Source: Bolinopsis microptera (taxonomy: Eukaryota; Ctenophora; Tentaculata; Lobata; Bolinopsidae). From it: a DNA stretch of 64,000 nt. The translations under genes were made by a program, and so were the position numbers. The notes under the pieces are model-generated. The model saw nothing but the letters and a program-made list of their open reading frames with translations. It made no database searches and was not told the origin of the DNA. Each line of letters opens with the position of its first letter. Positions within the stretch are counted from its first letter, which is position 1. Shown here piece by piece: positions 1 to 64,000 of the stretch. The stretch covers positions 2,609,246-2,673,245 of the forward strand of contig NC_087081.1 of the NCBI RefSeq assembly GCF_026151205.1. The letters run 5' to 3'.

Positions 1-730
1 GAACATGTTACGCCGTAGGGCGTAGAAGAGATGTGTGTGATGCAGGCCACTCCAACGACTAGGAGGAGACCTCTTCATGTAGCATGAATGTATAAAAAAT
101 GTTATAAACTATTGCAAAAGGGATATAAGCTATTTTCAGTGTTTAGTTTAAATTTTAATTTGTTAGTCAGTTATATTACTTGTCCAGCCGATGTAAAGCC
201 TTTATTTATTCAAAATTAAAAAGCAAAATAAAAATATTATAGAATTACTATAAAAAATGTTATAAAACTATTGCAAGAGGCCAGAGGGATATAAGCTATT
301 TTCAGTGTTAAGTTTAAATGTTAATTTGTTAGTCAGTTCTTTTACTTGTCCAGCCGACGTAAAACCTTTATTTATTTAAAACCAATATAAAAATATCATA
401 AAAATACTATAAAAAATGTTATAAAACTGTTGCAAAGGGGATATTTAGCTATTAATATTTTCAGTGTTTAGTTTTGTTAATTTGTTATTAAGTTGTTTTA
501 CTTGTCCAGCCGATGTAAAACCTTTATTTATTTAAAATCAATATAAAAATATCCTAAAATTATACGTACTATAAAAAATGTTATAAAACTGTTGCAAAAG
601 GGATGTTTAGCTATTTTCAGTGTTTAGTTTTGTTAATTTGTTAGTAAATTGTTTTATTTGTCCAGCCGATGTAAAGCCTTTATTTATTTAAAACCAATAT
701 AAAAATATTATAAAATTACTATAAAAAATG

Positions 731-1156
731 TTACATACGGCGTAACATGTTCCTCCATTCCACTCGCTTTAGAGCCAACTGTTTTACTGCATCTCTGCTG
801 ATGTTATCGACACCAGCCGCATCCTCGAGTACACAGACCATCCAGCCTTTGCGGGGTCGTCCTCTCAATCTCTTTCCATAGTTTGGTTTCCAATCCAGTA
901 AGAAATTGGGAAACCGCGTCTCTGGCATTCTGACAACATGTCCGTACCACCTTAGTCTAGCCGCACCGATGAAAGTTTCGATTATAGGGATTATAGACTT
1001 AATTCCAGCACGCCTGAGAACTTCTTCATTGGAGACATGGAACATGTTACGCCGTAGGGCGTAGAAGAGATGTGTGTGATGCAGGCCACTCCAACGACTA
1101 GGAGGAGACCTCTTCATGTAGCATGAATGTATAAAAAATGTTATAAACTGTTGCAA
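731..1156 (-). pseudogene. Non-LTR retrotransposon RT C-terminal fragment, satellite copy 1
   Basis: The open frame encodes about 140 residues with the tail signature of many LINE polymerases: RLRWYGHVVRMP, then a KRLRGRPRKGW stretch and a Trp-Arg-Asn terminus. No polymerase or endonuclease motif is present, so this is only the last part of an ORF2. A related fragment stands alone at 31152-31508. The segment is embedded in the satellite unit and bounded by 16-bp inverted repeats at 737-752 and 1040-1055. It is unlikely to be expressed as a functional protein. The first residues of the open frame come from satellite monomer sequence. Confidence 0.8.
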
Positions 1157-1601
1157 AGGGGATATTTAGCTATTTTCAGTGTTTAGTTTTGTTAATTTGT
1201 TAGTCAGTTCTTTTACTTGTCCAGCCGATGTAAAACCTTTATTTATTTAAAACCAATATAAAAATATCATAAAAATACTATAAAAAATGTTATAAAACTG
1301 TTGCAAAGGGGATATTTAGCTATTAATATTTTCAGTGTTTAGTTTTGTTAATTTGTTATTAAGTTGTTTTACTTGTCCAGCCGATGTAAAACCTTTATTT
1401 ATTTAAAATCAATATAAAAATATCCTAACATTATACGTACTATAAAAAATGTTATAAAACTGTTGCAAAAGGGATGTTTAGCTATTTTCAGTGTTTAGTT
1501 TTGTTAATTTGTTAGTAAATTGTTTTATTTGTCCAGCCGATGTAAAGCCTTTATTTATTTAAAACCAATATAAAAATATTATAAAATTACTATAAAAAAT
1601 G

Positions 1602-1988
1602 TTACATACGGCGTAACATGTTCCTCCATTCCACTCGCTTTAGAGCCAACTGTTTTACTGCATCTCTGCTGATGTTATCGACACCAGCCGCATCCTCGAG
1701 TACACAGACCATCCAGCCTTTGCGGGGTCGTCCTCTCAATCTCTTTCCATAGTTTGGTTTCCAATCCAGTAAGAAATTGGGAAACCGCGTCTCTGGCATT
1801 CTGACAACATGTCCGTACCACCTTAGTCTAGCCGCACCGATGAAAGTTTCGATTATAGGGATTATAGACTTAATTCCAGCACGCCTGGGAACTTCTTCAT
1901 TGGAGACATGGAACATGTTACGCCGTAGGGCGTAGAAGAGATGTGTGTGATGCAGGCCACTCCAACGACTAGGAGGAGACCTCTTCAT
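1602..1988 (-). pseudogene. Non-LTR RT C-terminal fragment, satellite copy 2
   Basis: This is the second copy of the captured RT-tail segment, inside the short 871-bp unit. It differs from copies 1 and 3 by a Leu to Pro change before the RRAGIKS stretch. The near identity of the three copies reflects recent amplification of the satellite unit, not selection on the protein. Confidence 0.8.
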
Positions 1989-2640
1989 GTAGCATGAATG
2001 TATAAAAAATGTTATAAACTATTGCAAAAGGGATATAAGCTATTTTCAGTGTTTAGTTTAAATTTTAATTTGTTAGTCAGTTATATTACTTGTCCAGCCG
2101 ATGTAAAGCCTTTATTTATTCAAAATTAAAAAGCAATATAAAAATATTATAGAATTACTATAAAAAATGTTATAAAACTATTGCAAGAGGCCAGAGGGAT
2201 ATAAGCTATTTTCAGTGTTAAGTTTAAATGTTAATTTGTTAGTCAGTTCTTTTACTTGTCCAGCCGATGTAAAACCTTTATTTATTTAAAACCAATATAA
2301 AAATATCATAAAAATACTATAAAAAATGTTATAAAACTGTTGCAAAGGGGATATTTAGCTATTAATATTTTCAGTGTTTAGTTTTGTTAATTTGTTATTA
2401 AGTTGTTTTACTTGTCCAGCCGATGTAAAACCTTTATTTATTTAAAATCAATATAAAAATATCCTAAAATTATACGTACTATAAAAAATGTTATAAAACT
2501 GTTGCAAAAGGGATGTTTAGCTATTTTCAGTGTTTAGTTTTGTTAATTTGTTAGTAAATTGTTTTATTTGTCCAGCCGATGTAAAGCCTTTATTTATTTA
2601 AAACCAATATAAAAATATTATAAAATTACTATAAAAAATG

Positions 2641-3066
2641 TTACATACGGCGTAACATGTTCCTCCATTCCACTCGCTTTAGAGCCAACTGTTTTACTGC
2701 ATCTCTGCTGATGTTATCGACACCAGCCGCATCCTCGAGTACACAGACCATCCAGCCTTTGCGGGGTCGTCCTCTCAATCTCTTTCCATAGTTTGGTTTC
2801 CAATCCAGTAAGAAATTGGGAAACCGCGTCTCTGGCATTCTGACAACATGTCCGTACCACCTTAGTCTAGCCGCACCGATGAAAGTTTCGATTATAGGGA
2901 TTATAGACTTAATTCCAGCACGCCTGAGAACTTCTTCATTGGAGACATGGAACATGTTACGCCGTAGGGCGTAGAAGAGATGTGTGTGATGCAGGCCACT
3001 CCAACGACTAGGAGGAGACCTCTTCATGTAGCATGAATGTATAAAAAATGTTATAAACTGTTGCAA
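2641..3066 (-). pseudogene. Non-LTR RT C-terminal fragment, satellite copy 3
   Basis: This third copy is identical at protein level to copy 1, exactly 1910 bp away. It has the same RLRWYGHV and GRPRKGW signatures and the same flanking inverted repeats. It belongs to the last recognisable unit before the array decays. Confidence 0.8.
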
Positions 3067-3367
3067 AAGGGATATAAGCTATTTTCAGTGTTTAGTTTAA
3101 ATGTTAATTTGTTAGTCAGTTATATTACTTGTCCAACCGATGTAAAGCCTTTATTTATTCAAAATTAAAAAGCAAAATAAAAATATTATAGAATTACTAT
3201 AAAAAATGTTATAAAACTATTGCAAGAGGCCAGAGGGATATAAGCTATTTTCAGTGTTAAGTTTAAATGTTAATTTTTTAGTCAGTTGTTTTACTTGTCC
3301 AGCCGATGTAAAGCCTTCATTTATTTGAAACCAATATAAAAATAACAGGGTCTGCGTATTACCTATT

Positions 3368-4082
3368 AAGACTGCTAGTCCCTCTACTAGTCCCCCTACT
3401 AGTCCCCCTAGTCCCCCTACTGCTAGTCCCCCTAGTCCCCCTACTGCTAGTCCCCCTACTAGTCCCCCTACTACTAGTCCCCCTACTGCTAGTCCCCCTG
3501 CTAGTCCCCTACTAGTCCCCCTAGCCCCCCTACTGCTAGTCCCCCTACTAGTCCCCCTACTACTAGTCCCCCTACTGCTAGTCCCCCTGCTAGTCCCCTA
3601 CTAGTCCCCCTACTACTAGTCCCCCTACTGCTAGTCCCCCTAGTCCCCCTACTGCTAGTCCCCCTACTAGTCCCCCTACTAGTCCCCCTACTACTAGTCC
3701 CCCTACTGCTAGTCCCCTACTGCTAGTCCCCCTAGTCCCCCTACTGCTAGTCCCCCTGCTAGTCCCCTACTAGTCCCCCTACTGCTAGTCCCCCTACTGC
3801 TAGTCCCCCTACTGCTAGTCCCCCTGCTAGTCCCCCTACTAGTTCCCCTTCTGCTAGTCCCCCTACTGCTAGCCCCCCTGCTAGTCCCCCTACTAGTCCC
3901 CCTACTGCTAGTCCCCCTGCTAGTCCCCCTACTAGTCCCCCTACTGCTAGCCCCCCTACTAGTTCCCCTGCTAGTCCCCCTACTACTAGTCCCCCTACTA
4001 GTCCCCCTACTAGTCCCCCTACTACTAGTCCCCCTACTGCTAGTCCCCCTAGTCCCCCTACTGCTAGTCCCCCTACTAGTCC
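3368..4082. repeat. CTAG/C5 minisatellite, array 1
   Basis: Tandem 12- and 15-bp units are built on ACTAGTCCCCCT, with optional ACT or GCT triplets. Every unit holds a CTAG-centred palindrome (SpeI, NheI or hybrid sites) and a run of five Cs. Most units are multiples of 3, so long stretches are free of stop codons on both strands, giving spurious Ser-Pro-Pro-Thr and Arg-Gly-Thr-Ser frames. No transcription or translation signal supports a protein. The array ends where the CR1-like fragment begins at about 4083. Confidence 0.93.
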
Positions 4083-4685
4083 TTGCGCAAGAAGAAATGT
4101 GTCCGAATCTTATTTGGGGACTCGGAAGCATTTAGCGACAAGTTTAAAACTTGTTCTCGTAGCAGGCCAATCGAGTGCAGTATAAACAAGAAAGGTCAAA
4201 TATCCAATGAATCAACTATACCTCACATTAAACCGCGTTCTATATGTATCAGCTTGAGGAAGACTGGTGATAAACAAGCAAGGCCACATCGCTGCCAAAT
4301 TCTTGGGGCAGAATTCCACTCTAGAGAATCAACAAAACCTATTTTCCAATCTAAGGAACTAATGACAGTACATAACATATATAGATACAGATGCATTACT
4401 GAAACAATGAAGATAGTGAAGATTCATCAGCCCATATCCATGTATAATTCTCTCTTTAAGAAGTCTGAGCTCAGAGATGACAGATTTGTGACACCACACT
4501 CATCTCACAATTTCGCATATAAAGGGGCAAATTTATGGAATAGGTTTCTTGAGCAGTCAAATGCACGTGGTAAAATAGGTTCACTAGGTTCAATTAAATC
4601 CCGATTGAAGCTTTCTATCATGAAGGCTCAACACCAACCTGACAATATTAACTGGCAGGACTTAAACTTCAACACTTTCCTATGA
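4083..4685 (+). pseudogene. CR1-like LINE ORF2 C-terminal fragment
   Basis: The open frame of about 200 residues matches the extreme C-terminus of the CR1-like ORF2 proteins elsewhere in this window (38375-41728 and 57783-60338). It contains CVRILFGD, a KFKTC stretch, LGAEF, TKP and TVHNIY. It is truncated at the 5' side, directly against minisatellite array 1. An extra segment of about 35 residues with no counterpart in the other copies interrupts the region between SRSRP and the LGAEF motif. The element dies with TGA at 4683-4685 and is followed by about 1 kb of 3' UTR-like DNA. Confidence 0.85.
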
Positions 4686-5686
4686 AAAGACCCCCATTTA
4701 TATTTATATATTTTAGATTTTACACCTGTCACTCACATCATATATGCACCACAAAAGAAAAAAGATTCATTCAATCATTACATTATACACTCACTCCACC
4801 ACACATGCACACAAAACATTAAAGCAGGTTACACGAGGGTGTAACGTTCACTTTATCCGAAGGGAAAAATAATACTTTACGTAACGCGCGATTTACGTCT
4901 TGGTAGCTAAATTATTCAAGTGCTATTTGTCAGAGCGACACAAATGCGCGAGCGCTTGCGCGGCTCGCCTATCCAACACTCTTGTTTACATCGTATCAGG
5001 CAATGGTTCAGTTTAATTATGGTAAGGGCACAGCCTGTCAAAAACCCTTTTCTCATGATCCGTCGACACCGCCTGAAGGTGAATGCATAATAACGGATCA
5101 TGAACGTACGGAATCAAACGTTAATAAGCTTGCAGCTTCCGATGAAAATGTATTCAACTTTGTGTTATGCTTGAATTGGTTTTGGACCTCTTCAATGCTT
5201 TTAATTTATTTATTATTGTTATTTGGTATTATGAGCTGATATGTATATATACATACGGTATCTAAAATTAAGCGTATAGCGAGCATATTTAACAATTTTT
5301 TAAGCAATAATGTATTGCGAGCAGCTGTAACTTAAATATCGCATAAAAATCATATAATTATAACACAAAACTAAAATTTTATTGGAATCTAGGTTAAACT
5401 AAGATAAAATTAATATCAGCCCCTTCGCCACTCTCAGCAGTCAACCAGGGCTCATAAAAGCTTAACAGCACCTGGGTCCGTTCACCAACTGTGCTAATGT
5501 GAGTGGCGGTGTGGTAAAACCCATTATAACAGCGTGAATATTTCTCAAATATAAGCGCGCTAGCTGCTAGCATACTTGTATCATTTAATTTTTAATCAAA
5601 TTTATTCGGATATATATTTATTGATTATGTATTGAATTGGTGATAAATAATAAAATTGTCTTTTCTCAAAAAAAATTGTCTTTTCT
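4686..5686 (+). mobile_element. 3' UTR of the truncated CR1-like LINE
   Basis: No gene is supported here. The stretch behaves as the 3' UTR of the fragment at 4083-4685. It carries a 'ctttacgtaacgcgcg' type word also found after the stop codon of the intact LINE (about 41990). It also carries the gggctc...gcacctgggtccgttcacc block at about 5452-5495, which recurs at 42718 and 50234. It ends in a doubled aattgtcttttctc tail next to minisatellite array 2. Confidence 0.6.
5452..5495 (+). repeat. Recurrent LINE 3' UTR motif, copy 1
   Basis: The core is 'cctgggtccgttcacc', preceded by an aggg-tc-taaaagc segment. It aligns with blocks at 42718-42762 and 50234-50285. The spacing after the RT stop codon (about 770 nt here and about 990 nt in the intact LINE) supports a conserved 3' UTR element. 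Confidence 0.55.
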
Positions 5687-6866
5687 CAGTCCCCCTACTA
5701 GTCCCCCTACTACTAGTCCCCCTACTACTAGTTCCCCTTCTGCTAGTCCCCCTACTGCTAGCCCCCCTGCTAGTCCCCCTACTAGTCCCCCTACTGCTAG
5801 TCCCCCTGCTAGTCCCCCTACTGCTAGCCCCCCTGCTAGTCCCCCTACTACTAGTCCCCCTACTACTAGCCCCCCTGCTAGTCCCCCTACTGCTAGTCCC
5901 CCTACTACTAGTCCCCCTACTGCTAGTCCCCCTACTACTAGTCCCCCTACTGCTAGTCCCCCTACTACTAGCCCCCCTGCTAGTCCCCCTACTAGTCCCC
6001 CTACTGCTAGCCCCCCTACTAGTTCCCCTGCTAGTCCCCCTACTACTAGTCCCCCTACTAGTCCCCCTACTACTAGTCCCCCTACTACTAGTCCCCCTAC
6101 TGCTAGTCCCCCTGCTAGTCCCCCTACTACTAGTCCCCCTACTGCTAGTCCCCCTGCTAGTCCCCCTACTACTAGTCCCCTTACTGCTAGTCCCCCTGCT
6201 AGTCCCCTACTAGTCCCCCTACGGCCTATTTCCTTGCAGATTATCTGCTAGTCTGCTATGGTTTCTGGCTGTGGGCCCTACTGCTAGTCCCCCTACTGCT
6301 AGCCCCCCTGCTAGTCCCCCTACTAGTTCCCTTGCTAGTCCCCCTACTAGTTCCCCTTCTGCTAGTCCCCCTACTGCTAGCCCCCCTGCTAGTCCCCCTA
6401 CTAGTCCCCCTACTGCTAGTCCCCCTACTAGTCCCCCTACTGCTAGCCCCCCTGCTAGTCCCCCTACTACTAGTCCCCCTACTACTAGCCCCCCTGCTAG
6501 TCCCCCTACTGCTAGTCCCCCTACTAGTCCCCCTACTGCTAGTCCCCCTACTAGTCCCCCTACTGCTAGCCCCCCTGCTAGTCCCCCTACTACTAGTCCC
6601 CCTACTGCTAGTCCCCCTACTGCTAGTCCCCCTACTAGTCCCCCTACTACTAGCCCCCCTGCTAGTCCCCCTACTGCTAGTCCCCCTACTGCTAGTCCCC
6701 CTACTAGTCCCCCTACTGCTAGCCCCCCTGCTAGTCCCCCTACTGCTAGTCCCCCTGCTAGTCCCCTGCTAGTCCCCCTACTGCTAGCCCCCCTGCTAGT
6801 CCCCCTGCTAGTCCCCCTACTACTAGTCCCCCTGCTAGTCCCCCTGCTAGTCCCCCTACTGCTAGT
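5687..6866. repeat. CTAG/C5 minisatellite, array 2 (intronic)
   Basis: This array has the same unit family as array 1. A unique island of about 60 bp at about 6223-6282 interrupts it. It ends one base before the splice donor (6867-6871, complement GTAAG) of the last visible HYOU1-like exon, so it lies in that gene's intron, with the G-rich strand as the sense RNA. Runs of five Gs separated by 7- or 10-nt loops make G-quadruplex (or C-strand i-motif) formation plausible. Confidence 0.92.
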
Positions 6867-6871
6867 CTTAC

Positions 6872-9800
6872 CTGAAGACAGAGCTGGAAGAGGCCGCCAT
6901 AAAGGCACTGCCCATAGCTGCTGCTTCGTCTGTATTGATATACTTGTGCAACTCTTTCCTGAAGTGGAGTTGCATTGTTCATGACGTCATAATAATGTTT
7001 CGGTGATGTCATAATGACGCCATTATATATTTTGATGACATCATAATAACATATAATTGACGTCAAATCAGATCGATAGCAAATTTAACAAGAGTAGAAA
7101 TGCTTTATAGAAACACTTTTCTAGGATCCATGATTACAAAATAAACATAATACTTAGAGAAAAGAGTTACAACTTTTTCAGGAAAACAAAAACTCACTGT
7201 TCAGTAGCCTTTAGTATCTGTTCCTGTATCTTAGGGATCCTAGTACCGCCACCGAACAGTACTACTTGTTCAATCTCCGGTTTTGAGATCCCAGCTGAGT
7301 TAATAGCGTCCAAAAACGGTGCTCTGATAAGGAGAGTAGTAGTTGGATTAATATTGAAACTCTGGTCACTTCCAAAATATCTTCTAAAATGATGTACAGA
7401 CAAACTTGATGAAAAGTAGCTGAAAATAACTGAAAGTAACAGAAAAGTAACTTTAAAATAACTGATAAGCAACTGAAAGTAAACCAACTAAAAGCCCAAC
7501 TGATTAGTCAACCATCAGACGTACAAACTGTTAACTTTTTAAAATTGTCCAATTTTAAAGAAAACTCACTGGAAACGTGGGAAGATGTCAGCGAACAGAT
7601 TCTCCATGTCTTCCCGGGAGATCTTGACTCTGAAGTCCTTGTCTTGGTGCAGTGACTCTACCTGGGCGTATGTATCGTGGTTGGCGCTCAGCACTGTTTT
7701 TACTTTTCTAGCTTCTTTCAGTAGCTTCTTCATTGCTCGTCCGTTTTTCCTCACGTCTGATAGCTGAGGAGATAAAGTTTAGATTTAAAAGTTTAGATTT
7801 AAAAACAAGAATTAGTGAGATAAAATAGAATAAAAAGTAGAATTGGTAGGATCAGCGCAATTTCGCCGTTAAATCGGGGTGAAAATGTACGGGGGTACGG
7901 CAGTGAGTGCCAGTGACGAGGGCCCCCTCTCCCCTCTCGTTCAATGGATGGTGATGATTTAAAGCATCTAATTTAGGAATTTTAGGTGCCATTTAAACTG
8001 TACATTCGGATTTCGCAACGTAAATTTTTACAGGGTCTTTTAACTGTTTGCAACGAATTTGAAGCCGGATATCTTATCTACTTCTCAATGCTAACAGGTG
8101 CATTATATGGATGTACGTTGCTCACGAGGATCAGGGCGTAATAAGTATTGGTCTGGCTGACCCTTAATCCTCATTAATAATGAACGAGTTTACCGGGTAA
8201 CTCAGGAATTGAGTGCTGTAATCCCTATGATTACTATTATAGAAGGTGCCATTAAAACGAGCCAGCTGACGGTTTGATTTTATCATATCTTTTATCTAAC
8301 CAACGATTTTGGATGTTCGGACTGAATAAATTTGTAAATCAAGCTAAGTAATTTATTAGTTAGCGTCATTCATCTGATATCAACCGGTTTTAATCTGATC
8401 TATAATGATTATAAAAGTAAGAGTTTATAAAGATAAAGTTATTTAATTTTGCCTGGGTAGTGGTCATCCTCTATTTGTGATTTATGCCTCCAAATCAATC
8501 GAGGTTCATTTATAATTTCCTCTTATTTTACAGCTGTTGTTGCACATTGCATGATCAAAGATCCTAAAATCCATCTTTAATTTGCGTCTCACATCATCTT
8601 CTGTGATGAATCGGACATGTATTTCTCCTGTCACGTAACATGTTATTTAAACAGACATAGCAAGTAACAATTAATTAAGGTTCAGTAGATTACAGCAGAT
8701 GGTGATCTTCCTGATTTCCGTATTGGTGCTGGTTGCAGTTTCAGATACATCTGAAGGTATGCGTTAACAATCTGATATTGAAGATTTACCACTATATTAT
8801 AAATTATTACTATCAATTATCAACAGTGTTCTAACCTAACCTAGGCAGCTTTTAGTAACGACTAAGGAATGGTAACTCCAAACTTTGTCTCCCAGGACCG
8901 TTCAAATTACGAATAACAGTGCTCAACATGACGTCACCAAAACTGGTGATTGGTCAAAGGCACTAGAAATCTCACTACAATCCATGCCTCGTCTTATTGC
9001 CTTCAAAGCTTATAACTCAAATAATAATGCCGGGGTTCTAGCATCACTATCCGATAAAGATGGAAAAGATGTCGCAGTTACAGATTCTAAATGGAGATGT
9101 TCTGCCATACACGAGGATGGTTGGGAATAGGTACAGTTCCGTGAAAGTTCTAACGACTGGAGTAATGCAGTGATCATAGCTAATCATGGGGAGGGGCCAT
9201 GGGCATGGAAGGGGCCACCGAATGAGTAAGTAACCGAAAAAACGTGCAATAATACAAATGGCGGCATTTATAGACATTTTCTCTTACTTTCAGCACAGTA
9301 ATTAAAATACGCTATTATTTTCAAGGTTCGTTGAGGAAATTTCTAAGCAAGCTAAGTGGATCTGGATTGGCGAAGATAACAAACGCACTGTCTACTGTCG
9401 TTTAACTTCGAATGCAAGTAAGTGTAAAAGTTTCAAATAAAAAATCAAATCATTAATTTCTGGGTTGAGCATATTGGGTATTAAACGTTTCTCTGTAAGC
9501 AATCTCATAATTCCCATCCCCTCCCCAACCTCCTACCACAAAAATCCCGAAATCCTTGATAACCTTTCAACTAAGATATAATCTGAATCCCGGTCCGAAG
9601 TCCGTCGTCCGTTGCATAGTTTTATAGCAGATGGTGACGACTGACGAGATTCAGTCTCCAGCCAGCATCAGTTATAGAGTTTGCTTAACCAATTGGTTGG
9701 TCTATTGTGTTTGAAATTGAGGAAGATTTATAAGCTGTCGTTTGCAGTAAGCTGTAGTTTTATCAATTCCTGATTGCCATATTTCTTTTCTTCATAACAA

Positions 9801-12800
9801 GGTTCACTTTCTTTGGTAAATTGCATTTTAAGAAGTTATAGCTGTAAAACTCAAGATGATCACCGTATTATAGGTAATCAGTACATCTTATCCGGTAAAC
9901 GTACTGTAGTGCGACACGTACTGTAGTTCGAAACCTGAAGGTTGACAAGACCGTACTGTAGTGTGACACCAGAACCTGTCATATTTTCAAGTTCAGGTCA
10001 GATCCTATCCTTGTTATGAACCATTAAGTGATTCGTCGGGTCGGTCCACGAATGTCGAAGTGATCCATTTTATCCAGGTGTGACACAGACAGCTGTGACA
10101 CAGGTGTGACACAGGTGTGACACAGACAGAAACATGTCAACTAGCTAACCTGCCAGATTTCCCCTTCCGATTTCTGCAGAACTAGGATATCAGCTCTATT
10201 CCACCAGGTAACTAATTCCTAGAGCTCTGAAGTATATTGGACTTCATAATTTGTACACTGATTGCCAGATAGGCTATTGGATACCATAAAATTGTTAAAA
10301 CTAAGACTACTTTTCTTGAGGATTTAAGTCCTTTGTTTAATAACTTAATTAGTGATTGAACATGATTAGTTTGGCTGGCAAAGATTCTGACGAAATTGGT
10401 CCCCTAAAACTACACCATTTTCAGAGTAACATAAAGTCGCAACAGAGTTAGTTTGTCTTCAGAACTCATCAGATTTCACACTGCCAGCTTCTTTTCAATT
10501 CCAAACACTTGATTGGTAGACTATTATTAAATCCGGACTAAGACAATGTCAAATAGCTAAAATGTTTTTGAGGTAAGTTTTTCATGGGATTTGTGTTTAC
10601 ATAATTACCCAGTACAGGTCTCACAACCATAATATTATGTTAATTAACGTGTGCCTTGGTTAATTAATTTAATTAATTATTTAAAATCAGTACACAAGTC
10701 ACGGATAATTGGACAATGCCTTGCCCATTTTCTAAAAGTTTTCAATTTATGGGGCTTTTCAACATCAAGCATTAAGCAACCAAGTGTGCTTGCTCAAATA
10801 AAGACCCACAAAATGTTTAAATCCCATATACACGGACAAGAGTCCACCCAATTAAAGTATAATTATAGAAATTAAAATTAAATTTAAAAAACTTTTACCT
10901 TAGGATACTTTTCAGTGAACTTGTTAGCTAAATGCTCCCTCAGTCTCAGATCCATTTCATATGATCCCAGACCTCTGTCATACCTGAAACCACGTTGTAT
11001 TATGAACCAAACAAAAACTCTCAGAACTGACGGATAATTCTTCAGTTCTTATATTTTTCTCATTGCCTCGCCCCTCCCTCCCTTTAAATATATCGGGTTG
11101 CGAAACGGAGATGACCATTGACGAAGTTAACTGATATCTTGCTCCAAGAAAATTTGACTCTGAATAAAACGTTGTGCACCAGTGGTCCAGTTATGTATAC
11201 ATTTTGTTCACTGTAACGACCTTTTTTAAGATTATAAAAAAATAGAACGGCTGATATATTATATGCATGATAAAGTAGGACAACAAAATATTTAATATTC
11301 ACAAGAAATTATCAAATTGCTAAACAAATAAAAGTAAAAGTAAAAGCAAAAGTAAATAAATATTATAATTACCCAACTCCCATGACTTGTACAGTATTTA
11401 CCAACTCCTTGGTGACTTTGTCCTTGACTTGGGAGTAACTGACAACAGCAGCTGTGGTAAACTGAGATCCTACGGTCGCGAATAATACGATCTGGGGAGG
11501 ACAAAATGTAGTTAAGTTATTATTAATAAAGTTATTACAAGTATAAAATGTACTTAAGTTATTATTAATTAAAAGTTCTTAACAAGGGATAGTTAAAAAC
11601 AACGCCCAAGTCCAATCTAATATCTATCCCTAAAATAAATGACTTTTTATGTAAAGTTTACGTAACTGCTCAATAAAGTTAAGTAGTTAGGTATTATATT
11701 TGCCAGGCAATATGAGATGAGTTATTATCCAAAATAGATACTACGCACATGAACCAAGCTCATAAAAACCCGCAACATTAAACATAATATCCGAGCGAGA
11801 AGAGAAAGGAATATATTGCCTGCCAACGCACAGTCCAGTATGAAAACTCTTTTTGTGTTCAATGTTTTACTTACCATGGGCTTTTCAGTCATTTTGATGT
11901 TTCTGAAGACTGCATATTGCAGTGATATAGCTGAGGTTGTTGTCATCAGCTGCATTACTTGGACTCCAGCTATTTCCGCTACACTGGAGGGTCATTTGTT
12001 TAACTTCTTCTCATTAAGGGATACATAAACTTTTTACTAAGATCGTGGCACATACCTAACAATTAGCTTCTCATTTAAAATTAAATGTATATAATATTGC
12101 TTTTGTAAGATTAACAATTTAAGAACTTTTCTAATCTAATCTACTATATTATCTACATTCCAAGACACTTGAAACGATTTAACCTGCATATTGTTTATCT
12201 TACATATAAAGTTACGCACAATTTTTGACCGGCTCCCGTTACCGAATCGTATGTTTCTGAACCGTTGCAGTTGTAAAGGTCAGGTCTTCAGCCCGGTATG
12301 AAAAGAGTTCGTTTGATGGACAGATTTCCAGTAGTGATTCATTCCTTCAGGGATTAAATCCAATAGGGATCCATTCTGCTTGCTCTTTAAAAAAACTATA
12401 AATGCGTACATTTCTAGTTTAACACCGCGTTATCCTTTACAATTAGTTCCCCCTTACATAACCCAACATTTTCTTATTAGCGAACTGAAAGAAATAAACC
12501 CTATGAAAGTGTTCCTGTTATTGGCTGTATTGGTGGGAATGTCTGTTGCTATCAAATGTAAGGTCGGTATTGGTGGCGCTGCTGTGGATGTACACTGTAC
12601 TAGCAACTTTGGAAAATGCCTTACTATCGACACTCTAGGTCTGGGCATCAAAACTTACTCTTGTGGGACTGGCTGTGGGGCACTTCCACACTGTAGTTCA
12701 TGTAACTATGATCTGTGCAACTCTGCTGCAGGGTTCAGATTGGGAATGAACCATCTCCTTATTATATGTCTCTTGCAGTCAGTCATATTTATTTTAGTTC

Positions 12801-15800
12801 AGTAAAGTAAAGACATGTTGATGTTTATCAATTTTGTAATTAGAGGGATTTGGAGACTGTTAATAATTGTTACTTTTAATTATTTTCAAATGCGCATGTT
12901 TAATTATTTCAACCTTGTAAAGAAATTTAACACGTTTTTATTTTTTTAAAGAATTAAAATAAAATTGCTTCATTAGTCTACAATTCCGAATCTTAAACTT
13001 GGCAACATGCCAACCGGGTAAATATAACAAGCCATACCTACGATGAAATATATCTGTACAGATGCCATTAAACTCAATTCATCGTCAACTGAAGTTAGCC
13101 TCCCTACTTACATCTACCCTCTAACCTCTACCCTCTAACCTCTAACCTCTAACCTCTAACCTCGAACCTCTAACATCTAACCTCTAACATCTAACCTCTA
13201 ATATCTAACCTCTTGGTAAAGATGAATACCCTAACGCCAGACCCCCGCCAGACCCACAAACTCCATAGATTATAGTATTTTTGATAGAAGGATGATATTT
13301 AAAGCTGTATTAATAGCTTGCTGCTCAAGGTATTATTGTTGTATTTTATTTATTAACCATTTATCATTGTTAGGCATGTAGACAAATTTCCAGTTATCGC
13401 AAGAGTTGTCTCACTTGTTCAGAACATATTTGTCTACATCCCTCATCATGGAAAAGTTTTTAAGCCCTCAGCGCTTGGACATCACCCTCACAGATAAAGG
13501 TGACGAAGTTGCAGATACCTACCTGCACTGGAAACAGACTCTAGACAATTTTATTACTATTCTTGGTGAAAAAGCTAACACCGAAGAGACACAATATATG
13601 GTGCTTTGCAATTATGTGAGCCCCTCAATATATACAACTATCAAGGGTGAAACAAAGTTTTCGGAGGCAGTTAAGATCTTGAATGGTTTGTTTGTTAAAA
13701 CAAAGAATACTAACTTTGCGAGATTGTGTTTATCTACACGGAGTCAAACTGAAGCTGAATCAGTTGATCAATTCGTCTTGGCGTTGCGGACACTGGCAAA
13801 ACAGTGTAATTTTACCGAAGTATCAGCTGCTGTTCATGGGGAAGAGAGCATTAGAACAGCTCTTATCAGTGGGCTAAGGGACAAGCAAATTCGGCAGCGC
13901 CTAATGGAGGACACTAAAAGTTTAGATGATACCATCACTCTGGCTTGTACTCTGGAGCAATCAATCTCAAACAATGAAAAGTATAACGGTTCTAATCTAA
14001 ATGGTATTGTTAAGGGAAACGATTCTGGACTGGATTCAAAGGATCATGCGGTTGTAGCTGCCACTCACGGCAATTCAGTTAGTCCTAATATAAAGTGTGG
14101 ATATTGTGGTAAGGAGTACCATGTTCGAACTGCGTGTCCTGCTAATAATACTACTTGTAAAACTTGCGGTAAGCGCGGACATTGGGCACGAGTATGTCGA
14201 TCAGCGACGGGTCTTGGGAAGACCGCACCTAATGATTACTTCTCTAAGAAGAACTCTGCAAACAACGCTTATACTCCAGTTAACAACGCCTACAACGTCC
14301 CGTCTGCTGATCAGCCCCAGCAATCATCCCCATTCTCTTATCTTTGTGCTATGTCTCCATCGACACCTTCAACGCTGTCTCAGACAACCGTCAACGCAAA
14401 GGTAAATAATCATATCGCTTACATTTTGATTGACACTGGTAGCTCAGAGAGTTTTGTTGACTTGGGTTTTGCTAGGCGAAATGGCATAACGATAGGCCCT
14501 GGTACGAACAAAATAACTTTAGCTTCGGAATCAATGTCAACAAACACTCAGGGGTCCTGTGTAGTAGATATTGTGATTGAAGGCCACTCCTATTCAGAGT
14601 GTAAATTATCAGTTATGGACAAACTATGTTGCGACGCAATCGTGGGTTTGGATTTACTCCGAAGTCATATGAATCTTGTGGTTAATTTCGGAGGAAATAG
14701 AGATCCCTTGGTGATAGATGAAGCTGGTAGGAACTGTGCACAGCTTTCAATGTCGAACCTTGAGCCCATACCTCTATTCTCCACATTAATGGAAGGCACC
14801 AATCCAATCGCTTGTAGGTCCAGAAAGTACTCTGATGCAGAGAGAGCATTTATAGCAAAATCGGTTAAAGAGTTATTGGAACAGGGCACTATTAGGCCAA
14901 GTAATAGTCCTTGGAGAGCACAGGTCCTCGTTACAGGTTTAGATTCGGCAAGGCCCCGAATGGTGGTAGACTACTCTCGAACGATCAACAAATTCACACA
15001 CTTAGATGCGTATCCTCTGCCAAACCTTGATACTATGGCCTCGCAGATAGCTAAGTACAGGATCTATAGCACATTTGATCTTAAGTCTGCCTACCATCAA
15101 ATCCCGATTCTCGAAGGAGAAAAGCCACTCACAGCCTTTGAAGCAGCTGGGAAACTATTTGAATTTAATGGCATTCCCTTTGGAGTCACTAATGGCGGGC
15201 CTGTTTTTCAACGTAATATGGACATACTTGTGGAGGAAAATAAGTTAGATAGTGTTTTTCCTTATCTGGACAATATAACGGTTGGGGGCTATGATCAGGA
15301 AGATCACGACAAAAACGTCAAGGGGTTATTGTCGACTATTAAGAAGTTGGGACTAACGTTGAATCATGATAAGACTATAAGTTCAGTTGAAACTATCAAC
15401 ATTTTGGGCTATCAAATTTCTCACGGCACTATCCGTCCTGATCCTGAGCGCATGCAGCCGTTGAGGGACTTGCCGGTACCACATGATGCTGACTCACTAA
15501 AAAGGGCCATGGGCTTATTCTCTTATTATGCTAAATGGGTGCCAAAATTCTCGGACTTGGTACGACCTTTGATAGACCCGGAATTCCCCCTACAGAAAGA
15601 GGCAATCACGGCATTTAATAATCTGAAAACGTGTATAGAGGGTTCCTGTGTAGTCTGCCCTAACACTAATGAGCTGATGGTGCTAGAGTCTGACGCTTCT
15701 GATTTTGCAGTCTCGGCCAGTTTGAATCAAGGAGGAAAACCGGTGGCATTCTTTTCTCGAACATTGAAGCCTCATGAAAGGAAACATCATGCAGTGGAGA

Positions 15801-18800
15801 AGGAGGCTTGTGCTATTGTGGAGGCATGTCGTGCGTGGCGACATTACTTAGTTAGCCGGCACTTTAAATTACTTACGGATCAGCAGGCTGTTTCGTACAT
15901 ATATGATAAAAAGAATCATGGAAAGACTAAAAACAGCAAGATAGACCGATGGCGTATTGAACTCAGCTGTCTAGACTTTGACATAGAGTACAGACCAGGC
16001 CCGCTTAATGTCACAGCGGACTGCTTGTCAAGAGCATTTAGTGCTGCTACATATCATACAGGTCCTTCCCTCTCTCGGATTCACGAAGAACTATGTCACC
16101 CTGGGGTCACTAGAAGGTATCACTTCGTTAGGAGTAAGAATCTTACCTATTCTCTAGCGGAGGTAAAAGAGACCATCGCGAAATGTGTGGTGTGTTCTAA
16201 GATTAAACCACGTTTCTGTAAGTCCGAGAACTCTCCAGTGATTAAGTCAACACAACCTTTTGAACGATTGAGCATTGATTTTAAGGGACCCTTACCAAGT
16301 GGTACAGGGAACAGGTTCATATTAACTGTAGTTGACGAGTACTCGAGGTTCCCGTTTGCCATTCCGTGCCGTGATCAAGAGTCAAGGACAGTGATTAAGG
16401 CGCTCATGAATTTATTTTCATTGTTCGGTACTCCGGGGATGGTCCACTCGGATAATGGACCATCACTCGTCTCTCACGAATTCAGATCATTCCTAATTGA
16501 GAACAACATTGGATTCTCAAATAGCAGCCGGTATAATCCCAGAGGAAATGGCCAAGTTGAAAGATATAATGCCGTTATATGGAAAGGAATTGAACTGGCG
16601 TTGGCTAATAAGAAATTAGCACCATGTCACTGGGAACAGGTCCTCCCTCAAGTTCTGCACTCTATCCGCACCTTATTATGTACCTCAACTAATCAATCAC
16701 CTCACGAGCGATTATTTAGTTATGTTAGGAGATCTGCCACAGGTAATTCGCTACCTTCTTGGCTTATTGGGGCATCCAAGGTTCTTCTTAAGAAACACGT
16801 GAGGTCTAATAAATACGATGATTTGTGCGAAGAGGTGGATATTGTCTCACTACAGCCTGAATCTGCTAAAGTTAGGTTTGCTTCCGGAAGGGAGGCCTCG
16901 GTATCGATTCGGGATATTGCTCCTCTGGCAGGTCAAGTTGAGATTGACCCTGGACAAAATTCTGTTGTTGATTGCGGTGAAGTACAGACTATTGATAGGG
17001 AATTAACCGCAGGACCTGTTGTAATCGGACAAGATAGTGGCTCTGTTCCTACTGAGAATACGTGTAACCCTGCTGTTCCGCCGTCGGACGTTGTGGTACC
17101 GGACTTTACCCCTGCATTACGTAGGTCACAGAGGACTAATAAGGGAGTACCTCCTCCGCGGTTTGAGGCAGGTTGAAACTTTATTGACTTGCTGTTTAAT
17201 GAATGATATATTTTCTGGAATTGTGATTTTTATGGTATTAATCAGATTTATAACTTGGTAGATTTGAGGTTTTACGAATCGTGTTTTACAAATTCATGTT
17301 TTATGAGTGCCTTTTTGAACAACACATGTTTATGAAAGATGTATTTTTATATGAACCGATTATTTGGTTTTTTTGCGAGTATGTGACTTTTGAGAAGTTT
17401 TATCAATGTTTTATCATATGTACTGTATCCTTATCTGCGCATTGAAATGGCGCTAATCCGTATAAAAAGCACAATTTTCAGCTGGCGCGCGCATTTGCGC
17501 GTTTCTATTTGTAAAATTTTTAAATTTTGTTTGATTTTTACGGGGGGTGTATGTTGTATTTTATTTATTAACCATTTATCATTGTTAGGCATGTAGACAA
17601 ATTTCCAGTTATCGCAAGAGTTGTCTCACTTGTTCAGAACAATTATTATTTTACCAAAGTCCCCAAACTGAAGTGGTTGCACACTTCTTGGTCATTCATC
17701 TATTTTCTTTACTGTCACGGTGTTATTTTATTGAGTTAAATAGACACGGATTCTGGTGGGGAGGTGAAGCATAATTGTTTTGACACATGACAGTAATTCT
17801 AAGGATTGATCGGTCAATGCTGGATTGTTGAATCGCTGTCATACTAAGGAAGGGCACCTTTTTTCCAACAAAGAGAAGGGCAAAATGGAAATGTAAGCTA
17901 TATTTGCCACAACAAATACTACCCTGTTTGTCCCGGGCAAGATGTGGATTGTGGTGGGGAGGTGACTTAATCAGGGATTTGTAGAGCTGGAGCATAACAG
18001 GTTTTATCCTGTCTTTGAATGATCCAAGAACCTAAGATGCCATCTGACTTGCCTGGTGAACCATGATGATATATTATTATTTATCAATTAATAAACCAAT
18101 TGTAAAACTTACTTGAGCATAGCTTCCCTTTCCTTCTGATTGAAGAAAGGAGGAACACAGATTATAACCTTACTGACTGGAGCTTCCCCGTGTTTTGTAG
18201 CGAGCAGCACCGCAAACTCTATCTGCGGGGTTTTTAGTTACAGACTGTTATCTGTACTTGGAGAAGGTACATTGATCCTGGCAAAAATGTACAAGAAATG
18301 TACAAGAAATGTACAAGAAGTGATGCGTGAAAGCTGAATCTAATGTTAAGGTATGTTGTATTCTCCCATGAATATATATTATATAAGGGTAAAATTAGTG
18401 AGGGTAAACTGTATTAATTTGCTAAATTTTATCCAGATGCCAATTGCTTGCATAGTTCCTTACTTGCATTGCCAGTAACTCCTCAACACTGTAAAATGTA
18501 TTGTCGTCGTGTCGGAACACTACTGTATTTCTCACTGGATCAGCTTCTATCGTATGATAGGGAAACCTGTGTTGTATTTGGACGCTAACTTAATATTTGA
18601 GAAAAACTTTAAGGAGATACGGTGTAGTTTCAATAATCAATACAGATACTCAACTAATTTAGGATAACTCGAATGTTTACCTTTCTTTATACTCAGTGAC
18701 CACTGGGTTATCTGTAGATTTACCGAGTAGATCTAACAGGTTAGAGTATGCGTTCTTCGGTGATTTTTCTCCCTGAAAATGAGTTGTGTTGAAAACTTTT

Positions 18801-19607
18801 GTTTACGCTTTCGACCATTTAATTATTTGCGCCAATACAACACCTGTCGCCATACGTTACATTTGAATAAATTCAAGATTGTGAATACCCGGAATAAATC
18901 ATGAGACTCTTTACAAAAGTTACTACCAGTAAAAGTTACCAGCTGCTCATTAAAGAAATCAGAAGTTCATTATCATGATGTACGACATAGTACGTAAGTC
19001 TTTGCGTCATACCACTGTACGATTTAATTGTACAGTAGTATACTACGGGTCCATTGGAGACTGTGCCACGTTCAAGATCTATTAACGCGCATTGCGCGCG
19101 CTAATTTACTTATGAGGATGGATTTTTGCTATGTACGCGAAACCATGCGGCTTACACTAAGTTCAGTTTTTCCGTGACCAATTTTTGATTTTCCTCGAGG
19201 TCCAAAACACTAAATAATTAATAAGTGCTAAAATATTTACCCTGGTTACAGCGGTATCACCAAATAACCGTTCATCACCCTTAATGTAGACTGTCATTGG
19301 AGTTTTGCGTTTGGTTTCGGTGTTTAACACAATGTCTATGGGTACTCCAGGCTTTACAATTCCTATCTGAAAAAGTGTGATTCGATTTTAAGTGCATCTC
19401 CCGACAAAAATGTTGTTATTCGTATAAAAGTATGGATTATTCAAACGACAACCGCATGACTTGATATCAAACGTTTAAATTACTTGATTATTACACAAAC
19501 AGTTTTAGACGTACCTTCATGAATTCAGTGCCCAAATCGAGAGAGATCAAGGAAGTCGAGGACACTGTTGCGAACAGCGCTAAGCTGATTAACAACCTTA
19601 ACAACAT
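6872..19607 (-). CDS. HYOU1: HYOU1/GRP170-like ER Hsp70, 11 exons (3' part not found)
   Basis: HYOU1/GRP170 is an ER-lumen chaperone and nucleotide exchange factor for BiP. I see eleven exons in transcript order, all with GT-AG sites and consistent phases: 19515-19607, 19241-19366, 18681-18772, 18464-18566, 18113-18222, 11875-11983, 11373-11491, 10899-10983, 7570-7763, 7198-7323 and 6872-6958. Together they total 1244 nt, about 414 residues. Exon 1 starts with MLLRLLISLALFATVSS, a signal peptide, followed by the LDLGTEFMK adenosine motif. IVKPGVPIDIVLN, VPPFFNQ, VLFGGGTRIPKIQ and NTDEAAAMGSAF follow the family order. This is the complete nucleotide-binding domain. The substrate-binding half (roughly 500 residues in the family) is absent between 1 and 6871, so it lies outside the window or is lost. 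Two nucleotide-binding loops diverge: the human NDNTATALSYG position reads TTTSAISLQYA, and YDMGSGST reads ATVGSQFT. Intron 5 (6.1 kb) and intron 8 hold other genes. Confidence 0.9.
7764..8698. other. Intron 8 DNA without a visible gene
   Basis: This is the intronic stretch between HYOU1-like exon 9 and the nested plus-strand gene at 8699. I see no coding signature, RNA gene or clear repeat in it. Confidence 0.5.
8699..9417 (+). pseudogene. Broken secreted-protein gene nested in HYOU1 intron
   Basis: Three exon-like pieces are visible on the plus strand, inside a HYOU1 intron. Exon 1 (8699-8756) encodes a signal peptide, MVIFLISVLVLVAVSDTSE, and ends at a GTATGC donor in phase 1. Exon 2 (8896-9225) and exon 3 (9326-9417) encode a Trp/Cys-containing extracellular domain. 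It has DWSKALEIS, SKWRCSAIHEDGWE, DWSNAVIIANHGEGPW, AKWIWIGE and VYCRL, and both boundaries are consistent with phase 1. I recall this pattern from invertebrate secreted proteins but cannot name the family. Two lesions are visible. The frame entering exon 2 from exon 1 does not match the conserved frame (a 1-base shift near 8905). An in-frame TAG at 9128-9130 follows DGWE, where the domain should continue. No further exons are evident. Assembly error or an unusual isoform remains possible. Confidence 0.6.
9418..10898. other. Intronic stretch with short tandem repeats
   Basis: No gene is seen. The stretch contains a tactgtagtgcgacac-like repeat at about 9900-9970 and a gtgacacag(gt) tandem at about 10078-10128. 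The rest looks like unique AT-rich intron. Confidence 0.5.
12503..12805 (+). CDS. Ly6/uPAR-like, probable GPI-anchored protein
   Basis: A 100-residue intronless frame starts at the first Met with a good signal peptide (MKVFLLLAVLVGMSVA). The mature part has eight cysteines (19, 32, 39, 54, 58, 64, 67 and 72). It ends with the pattern C-x2-C-x4-C-N (residues 64-73, including YDLCNS), the hallmark terminus of Ly6/uPAR three-finger domains. A hydrophobic C-terminal tail (residues 83-99) follows a small-residue stretch, as expected for GPI attachment. The frame opens further upstream, but those residues are not needed. A possible AATAAA signal lies at 12958-12963. The gene sits in HYOU1-like intron 5 on the opposite strand. 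Members of this family act at the cell surface as receptors or modulators; the partner here is unknown. Single-exon structure is unusual for the family and could indicate a retrocopy or a missed upstream exon. Confidence 0.7.
   Translation: MKVFLLLAVLVGMSVAIKCKVGIGGAAVDVHCTSNFGKCLTIDTLGLGIKTYSCGTGCGALPHCSSCNYDLCNSAAGFRLGMNHLLIICLLQSVIFILVQ
12958..12963 (+). promoter_or_regulatory. Candidate polyadenylation signal
   Basis: AATAAA lies about 150 nt after the stop codon of the Ly6-like gene on the same strand. Confidence 0.4.
13108..13212. repeat. Heptamer tandem repeat (ACCTCTA)n
   Basis: About fourteen copies of a 7-bp unit ACCTCTA carry occasional changes (acctcga, acatcta). The complement, TAGAGGT, is reminiscent of telomere-like heptamers but is not a known animal telomere unit. 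It lies just upstream of the LTR element in HYOU1-like intron 5. Confidence 0.85.
13337..13426 (+). repeat. 5' LTR (90 bp) of Ty3-like element
   Basis: The 90-bp sequence begins TG and ends CA. It is identical over its whole length to 17552-17641. The 5-bp target duplication ATTAT lies at 13332-13336 and 17642-17646. Identity of the LTRs implies recent insertion. The LTR is very short for this class. Confidence 0.93.
13428..13438 (+). promoter_or_regulatory. Candidate self-priming primer-binding site
   Basis: The 11-mer atttgtctaca starts one base after the 5' LTR. It is the exact reverse complement of tgtagacaaat at 13377-13387 inside the LTR. I see no tRNA-complementary TGG-type site. In Tf1/sushi retrotransposons the start of the transcript folds back on the PBS in this way. 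This would place the transcript start at about 13377, roughly 30 bp after the TATTTTATTTATTAA stretch. Confidence 0.65.
13448..17176 (+). CDS. Gag-Pol polyprotein of the Ty3-like element
   Basis: The first Met (MEKFLSPQRLDI) gives a protein of 1242 residues, the same frame being open from inside the LTR. The order is Gag, two zinc knuckles (CGYCGKEYHVRTAC and CKTCGKRGHWARVC), aspartic protease (ILIDTGSSESFVD), and reverse transcriptase. RNase H (LESDASDFAV) and integrase follow. Integrase has the HH-CC zinc motif (HEELCHPGV to CVVCSKIK) and a D,D,E core (SIDFKGPL, VHSDNGPS, NGQVERYN). Gag and Pol are fused without a frameshift. The RT active-site box reads YLDN rather than YVDD, so the second Asp of the pair is Asn. 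I believe related animal elements share this but cannot check. No frameshift or stop interrupts the frame, so it may be active. Confidence 0.93.
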   Translation: MEKFLSPQRLDITLTDKGDEVADTYLHWKQTLDNFITILGEKANTEETQYMVLCNYVSPSIYTTIKGETKFSEAVKILNGLFVKTKNTNFARLCLSTRSQTEAESVDQFVLALRTLAKQCNFTEVSAAVHGEESIRTALISGLRDKQIRQRLMEDTKSLDDTITLACTLEQSISNNEKYNGSNLNGIVKGNDSGLDSKDHAVVAATHGNSVSPNIKCGYCGKEYHVRTACPANNTTCKTCGKRGHWARVCRSATGLGKTAPNDYFSKKNSANNAYTPVNNAYNVPSADQPQQSSPFSYLCAMSPSTPSTLSQTTVNAKVNNHIAYILIDTGSSESFVDLGFARRNGITIGPGTNKITLASESMSTNTQGSCVVDIVIEGHSYSECKLSVMDKLCCDAIVGLDLLRSHMNLVVNFGGNRDPLVIDEAGRNCAQLSMSNLEPIPLFSTLMEGTNPIACRSRKYSDAERAFIAKSVKELLEQGTIRPSNSPWRAQVLVTGLDSARPRMVVDYSRTINKFTHLDAYPLPNLDTMASQIAKYRIYSTFDLKSAYHQIPILEGEKPLTAFEAAGKLFEFNGIPFGVTNGGPVFQRNMDILVEENKLDSVFPYLDNITVGGYDQEDHDKNVKGLLSTIKKLGLTLNHDKTISSVETINILGYQISHGTIRPDPERMQPLRDLPVPHDADSLKRAMGLFSYYAKWVPKFSDLVRPLIDPEFPLQKEAITAFNNLKTCIEGSCVVCPNTNELMVLESDASDFAVSASLNQGGKPVAFFSRTLKPHERKHHAVEKEACAIVEACRAWRHYLVSRHFKLLTDQQAVSYIYDKKNHGKTKNSKIDRWRIELSCLDFDIEYRPGPLNVTADCLSRAFSAATYHTGPSLSRIHEELCHPGVTRRYHFVRSKNLTYSLAEVKETIAKCVVCSKIKPRFCKSENSPVIKSTQPFERLSIDFKGPLPSGTGNRFILTVVDEYSRFPFAIPCRDQESRTVIKALMNLFSLFGTPGMVHSDNGPSLVSHEFRSFLIENNIGFSNSSRYNPRGNGQVERYNAVIWKGIELALANKKLAPCHWEQVLPQVLHSIRTLLCTSTNQSPHERLFSYVRRSATGNSLPSWLIGASKVLLKKHVRSNKYDDLCEEVDIVSLQPESAKVRFASGREASVSIRDIAPLAGQVEIDPGQNSVVDCGEVQTIDRELTAGPVVIGQDSGSVPTENTCNPAVPPSDVVVPDFTPALRRSQRTNKGVPPPRFEAG
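17541..17551 (+). promoter_or_regulatory. Polypurine tract
   Basis: The G-rich stretch cggggggtgta lies immediately before the 3' LTR, the expected position of the plus-strand primer. Confidence 0.6.
17552..17641 (+). repeat. 3' LTR (90 bp) of Ty3-like element
   Basis: It is identical to the 5' LTR and followed by ATTAT at 17642-17646, the second copy of the target duplication. Confidence 0.93.
17647..18112. other. Intron 5 DNA without a visible gene
   Basis: This stretch lies between the LTR element and HYOU1-like exon 5. A ggtggggaggtga-like segment occurs twice (about 17755 and 17953). Nothing else is recognised. Confidence 0.45.
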
Positions 19608-19936
19608 TGTTGCTGGTGTTAGTGTCTTAGTGGTAACTTGCTTCTACTGGAATATTGGTCGAACTGTTATCTGGTCTAAGGTCTTGCTATGCTACAGGGA
19701 GAAATTATTAAAATGTGCTTTCCGTAAAATATCAACTAAAATATTCATCAATTGGTTACACAATATACCAATTTTTTCAATGATCACGAGGAATAAATCA
19801 CAGAAAATAAAAAAAATAAAAAATTTGGCATCACGAATTAAAGCCTATCAAAAGACACACATGTCATGTAAACAAAAATTTTAATCTCAAAAACTATCAT
19901 TCTCAATAATAGCAATAAAATAAATTTACATAAAAG

Positions 19937-19970
<34 letters not shown>

Positions 19971-20087
19971 ACATATCAATACAAAGTTAAACTTGAAGCT
20001 AGGCTCGATTTGACGCTACCGTGTTCCTTCAATCTGATAGCAAGGTCATTTTAATCATGCAATTATTATATGGCCTTACAATGTCCC
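19608..20087. promoter_or_regulatory. HYOU1-like 5' region / OSTC 3' intergenic
   Basis: About 480 bp separates the HYOU1-like start codon from the OSTC polyadenylation signal. Both genes are on the minus strand, so this must contain the HYOU1 promoter. A CCAAT box (complement ATTGG, 19654-19658) lies about 50 bp upstream of the Met. I looked for a full ER-stress element (CCAAT-N9-CCACG) and did not find one. A (TA)n microsatellite occupies about 19937-19970. Confidence 0.4.
19937..19970. repeat. (TA)n microsatellite
   Basis: A run of alternating TA of about 30 bp, interrupted once by TG. Confidence 0.95.
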
Positions 20088-20093
20088 TTTATT
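20088..20093 (-). promoter_or_regulatory. OSTC polyadenylation signal
   Basis: TTTATT on the plus strand reads AATAAA on the OSTC strand, about 80 nt after its stop codon. Confidence 0.6.
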
Positions 20094-20171
20094 TTCAGAC
20101 AAACTAGGATAATCATAGCAACGACCAAGTTATGCGTATGTCAGTATCATTTTAATCACGATATATATTAT

Positions 20172-21687
20172 CTAATTCTTCAGGTATCCAGGTAGTTTCA
20201 TCGTCATGAAGAGTCGGCAAAGGAAGAAAGAGACAACGACCATGAACAGTCCCAGAAACAGCATTATAAATCTGTTCAGCTTAGGTAAACTGAGGAGGGT
20301 GTAATTGTAAATTTGTTAATTAATTTTAATTTAATTAAACAAATGGTTTAAATTTTAATTTAATTGAACAAATGGTTTTAAACGAAAGGAAGGAATTCGA
20401 ATAGTTGAAAATCAGCAGAATCATGAAAACTATCATGTTAATATTCTAAGTTAATCAAGCTTACACCAAAATAACAATACCTTACAAGACATATTTATGG
20501 CGGCCTAATTTGCGACGACCGAAATTTTGGCGGTCCGAAAATATGGCGAAATTGAACAAAAACCGTCAAATTTCGGACGTCACAGAAAATAAGGGTATTT
20601 TTCATCATTTTTTGTGACAGTAAGCAGTAAGGAAATTTCTGAAATTCGGTAAAATCATGTTCAAACTTAGTCTGTATTAAGACTGTAAGACTTTCATGTT
20701 AGCACATATATAATACATGTATTTTAATGCAAATTTAAACTGTATTGCTTGACATTCAATTCGTCATTGGTGTGGTGATAATTTGTCCCAAGATGCCAGA
20801 ATTTATTTATTTATTTTACTTGATATTACTTTTTAGAAACAAAATAAAGCAGTGAAGGCACAGTCATTGAAATAAGCTAAAAGATAATGCGACGGATTCT
20901 ATTACGACGACCGAAATTTTGGCGGTCCGAAAATATGGCGAAATTTTCGGAAAACCGCCACATTTCGTACGTTATAAATATGTCTTGTAAGGTAGCTAAA
21001 ATTACTCAAGCAACAGAAAAAGTAGCCATCAACTCACTTAGCTCCATTAGCTTTATCCAGTACAACAAATCCCAGACTCCCCATAACAAAGAGGAAACTA
21101 CTGGCAAGTCCCTCCATAATGTACTGACCGTTAACTCTGTACGCTAGAAACGCTACTGGCCGAGGGTTACCTCTCTCGTCTGTAACCTGCAGTAAACGTG
21201 TCAGTGAGATATCTAATGGTGTTATCGTGCAAGGTGCAGTCAAGATGTTGTAAGCGATAGTACTTAGAGGTAGCTTTATTTATGATTTCATTTTTAAAAG
21301 GTCGCCCAAATCTTTTGGTTCTTACAGGGACTTTACAAGTATGATTTCAGTAAACTTTTCAAATATTGTTGTTATGGTAAATTCGTGATGTTGCGAGATA
21401 TAGAGCTTTGAAGTTGTGAATGAGAAATGTGGTATCTAAACAATCATATCTCAATAAAACATAAATAAAACATAAAATATGCTTGAAAACCAAAGATAAC
21501 CCACCTGTCCGATACTTGGAGGCTCAATGATAATATCGTAGATAACACCTCCCAGCACTAGGAAGTAAGAAACTAGGATCATTCCGTACACCATCATCGC
21601 ACTGGGCATGGCAATGAAACTGGGCTTCTTCAGCCTCATTGGAGGGATCTCCAGCAGTTTAAATGGGAGGCCGAACAAAGTCTCCAT
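20172..21687 (-). CDS. OSTC: OSTC, oligosaccharyltransferase complex subunit, 3 exons
   Basis: OSTC (DC2) is a membrane subunit of the STT3A oligosaccharyltransferase, which N-glycosylates nascent proteins at the ER translocon. Exons in transcript order are 21505-21687, 21038-21186 and 20172-20289, totalling 450 nt, which is 149 residues plus stop, the usual length of the family. The start [13 protein letters not shown], the EPPSIG box, [18 protein letters not shown] in exon 2, KLNRF and the ending MKLPGYLKN all match the family closely. Three hydrophobic segments are visible: residues 32-52, around [13 protein letters not shown], and the exon 3 stretch [16 protein letters not shown]. Intron phases are consistent and the sites are GT-AG. 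It lies directly upstream of the HYOU1-like gene on the same strand. A MITE occupies intron 2. Confidence 0.97.
20480..20992. mobile_element. 513-bp MITE with TA target duplication
   Basis: The terminal inverted repeats begin ccttacaagacatattta at 20480 and end with its complement at 20992. Both ends are flanked by TA (20478-20479 and 20993-20994), as for Tc1/mariner-type elements. Two direct subterminal blocks of about 65 bp (gacgaccgaaattttggcgg...) lie at about 20513-20582 and 20905-20972. There is no coding capacity. It sits in OSTC intron 2. Confidence 0.85.
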
Positions 21688-22237
21688 TGTTGGCTATAAG
21701 AGTGGAGTGTGGTTATTAATACTGTTTGTTGTGCAGAAAGTTACAGTGTTATTTCATGAATCATTTGTAATTTCATACATAATCTGAATATACGGCTTCA
21801 GACAGACAGTAAACTGTTTAGTAAAAATGTTGGCACTAATATCATGTGATTTTGTATGTTATGTTGCATAATATTATTATTATTATGAGTAGCATGGAAT
21901 TATAAACACAGCTATACATAAAACAAAATATAATCACAACAAAAATCAATAGTAACAATCTCAGGATCTAGTTTTAACTGAAAAAAAAATCTCGCTCAGT
22001 GCCAGAATTTGCAAGGGTCCTGTTGATGTTTTAAAATGTCGTTTAAAAGGTTAACAAATTACAAAATCTATAAAAATTAAAAACTAAAAAGATAAAATCA
22101 GTCTGATGGAAAAACAATAATTTTATAATATCGATAAAATGTATTGACAACAGAAAATAAATCATTTTACTTTGACCTCCGTTCTAAAGACAAAAACATA
22201 CTGCTAAACATTAATAACTTAATCACCTCTATTTAAT
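21688..22237. other. OSTC upstream / AKR downstream intergenic
   Basis: About 550 bp of AT-rich DNA lies between the OSTC start and the stop of the first AKR gene, both on the minus strand. It must include the OSTC promoter, but I recognise no specific element. Confidence 0.4.
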
Positions 22238-23251
22238 TTAATATGTCGAATGCCTAACACCAACATTCCTGAAATAATTTGGTCCATGACCCTTTGTGAT
22301 GTCATATCCATGTTCGATAGCATCGACAACTGACATTGGTAAAGGTCCTACATTTAATGCATCCATGTTGGAAACCAAATTTGCAATACTACTACTCCCA
22401 ACTATGATCCCATCATCGTTATCATCTGACAGAGCAGAGTGATGAACCAACCACCTTAAAGCCGCAGAGTGAACAGCCACCTCCTCCTTTTGGCATTCCT
22501 CCTGGATAATCTCAAGAGCGTCAAAGTATTTTCCCCGCCAGAAGCGATCTCTGTAAGAAGGGCCCCAGGAACTTCCAGTAAACCTTCCCAGCTCAGTTTT
22601 ATCCTGAGGTCGGTCATCTCGGCTGTGCTTGCCAGTTAGAATGCCTCCAGCAAGTGGGTTGTAGCAGTAGAAGCTCATTCCATATCTTCTTAGACATGGC
22701 AGCAATTCTGTCTCAACCATTCTAGTGAGGCAGTTGTACATTCCTTGGTATACTGAAGGTGTCATATAGCCATTGTGTTTACAGATCTGTTGAACCTCTG
22801 TGATTTGCCACGAGATAAAATTGGACAATCCAAACCTCTTGAATTTTCCCTCGTTGTAGAGTTTGTTTATTTCACTCAAGGTATCTTCAATGTCGACATC
22901 CATGCATGGCCAGTGCAAATAGAAGATATCCACCTGCTCAGCATTAAGGTTTATCAGAGAAGTTTCCAATTGGTGTCGAACACTTTCAGGAGAAAATGTC
23001 TTACCACCACCAGGATTAGCCTTGGTTGATATATTTGAACCATGGGCAGTGTTCATTTTACCCAGGTACATTTCTGTGAGACCCCCAGTTGTCCCGCCAC
23101 CGCCCTCACTGGCGTACATATACGCTGAATCAAGTTGGCTGTGGCCATATTCTTGAAACTTTCTAAGAAATTCTGTGCTCTCCTCTAGGTTCATGCGTCT
23201 ACCCATTTCCATTGTACCCAGTACAATTCTTGAGACAGAGCTTCTCGACAT
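22238..23251 (-). CDS. AKR7-type aldo-keto reductase, paralogue A
   Basis: Cytosolic NADPH-dependent aldehyde reductase of the AKR7 family (aflatoxin B1 aldehyde reductase type), about 337 residues from the chosen Met. I prefer the Met of MSRSSVSRIVLGTMEMG. It aligns with the start of the paralogue, and the upstream Met at 23284 is preceded and followed by splice-acceptor-like sequence (tctgtgcag). The catalytic tetrad is visible: Asp41 and Tyr46 in LDSAYMY, Lys77 in STKANP, and His113 in FYLHWP. The cofactor-end motif IIVGSSSIANL and the YQGMYN and YNPLAGG boxes are family signatures. The coding region is uninterrupted. It is tandem with paralogue B on the same strand. Physiological substrates cannot be read from the sequence. 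Confidence 0.93.
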   Translation of the reverse strand: MSRSSVSRIVLGTMEMGRRMNLEESTEFLRKFQEYGHSQLDSAYMYASEGGGGTTGGLTEMYLGKMNTAHGSNISTKANPGGGKTFSPESVRHQLETSLINLNAEQVDIFYLHWPCMDVDIEDTLSEINKLYNEGKFKRFGLSNFISWQITEVQQICKHNGYMTPSVYQGMYNCLTRMVETELLPCLRRYGMSFYCYNPLAGGILTGKHSRDDRPQDKTELGRFTGSSWGPSYRDRFWRGKYFDALEIIQEECQKEEVAVHSAALRWLVHHSALSDDNDDGIIVGSSSIANLVSNMDALNVGPLPMSVVDAIEHGYDITKGHGPNYFRNVGVRHSTY

Positions 23252-23553
23252 TTTCAGCAGCTGCACAGAATCTTTGGTAAACATAACGTAGCGTTAAAAT
23301 ATTCGTTTCAATAAAATTTTTATGATCAGTGAGTTGAGCAATTTGAATAGTGGTGAAACTCAAAACACTAAATCTACTGGAATGTGTATGAACATTTTCC
23401 TAGCTTCAAATTTGCTAACAATCACTTGCAAACTATTATTTAAGGAAAAAATAATACACCCGGCAATAAAACATCAAAGATTAGGAAAAAATAATATTTT
23501 TACAAATTTTCAGCTAAAAATAGAATATAAAACAATGGCATAGCAATAGCATC

Positions 23554-23557
<4 letters not shown>

Positions 23558-23589
<32 letters not shown>

Positions 23590-24191
23590 CACCCTGATTT
23601 TTTTGTGAAACTTGGTTTCGAGATAGCCAGTTGACCAACAAACTAGGACCGGTGACAAACTTTTGAGGGGGTTAGAAATTATAATATCCCAGGCCAAATT
23701 CTAAAATTTGCAGTGCATTTTTCAGATTTTGGCCTAACTCCAAATTCCAATACAAAACTTAAGGTCGAAATGCGATTCTACGTTGATTTTGAAAATTTCA
23801 TGAGAAAATATTGAAACCCTATTGAGTTCTATTGTTTTTAGCGAAATCAGTTTCGCAAATATTGCGAACTGAGATATAGGCGATTTTGTTCATTTTTTAC
23901 GATTATTTGAACACAGAATCCACACTTAGGTAGATATTGAGCTGAAGAACATATCAGAATGTGTAGTTTAGGCTTACCTTTCATATAAAGTTGGTTTCAT
24001 TCAAAAATATTGATATTTGACTAATTTATGGGCCAAAATCGATCAAATTTGGTGCATATGCCCAAATATGGGCATATAGTTTTTAGCTCATAACTCAGTC
24101 ATTTTTTGTTTAATCTTAATGAAAGTTCATATACGAGTTCAGGGGACCACTAACTACAAGTAGAGCTCATACCCCCCCCCCCCCCCCCCCC
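23558..24191. repeat. Segment bounded by G30 and C20 homopolymers
   Basis: A run of about 30 Gs (23558-23587) and one of about 20 Cs (24172-24191) flank roughly 580 bp of unassigned AT-rich DNA between the two AKR genes. The homopolymers form inverted termini, with ttta and ttaa just outside. It could be a fold-back type insertion, or two unrelated slippage tracts. Homopolymer lengths in an assembly are unreliable. Confidence 0.5.
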
Positions 24192-24308
24192 TTAAAACAA
24201 AATAAAACTTTTGAACAAACCGATCATCTTCTTTTATACGAACTTTATCATGATATGATTTCACATTTCTTGACATAGTATACATCTTAAACTTGCATAC
24301 TTAGCACT

Positions 24309-25319
24309 TCATACAGCATGTGGCATGCTGACGTTTCTAAAATAGTTGGGACCATGGCCTTTTGTTAGCTCATACCCCTGCTCAATAGCATCAACAACCG
24401 AAACTGGAAGTGGTCCCTCTTTCAAAAAATCAAGATTACAAACCAAATGAGAGATATTACTTGCACCCACAATAATAGCATCATGATTGTCTCCTGATAA
24501 AGCAGAGTGGTGTGTGACCCACCTCAATGCTGCAGATGTTACAGCAACTCCTTCCTTTTTACAGGCATCTTGTATGATATCAAGAGCATCAAAATACTTA
24601 TCTCTCCAGAATCTATCTCTGTAAGCTTTTCCCCATGCCTTTCCTGCAAATCTTCCTGGTTCACTCACATCCTCTGGATTGTCATCTCTAATGTGTTTAC
24701 CTGTAAGTAAACCACCAGCCAGAGGATTGTAGCAATAGAAGCTCATTCCATACTTTTGAAGACACGGGAACAGTTCTTTTTCTACCAACCTTGTGAGACA
24801 GTTGTACATTCCTTGATATACAGTTGGTTGAATGTACCCATTGTGTATGCAGATTTGCTGAACTTCAGCCACTTGCCATGATATGAAATTAGACAGACCG
24901 AATCTCTGGAATTTCCCTTCCTTGTGGAGATTGTTGACTTCGCAAAGAGTATCCTCGATATTAACATCCATGCAGGGCCAATGTAAATAGAACAAATCAA
25001 CACACTCAGTATTTAACTTTTTCATAGATGTCTCAAGTTGATGCCTGACACTTTTCGGAGACAAAGTCTTGCCACCAGCAGGATTCACTTTTGTAGCAAC
25101 ATTTGAACCATTTACAGTATCAATTTTACCCATAAACTCCTCAGTGAGTCCCCCATTTGCACCTCCATCTGCTCCACCAGCATACATGTATGCCGTGTCT
25201 AATTCAGTATGCCCATACTCTTGAAACTTTTTGAGAAAGGCTTCACTTTCTTCAAAGTTCATCCGTTTTCCCATCTCCATGGTTCCAAGAGCAACCCTAG
25301 TTACTGCTGATCTTGACAT
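24309..25319 (-). CDS. AKR7-type aldo-keto reductase, paralogue B
   Basis: A 336-residue AKR7-family reductase, closely similar to paralogue A along its whole length and in tandem with it. The tetrad residues are present in LDTAYMY, ATKVNP and FYLHWP. YQGMYNCLTRLVEKELFPCL, YNPLAGGLLTGKH and IIVGASNISHL are conserved. The start MSRSAVTRVALG lies 5 nt after a good splice-acceptor sequence (ttaattccag), suggesting an intron in the 5' UTR and otherwise an intronless coding region. The pair probably arose by local duplication. Both copies keep catalytic residues, so neither looks like a pseudogene. Confidence 0.93.
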   Translation of the reverse strand: MSRSAVTRVALGTMEMGKRMNFEESEAFLKKFQEYGHTELDTAYMYAGGADGGANGGLTEEFMGKIDTVNGSNVATKVNPAGGKTLSPKSVRHQLETSMKKLNTECVDLFYLHWPCMDVNIEDTLCEVNNLHKEGKFQRFGLSNFISWQVAEVQQICIHNGYIQPTVYQGMYNCLTRLVEKELFPCLQKYGMSFYCYNPLAGGLLTGKHIRDDNPEDVSEPGRFAGKAWGKAYRDRFWRDKYFDALDIIQDACKKEGVAVTSAALRWVTHHSALSGDNHDAIIVGASNISHLVCNLDFLKEGPLPVSVVDAIEQGYELTKGHGPNYFRNVSMPHAV

Positions 25320-25420
25320 TGCTCCTGGAATTAAAAAGTGTTAAAACTCAATATATAATTTGGGGAAGGTGAGCCAAGATTGTAACCAAAAAATCAAAAT
25401 CTAATCACCATCATATCGGG

Positions 25421-26830
25421 ATGAAGCAGTTCGCAGTAAACCACTTAGCATTTGTATCGTTTTTAGCTTGTTATCAGCAGTCGTTATCTGCAAGTGTTAC
25501 ACACCACGCTAACCTGATGGATTTCTCTGTGGACTTACTACACACAGTGGAAAAGGATATGCAATCGGAGATTGGAAAGCTCGTGAAAGCCGTGAATGTC
25601 TTGTCCTTCTCTGATATCAACCAGGGTGTTCTACAAAAACTGCTTAAGGGTCCGCTTGTAAACTTCCTCAGCAGCATAGTAAATTTAATGGACAGCAATA
25701 TGAAGCTATGCAGGTCTGCAGCCAGCAAGATAGATCAGATGAAAACAGAACAGATAGACATGTAAAAGCAGCTGATAAACAGACAGCAGAATCAGATCGA
25801 ATCGGGTGCAGAAAACTGTTAAGAATGAAATGAAAAGTTGGGCAGATGTCGTCAAGAAGAACAGCGTCCAAAACAATCAGCTGACAACAAAAACTGTGAA
25901 AGAAGCCGTGCAATCAGTGAATAAAGAAGAAGAAAGATCGAGAAACTTGATTGTCTACGGTTTGAAGGAGACGGAAGAAGGGGAGTGGGAGGACGTATTA
26001 GAGATGGACCCTCTCCTGGACAATTTCAAGTCAGTTTTTGCTGAGGCCGGCTGTCATTTTCCTGACACGGATGAGATAAGCAGGATTGGGAAGAAAGTTC
26101 CTGAGAAAACGCGACCAGTCAAAGTTCAGTAACAAAGCTCTAGCGATGTGGACATTATACCCCAGGTCAATATCATTACATATTTCGCATATTAATATAC
26201 GACATATTTCGAAGGAAAACCACGACATAACAAAATTATTGTTAAATTTTGTTACAAATTAATTTAATTTCAGAAATAGTTGATTACAGAATTCCTTTTA
26301 AAAAAAATTTTCGAAAAAATTTCTTGAAAAAATTTTGCGAATATTTTGATATTTTCATGACATCCGAAATCATGACATCCGAAATCTTGACATCATGTCA
26401 TGATTTACAAATATCTGAGAAAGTTCACGCATATCTTTACCTGTATTTTATAGGCAAAACTTGACATGAAAAACGTCCCCGCATATTTGATAAGATGAGC
26501 GCATATTTGACATGGATCTAAATATCTGAGGGGGGATATTATATAAAAAATATCCTTGTGTTTGAAAAATTATATCAAAAAAGTTAAGAATTTTTTAATA
26601 AATTTTTCTAGGACTCGCCTGTAGCAGGCTTTGTCCCCTGGATCGGGCTCTGCCAATTTGGATCATTGTGGGGCCCAAAAATGCCCCATCGGGTGATAAA
26701 AACCATGACATATTTCACCCAGATATAATAATATACGACATATTTTTAATGATATTGACCTGGGCATTATACTAAGGAATGCACAATTAATAGGATAGGA
26801 CAAGGGAGCAGTTAACAGTTCTGTGTGCTA
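25421..26830 (+). pseudogene. LINE ORF1 relic, frameshifted and MITE-interrupted
   Basis: The first frame (25421-25762) encodes a helical, coiled-coil-like segment ending at TAA. A second frame (25806-26129) continues with WADVVKK, a basic linker and RSRNLIVYGLKE...ISRIGKKVPEKTRPVKVQ. This is the RNA-recognition-motif pattern common in LINE ORF1 proteins. The two are out of frame with each other. After another shift the sequence reads NKALAMWTL and is then cut by a 604-bp MITE. RNAQLIG resumes immediately after the MITE at about 26775. No ORF2 follows. It is a dead ORF1 fragment. Confidence 0.7.
26161..26764. mobile_element. 604-bp MITE with 8-bp target duplication
   Basis: The inverted termini are cccaggtcaatatcatta at 26161 and its complement ending at 26764. 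They are flanked by perfect direct repeats cattatac (26153-26160 and 26765-26772). An 8-bp duplication points to hAT-like transposition, although the TIR does not start with the usual CA-G. There is no coding capacity. It splits the LINE ORF1 relic. Confidence 0.85.
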
Positions 26831-27251
26831 ACAGATCCTGACTGATACTAATTCACACTAACTAACTTTAAAGTAACTAATAAATTTTATATTTGGATTC
26901 AATAATTGAATAAAACTTGATTGATACTGAAACAAAATACACACTAGGGACTGTGTTGGTGAACTTCTTAATAATGGAACTTGTGATCCCCTATCAAGAT
27001 TCTAAAAAAAGTGCGATGAGATTGGATTTTGACACTAGAAGTGCGATTTTCACGAAATGTACTCCCCACCCCCCCCCCCTCCAGCCTGCAAGATTTCTTG
27101 CCCCACAAATTATTTTCTATTTAAAAAGATTTCGCGAGTCCCTTTGTAAGCGAAAAGTATGTCACTGTTATTGGATCCATAAATAACGAAAAATTTACGT
27201 GCGTATTTTCATGAATTATATTATGTTACATATTGTAATTATGGTAAGCCT

Positions 27252-27321
27252 CACGTAGCACGATGGTTGAGGGCGCGCTCGTCAAGCAGTTGACTCGGGT
27301 TCGAGTCTCGTCAGCGGTCAT
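27252..27321 (+). ncRNA. tRNA-like / SINE head
   Basis: TAGCACGATGG resembles RNA polymerase III box A and GGTTCGAGTCT resembles box B, about 38 nt apart. The T-arm pairs only partly and the acceptor ends do not pair, so it is not a good functional tRNA. A tRNA-derived SINE head or tRNA pseudogene is most likely. Confidence 0.45.
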
Positions 27322-28292
27322 TCTTTTGGCAATTATTAATTATTTTACTAAAATTATCATCAGAGCACCTTGTAATATACGTTATCCGATAGATTATACT
27401 GTTCGTACTTCATCTAGAGAACTAAGAGACTGAGAAGACCGGCATTTAAGGATTTGTCCGGGGAAGGCCTCGTTCACACTGGAACATGTCAAATTATTGT
27501 AAACGGAGTTATCTGGTAATGTTTGTTTTGTTTATGGCTAGAATTTAGAATGGAATCAATGTGATGAGGATCCAGAGTTAATTACCTGCTAGGATTAATA
27601 AGTCAGTTCTCCAGTTGAAGAGACCCTTTCTCAAACTTTTAATGAAGAAATATTCACTATGCCTATGGCAGTATCAAGTATATTCTGAGAAAGAATATAG
27701 CCAGGAATAGTACCTCCTTTAATGGTAACCATGGTAACTATAGTAACCACTGTGAATCTTGATCTTATAACAACTAGTATCCTTTAAGACTTAGACAGTA
27801 CAGTGAATAAACACGCTGAAAAGCGATGAAAATGCAAGCGCGCGACCGAATATGTAGTGCTGAAAGAGGGTGCCGAAATCTCGCGGAGAATCTCACGATA
27901 TTGTGAGCCTAGCTATGAGATTTAAACGAAACTCGCAAAAATCTGGCAAAAATCTCGCGCGCGTTACGTCGAAGTTTTCACGCTATAAACAAGTGATAAA
28001 ATACACGTTAAGAGTATAAAATACATGTTAAGTTCCTAATTCCCTCAACTTTTAAGTTAAACTTTTTCTGTTTCCTCATTTATTTACAAATTTTGTGCGA
28101 TGAGTCCGGCTCGCAATCTCGCATAAATCTTGAGCTGGGCTTGTGATGATCGATGCTGTAAGTGCTAAAAATACAATTTACCTTGAATGTTGTATTTTGT
28201 CTCTTAATGATGATGATGTCATCTCTGCTGGTCAATCATTTAAGAGAAGTCATTCAAATACTCAAACTAATTTCCCTTGTAAGGTCTGACAG
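27322..28292. other. Upstream of receptor gene, no exon recognised
   Basis: This should contain the 5' exons or promoter of the receptor gene if it is compact, but I found no signal-peptide exon. The stretch is mostly unique AT-rich DNA with a CpG-rich patch at about 27830-27965. Confidence 0.4.
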
Positions 28293-30397
28293 TTGATGGA
28301 GAATGGAGCGATTGGACAAACTGGGGGGACTGCTTTTGTGAGTCAGCAGAAAACTCAACCTCTTCATTAGGCTATAGAAGAAGGAACAGAACCTGTTTTA
28401 ACCCTGTTTGCTATTGTCTAGACTGCCCTGGAAATAGTACAGCAAAGTTGGACTGCTCTGATCGCTGCAGTGAGTACAGTTGTTCTGAATTAAAAGGGGC
28501 TGGATACAGGATCACAGGGTGATAATACTAATTATATTTAGATACAATTTTGGTTCAATTTTTATGAGACATATTATGGAACAGATGAGTCTTAGCTTCT
28601 TAGAAAGCATATGTTATATAGGCCAGCATTTTGATGTTATTTAAATATAAAATCAAGGTTATATTCAATATTTGGACTAACCTTAAATCCATAACCAGTG
28701 ATGTGCAAGGAAGGGATGATGTACAATTCTGCAACTGATGATTGCACTGTTTGTGGTAGGAGAACGTTCAGTGCTATGTCCTCTCATTCTTGTTCAGCTT
28801 GTCCAAATGGCAAAGATTCTCTCAAAGGATCAACTAATGTAGCAGATTGTTTTCATGGTGTGTTTCTAATTTAAAATTATCCAGGAACAATGTATCTCAG
28901 ATTTGATTGTAATGTAGCATTTAAATTAAGTGCTAACCAAATTTATTCATTTCATATTAAATTCTGTTAAATTCCTTTCTTAGTTGTAAGTAATAATATG
29001 GCTAAATTTTAATTTTTCATTAAAACAGACTTTTACACTAGAACATGGTTGCTACGAGGACAACGTTTTCGGAGCTGGTAGTGTCCTAAAAGTGCTGAAC
29101 CGAACATCAGACATAAAAGCTTGCATCCTGGGTTGTAGATCACAAGATGGTTGCTCAAGAGTTTCTTTCTCTCAGAATGGTACCTGTTGGCTGCACCGTG
29201 AAAGGGTCATTGGGGCTGACCTCTCTGAATCAAGAAATGGAGTGGTGTCAACCTCATTAAAATGTCTAGGTATTAATTCCCTACTACTTTGCTTTTATTC
29301 AAAAAGTTATGTAATACCTATAAAATGTCAATTAAATTTGCCATGTTTCCCATTTAAATTTCAATGACCTTCAAATCTGAATCAGTTGCTCCAAAACAGC
29401 TACAAATATCTTTATAGAGCCAAGCTCAGAACATGGTTGCTATCGGAATAGATTTAAGATGAAATTCACTGCTTTGAACAACAAAAATAAAAATCTATTC
29501 CGATAAAATCAGTCTATCGGAATAGATTTAAGATGAAATTCACTGCTTTGAACAACAAAAATAAAAATCCAAAACTTGTACTTATTCAGATGGTTGCAAG
29601 CCAGGATACAGATTCGATGTTGTAACTGAGAGATGCTCAGTTTACCCATTGAATACTGCCTGCAACGGACTAACTTTCAAGGGGGACCCATGTCCAGCAA
29701 GGAGCTTCAGTCTACCTTACGTGACAGGGAGATGTGTTTCCTTAGCATGGTTGTCTATCCCTGCGGTGCTCGTTCTCCTGACTGTGCTCGTCATTGCTTC
29801 CATCAGGACTTGGAAAAAGAAAGCCAGGATACAACCATCACAGGTATTTAGGTATAGCAGATGGCCATTTATTGTAAGTGGTAAAATAGTGACACAAATT
29901 GAAAAAATAGTGACACAATTGTTCAAAGTGCAATAAACATACCTAATTGTCATTAAACATTTGCAGGAATGTGTAGAGAATGTATATCAACAGTCTGGAT
30001 ATTTTGAAGCAGGGCTTACACTTGAACAAGAGTTGATCAGCCCTTCTTTTGGTGGGTAACTTCTTATCTAACACCCAACAATTATCTTAGCTATGCATAG
30101 AACTAGCAAATTGGGGATACAAATTGGGTTGATTAGATGAAATGCATGGTAACCTCAGGTACTTAATTGTTGTTAATAATACAGGAATACAATGCTACTT
30201 GGCTAATGGTATAGTGGCAGATTTGAAAATTCACCATTAGTTAAGTGACAAATTTATGCAGCAAGTAATGTGTACTGTAATATTCTTTTAAGCATATAAT
30301 TTCTCTGCATGATTGAATTCCAATTTCTCCAGCTATCTTCCGAATATTCAAGAAAATGGATACGAATAACATCACGTATAGATGTAATGATGTTTAA
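28293..30397 (+). CDS. Modular type I membrane protein: TSP1, Cys-rich, PAN-like, TM
   Basis: Six exons are visible: 28293-28469, 28699-28857, 29042-29269, 29590-29842, 29967-30051 and 30333-30397. The first four enter in phase 1 and the first three also leave in phase 1, typical of shuffled extracellular modules. Exon 1 encodes a thrombospondin type 1 repeat (GEWSDWTNWGDC plus paired cysteines). Exon 2 encodes a TNFR/ephrin-receptor-like Cys-rich unit (CTVCGRRTFS, CSACPNGKDS). Exon 3 encodes a PAN/Apple-like domain (HGCYEDN, ACILGCRSQDGCSRVSF, CWLH). Exon 4 encodes a juxtamembrane Cys segment, a transmembrane helix (LAWLSIPAVLVLLTVLVIASI) and a basic stop-transfer KKKAR. Exons 5 and 6 give a short cytoplasmic tail ending TYRCNDV. 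An alternative last exon at about 31852 (SPARDEIKETNL, then stop) is possible. The signal peptide exon is missing, so the model is 5' incomplete. Ligand and role are unknown. Confidence 0.75.
29432..29569. repeat. Tandem/fold-back repeat over a PAN-exon remnant
   Basis: gaacatggttgctatcgg near 29430 matches the start of the PAN exon at 29041. It is followed by a 56-bp unit present twice (29440 and 29514). A 15-bp inverted pair, tatcggaatagattt (29441) and its complement (29491-29505), makes a hairpin. It lies in the intron before the transmembrane exon and looks like a duplicated PAN exon destroyed by repeat expansion. Confidence 0.6.
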
Positions 30398-31151
30398 GAA
30401 CATATAAACATCATGTGTATTGGCTATGCCCCGATTACTAGTTTAGCTCTATCTAGTCCCCTGCTACACGGCATGTAAACGGGGATTGGCTAGTTAGAGG
30501 CGGTCCGTGTAGGCCTTACACTGTGCTTTCAGCAATACTCATATACAATTATGAACCATAGAATTAGAACTAGAATTAGAATTAAATTTACCCAGCAGTA
30601 CAATAAGAATAAAAATAATTTAAAGAAGCTTCAAACTGCTGTGCATGACATTCAAGTCAGTCAAAAACTGCAAGAAGAATACCCTTCTAAGGACATCAAT
30701 CAAAAAGTCATATGGTGTAATAAGTTATAAGTTAATGAATATGGTATAGTGAGATTTAACATTAAACTGTGGGCATGAAGGTAACCATTAAAGTAGTACG
30801 AAAATTACATAGATACCCGTTTTGACATTTGTTGTCAAAATTATGTACATTTCTATGCAGAGAAGTACAGACCTTGGCATCATGTCACATGTGGTAAGCG
30901 GATAAAGTAAGAGAGACATACGTTTTACAGATCTATACTTCTTCAATTAAGTTTTGAAAATGTAAACTTGCAGCTTAATTTGGTCAGTAAAACACAGGGG
31001 ATCCTGCAAATTAACAAAGACTCCGAAACACGTTATAGTTAGCACAGATGCGGAGTGTAAAAATAGTCAAAGCTATTGTTAATTTCACATGATGGGACAC
31101 CATTAATTACATACATACATGTCTACATGGCGAGATCTCCATCCAAAAGGA
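30398..31151. other. Receptor 3' region, no gene seen
   Basis: This is AT-rich DNA downstream of the receptor stop codon. No open frame or repeat stands out. Confidence 0.4.
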
Positions 31152-31508
31152 TTAGTCTGCGTCATCTGCGTCATTACTTTGTATTATACAACTTCGGCGG
31201 GTAATATTTCTCCATCCTTTTCGATCTGCAGTTAATCTTCTCATACAATCAATCGTGAGTCCATTACGATCCAATCTCTGCTCAGCATCTTCAATAAATA
31301 CATCATTTAAGCTCTTCCTAGGCCTGCCTCTTGATCGTTTCCCATGCTTGGGTTTCCATTCAAGTAGATAGTTAGGTAACCGATCTTCAGGCATTCTACT
31401 GACATGTCCAAACCAACGTAGCCGTTTTGTTGCTATTATGTCAGTAAGAGCAGTTATTGAAGCCCTTCTTAAAACATCTTCATTTCTTACTCGATGGAAC
31501 CACCTCAC
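31152..31508 (-). pseudogene. Non-LTR RT C-terminal fragment
   Basis: The frame contains KRLRWFGHVSRMPEDRLPNYLL and KRSRGRPRKS, then an Asp/Ala-rich end. It is the same C-terminal tail type as in the satellite at 1-3345, but diverged from it. Everything upstream of the tail is lost, so this is a 5'-truncated LINE insertion. Confidence 0.8.
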
Positions 31509-31519
31509 TCTCAGGATTC

Positions 31520-32646
31520 TGCGTAAGCAGTACTGATGGAAAGACTCTAATTACATAAACCATAATATGGCCTAGAGAGTTCTTGCTAACGGTGATGTCT
31601 TGAAAGGCGGATAACGTACGTTCAAATAGGATTATTTTAAACTCGGAACACAGTTATCTAGCATACTTAGCCATGATTTAAAGCAGCCAATAACTAAGTT
31701 CTGATGACTTTGTACAAAGTGATATTTATGAGGATCTGATATTTAGATATATATTGCTGTGCTGTAAAAATTGACTTTATTTATTTATTTTTATATTTTT
31801 ACCGTATGAGATATAAATATTTTATTTTTGCAGTGGTATCTCCAGCCAGAGACGAGATAAAAGAAACAAACCTGTAAACAACAGCACAACATGCAATAGA
31901 GCAAACACTCGAGAGTGATATGATTCTGGATTTGACCCCAATTATCCTTTTTCAAACTTATATTAAGAACTTAAAACGAAGAATCGAACCTTATGACAGT
32001 AAAGAATAAAATTTTTCAAACAGTATACACATAATGTCACAATGACCCTATGTAAAGAGAAAAAACTAAACCCTTCAACAACTCAAAGTTTTGAAAATCA
32101 ACCTTGGCCACCTATGACAGTAAAAAATTAACGTGCAGTACAACTATTTAAAATGATAATTGTAGCACTTGATTTTAATACGATCTGTGATCCAAACAGT
32201 TGGAGTGAAATGGATGATTGAACATTAATTGTATGAAGGAAATCTCCAATCTGACTCATTCAGTAAAGAACTCTTTTATGATAATTAAAGGTATGATAAG
32301 AATAATGATCAAATTTGATTAAATGTAATTAATCCAACATTCAAAATGAATTCTAGTTAATAGAATAATAGAATGATCAAATTTCATTTACTACCCTAAC
32401 TTGATCATTTTAAAATTCGATAACAATTTTTAATGAAAATTCATTGTGATTTCAAAATTAAAATATCCATTGTGGCTGATATGATATAAATTTAAATGCA
32501 AATGATGCAAGGATAAAGATATCACAAATTTGAATTACATCATATGTATATATGAATCACTTACACTTTTTAATTTCAATATAGCTTAATACATAATATA
32601 ACTGCAAAGTGGTTCATTGCGATTTAAAATCAACTTATTAAATTAA
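31520..32646. other. AT-rich DNA without a recognised gene
   Basis: This is low-complexity AT-rich sequence between two retroelements. The possible alternative receptor exon at about 31852 is the only coding-like hint. Confidence 0.35.
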
Positions 32647-35600
32647 GATTCCGATCCATGCTCTCATGATGTCACCGGCTTCGAATGCGTTAAGTGTGAT
32701 GGTCCCTGTGAAAAATGGTATCATACTAAGTGTTGTATGCACAAAAAAACTTTCGAAAAACTTGGGCAACACTCAGAAGTAATGTGGGTATGTAAGAATT
32801 GTAAGGCCCTAGAGAAGAAACCGGCTAAGCTAGTTAAAGTAGTTAAATGGGGAAATTATGCTTCTTTAAGTGAGATATCCAATGCTGCTGATTTAGCCTA
32901 CAGTGAAATTATGAAATGGACCAAGAACATGTTCCTAGTGCCACGGGGCAAAGTGGGCAACGCCTTCATTTTTGAAGTAAGCAGATTACTCAACCTGTTT
33001 AATGACAAGACAGAATGGGAGAGTATAGCGTTGAGATTACTATTTATCTTCATTCCTATGATGCTGCAAAAACCATCTAAAAACTCTCGTGCAAAGGATC
33101 ACAACATCTATCTTGATAAAAGGCTCAAGTTATGGAAAGTTGGGGACTTGAACGCTATAATCAGTGAAGGGTGTGAGATTCAGAAACGACTTGAAGAAAC
33201 ACGTAAAGCCCAGGAGAGATCCCTTGCTACCAAGTTTGCACAGCTCATGATCCATGGCAAAGTCTCAGCAGCAACCAGTCTCATAAATCGTCAAAGTGGT
33301 GGACTGTTGGATGTTGATGAAACGGTTATTGGACAGCTAAAGGAAAAGCATCCCTCTGCTATGAATGCAGCAGATGAAATTTTGATCACAGGTAACAAAG
33401 TGGCAGTCGAAGAAGTTATCTTTGAAGCCATCGATTCAATGTTAGTGAAAAAGGCTGCTAAGCTGACATCAGGATCAGGTGGACCAACACTAGTAGATTC
33501 AGAGTGCTGGCAGCACATCCTGTGTTGTAGTGCATTTAGTAAATCCCAAGAGCTTGTCGCTGAAGCAATTGCCAGATTAGCCAGGCGTGTATGTACTGAA
33601 GATGTAGATTTCAAATCAATAGCAGTGCTCACAGCTGGTAGGCTTGTCCCCTTAGATAAATGTCCAGGCCTAAGACCAATTGGTATTGGTGAGATCCTGA
33701 GACGGATTATTGGGAAGTGTGTGATGATGGTATTAAAAAAAGATGTTCAGAAGAATGCTGGACCACTTCAAACATGTGCAGGCCATGAAGGGGGGATCGA
33801 GGCAGCAATACATGCTGTGGCAGAGGTGCACGATGATGAGGACACGGAAGCCATTTTGTTAGTGGATGCTTCCAACGCATTCAACGCTCTCAATAGGACT
33901 GCTGCTACCAACAACATGCAGTATGTTTGCCCACCACTTGCTAAATATTTTGAGAACACCTACAGAGAACCAACAGACCTTTATGTGGCAAACAGCAAGG
34001 GAGTGATCATCAAGAGCTGCGAAGGTTTCACTCAAGGAGACAATATTGCCACTGGTGGATATGCTCTTAGCACCAAGCCACTTGTCGACCGCCTGAGAAA
34101 CATCATCAAACAGGTGTGGTTTGCCGATGATAGTGCTGCTGGAGGGAAATTGGAGGCAGTGTATAAGTGGTGGAAGGAGTTGCTCCAAGTTGGACCTAAG
34201 TATGGTTATTTTCCTAACCCATCTAAAAGCATTCTAGTCGTGAAGGACCCTCAGATGATCGACCAGGCCAAGGCATTGTTTGGAGAGTTCAATATGCAAA
34301 TAACATCAGGCACAAGGCATCTTGGTGCAGTACTTGGCAATACAGGTGTCAAAGATCAGTACATTGCCGATAAGGTCCAAGGGTGGTGCGAAGACATCAA
34401 GATGCTAGCTGATATTGCAGAATCTGAGCCATCTAAAAGCATTCTAGTCGTGAAGGACCCTCAGATGATCGACCAGGCCAAGGCATTGTTTGGAGAGTTC
34501 AATATGCAAATAACATCAGGCACAAGGCATCTTGGTGCAGTACTTGGCAATACAGGTGTCAAAGATCAGTACATTGCCGATAAGGTCCAAGGGTGGTGCG
34601 AAGACATCAAGATGCTAGCTGATATTGCAGAATCTGAGCCTCAAGCAGCCTATTCAGCCTACATCTCTGGCATACAACACCGATGGAAGTTTGTTCAAAG
34701 GACTGTTCCTCATATCTCTGAAGCCATGGAGCCGCTAGAACATGAAATAAGACAAAAGCTTCTGCCAAAGATGCTGGGCAGGGAGATTTCAGACTTAGAG
34801 AGGGACGTGTTAAGTCTACCAATAAGATTGGGAGGATTGGGCATTGGTAAACCCCACGAGGAATGCCAGTCTGAGTACACAGCTTCCAAGCTACTCACCA
34901 CCGAGCTTACAAAGGCAATAGTGGACCAACAGGAAGTTTACACTGCATCCAGTAACCTCACCAAATCAGGGAAAGAAATGATAAAAAATTTGAAGAATTC
35001 CGAGCTCCAAGCCAAGTTTAACGCTATAGCTGAAAGATGTGGCACCTCCTCTAAGAGAGCACTACTAACAGCAAGAGAAAAGGGAGCGTCCAGTTGGCTT
35101 AACACATTGCCACTTCATCAGTATGGCTACACTCTAAACAAAGAGGAGTTTCGAGACAGTGTCTGCTTACGCTACAGTTGGTGGATACCAAACACTCCCA
35201 TCACCTGTGGATGTGGGAAAACAAGTGATCTTGACCACCTTCTCACCTGTAAGCTAGGGGGCTACGTGATAATGACCCACAACAACATCAGAGACACAAT
35301 GGCAAATCTACTTCGTGAGGTATGTCATGATGTAAAAGTTGAACCCCAGCTACAGAAGGTGAATGAGGGTGACTGCCTCAACCCCAAGACTATAACAGGT
35401 GACCAAGCTCGGCTTGATGTATCTGCTAGAGGAGTTTGGACTCCATTTGATAAGACCTTTCTTGACATAAGGGTTTCACACCCCAATTGCTTATCAAACA
35501 GGACAAAAACTCTTCAAGAAGTATACGAAGAGAACGAGAAAGAGAAGAAGGACGAGTACTTGGAGAGAGTGTTGAATGTGGAGAAGGCTACCTTCACCCC

Positions 35601-35859
35601 GGCTGTATTCCTCACATCTGGAGGAATGTCTAAAGAGTGTAAGCAGTTCGTCAACAGAGTAGCAGACCTCATTGCAAGAAAAAGGAAGGAAAGGTACTGC
35701 GATGTAGTAAGACACGTGAGAACTAGGATAAGATTTGCAATGTTGAGAACAACTCTTATTGCTCTACGAGGGTACCGAGGAAAGAAGGTGGACACCAAAC
35801 GTGAGATTCAGCTATCAGAAGTTTCATACAACCTCATCCCTGCCCCTATAATGGAGTAG
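32647..35859 (+). CDS. PHD-RT-restriction-like endonuclease element ORF
   Basis: The frame is open for about 1070 codons from the TAA at 32644-32646. It starts in the middle of a PHD-like zinc finger (CVKCDGPCEKWYHTKC to WVCKNC), so the first Met at 32737 is probably not the true start and the element is 5'-truncated. The RT domain shows LLVDASNAFNALNR (motif A Asp), a TQGDNIATGGYAL box and VWFADDSAAGG (catalytic Asp pair). The C-terminal part has a zinc-type CGCGKTSDLDHLLTCKLGG segment. A PD-(D/E)XK-like ARLDVSARGVW...FDKTFLDIRV segment follows, as in elements with a restriction-like endonuclease. I do not have a confident clade name. A perfect 210-bp in-frame duplication (34219-34428 and 34429-34638) repeats 70 residues just after the RT core and may disable the thumb. 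Confidence 0.85.
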   Translation, partial: DSDPCSHDVTGFECVKCDGPCEKWYHTKCCMHKKTFEKLGQHSEVMWVCKNCKALEKKPAKLVKVVKWGNYASLSEISNAADLAYSEIMKWTKNMFLVPRGKVGNAFIFEVSRLLNLFNDKTEWESIALRLLFIFIPMMLQKPSKNSRAKDHNIYLDKRLKLWKVGDLNAIISEGCEIQKRLEETRKAQERSLATKFAQLMIHGKVSAATSLINRQSGGLLDVDETVIGQLKEKHPSAMNAADEILITGNKVAVEEVIFEAIDSMLVKKAAKLTSGSGGPTLVDSECWQHILCCSAFSKSQELVAEAIARLARRVCTEDVDFKSIAVLTAGRLVPLDKCPGLRPIGIGEILRRIIGKCVMMVLKKDVQKNAGPLQTCAGHEGGIEAAIHAVAEVHDDEDTEAILLVDASNAFNALNRTAATNNMQYVCPPLAKYFENTYREPTDLYVANSKGVIIKSCEGFTQGDNIATGGYALSTKPLVDRLRNIIKQVWFADDSAAGGKLEAVYKWWKELLQVGPKYGYFPNPSKSILVVKDPQMIDQAKALFGEFNMQITSGTRHLGAVLGNTGVKDQYIADKVQGWCEDIKMLADIAESEPSKSILVVKDPQMIDQAKALFGEFNMQITSGTRHLGAVLGNTGVKDQYIADKVQGWCEDIKMLADIAESEPQAAYSAYISGIQHRWKFVQRTVPHISEAMEPLEHEIRQKLLPKMLGREISDLERDVLSLPIRLGGLGIGKPHEECQSEYTASKLLTTELTKAIVDQQEVYTASSNLTKSGKEMIKNLKNSELQAKFNAIAERCGTSSKRALLTAREKGASSWLNTLPLHQYGYTLNKEEFRDSVCLRYSWWIPNTPITCGCGKTSDLDHLLTCKLGGYVIMTHNNIRDTMANLLREVCHDVKVEPQLQKVNEGDCLNPKTITGDQARLDVSARGVWTPFDKTFLDIRVSHPNCLSNRTKTLQEVYEENEKEKKDEYLERVLNVEKATFTPAVFLTSGGMSKECKQFVNRVADLIARKRKERYCDVVRHVRTRIRFAMLRTTLIALRGYRGKKVDTKREIQLSEVSYNLIPAPIME
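34219..34638 (+). repeat. Perfect 210-bp tandem duplication inside the RT ORF
   Basis: Two identical 210-bp units each encode the 70 residues from PSKSILVV to IAESE. The frame is preserved. Absence of differences indicates a very recent event or an assembly artefact. Confidence 0.95.
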
Positions 35860-36059
35860 ATCATGTGTTTTGTTAAAATGTTTTTGAAAAAATTATTAGT
35901 AGCAATGAATTGTGCTCTGCCAATTGCAACACTTAAAATTTGATTGTGCTCTGCCAATTGCATCACTTGATTTAATTGAATGTATATATATACTGTTTTA
36001 ATACTTTCAACACTACTATATAACAAATAATTTGAGTGTTCAGGAATGGTATGTTACAA
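35860..36059 (+). other. 3' region of the RLE-type element
   Basis: It contains a short tandem of tgtgctctgccaattgca at about 35910 and 35944. The boundary with the next LINE is at about 36050. Confidence 0.5.
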
Positions 36060-36239
36060 CTCCCCCGAAGGGGCGTACTAAGCTAAGGGTCATCTACATT
36101 CTACACTCTATTAGGGTCATCTACACTTTACTAGGGTCATCAACTCTGAAGTCCTAATCTCCTCCAAAACAAAACACTTAACGGGAGCCGACCCCAAGTC
36201 GGATCTATTTGGTCAGTATTACTTACATTTGATTTGAAA

Positions 36240-38378
36240 ATGGCGTCAAATTCTAGGAAGAATTCAGGTACTCCTAAAACATCTAATAGCTTGTCTCGCA
36301 ACATTTTAGCCGAATCTACAGTGGACAATGAAGATCAGGTAAACAGGAAACATAGGGACAAGAAGAAATGTCCATGTCAACGCTCTTTTAACGGTAAAGT
36401 TTACCTCATTGACTGTTCTAAGTGTCATCAAGAGTGGCATGTGGACTGCTTGTCTATGAAGGGTATAACGAGGTCAGCTATCAACTCCATGGTAGAATGG
36501 CTGTGCCCATACTGCTTCGTGGCACCAGTATCAACACTGAAGAAACAGAGAGACGAATTTTGTTACAGCTGCAGGAACACAAGGGCTTTGCAACAGGCCA
36601 ACTCAGATTTTGAAGCATCTACAGCTGTTAAGAATCTTGAAACTGTCAGTGCACTTGTGGCATCAGCAAGCTCAGCAGGCTCAGCTCTTGAAAAATTTGA
36701 CTTCGAACAGTTCTCTAGGAACCTTGACACTCTCTCCCAGTTCGACGTTCACCTTCAACACCTGCTCCTTAAAGAGAACTCCCTTAATGGCCTAAATAAT
36801 GAAATAAAGCTCCATGACAAATCATTAGAATCAATAAATACCAACATTGCTGAACTACAGAGGGACCTTAAACTTTTAGCATCTAGACCTTCCCCTGAAT
36901 CATCCCCATCTACAGACTCATCTGAGCAGTTTCTGAAGAGCATCTCAGAACAACTCACCGCACTTTCTGCAAATGAGCCCACTGTAGCTGCAGGCATTGC
37001 TGAACTAAAACAGTCTATAAGTTCTATACAGCCATTGCATAACCCTGGTCCTTGCATTCCTCCCAACCTACCTCCTGCACAGCATCCTCGTCCTCCAGCA
37101 CCACCTGTCCTTTTGCAGCCACCTCATCATGAGCAGAAACCTGTGGAACTGTTCAAAAACGATTTTATAGATCAGAAGACTGCGGAAGAACTAGTTGACC
37201 TATTTGATTTGAGCAGCACAGACTTCAAAATTGAAAACGAACGCTCCTGCCTATCATATGGGGAACGGTACGACTATCCTGGATCTAAGTCGTCCAAGAC
37301 ACCAAAGGCAATACCACCACCCTTGAGAAAACTCATCGACAGAATCAACAGTGAGTTTTGTTCAGGTGACCAACCTCAGGTTAACAGCTGTTTGGTGAAT
37401 CGGTTTGACGGCACAAGCAGCACCTTGCCTAGACACTCTGATAACGAGCCTTCTATCCACCCGGAATCAAGTATCTTTACAGTCTCTCTTGGTACTGCAT
37501 GTCATGTTTCTTTCTCTGATGCTAGTACAGGTATTGATGAGCACAAGCAACTATGTGGCCCAGGATCATTACATTTAATGACTCGTCGTAGCCAAGCACT
37601 GTTCCACCATCGTATCGATGCAGGCGAGATAACTGGGCTGCGCTACAGTATAACATTGAGATCAGTCAGTTCCCTGAATAGAAACGCTACATGTATCATT
37701 GGGGACTCGAACACCGGCGGACTGAAATTCGGTTCTGATCCTGCCAAGTCATTCGGCAAATGGCTTCCTGGAAAACGATTCTTTGCCCCAACTGTCGATA
37801 GCATTGATCCTTATGTGTCCTGTGGCTATAGAAACTGTGTTATATTGTGTGGGGTTAATGACCTGAAACAAACAGATGTAAAAAGCCAAAACGATATTGA
37901 TATAATCTACAACCATCTAGTTTCAAAAATTGCCCAGATTCAATCTATTAATCCGGGTGTGCATGTATATGTTTGTCCAACAATTCCTTCTAAACGTGCT
38001 GATTTAAATAGAAAGCTTATATACTTTAACAGTTTGATTCGATGTAGGCTGCTCCCGTCCAATTTTGGTGTCAGTTATGTGGATGGATTTGATGAGTTCT
38101 GTGATAGGGATGGTCTCCTTGACCGCTCTCTCTCTCGCGACCTCAACAAATACCAAAAACCGGACTTCCTTCACCTCAACTGGAGGGGATTAGCAAAGTT
38201 AGGTCAATTTATTCGTAACACTGTTCTTCTCAGGATTAACGGTGGTATCGACAAAAGGAAGAGGAGGTCCACAAGGGTAGACGATAGATCCTACAGGGAT
38301 GCGACTGCTGGAAGAGAAACTGGTCCTGTTGTTCCTGCTGCTGCTAGTCAGGGTCACGTGGATGGTTACCAACCATGA
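36240..38378 (+). CDS. LINE ORF1: PHD, coiled-coil, AlkB-like dioxygenase, SGNH esterase
   Basis: 712 residues from ATG at 36240. Residues 44-92 form a PHD-type zinc finger (C44, C46, C59, C62, H67, C70, C89, C92). Residues about 150-265 are heptad-like, followed by a Pro-rich linker (268-300). Residues about 300-478 match AlkB/ALKBH2-3 dioxygenases: LVNRFDG, then the HxD iron ligands H399 and D401 in RHSDNEPS. The third ligand is H457 in LFHHRI, and the 2-oxoglutarate-binding Arg pair R468 and R474 lies in LRYSITLR. Residues about 483-665 are an SGNH hydrolase: GDSN (Ser490), GVND (Asn540) and DFLHLN (Asp642, His645). PHD and esterase domains are known in CR1-type ORF1 proteins. An AlkB-type domain there is new to me. 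Inferred role: RNP formation and protection or editing of element RNA. Confidence 0.88.
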   Translation: MASNSRKNSGTPKTSNSLSRNILAESTVDNEDQVNRKHRDKKKCPCQRSFNGKVYLIDCSKCHQEWHVDCLSMKGITRSAINSMVEWLCPYCFVAPVSTLKKQRDEFCYSCRNTRALQQANSDFEASTAVKNLETVSALVASASSAGSALEKFDFEQFSRNLDTLSQFDVHLQHLLLKENSLNGLNNEIKLHDKSLESINTNIAELQRDLKLLASRPSPESSPSTDSSEQFLKSISEQLTALSANEPTVAAGIAELKQSISSIQPLHNPGPCIPPNLPPAQHPRPPAPPVLLQPPHHEQKPVELFKNDFIDQKTAEELVDLFDLSSTDFKIENERSCLSYGERYDYPGSKSSKTPKAIPPPLRKLIDRINSEFCSGDQPQVNSCLVNRFDGTSSTLPRHSDNEPSIHPESSIFTVSLGTACHVSFSDASTGIDEHKQLCGPGSLHLMTRRSQALFHHRIDAGEITGLRYSITLRSVSSLNRNATCIIGDSNTGGLKFGSDPAKSFGKWLPGKRFFAPTVDSIDPYVSCGYRNCVILCGVNDLKQTDVKSQNDIDIIYNHLVSKIAQIQSINPGVHVYVCPTIPSKRADLNRKLIYFNSLIRCRLLPSNFGVSYVDGFDEFCDRDGLLDRSLSRDLNKYQKPDFLHLNWRGLAKLGQFIRNTVLLRINGGIDKRKRRSTRVDDRSYRDATAGRETGPVVPAAASQGHVDGYQP
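38375..38378 (+). promoter_or_regulatory. ATGA stop-start overlap between ORF1 and ORF2
   Basis: The ORF2 ATG (38375-38377) shares bases with the ORF1 TGA (38376-38378). Such overlaps in LINEs can drive ORF2 translation by reinitiation. Confidence 0.8.
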
Positions 38379-41300
38379 CTCCCCTCATTAAGGAGGTATG
38401 TCCTGTCTGTTCTAAGAACATAGTCATCGGCCAAACAATAGTTGAATGTTTTCACTGTGACTGCATAATGCACCATAAATGCTATCGCAAATCAAATCCA
38501 AATAGCCAATCTAATGAGTTTTACTGTACTCGTTGTATCCATTTAGACAAGGTTAAATACAACCCATTTAAACTACTCACTGACAATGACGACGACGACA
38601 ACAACCTAGACGAATACACAACCAAAATCTCAAATACTTTAAATGATTGTAACTCATACACTGCATCTGACCTTACAAATATTCTCTGCAACCAAGTAAA
38701 GAAACAATCATCTATTCTCTTTCAAAATATTGATGGAAATAAATCAAATTTTGACAACCTTGCCATTGAAACCTGTAGGTACAAAACAAAATTCTCCGTA
38801 ATAGCCCTAGCTGAAACCAACACTGGAAAAGAATTAAGCAATCTATTTCAGCTCGACGGTTATAATAGTTACTATCAGGACACAGCACCTAACAAAAAAA
38901 AGGGCACTGGAGTAGCCCTTTATGTTGACGATAAATTAAATGCTACTGTAATTGAGAATATATCACAAGTCACAGAACATCTAGAAATACTTGTCTTATC
39001 ATTAAGTAACGAAGATCAACCTGTTAATGTAGGTGTTTTGTATCGTCCACCAAGTGGCTGTATTTCCCAAGCTCTAGTTGAACTTTCTAACCTTCTTGAT
39101 CACATGCCGAAGTTTAGTTATCTAGCTGGAGACTTTAATATCGATCTTCATGATAAAGATAACAAAAATGTTCAAAAATATGAAGAAATATTATTCAGTA
39201 AAGGATTTTGTCCGTTAATATCTATTGTTACCCACGAAAAACCAGGCTGTAAAGCATCCTGCATAGATAACATTATTACTAACGATATTGAGAATGTGAT
39301 TACTTCAGGCACCCTAAAAGAACGAATAACTCATCACTCACCTATTTTTAACACATTTAACTGGAATGTTGAAGTCAACTCTGAAAAAACTTCTTTTAAA
39401 CAATATTACGACTTCTGTCAATCAAATGTTAACGGCTTCCTAGTGGATCTTGAAGATGAGCTTAAAACTAAAACAATCCATAACTTTACTGAATTCCATG
39501 ACACTTACAAAAACTGCGTCGAAAAATCGTTTAAACTAGAGACCCCGAAAACCTCTAAGAGAACTGTTCAGGTTAACCCTTGGATAACTCCCGGTCTCAT
39601 TTGCTCAATTAATAATCAGCATAAACTGTACGAAAATTGGGTTGAGATAAGAAATAGAAAATGTAAACTCGGGGAAACTGATAACAAGGGCGGCATTTGC
39701 CAGTGCCCTGAATGCTCACTAAAACGTAGTCGCTACCTTATCTACAAAGAATACAGAAAAGTCCTAAAGAAAACACGTCAAACTGTGAAAACAGAATACT
39801 TCTCTGGTAAATTTGCTGAAAATAGCGGTGATAGTAAAAAGACCTGGGAACTAATAAATCGTATAAGAGGTAAACGGCGGCGTGAAATAAAGCCGCTGTT
39901 CACCATAGACAACGTTAAGATAACAAATAGAAGGATCATAGCAAACGAATTCAATAAATATTTTGTATCATTAGCCTCTGACCTAAATACCGCTTACAAT
40001 GATCTTGGACAGATTAACATAAACAGTATACCTAGTTTCTATGATTATCTACCGCTTTCAAACACTTCCAGCATTTACATGCATGACTGCACAACAGACG
40101 AGGTTAGCAAAATCATATCTGAACTTAAAAATGGCAAGGCAAGTGACATACCGATTCATGTAATTAAGCAGTCCTCTAAAATAGTTACTCCTTTACTCAC
40201 TGTACTGTATAACGAATGTATGAAAGATGGCATATTTCCAGATGACCTTAAAGTTGGAAGGATTAGTCCCATTTACAAGAAAGATAACCAGGAACTCCTT
40301 GAAAACTATAGACCTGTATCAACGCTAGCTGTGTTTGGTAAAATATTTGAAAAGATTATATTCAATAGATTATACAGCTTCTTTCATTCACAGAACTCCT
40401 TATATGAAAACCAGTACGGATTCCGTAAAAATCACTCGACCAGTTATGCCCTAAATTACTCAGTGAACCACGTAGAATCTTGCCTCAAGAAAAAACAACA
40501 CGTTCTTGGAATATTTATTGATCTTAGTAAAGCCTTTGATACAATATCACATGAAAAGTTACTGCATAAGTTAGAAAATTATGGAATCCGTGGAAATGCA
40601 AATAACCTTATAGCAAGTTACCTGTCGAACAGATACCAGTATGTCTCGGTATTAGGTGAAGAATCCGAGAAACTTCCAGTAGTCTATGGAGTGCCGCAGG
40701 GGAGCTGTCTTGGTCCCTTACTTTTTATTATTTATATTAATGACATCCGTAACTCATCAATTATAGGAAAGTTTATACTATTTGCCGACGACACTAACAT
40801 ATTTATAGAAGACACATGTGTCAAAAGACTATACGAAAAAGGAAATGAAGTTCTATCATTTGTGTACAAGTATATGAAACTAAACTTATTACATATTAAC
40901 ATTAAGAAATGTTGTTTTATTCATTTTAAACCCTCACGGGCCAAAGAGGAAGTAGAAAATGACGAGAACATACTAACTTTAAATAATGTAGTTATTAAAA
41001 GAGTTCAAGAAGCTAAATTTCTAGGCGTTATTATTGACGACCAACTTAACTGGAAATCACATACGCAGTCACTTAACTCAAAACTTAAATGCGAAGTAGG
41101 AAAGCTGTGCAGAATACGACACATTGTCCCAAAGCAGTATTATAAGGATTTATATCATACTCTATTTGAATCACATTTAGGATTTGGAATATCTGTGTGG
41201 GGTGGTATTAGCAATAACCGACTTGAACCTATCTTTAAAACACAGAAAAAGTGTATAAGAATTCTGTTTGGGGATAGAGAAGCTTACCTAGAGAAGTTTA

Positions 41301-41728
41301 AAACGTGTGCCCGAACACGGCCTGTTGATAAGCAAAGACTGGGGGTGGACTTTTACCAAAAAGAACACTCCAAGCCCTTGTTTAAAACCCACAGGTTGTT
41401 GACGGTCCACAATCTGTACAAGTACACTTGTCTCTTAGAACTATTCAAAATTAATAAGTTAGAGGAACCATTATCACTGTACTCATCATTTAACAGGTCA
41501 CCACGACGAGAGGATTATTTCATTACATCACAACCATCCTCACAATTCATCTACCAATCATCCTACATGTGGAACAGCTGTCGACAAACATCAAGTAAGA
41601 TAAGTTTTAATACTCCGACAAACGGGTTTAAGAATATATTGAAAATTGCCTTACGAGAATTGCAATTCAAGCATGATACACTTGATTGGTGTGAGCTTAA
41701 TTTTGCCACAAATGAGCTCAAGTTCTGA
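38375..41728 (+). CDS. LINE ORF2: PHD, APE endonuclease, reverse transcriptase
   Basis: 1117 residues. The start codon overlaps the ORF1 stop (ATGA at 38375-38378), indicating coupled termination-reinitiation. A zinc finger at residues 9-54 (C9, C12, C25, C28, H33 or H34, C36, C51, C54) is PHD-like. The APE endonuclease follows (LFQNIDGNKSNF, ALAETNTG, YLAGDFNIDL, CIDNIITND, THHSPIF). The RT has LGIFIDLSKAFDTI, YGVPQGSCLGPLLF (about residue 775) and LFADDTNIF (Asp pair about 805-806). The C-terminal region contains CIRILFGD and KTCARTRP, shared with several truncated copies in the window. All catalytic motifs look intact. Confidence 0.95.
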   Translation: MTPLIKEVCPVCSKNIVIGQTIVECFHCDCIMHHKCYRKSNPNSQSNEFYCTRCIHLDKVKYNPFKLLTDNDDDDNNLDEYTTKISNTLNDCNSYTASDLTNILCNQVKKQSSILFQNIDGNKSNFDNLAIETCRYKTKFSVIALAETNTGKELSNLFQLDGYNSYYQDTAPNKKKGTGVALYVDDKLNATVIENISQVTEHLEILVLSLSNEDQPVNVGVLYRPPSGCISQALVELSNLLDHMPKFSYLAGDFNIDLHDKDNKNVQKYEEILFSKGFCPLISIVTHEKPGCKASCIDNIITNDIENVITSGTLKERITHHSPIFNTFNWNVEVNSEKTSFKQYYDFCQSNVNGFLVDLEDELKTKTIHNFTEFHDTYKNCVEKSFKLETPKTSKRTVQVNPWITPGLICSINNQHKLYENWVEIRNRKCKLGETDNKGGICQCPECSLKRSRYLIYKEYRKVLKKTRQTVKTEYFSGKFAENSGDSKKTWELINRIRGKRRREIKPLFTIDNVKITNRRIIANEFNKYFVSLASDLNTAYNDLGQININSIPSFYDYLPLSNTSSIYMHDCTTDEVSKIISELKNGKASDIPIHVIKQSSKIVTPLLTVLYNECMKDGIFPDDLKVGRISPIYKKDNQELLENYRPVSTLAVFGKIFEKIIFNRLYSFFHSQNSLYENQYGFRKNHSTSYALNYSVNHVESCLKKKQHVLGIFIDLSKAFDTISHEKLLHKLENYGIRGNANNLIASYLSNRYQYVSVLGEESEKLPVVYGVPQGSCLGPLLFIIYINDIRNSSIIGKFILFADDTNIFIEDTCVKRLYEKGNEVLSFVYKYMKLNLLHINIKKCCFIHFKPSRAKEEVENDENILTLNNVVIKRVQEAKFLGVIIDDQLNWKSHTQSLNSKLKCEVGKLCRIRHIVPKQYYKDLYHTLFESHLGFGISVWGGISNNRLEPIFKTQKKCIRILFGDREAYLEKFKTCARTRPVDKQRLGVDFYQKEHSKPLFKTHRLLTVHNLYKYTCLLELFKINKLEEPLSLYSSFNRSPRREDYFITSQPSSQFIYQSSYMWNSCRQTSSKISFNTPTNGFKNILKIALRELQFKHDTLDWCELNFATNELKF

Positions 41729-42717
41729 TTTATGTGAGTTACTAAAATGACCATATATCTTTTCTCATACATATAACCACTGCACTCCAACCAAAAACAT
41801 TACTTACACCATACTCCACAAATGATATATATATATATATATATACACAAACACACTAGTACCGAGCAATCGCACTGTAAAACATGCTCACGATACACTC
41901 AAAATTGGAAATATTCAACGGCTTGTATATGAAACTTACACTTACACTCAGTGTACACCCAGTGTTAACTAGTATTACACACTGGTAAATTCTACGTAAC
42001 GCGCGAAAATAATAATTCTATGGCGTTTTCATTGTCACATTTCACGTCGACGGGATTAAACGCGCGCGCGCGTAACATCTTATCTTACTGCTATCTCAAC
42101 GAATAAACACACAACGACTTTGACAATTGACCGACGACTTAACGATTGTGAGTTATGACGGACTTAACTGCAGTATGGGTCAACTACTAAAACTGCATTG
42201 TATACTATCTTAATCATTATACTGGACATGAGATGACGAAGTATCTTGAGCAGCACTTTATACCTCCACTTAGAACTTGATTAGTCACGAACAATAGAAT
42301 CATTATAAATCAATACAATAAAACATCTTGATCAATAAATGCCTAGCAGCACCAGACAGCAGCCGTGTACCTTTCTCGACTCCACGGAGTCCCTGATGGA
42401 CTTTTGTTTACTTTTGTTAATAATTTGACCGCAACCTTTCTTTCTCGAAACACAAATCCTACTGTACTTCATTACAGTATTAAGATAATATAAAGCAAAT
42501 CATGTGAATATATGACTACGAAATAGATCTATAGACTTGTCCATAATATTTAATACCGTATTGATGGTTTTGAATTTTGTATATTGAATTTTAATGTGAA
42601 GCGTTTACTCTTCCCCCTCGGCAATTAATTAGAAAGTTAGATTAATGACAATAATTGCCAAATGACGTAGTAGATATAGATCTTCAATGTTGTAGAGTGA
42701 TTTCAAGAGTAGTGGTC

Positions 42718-42762
42718 CACAGGGGCCCGAAAAAGCCGTACAGGCACTTGGGTCCTTATCCT
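42718..42762 (+). repeat. Recurrent LINE 3' UTR motif, copy 2
   Basis: An aggggcccgaaaaagcc...caggcacttgggtcc block about 990 nt after the ORF2 stop. It is homologous to the blocks at 5452 and 50234. Confidence 0.6.
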
Positions 42763-43842
42763 TGTCACTAGTCCCAATTGGATTCACTCTACACAAAACA
42801 TGAACGTTTACAATTTAGACGTACACATTGGCACGATATTTATTAGAAAGCAAACAGTATAAAATAATACGTGCGTGCGCGGCTTGAGCCGCGCCGCATA
42901 ACAATTTATGCGTTTAGGGGCTGGAGTACGCGTGTTTACAGATTAATGAATTGTTGCATGTGCATTGTAAATATTTAAAGTTGACGATATATTATGATTT
43001 AATAGTAAATTTTTCAAAGCTGGCTTTGGACTTAGGTAAAATTATAATTTATTTATTTAAAAGAAAAAACCACGGATAGTTTTAAATTTACATAGTCGTA
43101 TAACTATAATCAAGTTAATCCTGTTTTCAAGAATGCGCGGCTTTGGCGGCCAGTTATTGACTTGTACATAAAATTGAATTTTAAATAGAAATGTGAATGT
43201 ATTAAAATTTAAAACTTTCAAAACGGAGGCTTATAAATATTATTATATTATGATTGTAAAATAAAGGATAAAATTTTAAATTTGTTTCACTAAAAATTTG
43301 TTTCACTGTTTGACACACATTTATAAAAAAAAAAACAAATTTATTATTTACAATTGTTTTTAAAATATTATAATTGTATGTTTATTGTGAAATAATTTAC
43401 GGTTTTTAACCTAAAAACAATTTATTCTTGAATTAATTCGTATGAAAATTAATCTTTGCCAAAAATTAACCTTTTTGCATCACAGTGGATTGATTCACAA
43501 TCGCAATACAATGTCAATCCTTTGCAGCTCGGCGAGACCCAGTGTGCAGTGGTGAATTTCGCCTTCACCTAACCATGTGCTTTCGCGCCCATGCGGGCGC
43601 GCTCAAGAAAACAACAATTTTATTTAGTTTCAATTAGAGCAAACATATATTTTATATATAACTAGCAGGACCTTTTTTCACGTGTAAGGAAAAGGTGGCC
43701 AGAGGCGGGCACACGCTACTGCAAGGGCTCTGGATAGAGCAACATCTCGCCGATCTATGGATGATGATTAATCACTCTACACTCGACTGTCACGTGACTT
43801 TTTCAACACGTTTTCTAGCTGGCTCTGAACGACTATTCGAAA

Positions 43843-43922
43843 CCCTAACCCTCTAATTTGATCCCAACCCTAACCCTAACCCAATCCTTAACAAAAGCAT
43901 ATGCTGAAACCCTAACCCTAAC
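43843..43922. repeat. Interstitial telomere-like CCCTAA copies
   Basis: Short clusters of ccctaa (complement TTAGGG), two or three copies each, are separated by unrelated sequence. This matches the common animal telomere unit but is degenerate and short. Confidence 0.7.
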
Positions 43923-44482
43923 TAGATATTAGACCAACTTCCTTCCCTTCAAAATTATAGTTTAAGACATCCATTCTGCATTGTGTTTCCAATATTAGAA
44001 TTTATAATATGTATTGATTGAATAATTGGTAATAAATTTAACTTTTGTTTTATTAACTTTTGTTTTATTCCTTATACGGTCATATCACGTGATCGAAACA
44101 GTTTTTCGCCAATATCTCGTCAGGGGAACATTTTAACCCTATGTGCTATGTCATGGGGGTGATTCGGAATCAGCGTCCGAAAATACATCGAATGAAGTTG
44201 GTTTCAACTGTCGAGGGCCCTTTTAGAACAATCTCGAAGATCGACTGTACAGTGATTTAGCACGCTCGCCGATTTATCGAAGTAGATGTGGTTGCGAGGA
44301 GATGCGCGGCGCAGCCCAGTAGTGCATATCGCTACAACGCAGTGGCACCCTTATGACCAATCTATATTTGCACTTTGTTATAATGCGCTTCGCGTCAATC
44401 TCACATACAATTAATGCATAATAGCGCGATGCATTACTGTGCCGCGCCGCGCACTCAATTATGCTTATCGCAACGACTAGAT

Positions 44483-44520
44483 CACTCCTGCGCGCAGTGT
44501 TGTGACCTCCCTTCGTCGTA
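44483..44520 (+). repeat. 38-bp inverted repeat, left arm
   Basis: This is identical to the reverse complement of 49531-49568. Weaker similarity extends outward from both arms. Confidence 0.85.
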
Positions 44521-46082
44521 ATTAGCTCGTATTCAGATTGAACAATTTTGAAGTCAAATAAATGTTGTTTCTTTTAGACTTAAATAAACAATATGGATGT
44601 AGTCCGAAAGTAATTTGTCTACTAAATAACATTTTGAAACTATGAACAAAATTGGCGAAAATTTGCCGTAGATGTGACCAAAAAACTACGCGCAGAACTA
44701 AATATTTCTTCATAGACGCGTGAAAATTTTTGAGTTTAACATTGAATATTTTAGCTTGGTTATTGTAATACTTAATTTTCAAGTCTCTATCCGATAACTA
44801 AATATTTTATCTTTACGACAGTATAAAATTTGTTTGTATATTTGCTAAATTAAAAAAACAGTAGGAATAGAAACGTCGAAGGTCTTGCGCTTATTTCAGT
44901 CCCAAAATATACTCTTATAATCATAAACTTCATAAAACCCACTGAAATTGATGTCTACAGGCATATTAAGCCCTTACACCTTCCCAAATCATTTAGCAAG
45001 GATTCAGAGCCAGTTTTTAAAATTAGCTTTCGAATATCATTGTTAAGACATAAAACTATAAATAAATGAGTGCCTTTTTCTCTTGTCTCGATAGTTTCTC
45101 TCATTTTAACATTATACATTAGTAAAAGCAATCAGCGATCTTTATTAATCATTGAAGGAGTAGAGTAATTGGTCCTCGTCAATGTTTAGTGTCTGATTAC
45201 AGTTTCGGTCCGACCTCCACAACTGAAAAGATATTGGGGGTATTATCAGTTATGTAAATGGAAAAATTATATTTGCATCATAAAACTATGAAAACATTGA
45301 AACTAATGTTTTTGAAGGCCCGCCTATTCGTTTAAGCAATCAAATAGTCAGTGCATGCACAGTAAAGAACAGTTGAAGGCACCGGGAATGTTTCAAATAT
45401 AACCTCTGTCTACTATCAAGTATCAGACCACACACTCCACTGTCCACTATGTACTATAATGTACAATGGCAATTAAAATGTGTTCCCGCAATTTTAAAAT
45501 GCGCGCATCTTGCGCCGTGACCATGATGGTCACAGCGCATGCTGGTGAACGGAGGTAGGCTGGTGAACGAGTTATTGGGACAAAATTGGAACATTTTGGA
45601 ACATTGGTTACATCGGTTGTAGACATGCAGTGATTCCCAAACTTGGTTTGAGTGGTCCTAGGACCAATCTAAACGCTTTCCGGCCAGTTTTAAACCGTTC
45701 TGAGCACTTTTAGTTTTAGGAGAATATTAATTTTTGTTCATTTTCGTGCATTCCATGAACCTGGGTAATTTTCATGCTCATTGGAATTTAGAAGGTAAAA
45801 TAACTCACATAACAGTGCTCCCGACAAGTTTCACGGATATAGTGATTGAGTTTCTAGTCACCTAGCCTCTTGGCCTGAAAGATTTCTTGTTCGGCAGGGT
45901 GACTGCTTGAACGTCAACTTCAACCTTTCCCACTGTGCACTGCATCGAATCGAGGTAGAGTTGTTAACTGAAATATTACATTCAGTCTAGCGACCTTTAA
46001 ATCTGGGTCAAACTTAGTATTTCTGAAAGTTTCGCAAAATTTTATTGATTACAGAGGGTGTGTCACGCCACTCTCTCCTTAA

Positions 46083-46410
46083 GATCTTGCAGATGTTAGC
46101 ACCATACCGTACCTGTTCATTATAATAGCCCTAGACTATTGCATGAGACAAGCCTTAAGCAAGCACCCTGAAATAGGATTTACCATTAAGCCTTATAGGA
46201 GTAGGAGAGTCAAGGTGGAGAAGATATCGGTCACTGGTTTTGTGGATGACATTGCTCTGATAGCAGATACTGAAAAGGAGACAGAGACGCTGATGCAAGA
46301 GATAGAAAGGGTTGCTGCCACAGTGGGACTTAGAATGAATGAAGGGAAAAACTAAATTCATTACTCAGAACATCGAGAACCCTGATACCATCAAGTCTCT
46401 GGGTAACCAT
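46083..46410 (+). pseudogene. RTE-like RT fragment, degenerate
   Basis: The frame reads PYLFIIIALDYCMRQAL, then FVDDIALIAD (RT motif C) and VGLRMNEGK, ending at a stop. A +1 shift restores KTKFITQNIENP. It is closest to the element at 60367-63336 (YCMRQAIG, FADDIALIS, VGLHINEGKTK). Only about 300 bp of the RT palm remain. Confidence 0.8.
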
Positions 46411-46417
46411 GCTGAAA

Positions 46418-46594
46418 GAAAGCCTGTCTCTGAAGAAGGAGAGACGATAAAAACGTGATACGATACGGTATGTTGAAATAAAGCCTGTCTCTGAAGAAGG
46501 AGAGACGATAAAAACGTGATACGATACGGTATGTTGAAATAAAGCCAGTCTCTGAAGAAGGAGAGATGATAAATACGTGATACGAAACGGTATG
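46418..46594. repeat. 62-bp tandem repeat, 3 copies
   Basis: Three copies of a unit containing cctgtctctgaagaaggaga and gtgatacgatacggtatg. It lies between the RT fragment and the 343-bp satellite. Confidence 0.9.
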
Positions 46595-48118
46595 CGAAAG
46601 CTATGTAGTTGATCAGACTTAAAGTTACGTGTTCTTAAGAGGGTGAGAGGTTCTTTAGTAAGGCCGACTGATTAAATGAGGCTCTGAAATGAACAGGAAT
46701 CTAGCAATAATAGCATGGAGAGTGGGGAAAATCAAAACGCGGAATAATAATCTAACTCTAAGTTAACGATAAACTGGTACAGAAATCAAAAGTCCGAACA
46801 CGGAGTCTAGGAGTAGGAAATAGCTGTGAACCAAACAAACAGAATGGCACCCGTGCATGATATATTAAAATATGTACCGTTCTAGGATGCCTCCGCAAAC
46901 TTTTGCTCCTCTGTAAATGCACGTGTTAGTGCTGTAGCGAAAGCTATGTAGTCGATCAGACTTCAAGTTACGTGTTCTTATTAGGGTGAGAGGTTCTTTA
47001 GTAAGGCCGACTGATTAAATGAGGCTCTAAAATGAACGGGAATCTAGCAATAATAGCATGGAGAGTGGGGGAAATCAAAAAGCGGAATAAATAATCTAAC
47101 TCTAAGTTAACGATAAACTGGTACAGAAATCAAAAGTCCGAACAAGGAGTCTAGGAGTAGGAAATAGCTGTGAACCAAACAAACAGAATGGCACCCGTGC
47201 ATGATATATTAAAATATGTACCGTTCTAGGATGCCTCCGCAAACTTTTGCTCCTCTGTAAATGCACGTGTTAGTGCTGTAGCGAAAGCTATGTAGTCGAT
47301 CAGACTTCAAGTTACGTGTTCTTATTAGGGTGAGAGGTTCTTTAGTAAGGCCGACTGATTAAATGAGGCTCTGAAATGAACGGGAATCTAGCAATAATAG
47401 CATGGAGAGTGGGGAAAATCAAAAAGCGGAATAAATAATCTAACTCTAAGTTAATGATAAACTGGTACAGAAATCAAAAGTCCGAACACGGAGTTTAGGA
47501 GTAGGAAATAGCTGTGAACCTAACAAACAGAATGGCACCCGTGCATGATATATTAAAATATGTACCGTAGGATGCCTCCGCAAACTTTTGCTCCTCTGTA
47601 AATGCACGTGTTAGTGCTGTAGCGAAAGCTATGTAGTTGATCAGACTTAAAGTTACGTGTTCTTAAGAGGGTGAGAGGTTCTTTAGTAAGGCCGACTGAT
47701 TAAATGAGGCTCTAAAATGAACGGGAATCTAGCATGGAGAGTGGGGAAAATCAAAAAGCGGAATAATAATCTAACTCTAAGTTAACGATAAACTGGTACA
47801 GAAATCAAAAGTCCGAACACGGAGTCTAGGAGTAGGAAATAGCTGTGAACCAAACAAACAGAATGGCACCCGTGCATGATATATTAAAATATGTACCGTT
47901 CTAGGATGCCTCCGCAAACTTTTGCTCCTCTGTAAATGCACGTGTTAGTGCTGTAGCGAAAGCTATGTAGTCGATCAGACTTCAAGTTACGTGTTCTTAT
48001 TAGGGTGAGAGGTTCTTTAGTAAGGCCGACTGATTAAATGAGGCTCTAAAATGAACGGGAATCTAGCATGAAGACTGGGGAAAATCAAAAAGCGGAATAA
48101 ATAATCTAACTCTAAGTT
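46595..48118. repeat. 343-bp satellite, about 4.5 copies
   Basis: Units begin cgaaagctatgtag at 46595, 46938, 47282, 47623 and 47957, spacing 334-344 bp, with more than 90% identity by eye. The last unit stops at about 48118. No coding signature is present. Confidence 0.95.
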
Positions 48119-48192
48119 CTCCACTACCTGAATATTGATCGGGAACAGGTTAGCCGCGTATGTGGAAAGAGTGAGTTAGATTATAGGTAACA

Positions 48193-48215
48193 ACGGGTAG
48201 TCTCAAGCTACCCGT
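48193..48215. other. Perfect 8-bp-stem hairpin
   Basis: acgggtag and ctacccgt flank a 7-nt loop (tctcaag), just after the 343-bp satellite. The function is unknown. It could be a 3'-end structure of the satellite's parent element. Confidence 0.5.
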
Positions 48216-48259
48216 CTTTGCACCGTAACTTAGCCATCTGATCTAGAAGAGGAAGGGAG

Positions 48260-48385
48260 GTTATCATCTACACATACTGTATTAGGAAGTTAATCGTGTC
48301 CTAGCTACAGATCATACCTTATTAAGAAGTTTATCGTATCCTGAAAAAAATACCTTATTAGGAAGTTTATCGTGTCCTAGAAACA
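48260..48385. repeat. Threefold repeat of a 'taccttattaggaagtttatc' type unit
   Basis: Three imperfect copies of about 50 bp share the words ttattaggaagtttatcgtg and tcctag. Confidence 0.75.
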
Positions 48386-49530
48386 GGCCATATAACAGAA
48401 TTATCACTTTCTCCTCCTCCCAATCCACAGTATTCCGGAGTTTCTGCAACGTCACTAAAACTGCAAAACATTGTAAGTTCATATGTAGATTCTATAAAAG
48501 GTTTGAATTAAAGCAGAGAGGTTAATAAGCACTTATCATATTTAGATTATAGTTCAGTCAGTTTTTTTTGAGACGCCTCCATGAACCACCACGGGGCGAC
48601 CTGCCCAGTAGTAAGAGCTGCCCAGTAGTAAGAGCTGCAGGAAATCACAAAAGCAATGAGGAATGTTGAAATTAAATGACTTTTGTCATTTATGGGTGCT
48701 TGTATAATAATTTTACCGCAAGATTTTGATAATCTTTGTAATAAACTAGTGCAATGATTGGACAAGTCACAATCAACAATGATAAAAGTGTTTTATATAA
48801 AATAACCTAAAGCGAGAATGTCGTTAGTTAACTATAAAATACAGTACCAAGCGATGTATTAAAGTAACACAATTATACTCGTTCTAATTGATATTAGCTT
48901 ACTTTGGTTCAACGAAAACCTACCTTTTATCTGCTTTCGTGAAATTTAAAAGTGATGTTAAAGTAACACGAGCCCTTTAAAGCTTGCAGGGGTTCCTCCT
49001 ATTATCGTTGATCAATTATGTACCAAGTACACTATGTAATACAGCAAAGTCGTCAGTCGATAACTGCTGTTAAAGCCATGAAAGTTCAAAGCGAGTGCAG
49101 AAACAAGAAATGGCGCGAAATCATAATGTTCAAGCCACACGTACAACGTATGATCTGCATTATGCTCCTTCATCAACTAATTCTAGTTTTAAACGATTTT
49201 GACACGCTAAAATGCGCGCGTGGATTTGCGCGGCGCGTAGAAAAATTTTAAAGCTGTCGGATAGAGGTTAATAAATTTTTCTACTGTCAACACAGCCCAA
49301 GTTATTCATGTTTAAATATTAAAAAATGTCCGATTTTTTTGTATTATTTTTAACTAATTTCCTTTTCAAATCGCTGCCACATCAAAATTATTTTACGAAA
49401 GTACATTAAATTTTTACAGAAAGCAAGCTGAATCGTTTTAGAACTAAATTAAAAAAGAATTTAATATAAAAATGTTAAAACTTTAAAATTATCGATGGAA
49501 TAAATTGCCAACGTCCAAATATGTGTAAAA
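48386..49530. other. AT-rich DNA, no gene recognised
   Basis: It contains a doubled 17-bp word (gcccagtagtaagagct, about 48603-48636) and a GC-rich hairpin patch at 49212-49238. Open frames here lack any recognisable signature. Confidence 0.4.
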
Positions 49531-49568
49531 TACGACGAAGGGAGGTCACAACACTGCGCGCAGGAGTG
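49531..49568 (-). repeat. 38-bp inverted repeat, right arm
   Basis: This is the perfect reverse complement of 44483-44520, 5 kb away. Confidence 0.85.
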
Positions 49569-50233
49569 TAGATCGACGAAATGAATTGACATTGCCAATT
49601 GCATCGTCAATTAATTAACGCATGATGCAAGTTTTTTTTGATTTATGTTTTTTGGCGAAGTTTGACTATAAATGGCAGTGTTTAATCAAAAACCTGGTTT
49701 CAGCCCCCCTGTGAGCTCCATCATTCATCGTCTTGAAAAAGTGCGGATGCTAATTGGATGTTATATTAGAGCGCACATGACCAGCATTCACGTGATCGTT
49801 TAGAACCAATCACAGCCACGCAAGAAATCACGTGCACTCCAACTACCGATTGGAAAAAAATAACGTATAAGCTACAAGAGCCGCGCGCTGAGTTAGATTA
49901 TAAAATCTGATTATTTGATTGTAAAATCGCATAAACTTGCTTTCTTGCGCGTTTTAAAGGGTTTAATGACGCCAGGTTATGTTTATAAACATAATAGCCT
50001 GGAGTCCTCAGGTAAAGTGCCACAGTTTCTGTGGTTAAAAAAATGCATGGTTAAGCCTTGTATATTGTAGAAGGGCATGGTTTATTCACATCACAATGCA
50101 TTTGGATGGATAATTAGCATACAAGGATGAAATGACCTTTAAATATGACCACCAGCTATATCATGTAACCATAGCTCCGAAATAAATAAATTACTCTACA
50201 TAAATACATTTGGCCTGTACTGATTACATTGTG

Positions 50234-50285
50234 GTCCCCAGGGGTTCGGTAAAGCCCTTGCAGGCAACTGGGTCCGTTTACCAGC
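50234..50285 (+). repeat. Recurrent LINE 3' UTR motif, copy 3
   Basis: ccccaggggttcggtaaagc...aactgggtccgtttacc. This stretch lies outside any recognisable ORF, so it marks a LINE copy reduced to its 3' end. Confidence 0.6.
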
Positions 50286-50374
50286 CAGTACGTCTTGCCA
50301 GTACTGCCACAAACTTTAACCAAATGTTTAAAAATTAGATAGCATTTGCTAAAATTTTAAATTTGAAGTCAGTT

Positions 50375-50728
50375 AAACAAAAATTCAGTTAAACAAAAAT
50401 TCAATTTTATGCCATTTATTACAATGTAAACAAGTTTACAATAAATCAATTTGATATTTAAATGTGTAGTATGGTTGTCACTCTTTAAATAGATTAGATA
50501 TAGGTTGACGGGGCAAAGGAGTGTGCGTGCTGTTCGCTCACACCAAACGGCAACCTAGTAAATGTTTTTTATGGACACCGGTCTCCATCACGATACAAAA
50601 TTAGGATTGTAAAATTTATTGTATAACTTTTAGTGCAGTGGAGGTAGCGGTGTGGTGCATTAATAGAGTGACAGCCTACTGATTTAGAGTTGTTTTTAAG
50701 TGAGCATAATAGGTATATTTTTGGACCT
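50375..50728 (-). repeat. Dispersed repeat of about 360 bp, inverted copy
   Basis: This is the reverse complement of 56097-56478, clearly homologous along the whole length. It contains a doubled ttaaacaaaaattca near one end. There is no coding capacity; it may be a SINE, a MITE or a LINE UTR. Confidence 0.8.
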
Positions 50729-50750
50729 AAAGGCTTTGGACCCAAGAGCG

Positions 50751-50879
50751 TTTCAGACTGTTGCTCCGAAAATCTGGAACTAACTACCAATTGAAATTAA
50801 GACTTGTTCTGATGTTGATCTGTTCAAAACATTATTAAAAATTCACCTGTTTAAGAAAAGTTATGGCATGAGCGATTAA
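50751..50879 (+). pseudogene. LINE ORF2 C-terminal relic
   Basis: The frame reads FQTVAPKIWN, a stop, then LPIEIKTCSDVDLFKTLLKIHLF. This is the classic 'APKLWNSLP...FK..LK..LF' tail of LINE polymerases, with a nonsense codon inside. Confidence 0.7.
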
Positions 50880-51692
50880 TTGACAGTATAACTTTATGTT
50901 ATTTGCTTAAACTGTTTAGGATGCAACCTAATGTCATGATTTTTTTGAACTTATTAGCAATTAGACTGTTAGCTCGCTTTTATGATATTCATCCCAGCCC
51001 AAGGCTGGGATGCCAGTGTTGGCAAAGTTCTATCTCAGAATCATACACTCAAAGTGGTTTAATCCATTGGGATACTGATGTGGTAATTCAATTCAATATT
51101 TAAATTTTTCATTGTCTGCATCAGTATCCTATTGGATCTGATCATTTGGATGTTATTTATATGTATTCAAACGAAGTGATAGCATAATGTATGTTACTTC
51201 ATATTATAGCACAATACCTAACAAAACACAACGGCGAGACACAATTCTGTTAATAATATACTTTAAAGTTCCATGGGAATATCGGCTCAACAACACCGTG
51301 TTGCAACTGGTATGTTTTCTAGGTATGTTATCATCAGTAAAAGTAATAGAGGTAACGGTGAAAATTTGTTGTCCTGTCTTCTGTCTCGTCATATGTTATG
51401 TGCTCTATTGGGTATATTTTATTTTTATGTTATTTTGTATATATTTTCTTTGACTATCGATGCTAATATACTCCCTGGTGCTCCCCTACAACCTAAACCC
51501 TACACTCTGTACCATGTTTGAGGTCATCCATAAATCTTTACTTTATGGTAATATTTTGTACCATTTTTCTCAGACACTTTAAACTTGTGTATAGGGGGGA
51601 GGGGGGCATTGGGACAGCCTTAGCTGCAATTTCTGTAAAATTGCTATCTACCACAAAAACCGAACTGTCACCTACCATGTCACCAAAACACA

Positions 51693-51974
51693 CTATTTGA
51701 ATCCCACCTCACATATTGTATCTCAGTTTGGGGAGATGCAGCACTCTTTAGGACAGCAAGTATCTGGCTGTCTCAGAAGCACTGTGTACGGGTCCTCTTT
51801 GGTGATAAAGAGGCATACCTAAACAAGTTCCTTACATGTGCAAGAACAAGAGAGTTTGACAGCCAGGCACTTGACCATACATTCTTCCAACTAGAGCACT
51901 GTAAACCACTTTTCAAGCAACAAAACATCCTGGCTTTCAAAAATTTATATACATATCATGTTATATTGAAATAG
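51693..51974 (+). pseudogene. CR1-like ORF2 C-terminal fragment (5' half)
   Basis: 94 codons from LFESHLTYCISVWG through CVRVLFGDKEAYLNKF and LTCARTRE to FKNLYTYHVILK, then a stop. It aligns with the ORF2 C-terminus of the intact LINE. The sequence resumes at about 55466 after a 3.5-kb insertion. Confidence 0.85.
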
Positions 51975-54900
51975 TTCTTATTATTTCAATTATCTAATCT
52001 GTTTATATTTTAGCAATGTTTATGAGATCTACCCAGTGGTAAGTTTGTGAGTTTAAGTATTTAATTGTTTACTCACACCTTTTCGTTCGTTTGATTTCAC
52101 CCTGCTAATTGTTATGGATTCATTTATATGATTTATATGTTTTATATGTTTGATATATTTTCCTTTCAGATTGTTTATCATCATCAAGTCGTTTTATTCC
52201 AATAACATATCACACATTTATGGAAGTTTTTAAAATACTAAAACTACTTAGGATGGTGTGTGACTGTAACGGGTCCGCATGACTGCCAAAGTCAGTACGT
52301 TTAACGCCTCGAGGAAGATTGCAGGATTCCTAGTCTACGCTACTCTTTTCATCATGGCTACGACACTCAATTTTGGGACATGGAATGTTTGCGGTCTATC
52401 GACCACATACAGGCAACACTTTGTTGCAGAGGACATTGACAGATATAACTTAGACATTTTAGCACTTCAGGAGACCAAGACACGTGAATACTTGGAAACA
52501 ACACTCCCTGGACATCATCGATTGTTTTTGTTTGATCAGAGACACGATAGACACGGTGGACTTGGGTTTATTGTTAACAAGCGTTTTTTGGAATGTATAG
52601 TATCGCATCATCAGATCAGTGACAGAGTTGTTTATATGGACTTTAAATTAAGTGCTAAAAGGGTGGATCAACCACCTTGTCATATCAGAATTGTTAATTG
52701 TTACAGCCCTACGAATCCCAAGTCAGTTCAGAACCCCCGATTAGCAACCCAATTTTACGATGAGCTACTCGAGGCTATCAGTGTTCCTGCTAGATTTGAA
52801 GTATGGATGTTAGGCGACTTTAATGCCAAACTTGGCAAAAGAAGCCCTGTTGATGTAGAAAATGGTTTACATGTGAATATTGGTAGACATGGTGTTGGGA
52901 GGAGGAATGAAAATGGTGAAAGGTTGCTACACTTTCTCACTGCTAATGGCCTGTTTGCTGCCAACACTTCATTCTCCCATAGCAGCAGACACATTACCAC
53001 ACGGACTGGTTGGATTCGGGATCGAGCAACCAGGAAAAGTAAACCTTATTTCCAACAGATTGACTTCATACTCTGCAAGTCCAGAAGCAAGGCACTGCTA
53101 ACTGATGCCAGGTCATATGCAGGTACAAAGCACCGCAGTGACCACAAACTTGTTGTTGCCAAGGCAGATTTTTCGCAGCGCTTCAAGTTGTACCAGGAGA
53201 GCAGAGCATTTCAAAAGACTTATAACACAACAACCTTGATTGGAAGCAAACAAGCTCAACAACAATATCAGCAAGAACTTCGTCAGAAACTTGAGCAAAC
53301 TGTATCAGATCCTGACTTTACCTCCAACAACACAGAACAGCAATTTGATATGCTTTTTGGTGAAGTTAAAGAAGCTGCTGTTTCCACTGTGGGTTTTCGC
53401 GAGCCACAGCGAAAGAGGAATCATTCCTCTGACAGTCAAGTTGTTAGCATGTCTGAAGAAAGGAAACAACTTTTACAACAACTGAACAACAACGAATACA
53501 GAGACAGGACAGCTCTCAGAGCTAAAATCAACAGGCTCTCAAACGACATTACTAAACGTTTAAAAACATTGAGAGTTGAGTTAGCAAACAGCCTAGCTGA
53601 CTCAATAGCCACCATAGACGAAGGACGGAGAATGTTTGAAGCTGCTCGTCAACTATCAGGCAAACAGAAAACGGGTGCAGGCTCTGTGTCTGTTTTCAAC
53701 ACTGACAACCAACTGGTAGATAATGAACGAGACAAGGCTGAAATCATTCGCCAGTACTTCGAAGAACACTACACTGGACCTGACAGTGAACCACCACTAG
53801 AACCGTTCACAGGTAACCCTAGGCCCCTTCAAACCCCCATTACAGCGTTTGAAGTTGAGCTTGCGGCCAAGAAACTCAAGAACGGTAAAGCTGTTGGACC
53901 AGATGGGATCCCAAACGAATTTCTCAAACACTCTCCTGAAATCTTTTTTTCCACATTTGCACAACTTACTAATCGATCCTTTGAGCTCCATGAACATGTA
54001 CCTTCTTTCACAGAGGGATACCTTACTCCGCTCCAAAAACCTGGAAAGCCACTAGGCCCCCCTAAGAGTTTGCGCCCACTTTGCCTACTAAACGGTACTA
54101 GAAAGATATTGTCCATGATAGTCTTGAAGCGCATCCAAAGGCAAGTATCTCAGTACACTGGTCCTTGGCAGAATGCCTATAAACCTGGCCATAGTTGTGC
54201 GAATATCGTTTGGACCCAGCGAATACTAGTGTCAGTTGTCAAGGAAAAACGCTGGTCTCTTCATAAGATGGGCATTGACATGTCCTCTGCTTTTGATACC
54301 ATAAAGAGGTCGGTATTACTTGACATTTTAGCTGATGCTGGTTGTAGTGAGGACGACATTCGACTGGTAAGGTATTTGCTCGCAAATACTAAACTGAAGA
54401 TCAAAGTGAACTCAACAATATCGGGAGAGTTTATTGTCACGATTGGAGCTTTTCAAGGCGACAGTTTGTCTGGAAACTTGTTCACTCTATATCTGGCAGC
54501 AGCACTTTACCACCTGCGTGCTGTTATGTCCTATCTAAGACCTAACCCTCCCATAGCTGAAAATCTGTTACCCCTCGAGTGGGAGTATGCAGATGATGCT
54601 GATTTTACTGATGAGGATAAAAGCAACTTGGAGACTTTGTTGCCAATATGTAAAGAGATATTGGAAGAGTGGAATCTTTTTGTCAATGAGTCAAAAACCG
54701 AGTTCACCCACTTCTATCTGGCCGGCAAGAACGAGGTTGATGACAAAGGAGAGAAACTCAGAGGTAGAGAACCTTGGAGGTCATCTATCTCTTTAGGCTC
54801 TAAGTTGTGTAGCATCGAAGATGTCAAGAGACGATGTATACTTGCTAACATTGCTTTTCAGAACTACAAAAAAGTCTGGGAACAAGGTAGACGTATACCC

Positions 54901-55465
54901 TTGAAGATTCGACTCAAGATATATGAAGCACAAGTTGTTTCAATACTGATGTATAATTGCAACAGTTGGGCAACATCTAAACAACTCCTTCAAAAACTTG
55001 ATGTCTGCCACAGGAATCATCTCCGTACGATCATCGGCATGACCTACCCTAATGTCATACGAAATGTGACTCTATACAAACGCTGCGAAGTTGTTCCACT
55101 AAGTGAGCGTGTTGCTCGTGCACGGTGGAGAATGCTCGGTCACATCCTCCGCAGTGATAATAACTCACCTGCCCAGCTTGCCTTACATTTTGCTGTAGAG
55201 AGTCAGAGTTTGATGAGAGGTAGAGTCGGACGACACCAGTCAAACTTGTTAAAAACTATTTTGAACGATTTAAGTGACAGAAACTTTAGACTTGTAAATA
55301 CAGACGATTTATACCATTTAAGAATTTTTGCAACAGATAGAAAAGCATGGAGAGAGTTAAGCATGATTTAGTCTATCCTGTGTTATTTTTCTCTTGGTGA
55401 CTTATCAGGTCATCAAGATGTTCTTTATGTTCTATTTTTGATTTGAATAAAGTTATATAATATAA
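51972..55465 (+). mobile_element. Single-ORF APE-type LINE nested in the CR1 fragment
   Basis: About 300 bp of 5' UTR, one intact ORF (52279-55371) and a short 3' UTR ending in an AT-rich aataaagttatataatataataaa tail. The host CR1 tail is split between 51974 and 55466, which fixes the limits approximately. No ORF1 is visible. Confidence 0.8.
52279..55371 (+). CDS. APE endonuclease-reverse transcriptase of single-ORF LINE
   Basis: 1030 residues from ATG at 52279; an internal Met (MATTLNFGTWNV) is an alternative start. The endonuclease has FGTWNVCGLS, LALQETKT, WMLGDFNAKLG, QQIDFILC and RSDHKLV. The RT has NGKAVGPDGIPNEFLK, MGIDMSSAFDTI, GAFQGDSLSGNLF and WEYADDADF (catalytic Asp pair). The C-terminus has MYNCNSWATSKQLL, RWRMLGHILRSD and a Leu-rich end. 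All motifs are intact and there is no ORF1. The architecture resembles RTE-type elements; clade assignment needs a tree. Confidence 0.93.
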   Translation: MTAKVSTFNASRKIAGFLVYATLFIMATTLNFGTWNVCGLSTTYRQHFVAEDIDRYNLDILALQETKTREYLETTLPGHHRLFLFDQRHDRHGGLGFIVNKRFLECIVSHHQISDRVVYMDFKLSAKRVDQPPCHIRIVNCYSPTNPKSVQNPRLATQFYDELLEAISVPARFEVWMLGDFNAKLGKRSPVDVENGLHVNIGRHGVGRRNENGERLLHFLTANGLFAANTSFSHSSRHITTRTGWIRDRATRKSKPYFQQIDFILCKSRSKALLTDARSYAGTKHRSDHKLVVAKADFSQRFKLYQESRAFQKTYNTTTLIGSKQAQQQYQQELRQKLEQTVSDPDFTSNNTEQQFDMLFGEVKEAAVSTVGFREPQRKRNHSSDSQVVSMSEERKQLLQQLNNNEYRDRTALRAKINRLSNDITKRLKTLRVELANSLADSIATIDEGRRMFEAARQLSGKQKTGAGSVSVFNTDNQLVDNERDKAEIIRQYFEEHYTGPDSEPPLEPFTGNPRPLQTPITAFEVELAAKKLKNGKAVGPDGIPNEFLKHSPEIFFSTFAQLTNRSFELHEHVPSFTEGYLTPLQKPGKPLGPPKSLRPLCLLNGTRKILSMIVLKRIQRQVSQYTGPWQNAYKPGHSCANIVWTQRILVSVVKEKRWSLHKMGIDMSSAFDTIKRSVLLDILADAGCSEDDIRLVRYLLANTKLKIKVNSTISGEFIVTIGAFQGDSLSGNLFTLYLAAALYHLRAVMSYLRPNPPIAENLLPLEWEYADDADFTDEDKSNLETLLPICKEILEEWNLFVNESKTEFTHFYLAGKNEVDDKGEKLRGREPWRSSISLGSKLCSIEDVKRRCILANIAFQNYKKVWEQGRRIPLKIRLKIYEAQVVSILMYNCNSWATSKQLLQKLDVCHRNHLRTIIGMTYPNVIRNVTLYKRCEVVPLSERVARARWRMLGHILRSDNNSPAQLALHFAVESQSLMRGRVGRHQSNLLKTILNDLSDRNFRLVNTDDLYHLRIFATDRKAWRELSMI

Positions 55466-55790
55466 TAAAGGTGCCCAGCATCACTGCAACAGCATTATCA
55501 GTCATCTTCTAGAAAGGAAACCACTATCATTTCACAACTCCCATCTAATGACTTTATATCAAGATCCACCAAAATTTGGAACACAATTGCACCTAAACTT
55601 AAGCTCTTTGACTACTCCTACAAGATTAGCCTTGCTAAAGTCGCCTGAAAAAGGCACTTCTAAAGCTGCAACATGCTTATAATGATTCGGCATGGACCAC
55701 AAGCGATTATGACATAATGCAGCTGTCATCTGAAAACAATCCCCTTCATCAAATTTAATCCAGTGATCTCGGCCCACAGGCTCCTCCTAT
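55466..55790 (+). pseudogene. CR1-like ORF2 C-terminal fragment (3' half)
   Basis: In one frame the sequence reads SSSRKETTIISQLPSNDFISRSTKIWNTIAPKL and continues with a stop to KRHF. This aligns with the SPRREDYF...YMWNS region of the intact ORF2, directly after the part present at 51693-51974. The gap of about ten residues probably reflects the insertion site. Confidence 0.7.
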
Positions 55791-56096
55791 TAAACAATTT
55801 TTATTTTGGTAAATGTGTGCTGACTCCACCACCTATGTATTTAACCTAATATTTAGTGTATTACAGGTAGAAATTGACTTAGGTAGGTATTTTTCTCTTA
55901 GGTAGATATTAAGAATTTGGATAATTTCTTAATTGTATGACTATTTCCATTACTGAGACGTTTTTAATATTTAATTTAGGAGGGTTTTTGAAATTTTTAT
56001 AGGACTGGTTCACAGAGTGAACAGATTCCAGATTTATATATTTTTAACCTGATATTTAATAAATGATTAAAAGAACAAATTTTAAAGTTGCCATTA

Positions 56097-56478
56097 GATC
56101 CAAAAATACACCCATTATGCTCAATTAAAAACAACTCTAAATCAGTAGGCTGTCATTCTATTAATGCACCACACCGCTACCTCCACTGCACTAATAGTTA
56201 TACAATAAATTCTACAATCCTAATTTTGTGTCGTGATGGAGACCAGTGTTCATACAAAACATTTACTAGGTTGCCGTTTGGTGTGAGCAATAGCGAACAG
56301 CACGCACACTCCTTTGCCCCGTCAACCTATATCTAATCTATTTAAAGAGTGACAACCATACTGCACATTGAATTAGGATTCCGTTAAATATCAAATTGAT
56401 TTATTGTAAACTTGTTTAATCTGTAATAAATGGCATAAAATTGAAATTTTTGTTTAACTGAAATTTTTGTTTAACTGA
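56097..56478 (+). repeat. Dispersed repeat of about 370 bp, direct copy
   Basis: The homologue of 50375-50728 in opposite orientation. It precedes the endonuclease fragment at 56530 and may be that element's 5' UTR, in which case the inverted copy is a UTR relic. Confidence 0.8.
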
Positions 56479-56529
56479 AAACAGACTGTTAAGTTACTTT
56501 TCGGTATAACCAGCAGCTGGCTTGGGGTC

Positions 56530-57234
56530 ATGTCTAGGTGTGGTCTGGTTTTTCTATCTCTCCTTAATATTTCCCTGATAGTAATTTGTAATTGTTCCTT
56601 ACTGAACCCTGGACCAAATTTATCCGTTGTTTACAATAATGTCCATGGTTTCCTAAATACACGCGATTTAGCATCAGGAACACCACCACTAAATATGACC
56701 AAGATACATGAATTCCATGGTTATATCTACAAACATAAGCCTCACATCATTATTCTAAACGAGACATGGCTGAAAAATTCCATTCTCAGTAATGAGGTGC
56801 TCCCTGACAAATACAAAGTATTTAGGCTTGACCGATCCTTAAGATCGCATCCAGTGGATGCAACCCAGCCCAAGAAATTCAGAAAAAACGGTGGTGGTGT
56901 TCTGATTGCCCATAGAACAGACATTGATATCTCGAGTCTAAAGTTCTCTAAAGTTAGTGTTCAAGCTGAATTATTATCCATCATAATTAAGACTCAGTGT
57001 GGAAGAAACTTTTGTATATCAACATTTTATAGAGTAGGAACGCTTGGCTTAGATAATTTTGAATCTTTCAAGAAATATTTTGTTACTTTAGCATCTGCCA
57101 GAAAATTGCAAAGGCACATTCTGGTAGGTGACTTTAATTTGGCTTCGATTTCCTGGCCAAATGGTCAGTCAATGAAACGAAAAGTTTTCAATGAAACGAA
57201 AAGTTTTATTTTACATTCCTTTAATCATAAATAA
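56530..57234 (+). pseudogene. LINE APE endonuclease fragment
   Basis: 234 residues. A hydrophobic start is followed by LNPGPNLSVVYNNVHGFLNTRD, HIIILNETWLKNS, GGGVLIAHRTDI and HILVGDFNLASISWPNG, the N-terminal two thirds of an APE-type endonuclease. The sequence ends in a duplicated aatgaaacgaaaagtttt and a stop, before the SDH and RT motifs. It belongs to a different LINE family from the CR1 copies next to it. Confidence 0.85.
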
Positions 57235-57782
57235 AATAAGAGCTTAAACCACGAATTAGTTAGCTAGAAGTAAACTTGAGGAAATATTTTTGGTGATTGT
57301 ATATAATTATTTAAAAAACTTTATTTGGTTGTTAGTATTTTAATTATGGTAAGTGGTTGAATTTAGTGAGACAAGGTCAGTTTCTCTATTATCTTAGAAG
57401 AATTTCTACTTTACAGTAGGCAATGCTGAGTGGCAGGAATGAGGGACCAAAACGCTTGGGGCTAACAATGGCCCATTTACAAACCACTTCAGACATGGCA
57501 ATGATGTCGTTTATGCTTAATTCGTCTGAAACTGACCCTACTGCACTTGTAATATTCTATAAAAATCTCTTCTAAAATAGGTATAAAAATGCATAACACA
57601 AAACACACAAACAAAATGTTTATAATCCTTATATAATAAATTTCTATAGAACTTTTAAATTTCTATAAAACTAATAAACCTATATATATATTCATTTTGC
57701 ACCCAGAGAAAGATGTGATCACAGAGGTAGTTTCGATATTATGTTCATGACAAGGTATGGGGCTGCTGCAAGTTATATTTTG
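57235..57782. other. 3' UTR of minus-strand CR1 copy and flank
   Basis: No gene is seen. The part next to 57783 should be the 3' UTR of the CR1-like element transcribed leftward. A short tatatata run lies at about 57682. Confidence 0.4.
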
Positions 57783-60358
57783 CTAAGATATTACCGCTTT
57801 TTCAAGCTTAAGTAATCTAGGCAAGGTCAATTTTAAAGTTTTTGAATTTTGTCGAACGCTGTTTAAGGCTAAGTTCCAGTCATTTGGTTCTCCTTCCTTT
57901 TGTGTGTGAGTGATGGTGATTCTTATGGATGATTTGAGGTGATTGGGCTTATAACAGGTGAATGAAGTTAGCATGAGATTTTGTCGTACTGTATTCCATA
58001 TTGTCCCTGCTCTGTATATGTAGCTGTCTGATGGTTTAGGTGTGAGAATGAGGGTCTCTTTGCCAAGTCTGCCAGATGTTTCAAAGAGGGAGTATAGTGA
58101 TATAGGGGTTCTATATTTCAAGACCTTGAAGATGTCATTAATACAATGGTAGAAGTACAGATTATGCACATTCATGATTTCATGAGTGTTGAAGAGGGGT
58201 TTTGTATGCTCCTTTCTGTAGAATTCCTTGCCCAAGATTTGCTCCCCGTAGGGTCTGCATCGTGCACTAGTTTTAAATTTATCCAAGTATGCTTCTTTAT
58301 CTCCAAACATTATGCGGGCACACATTTTCTGTGCTTTGAACAGAGGTTCAAGTTTTTTGTTAGATGCCCCTCCCCAGACAGTTATACCATATGCAAGATA
58401 GCTTTCAAACAGAGTGTGATATAGATCTTTATGGAGTGATGTGGGAATGTTATCTTTAATTCTATTTAGCATGCCACAGCAGCTGGCTAGTTTTTTTGCT
58501 AATTTCCTTCTATGTGCGTTCCAGTTTAGGTCTTCATCGATTGTTACACCTAAGAATTTAGTTTCATGTACTCTCTCCAAGGGTATGCCATTGATATTGA
58601 TTTCTTGATCAGAGGGTGTATCTTCATCTTTGTTGGATCGAGAGTTTGAGAATTCAAGGTAACAGCTCTTGCCAGTGTTTATGTGAAGTTTATTGGCAAG
58701 CATGTAGCGGTGTACGGAATTTAGGACATCATTGGCTTTTTTGTATGCTAGGTTTTTACTTTTTGCAGCGACGAAGATATTTGTGTCATCAGCAAATAGA
58801 ACAAATTTAGAGTTCTTTTCAGAGTTTGTAAGATCGTTTATGTAAATTAAGAACAGAAGGGGCCCTAAGCAGCTCCCTTGTGGCACTCCAAAAAGCACAG
58901 GTAGAGTATCAGATATTTCATTGAGCACACCAACATATTGTTTACGGTCGGAAAGATAACTTTCCAGGAGTTTGTGTGCCCGTCCTCTGATCCCGTATGT
59001 GTTTAATTTTTTGAGAAGTATTGAGTGATCTATTGTATCAAATGCTTTACTTAGGTCGATAAAGATTCCTAAAACATGATTACCGGCTTTGAGTGACTGC
59101 TGAATGTGGTGAATAGAGTAGTTGAGTGCATGTGATGTTGAATGACCCTTTCGGAACCCAAACTGGCTATCGTGCAGTATTCCCTGACTCGAGAGAAAAC
59201 CATAAAGCCGTGAGTAGATAACCTTTTCAAAAATTTTACCGAAAATTGGGAGAGTGGAAATTGGACGATAATTTTGTAAGTGTTCTTCGTTATCTTTTTT
59301 GTAGATGGGGCTAATTTTACCTATCTTAAGGATGGCGGGAAAGCATCCTGTTGACATAAGGTTGTTGTATTGTATGGAAAGCACTGGGCTGAGAATGTGT
59401 GAGGCCTTTTTAATAACACTGATGGGGAAATCACTAGCTTTGCCATTTTGTAGCTCAGAAATGATATGAGATATTTCACTCTCAGTGCAGTCTGTTAAGT
59501 ACATCGAATTTGGGTTAGTTTTTGGTAAAAATTCAACAAATGAAGGAAGTGGCTCAATTTTCATTTCCCCATCAACTTGTTCATTCAATTTCGACGCTAT
59601 TGAGGCAAAGTACTCATTAAATTTGTTGGCTATGAGTCTACGTTCTGTGATGTGTACTCCGTCGACACAGAATTGAGGCTTTATGGTTTTTTTGCATTTT
59701 CCTCTTAATTCATTGATAACTTCCCAAGTCTTTTTGCTGTCTCCTTGATGATCCATAATCTTAGTACAGTAATATTTCTTTTTTTGACTTTTTATTACAC
59801 TTTTAAGACATCGACGATAGTTTGAAAATTTTGTGTGGAGATCAATATTTCCATCTGGACTAAATTCTTTTGACGTTTTCGAGGCTATCCAGTCATCATA
59901 CAGCTCCTCTTTAGTTGAAATAGCTTCTGAAATTCCATCTGTCATCCAAGGATTGTTAATTGGATTTCTTTTGGAGACTTTGGGTTTATCTAGTTTGCAG
60001 TTAGAGTCAATTGTATGTGTGAAGATGTTAAAGAAGGTTTCAAAGTTGGTACTGTTTGCCATGATATCTTCTTTGGATTCAAGGTCTGTAATTAAAGTAT
60101 CAACATTTTTCTTGGAGAAGCTGTAGTGTTGGAGTAGCTTTTGGTCTGAAGAAGTTTCGTTCATAGGCATGCAAAGGTTGAACATGGCTATGATTGGTTT
60201 GTGGTGGGAATTCATATCATCAATTACCCCAGACATCGTGACGTGTTCAATGTCGTTGGTGAGTATATTGTCTATGCAGGAATGTTGGTGAATGTTTGTG
60301 GAATGAGTTGGTAATGAGATGAGCGGAAAGAATCCCAATGAAAGAACTACTACTACTA
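57783..60358 (-). CDS. CR1-like LINE ORF2, interrupted in its endonuclease
   Basis: The open frame (851 residues) begins inside the APE domain (GFFPLISLPTHST, SCIDNILTNDIEHV, NSHHKPII). It then carries a complete RT (LGIFIDLSKAFDTI, FGVPQGSCLGPLLF, LFADDTNIFV) and the CR1 C-terminal region (CARIMFGDKEAYLDKF, SARCRP, KPLFNTHEIMNVHNLY). It is the closest relative in the window of the intact ORF2 at 38375-41728. Its N-terminus is displaced to 63926-64000 and beyond by a 3.6-kb insertion in the same orientation. Its own frame has no lesion. Confidence 0.92.
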
Positions 60359-60366
60359 TGTCGGAG

Positions 60367-63336
60367 CTAAGTCCGATCTACGCCAGAAAACCCCCTCCAT
60401 ATATCCCTGTCCCGCATCAGGGTTCGCAGTTCCTCTTTAGAGTTTGTCCCAACTTCCTTCAGTAACATAGACAAGTAGCTTTGTCTTGGTCGGCCTTGCT
60501 GTGCTCTACCGTGCGTAGGTTCCCATAAGACTAAATCACTGGCAAGTAGCTCAGGATGTCGGATGCAGTGTCCCGCCATTTTTAATCTCCTGCTTCGTAA
60601 CTTGTTTGACAGCCTTGGGAGGCTACCATACAAAGTTATATTGCTGACCTTGTCCTTCCATGAGATACCCAGCACCATACGCAACATCTTTGTGTATGTC
60701 CCGTCCAAACTTTTCTCTTGAGCCTTTGTCAGTGTCCAGGTTTCTGATCCGTAGAGCAGTACTGATTCACAAGCCGCTATGAACAATCTAATCTTTAGGC
60801 TCTTTGAGAGTTTGGATTTCCAGATATCCTTCAGTCTATGTAGGGCACCCCACGCTTTTCCCTTTCTAACCCTTATCTCCCTATCTGTGCTCTCAATCCA
60901 GGAGCCTAAGTAGATGAAATCATCTACATTTTCTATGGCTTCCCCGGATCGACTTTGTAGGTCGCTAGATCGATCCTCCATATTCAGTGTCATGACCTTG
61001 GTCTTGCCTTCGTTTATGTGTAGTCCCACGCTTGCTGCCGCCGATTCTACTCTGAGCAGGAACTCGTTAGCCTTGTCCATGTCCTCAGATATAAGTGCTA
61101 TATCATCTGCAAAGTCCACATCGGTGATGATCTTGGGCCCCACTCTTCTGCTTTTTCTACGTTCGAGGGTGAGTCCAAGTCGCTCCGCATCATCGCCTAT
61201 GGCTTGCCTCATACAGTAGTCGATGACTATTGCAAAGAGGTAAGGTGCTAAGGTATCACCCTGTAACACACCTGCAAGTATCTCGAACAATTCAGTTTCT
61301 CCGTCTGGAGTTAGGACTTTGGCCATTGTCTTCTCGTACATGAGCCGTATAAGCTGCACGATTTTGACTGGAATGCCGTAAGCTTCTAGAATCTTTAGCA
61401 TTTTCCCACGATGTACACTGTCGAAAGCCTTCTTAAAGTCTATAAATGTCAGAACAGCTGGCAGTTTCCGACTCTTGACACCCTCTATAAGACGTCTCAG
61501 TACCAATATCTGTTGAGTTGTTGACCTTCCTGGTCTGAATCCATTCTGGTTTCTACGCAGAATTGTCTCGATTTCTGGCTTCAACCGGTTTAGAACCATC
61601 TTGTTTAGAGACTTGGCAACTAGGGATGACAAGCTTATTCCCCGATAGTTCATTGGTTCGCTAAGGTCGCCCTTCTTTGGAATTGGTATGATGTTGGCAG
61701 TTGACCATTGGTCTGGTTTCTCACCTTTCAATAGAGCATTGTTACAGAAGTCTAAGACAATTTGATCAAGGTCGCATCGTTTTAAGACTTCTGGGGCTAT
61801 GTTGTCGTCACCCCATGCTTTCCCTTCCTTTATGCTGGACTTTGCTTTCCTGTACTCATCCAACGTAAACGGTTCTGTTCCGATATTCAGAGGTGGGTGG
61901 ACTGGATCAATATCCTCTTCCGCGTTCTCTACCGTCGGTGGTGAGCCGAGAAGAGTAGCAAAATAGTCCTTCCATTTCTGAACCCTTTCCGTTGGTGAGT
62001 TTCCCTTGATTTTGCCAGTATATGATGGAGCTTTACCTGTGATCTTGTTGATCATGGTCCAGCTTTTAGCATGTCTGCCCTGCCAACTTGCTTCCTCCAG
62101 TTCCCGGACCTGCCCCTCCAGCAGGTGCTCTTTGGCTGCTTGATAAGCATCGCCTAGCTTCTGTTTGCCCTCTTGAACAGCTATTCGGTTGTCTTCTGTA
62201 GCATCTGAGTGGTATTTTATGCTACATTCCCTCAGCTTCAGCCTGGCAATCTCAACACTTGGGGTCGCTGAGATTTTACATCTTTTCTTTTTCTCCTTTT
62301 CAGGTAGTAAAAGTCGAGAAGTTGTCCTATTCGCATCAATAAAGCATTGGTACCTTTCTGTTGCCGTCTGATCATCCTTTTCAAGTATGGAAAAGCGGTT
62401 TTTAACTTCCACTGTGTACCTCTCTTGTAGAGCGATATCAGTTTTAAGTTTAGACCAGTCCAGAACCGGAGCCCTCTTCTCCGTCTTGCTTATCCGTAGA
62501 CTAAGCTTTACCCTTGCTACGACTACTCTGTGGTCCGAGCCAATACTGTGGAAACTACCATATGCTTCGGAGTTCTTGACGGAGTTCCGCCATTTCTTCC
62601 GGCAAATGATGAAGTCGATTTGAGATTTACTTTGACTCATATCTGAGAGATATGTCCAGAGTTTACCTCTTCGCTTCTGAAATCTGGTGTTTGTGATTTC
62701 TAGCTGTCGCTCCAACAGCATATCCTCTAGCAGTCTACCATTTCGGTTTGCTGGACCCTTGTGGAAGGATGTCCAGTTTCCTGATGATGAGACATGCGCA
62801 TTGAGGTCTCCTACAACGAATAGTAAGTTGTGGGCTGGTATCTGGTCGATGGCACCACCAAGGCTGTCGTAGTAGTTTTCTGCTTCGTCGACAGTCGCCC
62901 CCTCTGTCGGGCTATAAGTCACAATAACAGTTGTGACCGGGTTCCCTGCAAAGTTGGCTACCATCGTCCTCCTGTCATGTGAGTATACACTAATCAATGA
63001 GTTGAATACTGTCTTTTTGTCCAAGACAATACCAACCCCACCAGCAGCCGCCCCATTGCTGGTTCTCCATGCCGAAGTTGTTATGAGGTGAGAGCTTCCA
63101 AGATCTTGATTCTCGATTTCAGTGCTATGTACTACCCGATGCTCCTGAATGCCCAAAATATGTACGCCACTATCCCTCATGCATACACCCAGCTCATCCC
63201 TCTTGTATTGTTCTCTTATTGTTCGTACATTAAGAGTTCCTACAAGAATTTCCTTCTGGCCACGTAGTAGTAGGGTACCAGCCTTTGAAAGAGTTGGAGC
63301 AGGAGATTTGGGTGTGACCCGCCGGTCGAGAGATTA
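60367..63336 (-). CDS. APE endonuclease-reverse transcriptase, RTE-like
   Basis: The frame is open from about 63336. The first in-frame Met (63180) would delete the first strand of the endonuclease (LVGTLNVRTIREQYKRDEL), so a start before it, or a non-AUG start, is likely. The endonuclease has ILGIQEHR, VVGDLNAHV, SQIDFIICR and SDHRVVVA. The RT has EGKAWGDDNIAPE, LTFIDFKKAFDSV, GVLQGDTLAPYLF and VDFADDIALIS. The C-terminus has SETWTLTKAQ, RLKMAGHCIRHPE and GRPRQSY. All catalytic boxes are intact. The RT fragment at 46083 belongs to the same group. Confidence 0.92.
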
Positions 63337-63925
63337 AGGTGTGTGCCCGAGGTAAATACCCCACACACCATGTGTTGAGTCTACGGCGGCGCCCGGCCAA
63401 TAGGCAGGTCACAAATTGTTTTGCCAGACTTGTATAACCGCATCATAGTACTCAAGCGAACAACCATCCCCCTGTTCGCTAGGGCCGTTACTGCAGAAAG
63501 CCTCACGTCTAGAACAATTGATCATTTGTCGCTCCTGATCCTAGAGCATCCTTGTCTCGTTACTTGTCACATGCACTTTTTCTAAAGAGGAACTGTATAG
63601 TGATATACAGAAAGAAAATCTGTAGTAGATTTTCAAAGGCGACTGATAATATTGCGGACGCCACACCAACAATATGACAACCATACCATAATCCAACATT
63701 CCCATGCACCTTTATAGTTTAGAGTGCTTAGCACTATCCCAACTGCCAATATATTGCCAAAACGTTTTTGTCCAACAGAAATGCCAACTATAGTTATAGT
63801 GTTATACACTGTGCCTCAAATTATTTGATCAAAGCCGAGGATGTGTGGGATGGTAGGCCGGTATATGTAGTGTAGTGCTGACACCTAACTAGGACTGAGT
63901 GCAGTAGGACGGTAGAATGCAAGTG
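63337..63925 (-). other. 5' UTR of the RTE-like LINE
   Basis: Non-coding stretch between the insertion boundary and the ORF. No internal promoter motif is recognised. Confidence 0.5.
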
Positions 63926-64000
63926 TGGAAGAAACAAATTTTCAAATTTTTGAGTTGTGGGATTTGTTCTCTTTAGAAGGTCAAAGTTGTAGTCTCCCAA
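63926..64000 (-). pseudogene. CR1-like ORF2 endonuclease, displaced 5' part
   Basis: The complement reads LGDYNFDLLKRTNPTTQKFENLF, the GDFN box of an APE endonuclease. It joins in sense and frame with GFFPLISLPT at 60340, on the far side of the RTE-like insertion. The remainder lies beyond the window. Confidence 0.85.

Follow-up and report, generated by a model that had tools for sequence, protein, structure and literature searches.

The window analysed here, a stretch of 64,000 nucleotides from Bolinopsis microptera, raises the question of whether a LINE can carry a dioxygenase of the AlkB type inside its ORF1 protein and, if so, what such an enzyme would do for the element. A sequence-only reading of the window had located an AlkB domain resembling ALKBH2/3 at 37140-37680 (approximately residues 301-480), between a PHD finger and an esterase. 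The element that contains it is organized as follows:

35994..43307, + strand: whole LINE copy, about 7.3 kb, delimited by BLASTN ends common to other copies and by the 5' and 3' junctions
36240..38378, + strand: ORF1, 712 aa from its ATG, an open frame covered by 34- and 56-row alignments
38375..41728, + strand: ORF2, 1117 aa, with Cys/His finger, endonuclease and reverse transcriptase, its start overlapping the ORF1 stop in an ATGA
38795..39286, + strand: EEP (APE-like) endonuclease domain of ORF2 (PF03372, 1.8e-4, slightly below the cut-off)
40277..41035, + strand: reverse transcriptase (RT) domain of ORF2 (PF00078, 2e-36)
43278..43307, + strand: 3' end with two AAATTTGTTTCACT units and no poly-A, as read at the junctions of eight copies, including that of the window

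The ends of the LINE are common, by BLASTN, to five other copies at approximately 99% identity, and two sister-family copies at approximately 90% identity have them as well. The 5' end lies at about 35994 if the copy is complete, and the 3' end at 43291 or 43307, as seen in five copies traced to their end. At 11 other places, the 5' sides of family-A copies start within the element, between 36042 and 36847, in six cases and at 35994-36001 in the remaining five, one of which has an inner deletion. The 3' terminus consists of at least one AAATTTGTTTCACT unit without poly-A. A family-B copy was found inserted within a family-A copy, the two flanks of the latter overlapping by 4 nt, indicating that the target duplication is short. 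Among 20 copies from several families, picked for their long frames, the ORF1 frame reaches at least 645 aa in all, and the ORF2 frame exceeds 1000 aa in 13. With an EEP endonuclease and a reverse transcriptase in ORF2, 5'-truncated copies and a common 3' end, the element is a LINE of the APE type. The 3' tandem repeats, the PHD finger and the esterase suggest CR1/L2 (Jockey superfamily) as the candidate clade. The start of ORF2 (38390-38539, +) has a Cys/His finger of its own with weak PHD, C1 and RING matches, resembling in this the PHD reported at the beginning of ORF2 in some L2 elements.

An ORF of 1040 aa that weakly matches RT (32737-35859, +) ends about 135 bp before the LINE; it contains an internal 210-bp tandem duplication (34214-34633) and has no match to the ORF2 of the LINE. 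An RT frame 49% identical to that ORF2 lies at 57783-60338 (-), a relative without an ORF1 here and with no AlkB in the window, and two further LINE ORF2s (52279-55371, +, and 60367-63180, -) show approximately 26% RT identity and no AlkB match in the window. An LTR-type polyprotein with protease, RT, RNase H and integrase occupies 13406-17176 (+), and an adjacent pair of aldo/keto reductase genes occupies 22238-23284 (-) and 24309-25319 (-). Approximately 1.4 kb past the window end, an AlkB-bearing LINE of a divergent family is found (L027, G000 C10:2674657).

ORF1 is composed of four parts:

36369..36515, + strand: PHD-like zinc finger, aa 44-92 (PF00628, E 8.8e-4, below the cut-off; profile against the DIDO1 PHD, 3.3e-5)
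36564..37025, + strand: long helices, probable coiled coil, aa 109-262 (AlphaFold model, moderate confidence)
37119..37673, + strand: AlkB-type 2OG/Fe(II) dioxygenase domain, aa 294-478 (PF13532, 6.3e-15; model and fold searches)
37434..37448, + strand: H399-S-D401-N-E403, the HxD iron ligands and the invariant Glu (invariant in 56 rows)
37608..37610, + strand: H457, the third iron ligand (invariant in 56 rows)
37641..37661, + strand: R468-x-S-x-T-x-R474, the RxxxxxR motif (R468, S470, T472 and R474 invariant in 56 rows)
37677..38237, + strand: SGNH/GDSL esterase domain, aa 480-666

The order PHD, coiled coil, AlkB and SGNH esterase had been read correctly from the letters, the coiled coil being predicted. 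The identity of the two flanking domains stands on profiles and relatives, while in the window copy itself the Pfam matches of both the PHD (8.8e-4) and the GDSL domain (5.4e-6) are below the cut-off. A Pfam match to the PHD-like finger is found in 22 of 56 ORF1 proteins, and its Cys/His pattern in 18 of 21 ORF1s of the same genome, being absent from L022, L023 and L028; the profile (A6) was built from 14 of these 21. In the alignment, the Trp that forms part of the H3K4me3 cage in PHD fingers seems to be replaced. The SGNH profile matches the solved LINE ORF1 chain 4c1b at 5.1e-4, and the domain pieces give a PF13472 match in 17 of 21 cases, the full proteins in 28 of 56 (E <=0.01). Across the 56 rows S490 and N540 are invariant, and D642 and H645 are conserved in at least 90%. 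With this catalytic Ser, Asp and His (S490, D642, H645), the match to 4c1b and a predicted coiled coil, ORF1 is of the esterase type (type IV).

For the AlkB domain, PF13532 (2OG-FeII_Oxy_2) scores 56.3 bits in ORF1 against a cut-off of 31.2 (E 6.3e-15), and it matches 53 of the 56 aligned ORF1s at E <=0.01. A profile built from 21 copies of the same genome matches human ALKBH2 (1.2e-12) and ALKBH3 (1.1e-10) in the PDB, the AlkB-family matches at E <=10 being ALKBH2, 3, 8, 6 and AlkB; ALKBH5 and FTO are absent from these matches, an absence that does not exclude either. The domain placement proposed from the letters is confirmed with slightly different borders, given that by structure it spans 294-478 (37119-37673), and the numbering of H399, D401, H457, R468 and R474 is correct when counted from the ATG at 36240, with E403 now read as well. 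That reading had made its claim depend on a fold match and on conserved ligands. The predicted ORF1 model has the AlkB double-stranded beta-helix fold by Foldseek and VIA matches, and the ligands are conserved in related copies in both the 34- and the 56-row alignments. Human ALKBH2 and ALKBH3 are the best matches by fold and by profile, so that the likeness to these enzymes holds on both counts. The HxD...H and RxxxxxR motifs and a Pfam score above the gathering cut-off show, at the level of sequence, that the domain belongs to the AlkB family, and its beta-helix fold is predicted. The second Arg of RxxxxxR is described as characteristic of AlkB (PMC544882). A chance match is ruled out by the Pfam score, the PDB profile matches and the fold matches. 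No AlkB profile match besides ORF1 was found in the six-frame translation of the window (open frames of at least 40 aa, E <=1).

The Glu at H+4 (E403) and the Y344/Y346 pair align with those of the host ALKBH2. In ALKBH2, the Glu of HxDxE and the Y-x-F/Y residues belong to the base pocket. With E403 and Y346 invariant and Y344 conserved in at least 90%, the domain carries the residues of the ALKBH2/ALKBH3 subgroup. A mixed AlkB tree has long branches and no ALKBH3 among its rows, and it gives no resolved grouping with ALKBH2/3. Assignment to plain ALKBH5 is not supported by sequence, though ALKBH5 has the same fold.

Conservation extends well beyond the window. Across 56 ORF1 proteins, namely the window copy and 55 others that are 27-84% identical to it, H399, D401, E403, H457, R468, S470, T472, R474 and Y346 are invariant, and N387 and Y344 are conserved in at least 90%. 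This alignment (A3) combines the window copy with 12 copies out of 20 fetched and 43 out of 76 database proteins; alignment A2 has 13 of 16 database proteins, without the fragment P0003 or the two fused models, P0012 and P0015. The strict full motif is found in 83 of 95 related database proteins (P0001-P0095, with P0096-P0100 excluded). Five of the 12 failures (P0069, P0070, P0073, P0074 and P0093) keep HxDxE and RxSxTxR, and the other seven, mostly short pieces, are without one or both motifs. The named relatives (P0012, P0015, P0053 and P0065) are all from Mnemiopsis leidyi.

The dN/dS of the AlkB domain (NG86) is 0.13, 0.15, 0.08, 0.19, 0.20, 0.26 and 0.23 in the seven measurable pairs, with dS saturated in four of 11 pairs, a dS of 1.24 in the pair giving 0.13, and very few changes in the pairs giving 0.26 and 0.23. 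As estimated from these substitutions, the domain is shown to be under purifying selection. The identities of AlkB and RT co-vary (Spearman 0.83, Mantel 0/2000) in 17 of 21 rows, leaving out L027, whose RT match is to another element, and the partial L017, L018 and L025. The AlkB and RT trees have the same close groups, with deeper forks weak or different. Given this co-variation and these shared groups, the AlkB domain was most likely inherited vertically with its LINE. ORF1 is, moreover, a mosaic: when the window copy is compared with L010, dS is 0.03 for the PHD, but 0.44 for the coil, 1.24 for AlkB and 0.66 for SGNH, a pattern suggestive of exchange or recombination between LINE families. 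The possibility that the domain is a decayed insertion of a host ALKBH gene was rejected because, among the best 150 of 766 copies, 144 have the domain without a stop and 83 belong to frames 640 aa or longer, and because the host ALKBH2 is a separate place (L050, 2.2e-52 to human ALKBH2).

The genome searched comprises 264.65 Mb in 232 contigs. Three AlkB profile searches, covering the best 150 of 766, 587 and 730 candidates, respectively, pool to at least 376 distinct places, a count that takes in host genes such as ALKBH2 and in which a broken domain may score twice. Of 56 RT places whose ORF2 frame reaches 1100 aa or more, a listed AlkB lies 2.3-4.2 kb upstream in 39 and within 12 kb in 42; the AlkB list used here is the best 150 of 766, so that the rest may be truncated, unlisted or AlkB-free. 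The RT search covered 108 of its 6400 candidates, every one with at least 72% identity, so that related LINEs without AlkB lie beyond its reach. In a second LINE-like lineage (L046, G000 C2:17781600-17784400), which has many near-identical copies, ORF1 is shorter and contains AlkB (9e-19) as well as a GDSL match that is weak and below the cut-off (3.1e-4); an endonuclease ORF2 follows, whose RT part lies outside the stretch read. Among the best 149 of 1014 candidate endonuclease places of this type, AlkB precedes the endonuclease on the same strand by 0.8-3.5 kb in 88 and lies downstream in one, and none has AlkB on the opposite strand.

The domain is also found in Helitrons. Of 41 Helitron_like_N matches, 28 were compared with the AlkB list (best 150 of 587), and six share one open frame of 2225-3388 aa with AlkB; for a seventh, AlkB lies 4.5 kb upstream and in a different frame, and the other 21 have no listed AlkB nearby. 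The six frames are the following:

G000 C10:16875843 with 16880070, C3:14441692, C12:8338315, C9:15868177, C12:2469580 and C9:11092850: AlkB-Helitron polyproteins with AlkB upstream of Helitron_like_N (L047, L049)

With Helitron_like_N in the frame of AlkB itself, these carriers are Helitrons. The one read in part has AlkB (L047, 3.1e-21; nearest PDB match ALKBH3, 5.1e-11) and a weak GDSL match (5.4e-6), followed by Helitron_like_N (L049, 2.1e-23). Beyond what the window showed, AlkB domains occur throughout the genome, in Helitrons as well as in two LINE-type lineages. The mixed AlkB tree does not tell one capture from several for the LINE and Helitron domains. A further frame class is seen at L048 (G000 C13:15025000-15027300), where AlkB is N-terminal in a long frame and followed by a helical-looking region.

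Several known systems resemble this arrangement in part. The ORF1 of zebrafish ZfL2-1, of type IV CR1/L2, likewise has a coiled coil followed by an SGNH esterase (PMC3905857, PMC4120745), and PHD and esterase types of ORF1 are already published (same sources). AlkB or a dioxygenase is absent from these accounts of type IV CR1/L2 ORF1, with 0 occurrences in PMC4120745 and none listed for PMC3905857. TRAS and Jockey LINEs of insects have captured an enzymatic nucleic-acid domain in their ORFs, in Jockey in ORF1, the capture being a viral RNA helicase and not AlkB (PMC5563155). AlkB itself has been described before, from plant viruses (PMC544882) and from an LTR element (PMC9289625). The Ty3/Gypsy element reported in orchids (Phalaenopsis) encodes an AlkB-family domain with HxD...H intact, as a separate, ALKBH5-like extra ORF of an LTR element (PMC9289625), whereas here it lies inside ORF1 of LINEs and in Helitrons, is ALKBH2/3-like and occurs in many families. 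Positive-strand plant RNA viruses carry AlkB in the replication polyprotein, with single-stranded RNA and the same HxD/H/RxxxxxR (PMC544882), but their host and machinery differ from those of a LINE. A viral donor is conceivable but not supported: scanning viral contigs with a single pattern yielded no confirmed relative, but the fit of predicted viral AlkB structures to the model is about as good as that of ALKBH2 (best 1.2e-12, in another library). In fungi, 2OG/Fe(II) dioxygenases are likewise spread across unrelated DNA transposons, including some Helitrons, but these are TET/JBP and not AlkB, and no retrotransposon carrier was found in that study (PMC12730594). Human ALKBH2 and ALKBH3 have the same HxDxE and RxxxxxR, but are stand-alone cellular repair enzymes. 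No AlkB or dioxygenase in a LINE was found among the top-ranked open-licence literature, with RepBase notes and subscription papers outside this scope. A captured dioxygenase within a PHD/esterase-type ORF1 is a new architecture that adds to the five published types.

The AlkB domain of ORF1 may serve in the repair or unmarking of the element's RNA, as had been proposed from the letters. AlkB-type enzymes take methyls off the Watson-Crick face (m1A, m3C). We consider it somewhat probable that the domain, in which all residues for binding iron and 2-oxoglutarate are intact, is, as predicted, an active ALKBH2/3-like dioxygenase that would strip these methyls from single-stranded RNA or cDNA of the element itself, allowing its reverse transcriptase to read through. 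The ORF1 protein would package its RNA in cis, so that the enzyme would travel with its template, with the coiled coil as the predicted oligomerising part and the AlkB groove possibly doubling as the nucleic-acid-binding part. Both m1A and m3C interfere with common reverse transcriptases; in OTTR, where the enzyme is of the R2 type, copying is impeded by m1A and improves after treatment with AlkB, the changes being modest for whole tRNAs (PMC12140624). Structural RNA-binding domains are reported to be missing from those ORF1 proteins in RepBase that contain an esterase (PMC3905857), and the AlkB domain may therefore also hold the template. Given the blocking modifications, the ALKBH2-like residues and this possible role in holding the template, template repair within the RNP is favoured. 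In the Helitrons of the same genome, AlkB would answer the same need by guarding a single-stranded DNA intermediate.

The main rival, which we regard as rather unlikely, is that the enzyme removes host-placed marks, either m6A from the element's RNA or 6mA from donor or target DNA, and so evades silencing. The nearest retroelement precedent, the ALKBH5-like orchid domain, demethylates m6A in vitro (PMC9289625), and TET/JBP enzymes of fungal DNA transposons are proposed to act against methylation (PMC12730594). The PHD-like finger in 18 of 21 ORF1s of this genome is consistent with such a role, AlkB in Helitrons would fit a DNA mark, and ALKBH5 and FTO have the fold of the model. The PDB profile matches (E <=10) argue against it, as they comprise ALKBH2, 3, 8, 6 and AlkB without ALKBH5 or FTO, and so do the H+4 Glu and the Y-x-Y pair, which follow ALKBH2.

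That the fold is kept for nucleic-acid binding, with catalysis irrelevant, would agree with its location where the missing structural RNA-binding domain of an esterase-type ORF1 could be expected (PMC3905857) and with the RNA binding retained by a catalytic mutant of the orchid protein (PMC9289625). Binding alone, however, needs neither the three iron ligands nor both arginines, which are invariant in the 56 rows, and the persistence of the strict motif in 83 of 95 related proteins, with both motifs kept in five of the other 12, makes this very improbable. Least likely of all is a protein hydroxylase (ALKBH7-like) or a tRNA wobble-base hydroxylase (ALKBH8-like), given that the conserved Y344/Y346 and E403 agree with those of ALKBH2.

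Beyond template repair in this LINE, it is conceivable, though short of probable, that the ctenophore AlkB domain is a shared, esterase-adjacent self-repair accessory of elements that pass through a single strand, serving at least two LINE lineages in ORF1 as well as Helitrons in their transposase polyprotein. If true, this accessory would define a class of self-repairing transposons that keep their RNA or single-stranded DNA copyable. Little attention has gone to chemical damage to, or marks on, the RNA template of a retrotransposon as a barrier. A repair enzyme under purifying selection in a LINE ORF1, and present also in Helitrons, would show that nucleic-acid methylation limits transposition enough to be countered, and these natural pairs of enzyme and reverse transcriptase would offer a way to find out if LINEs are held back by m1A/m3C or by m6A.
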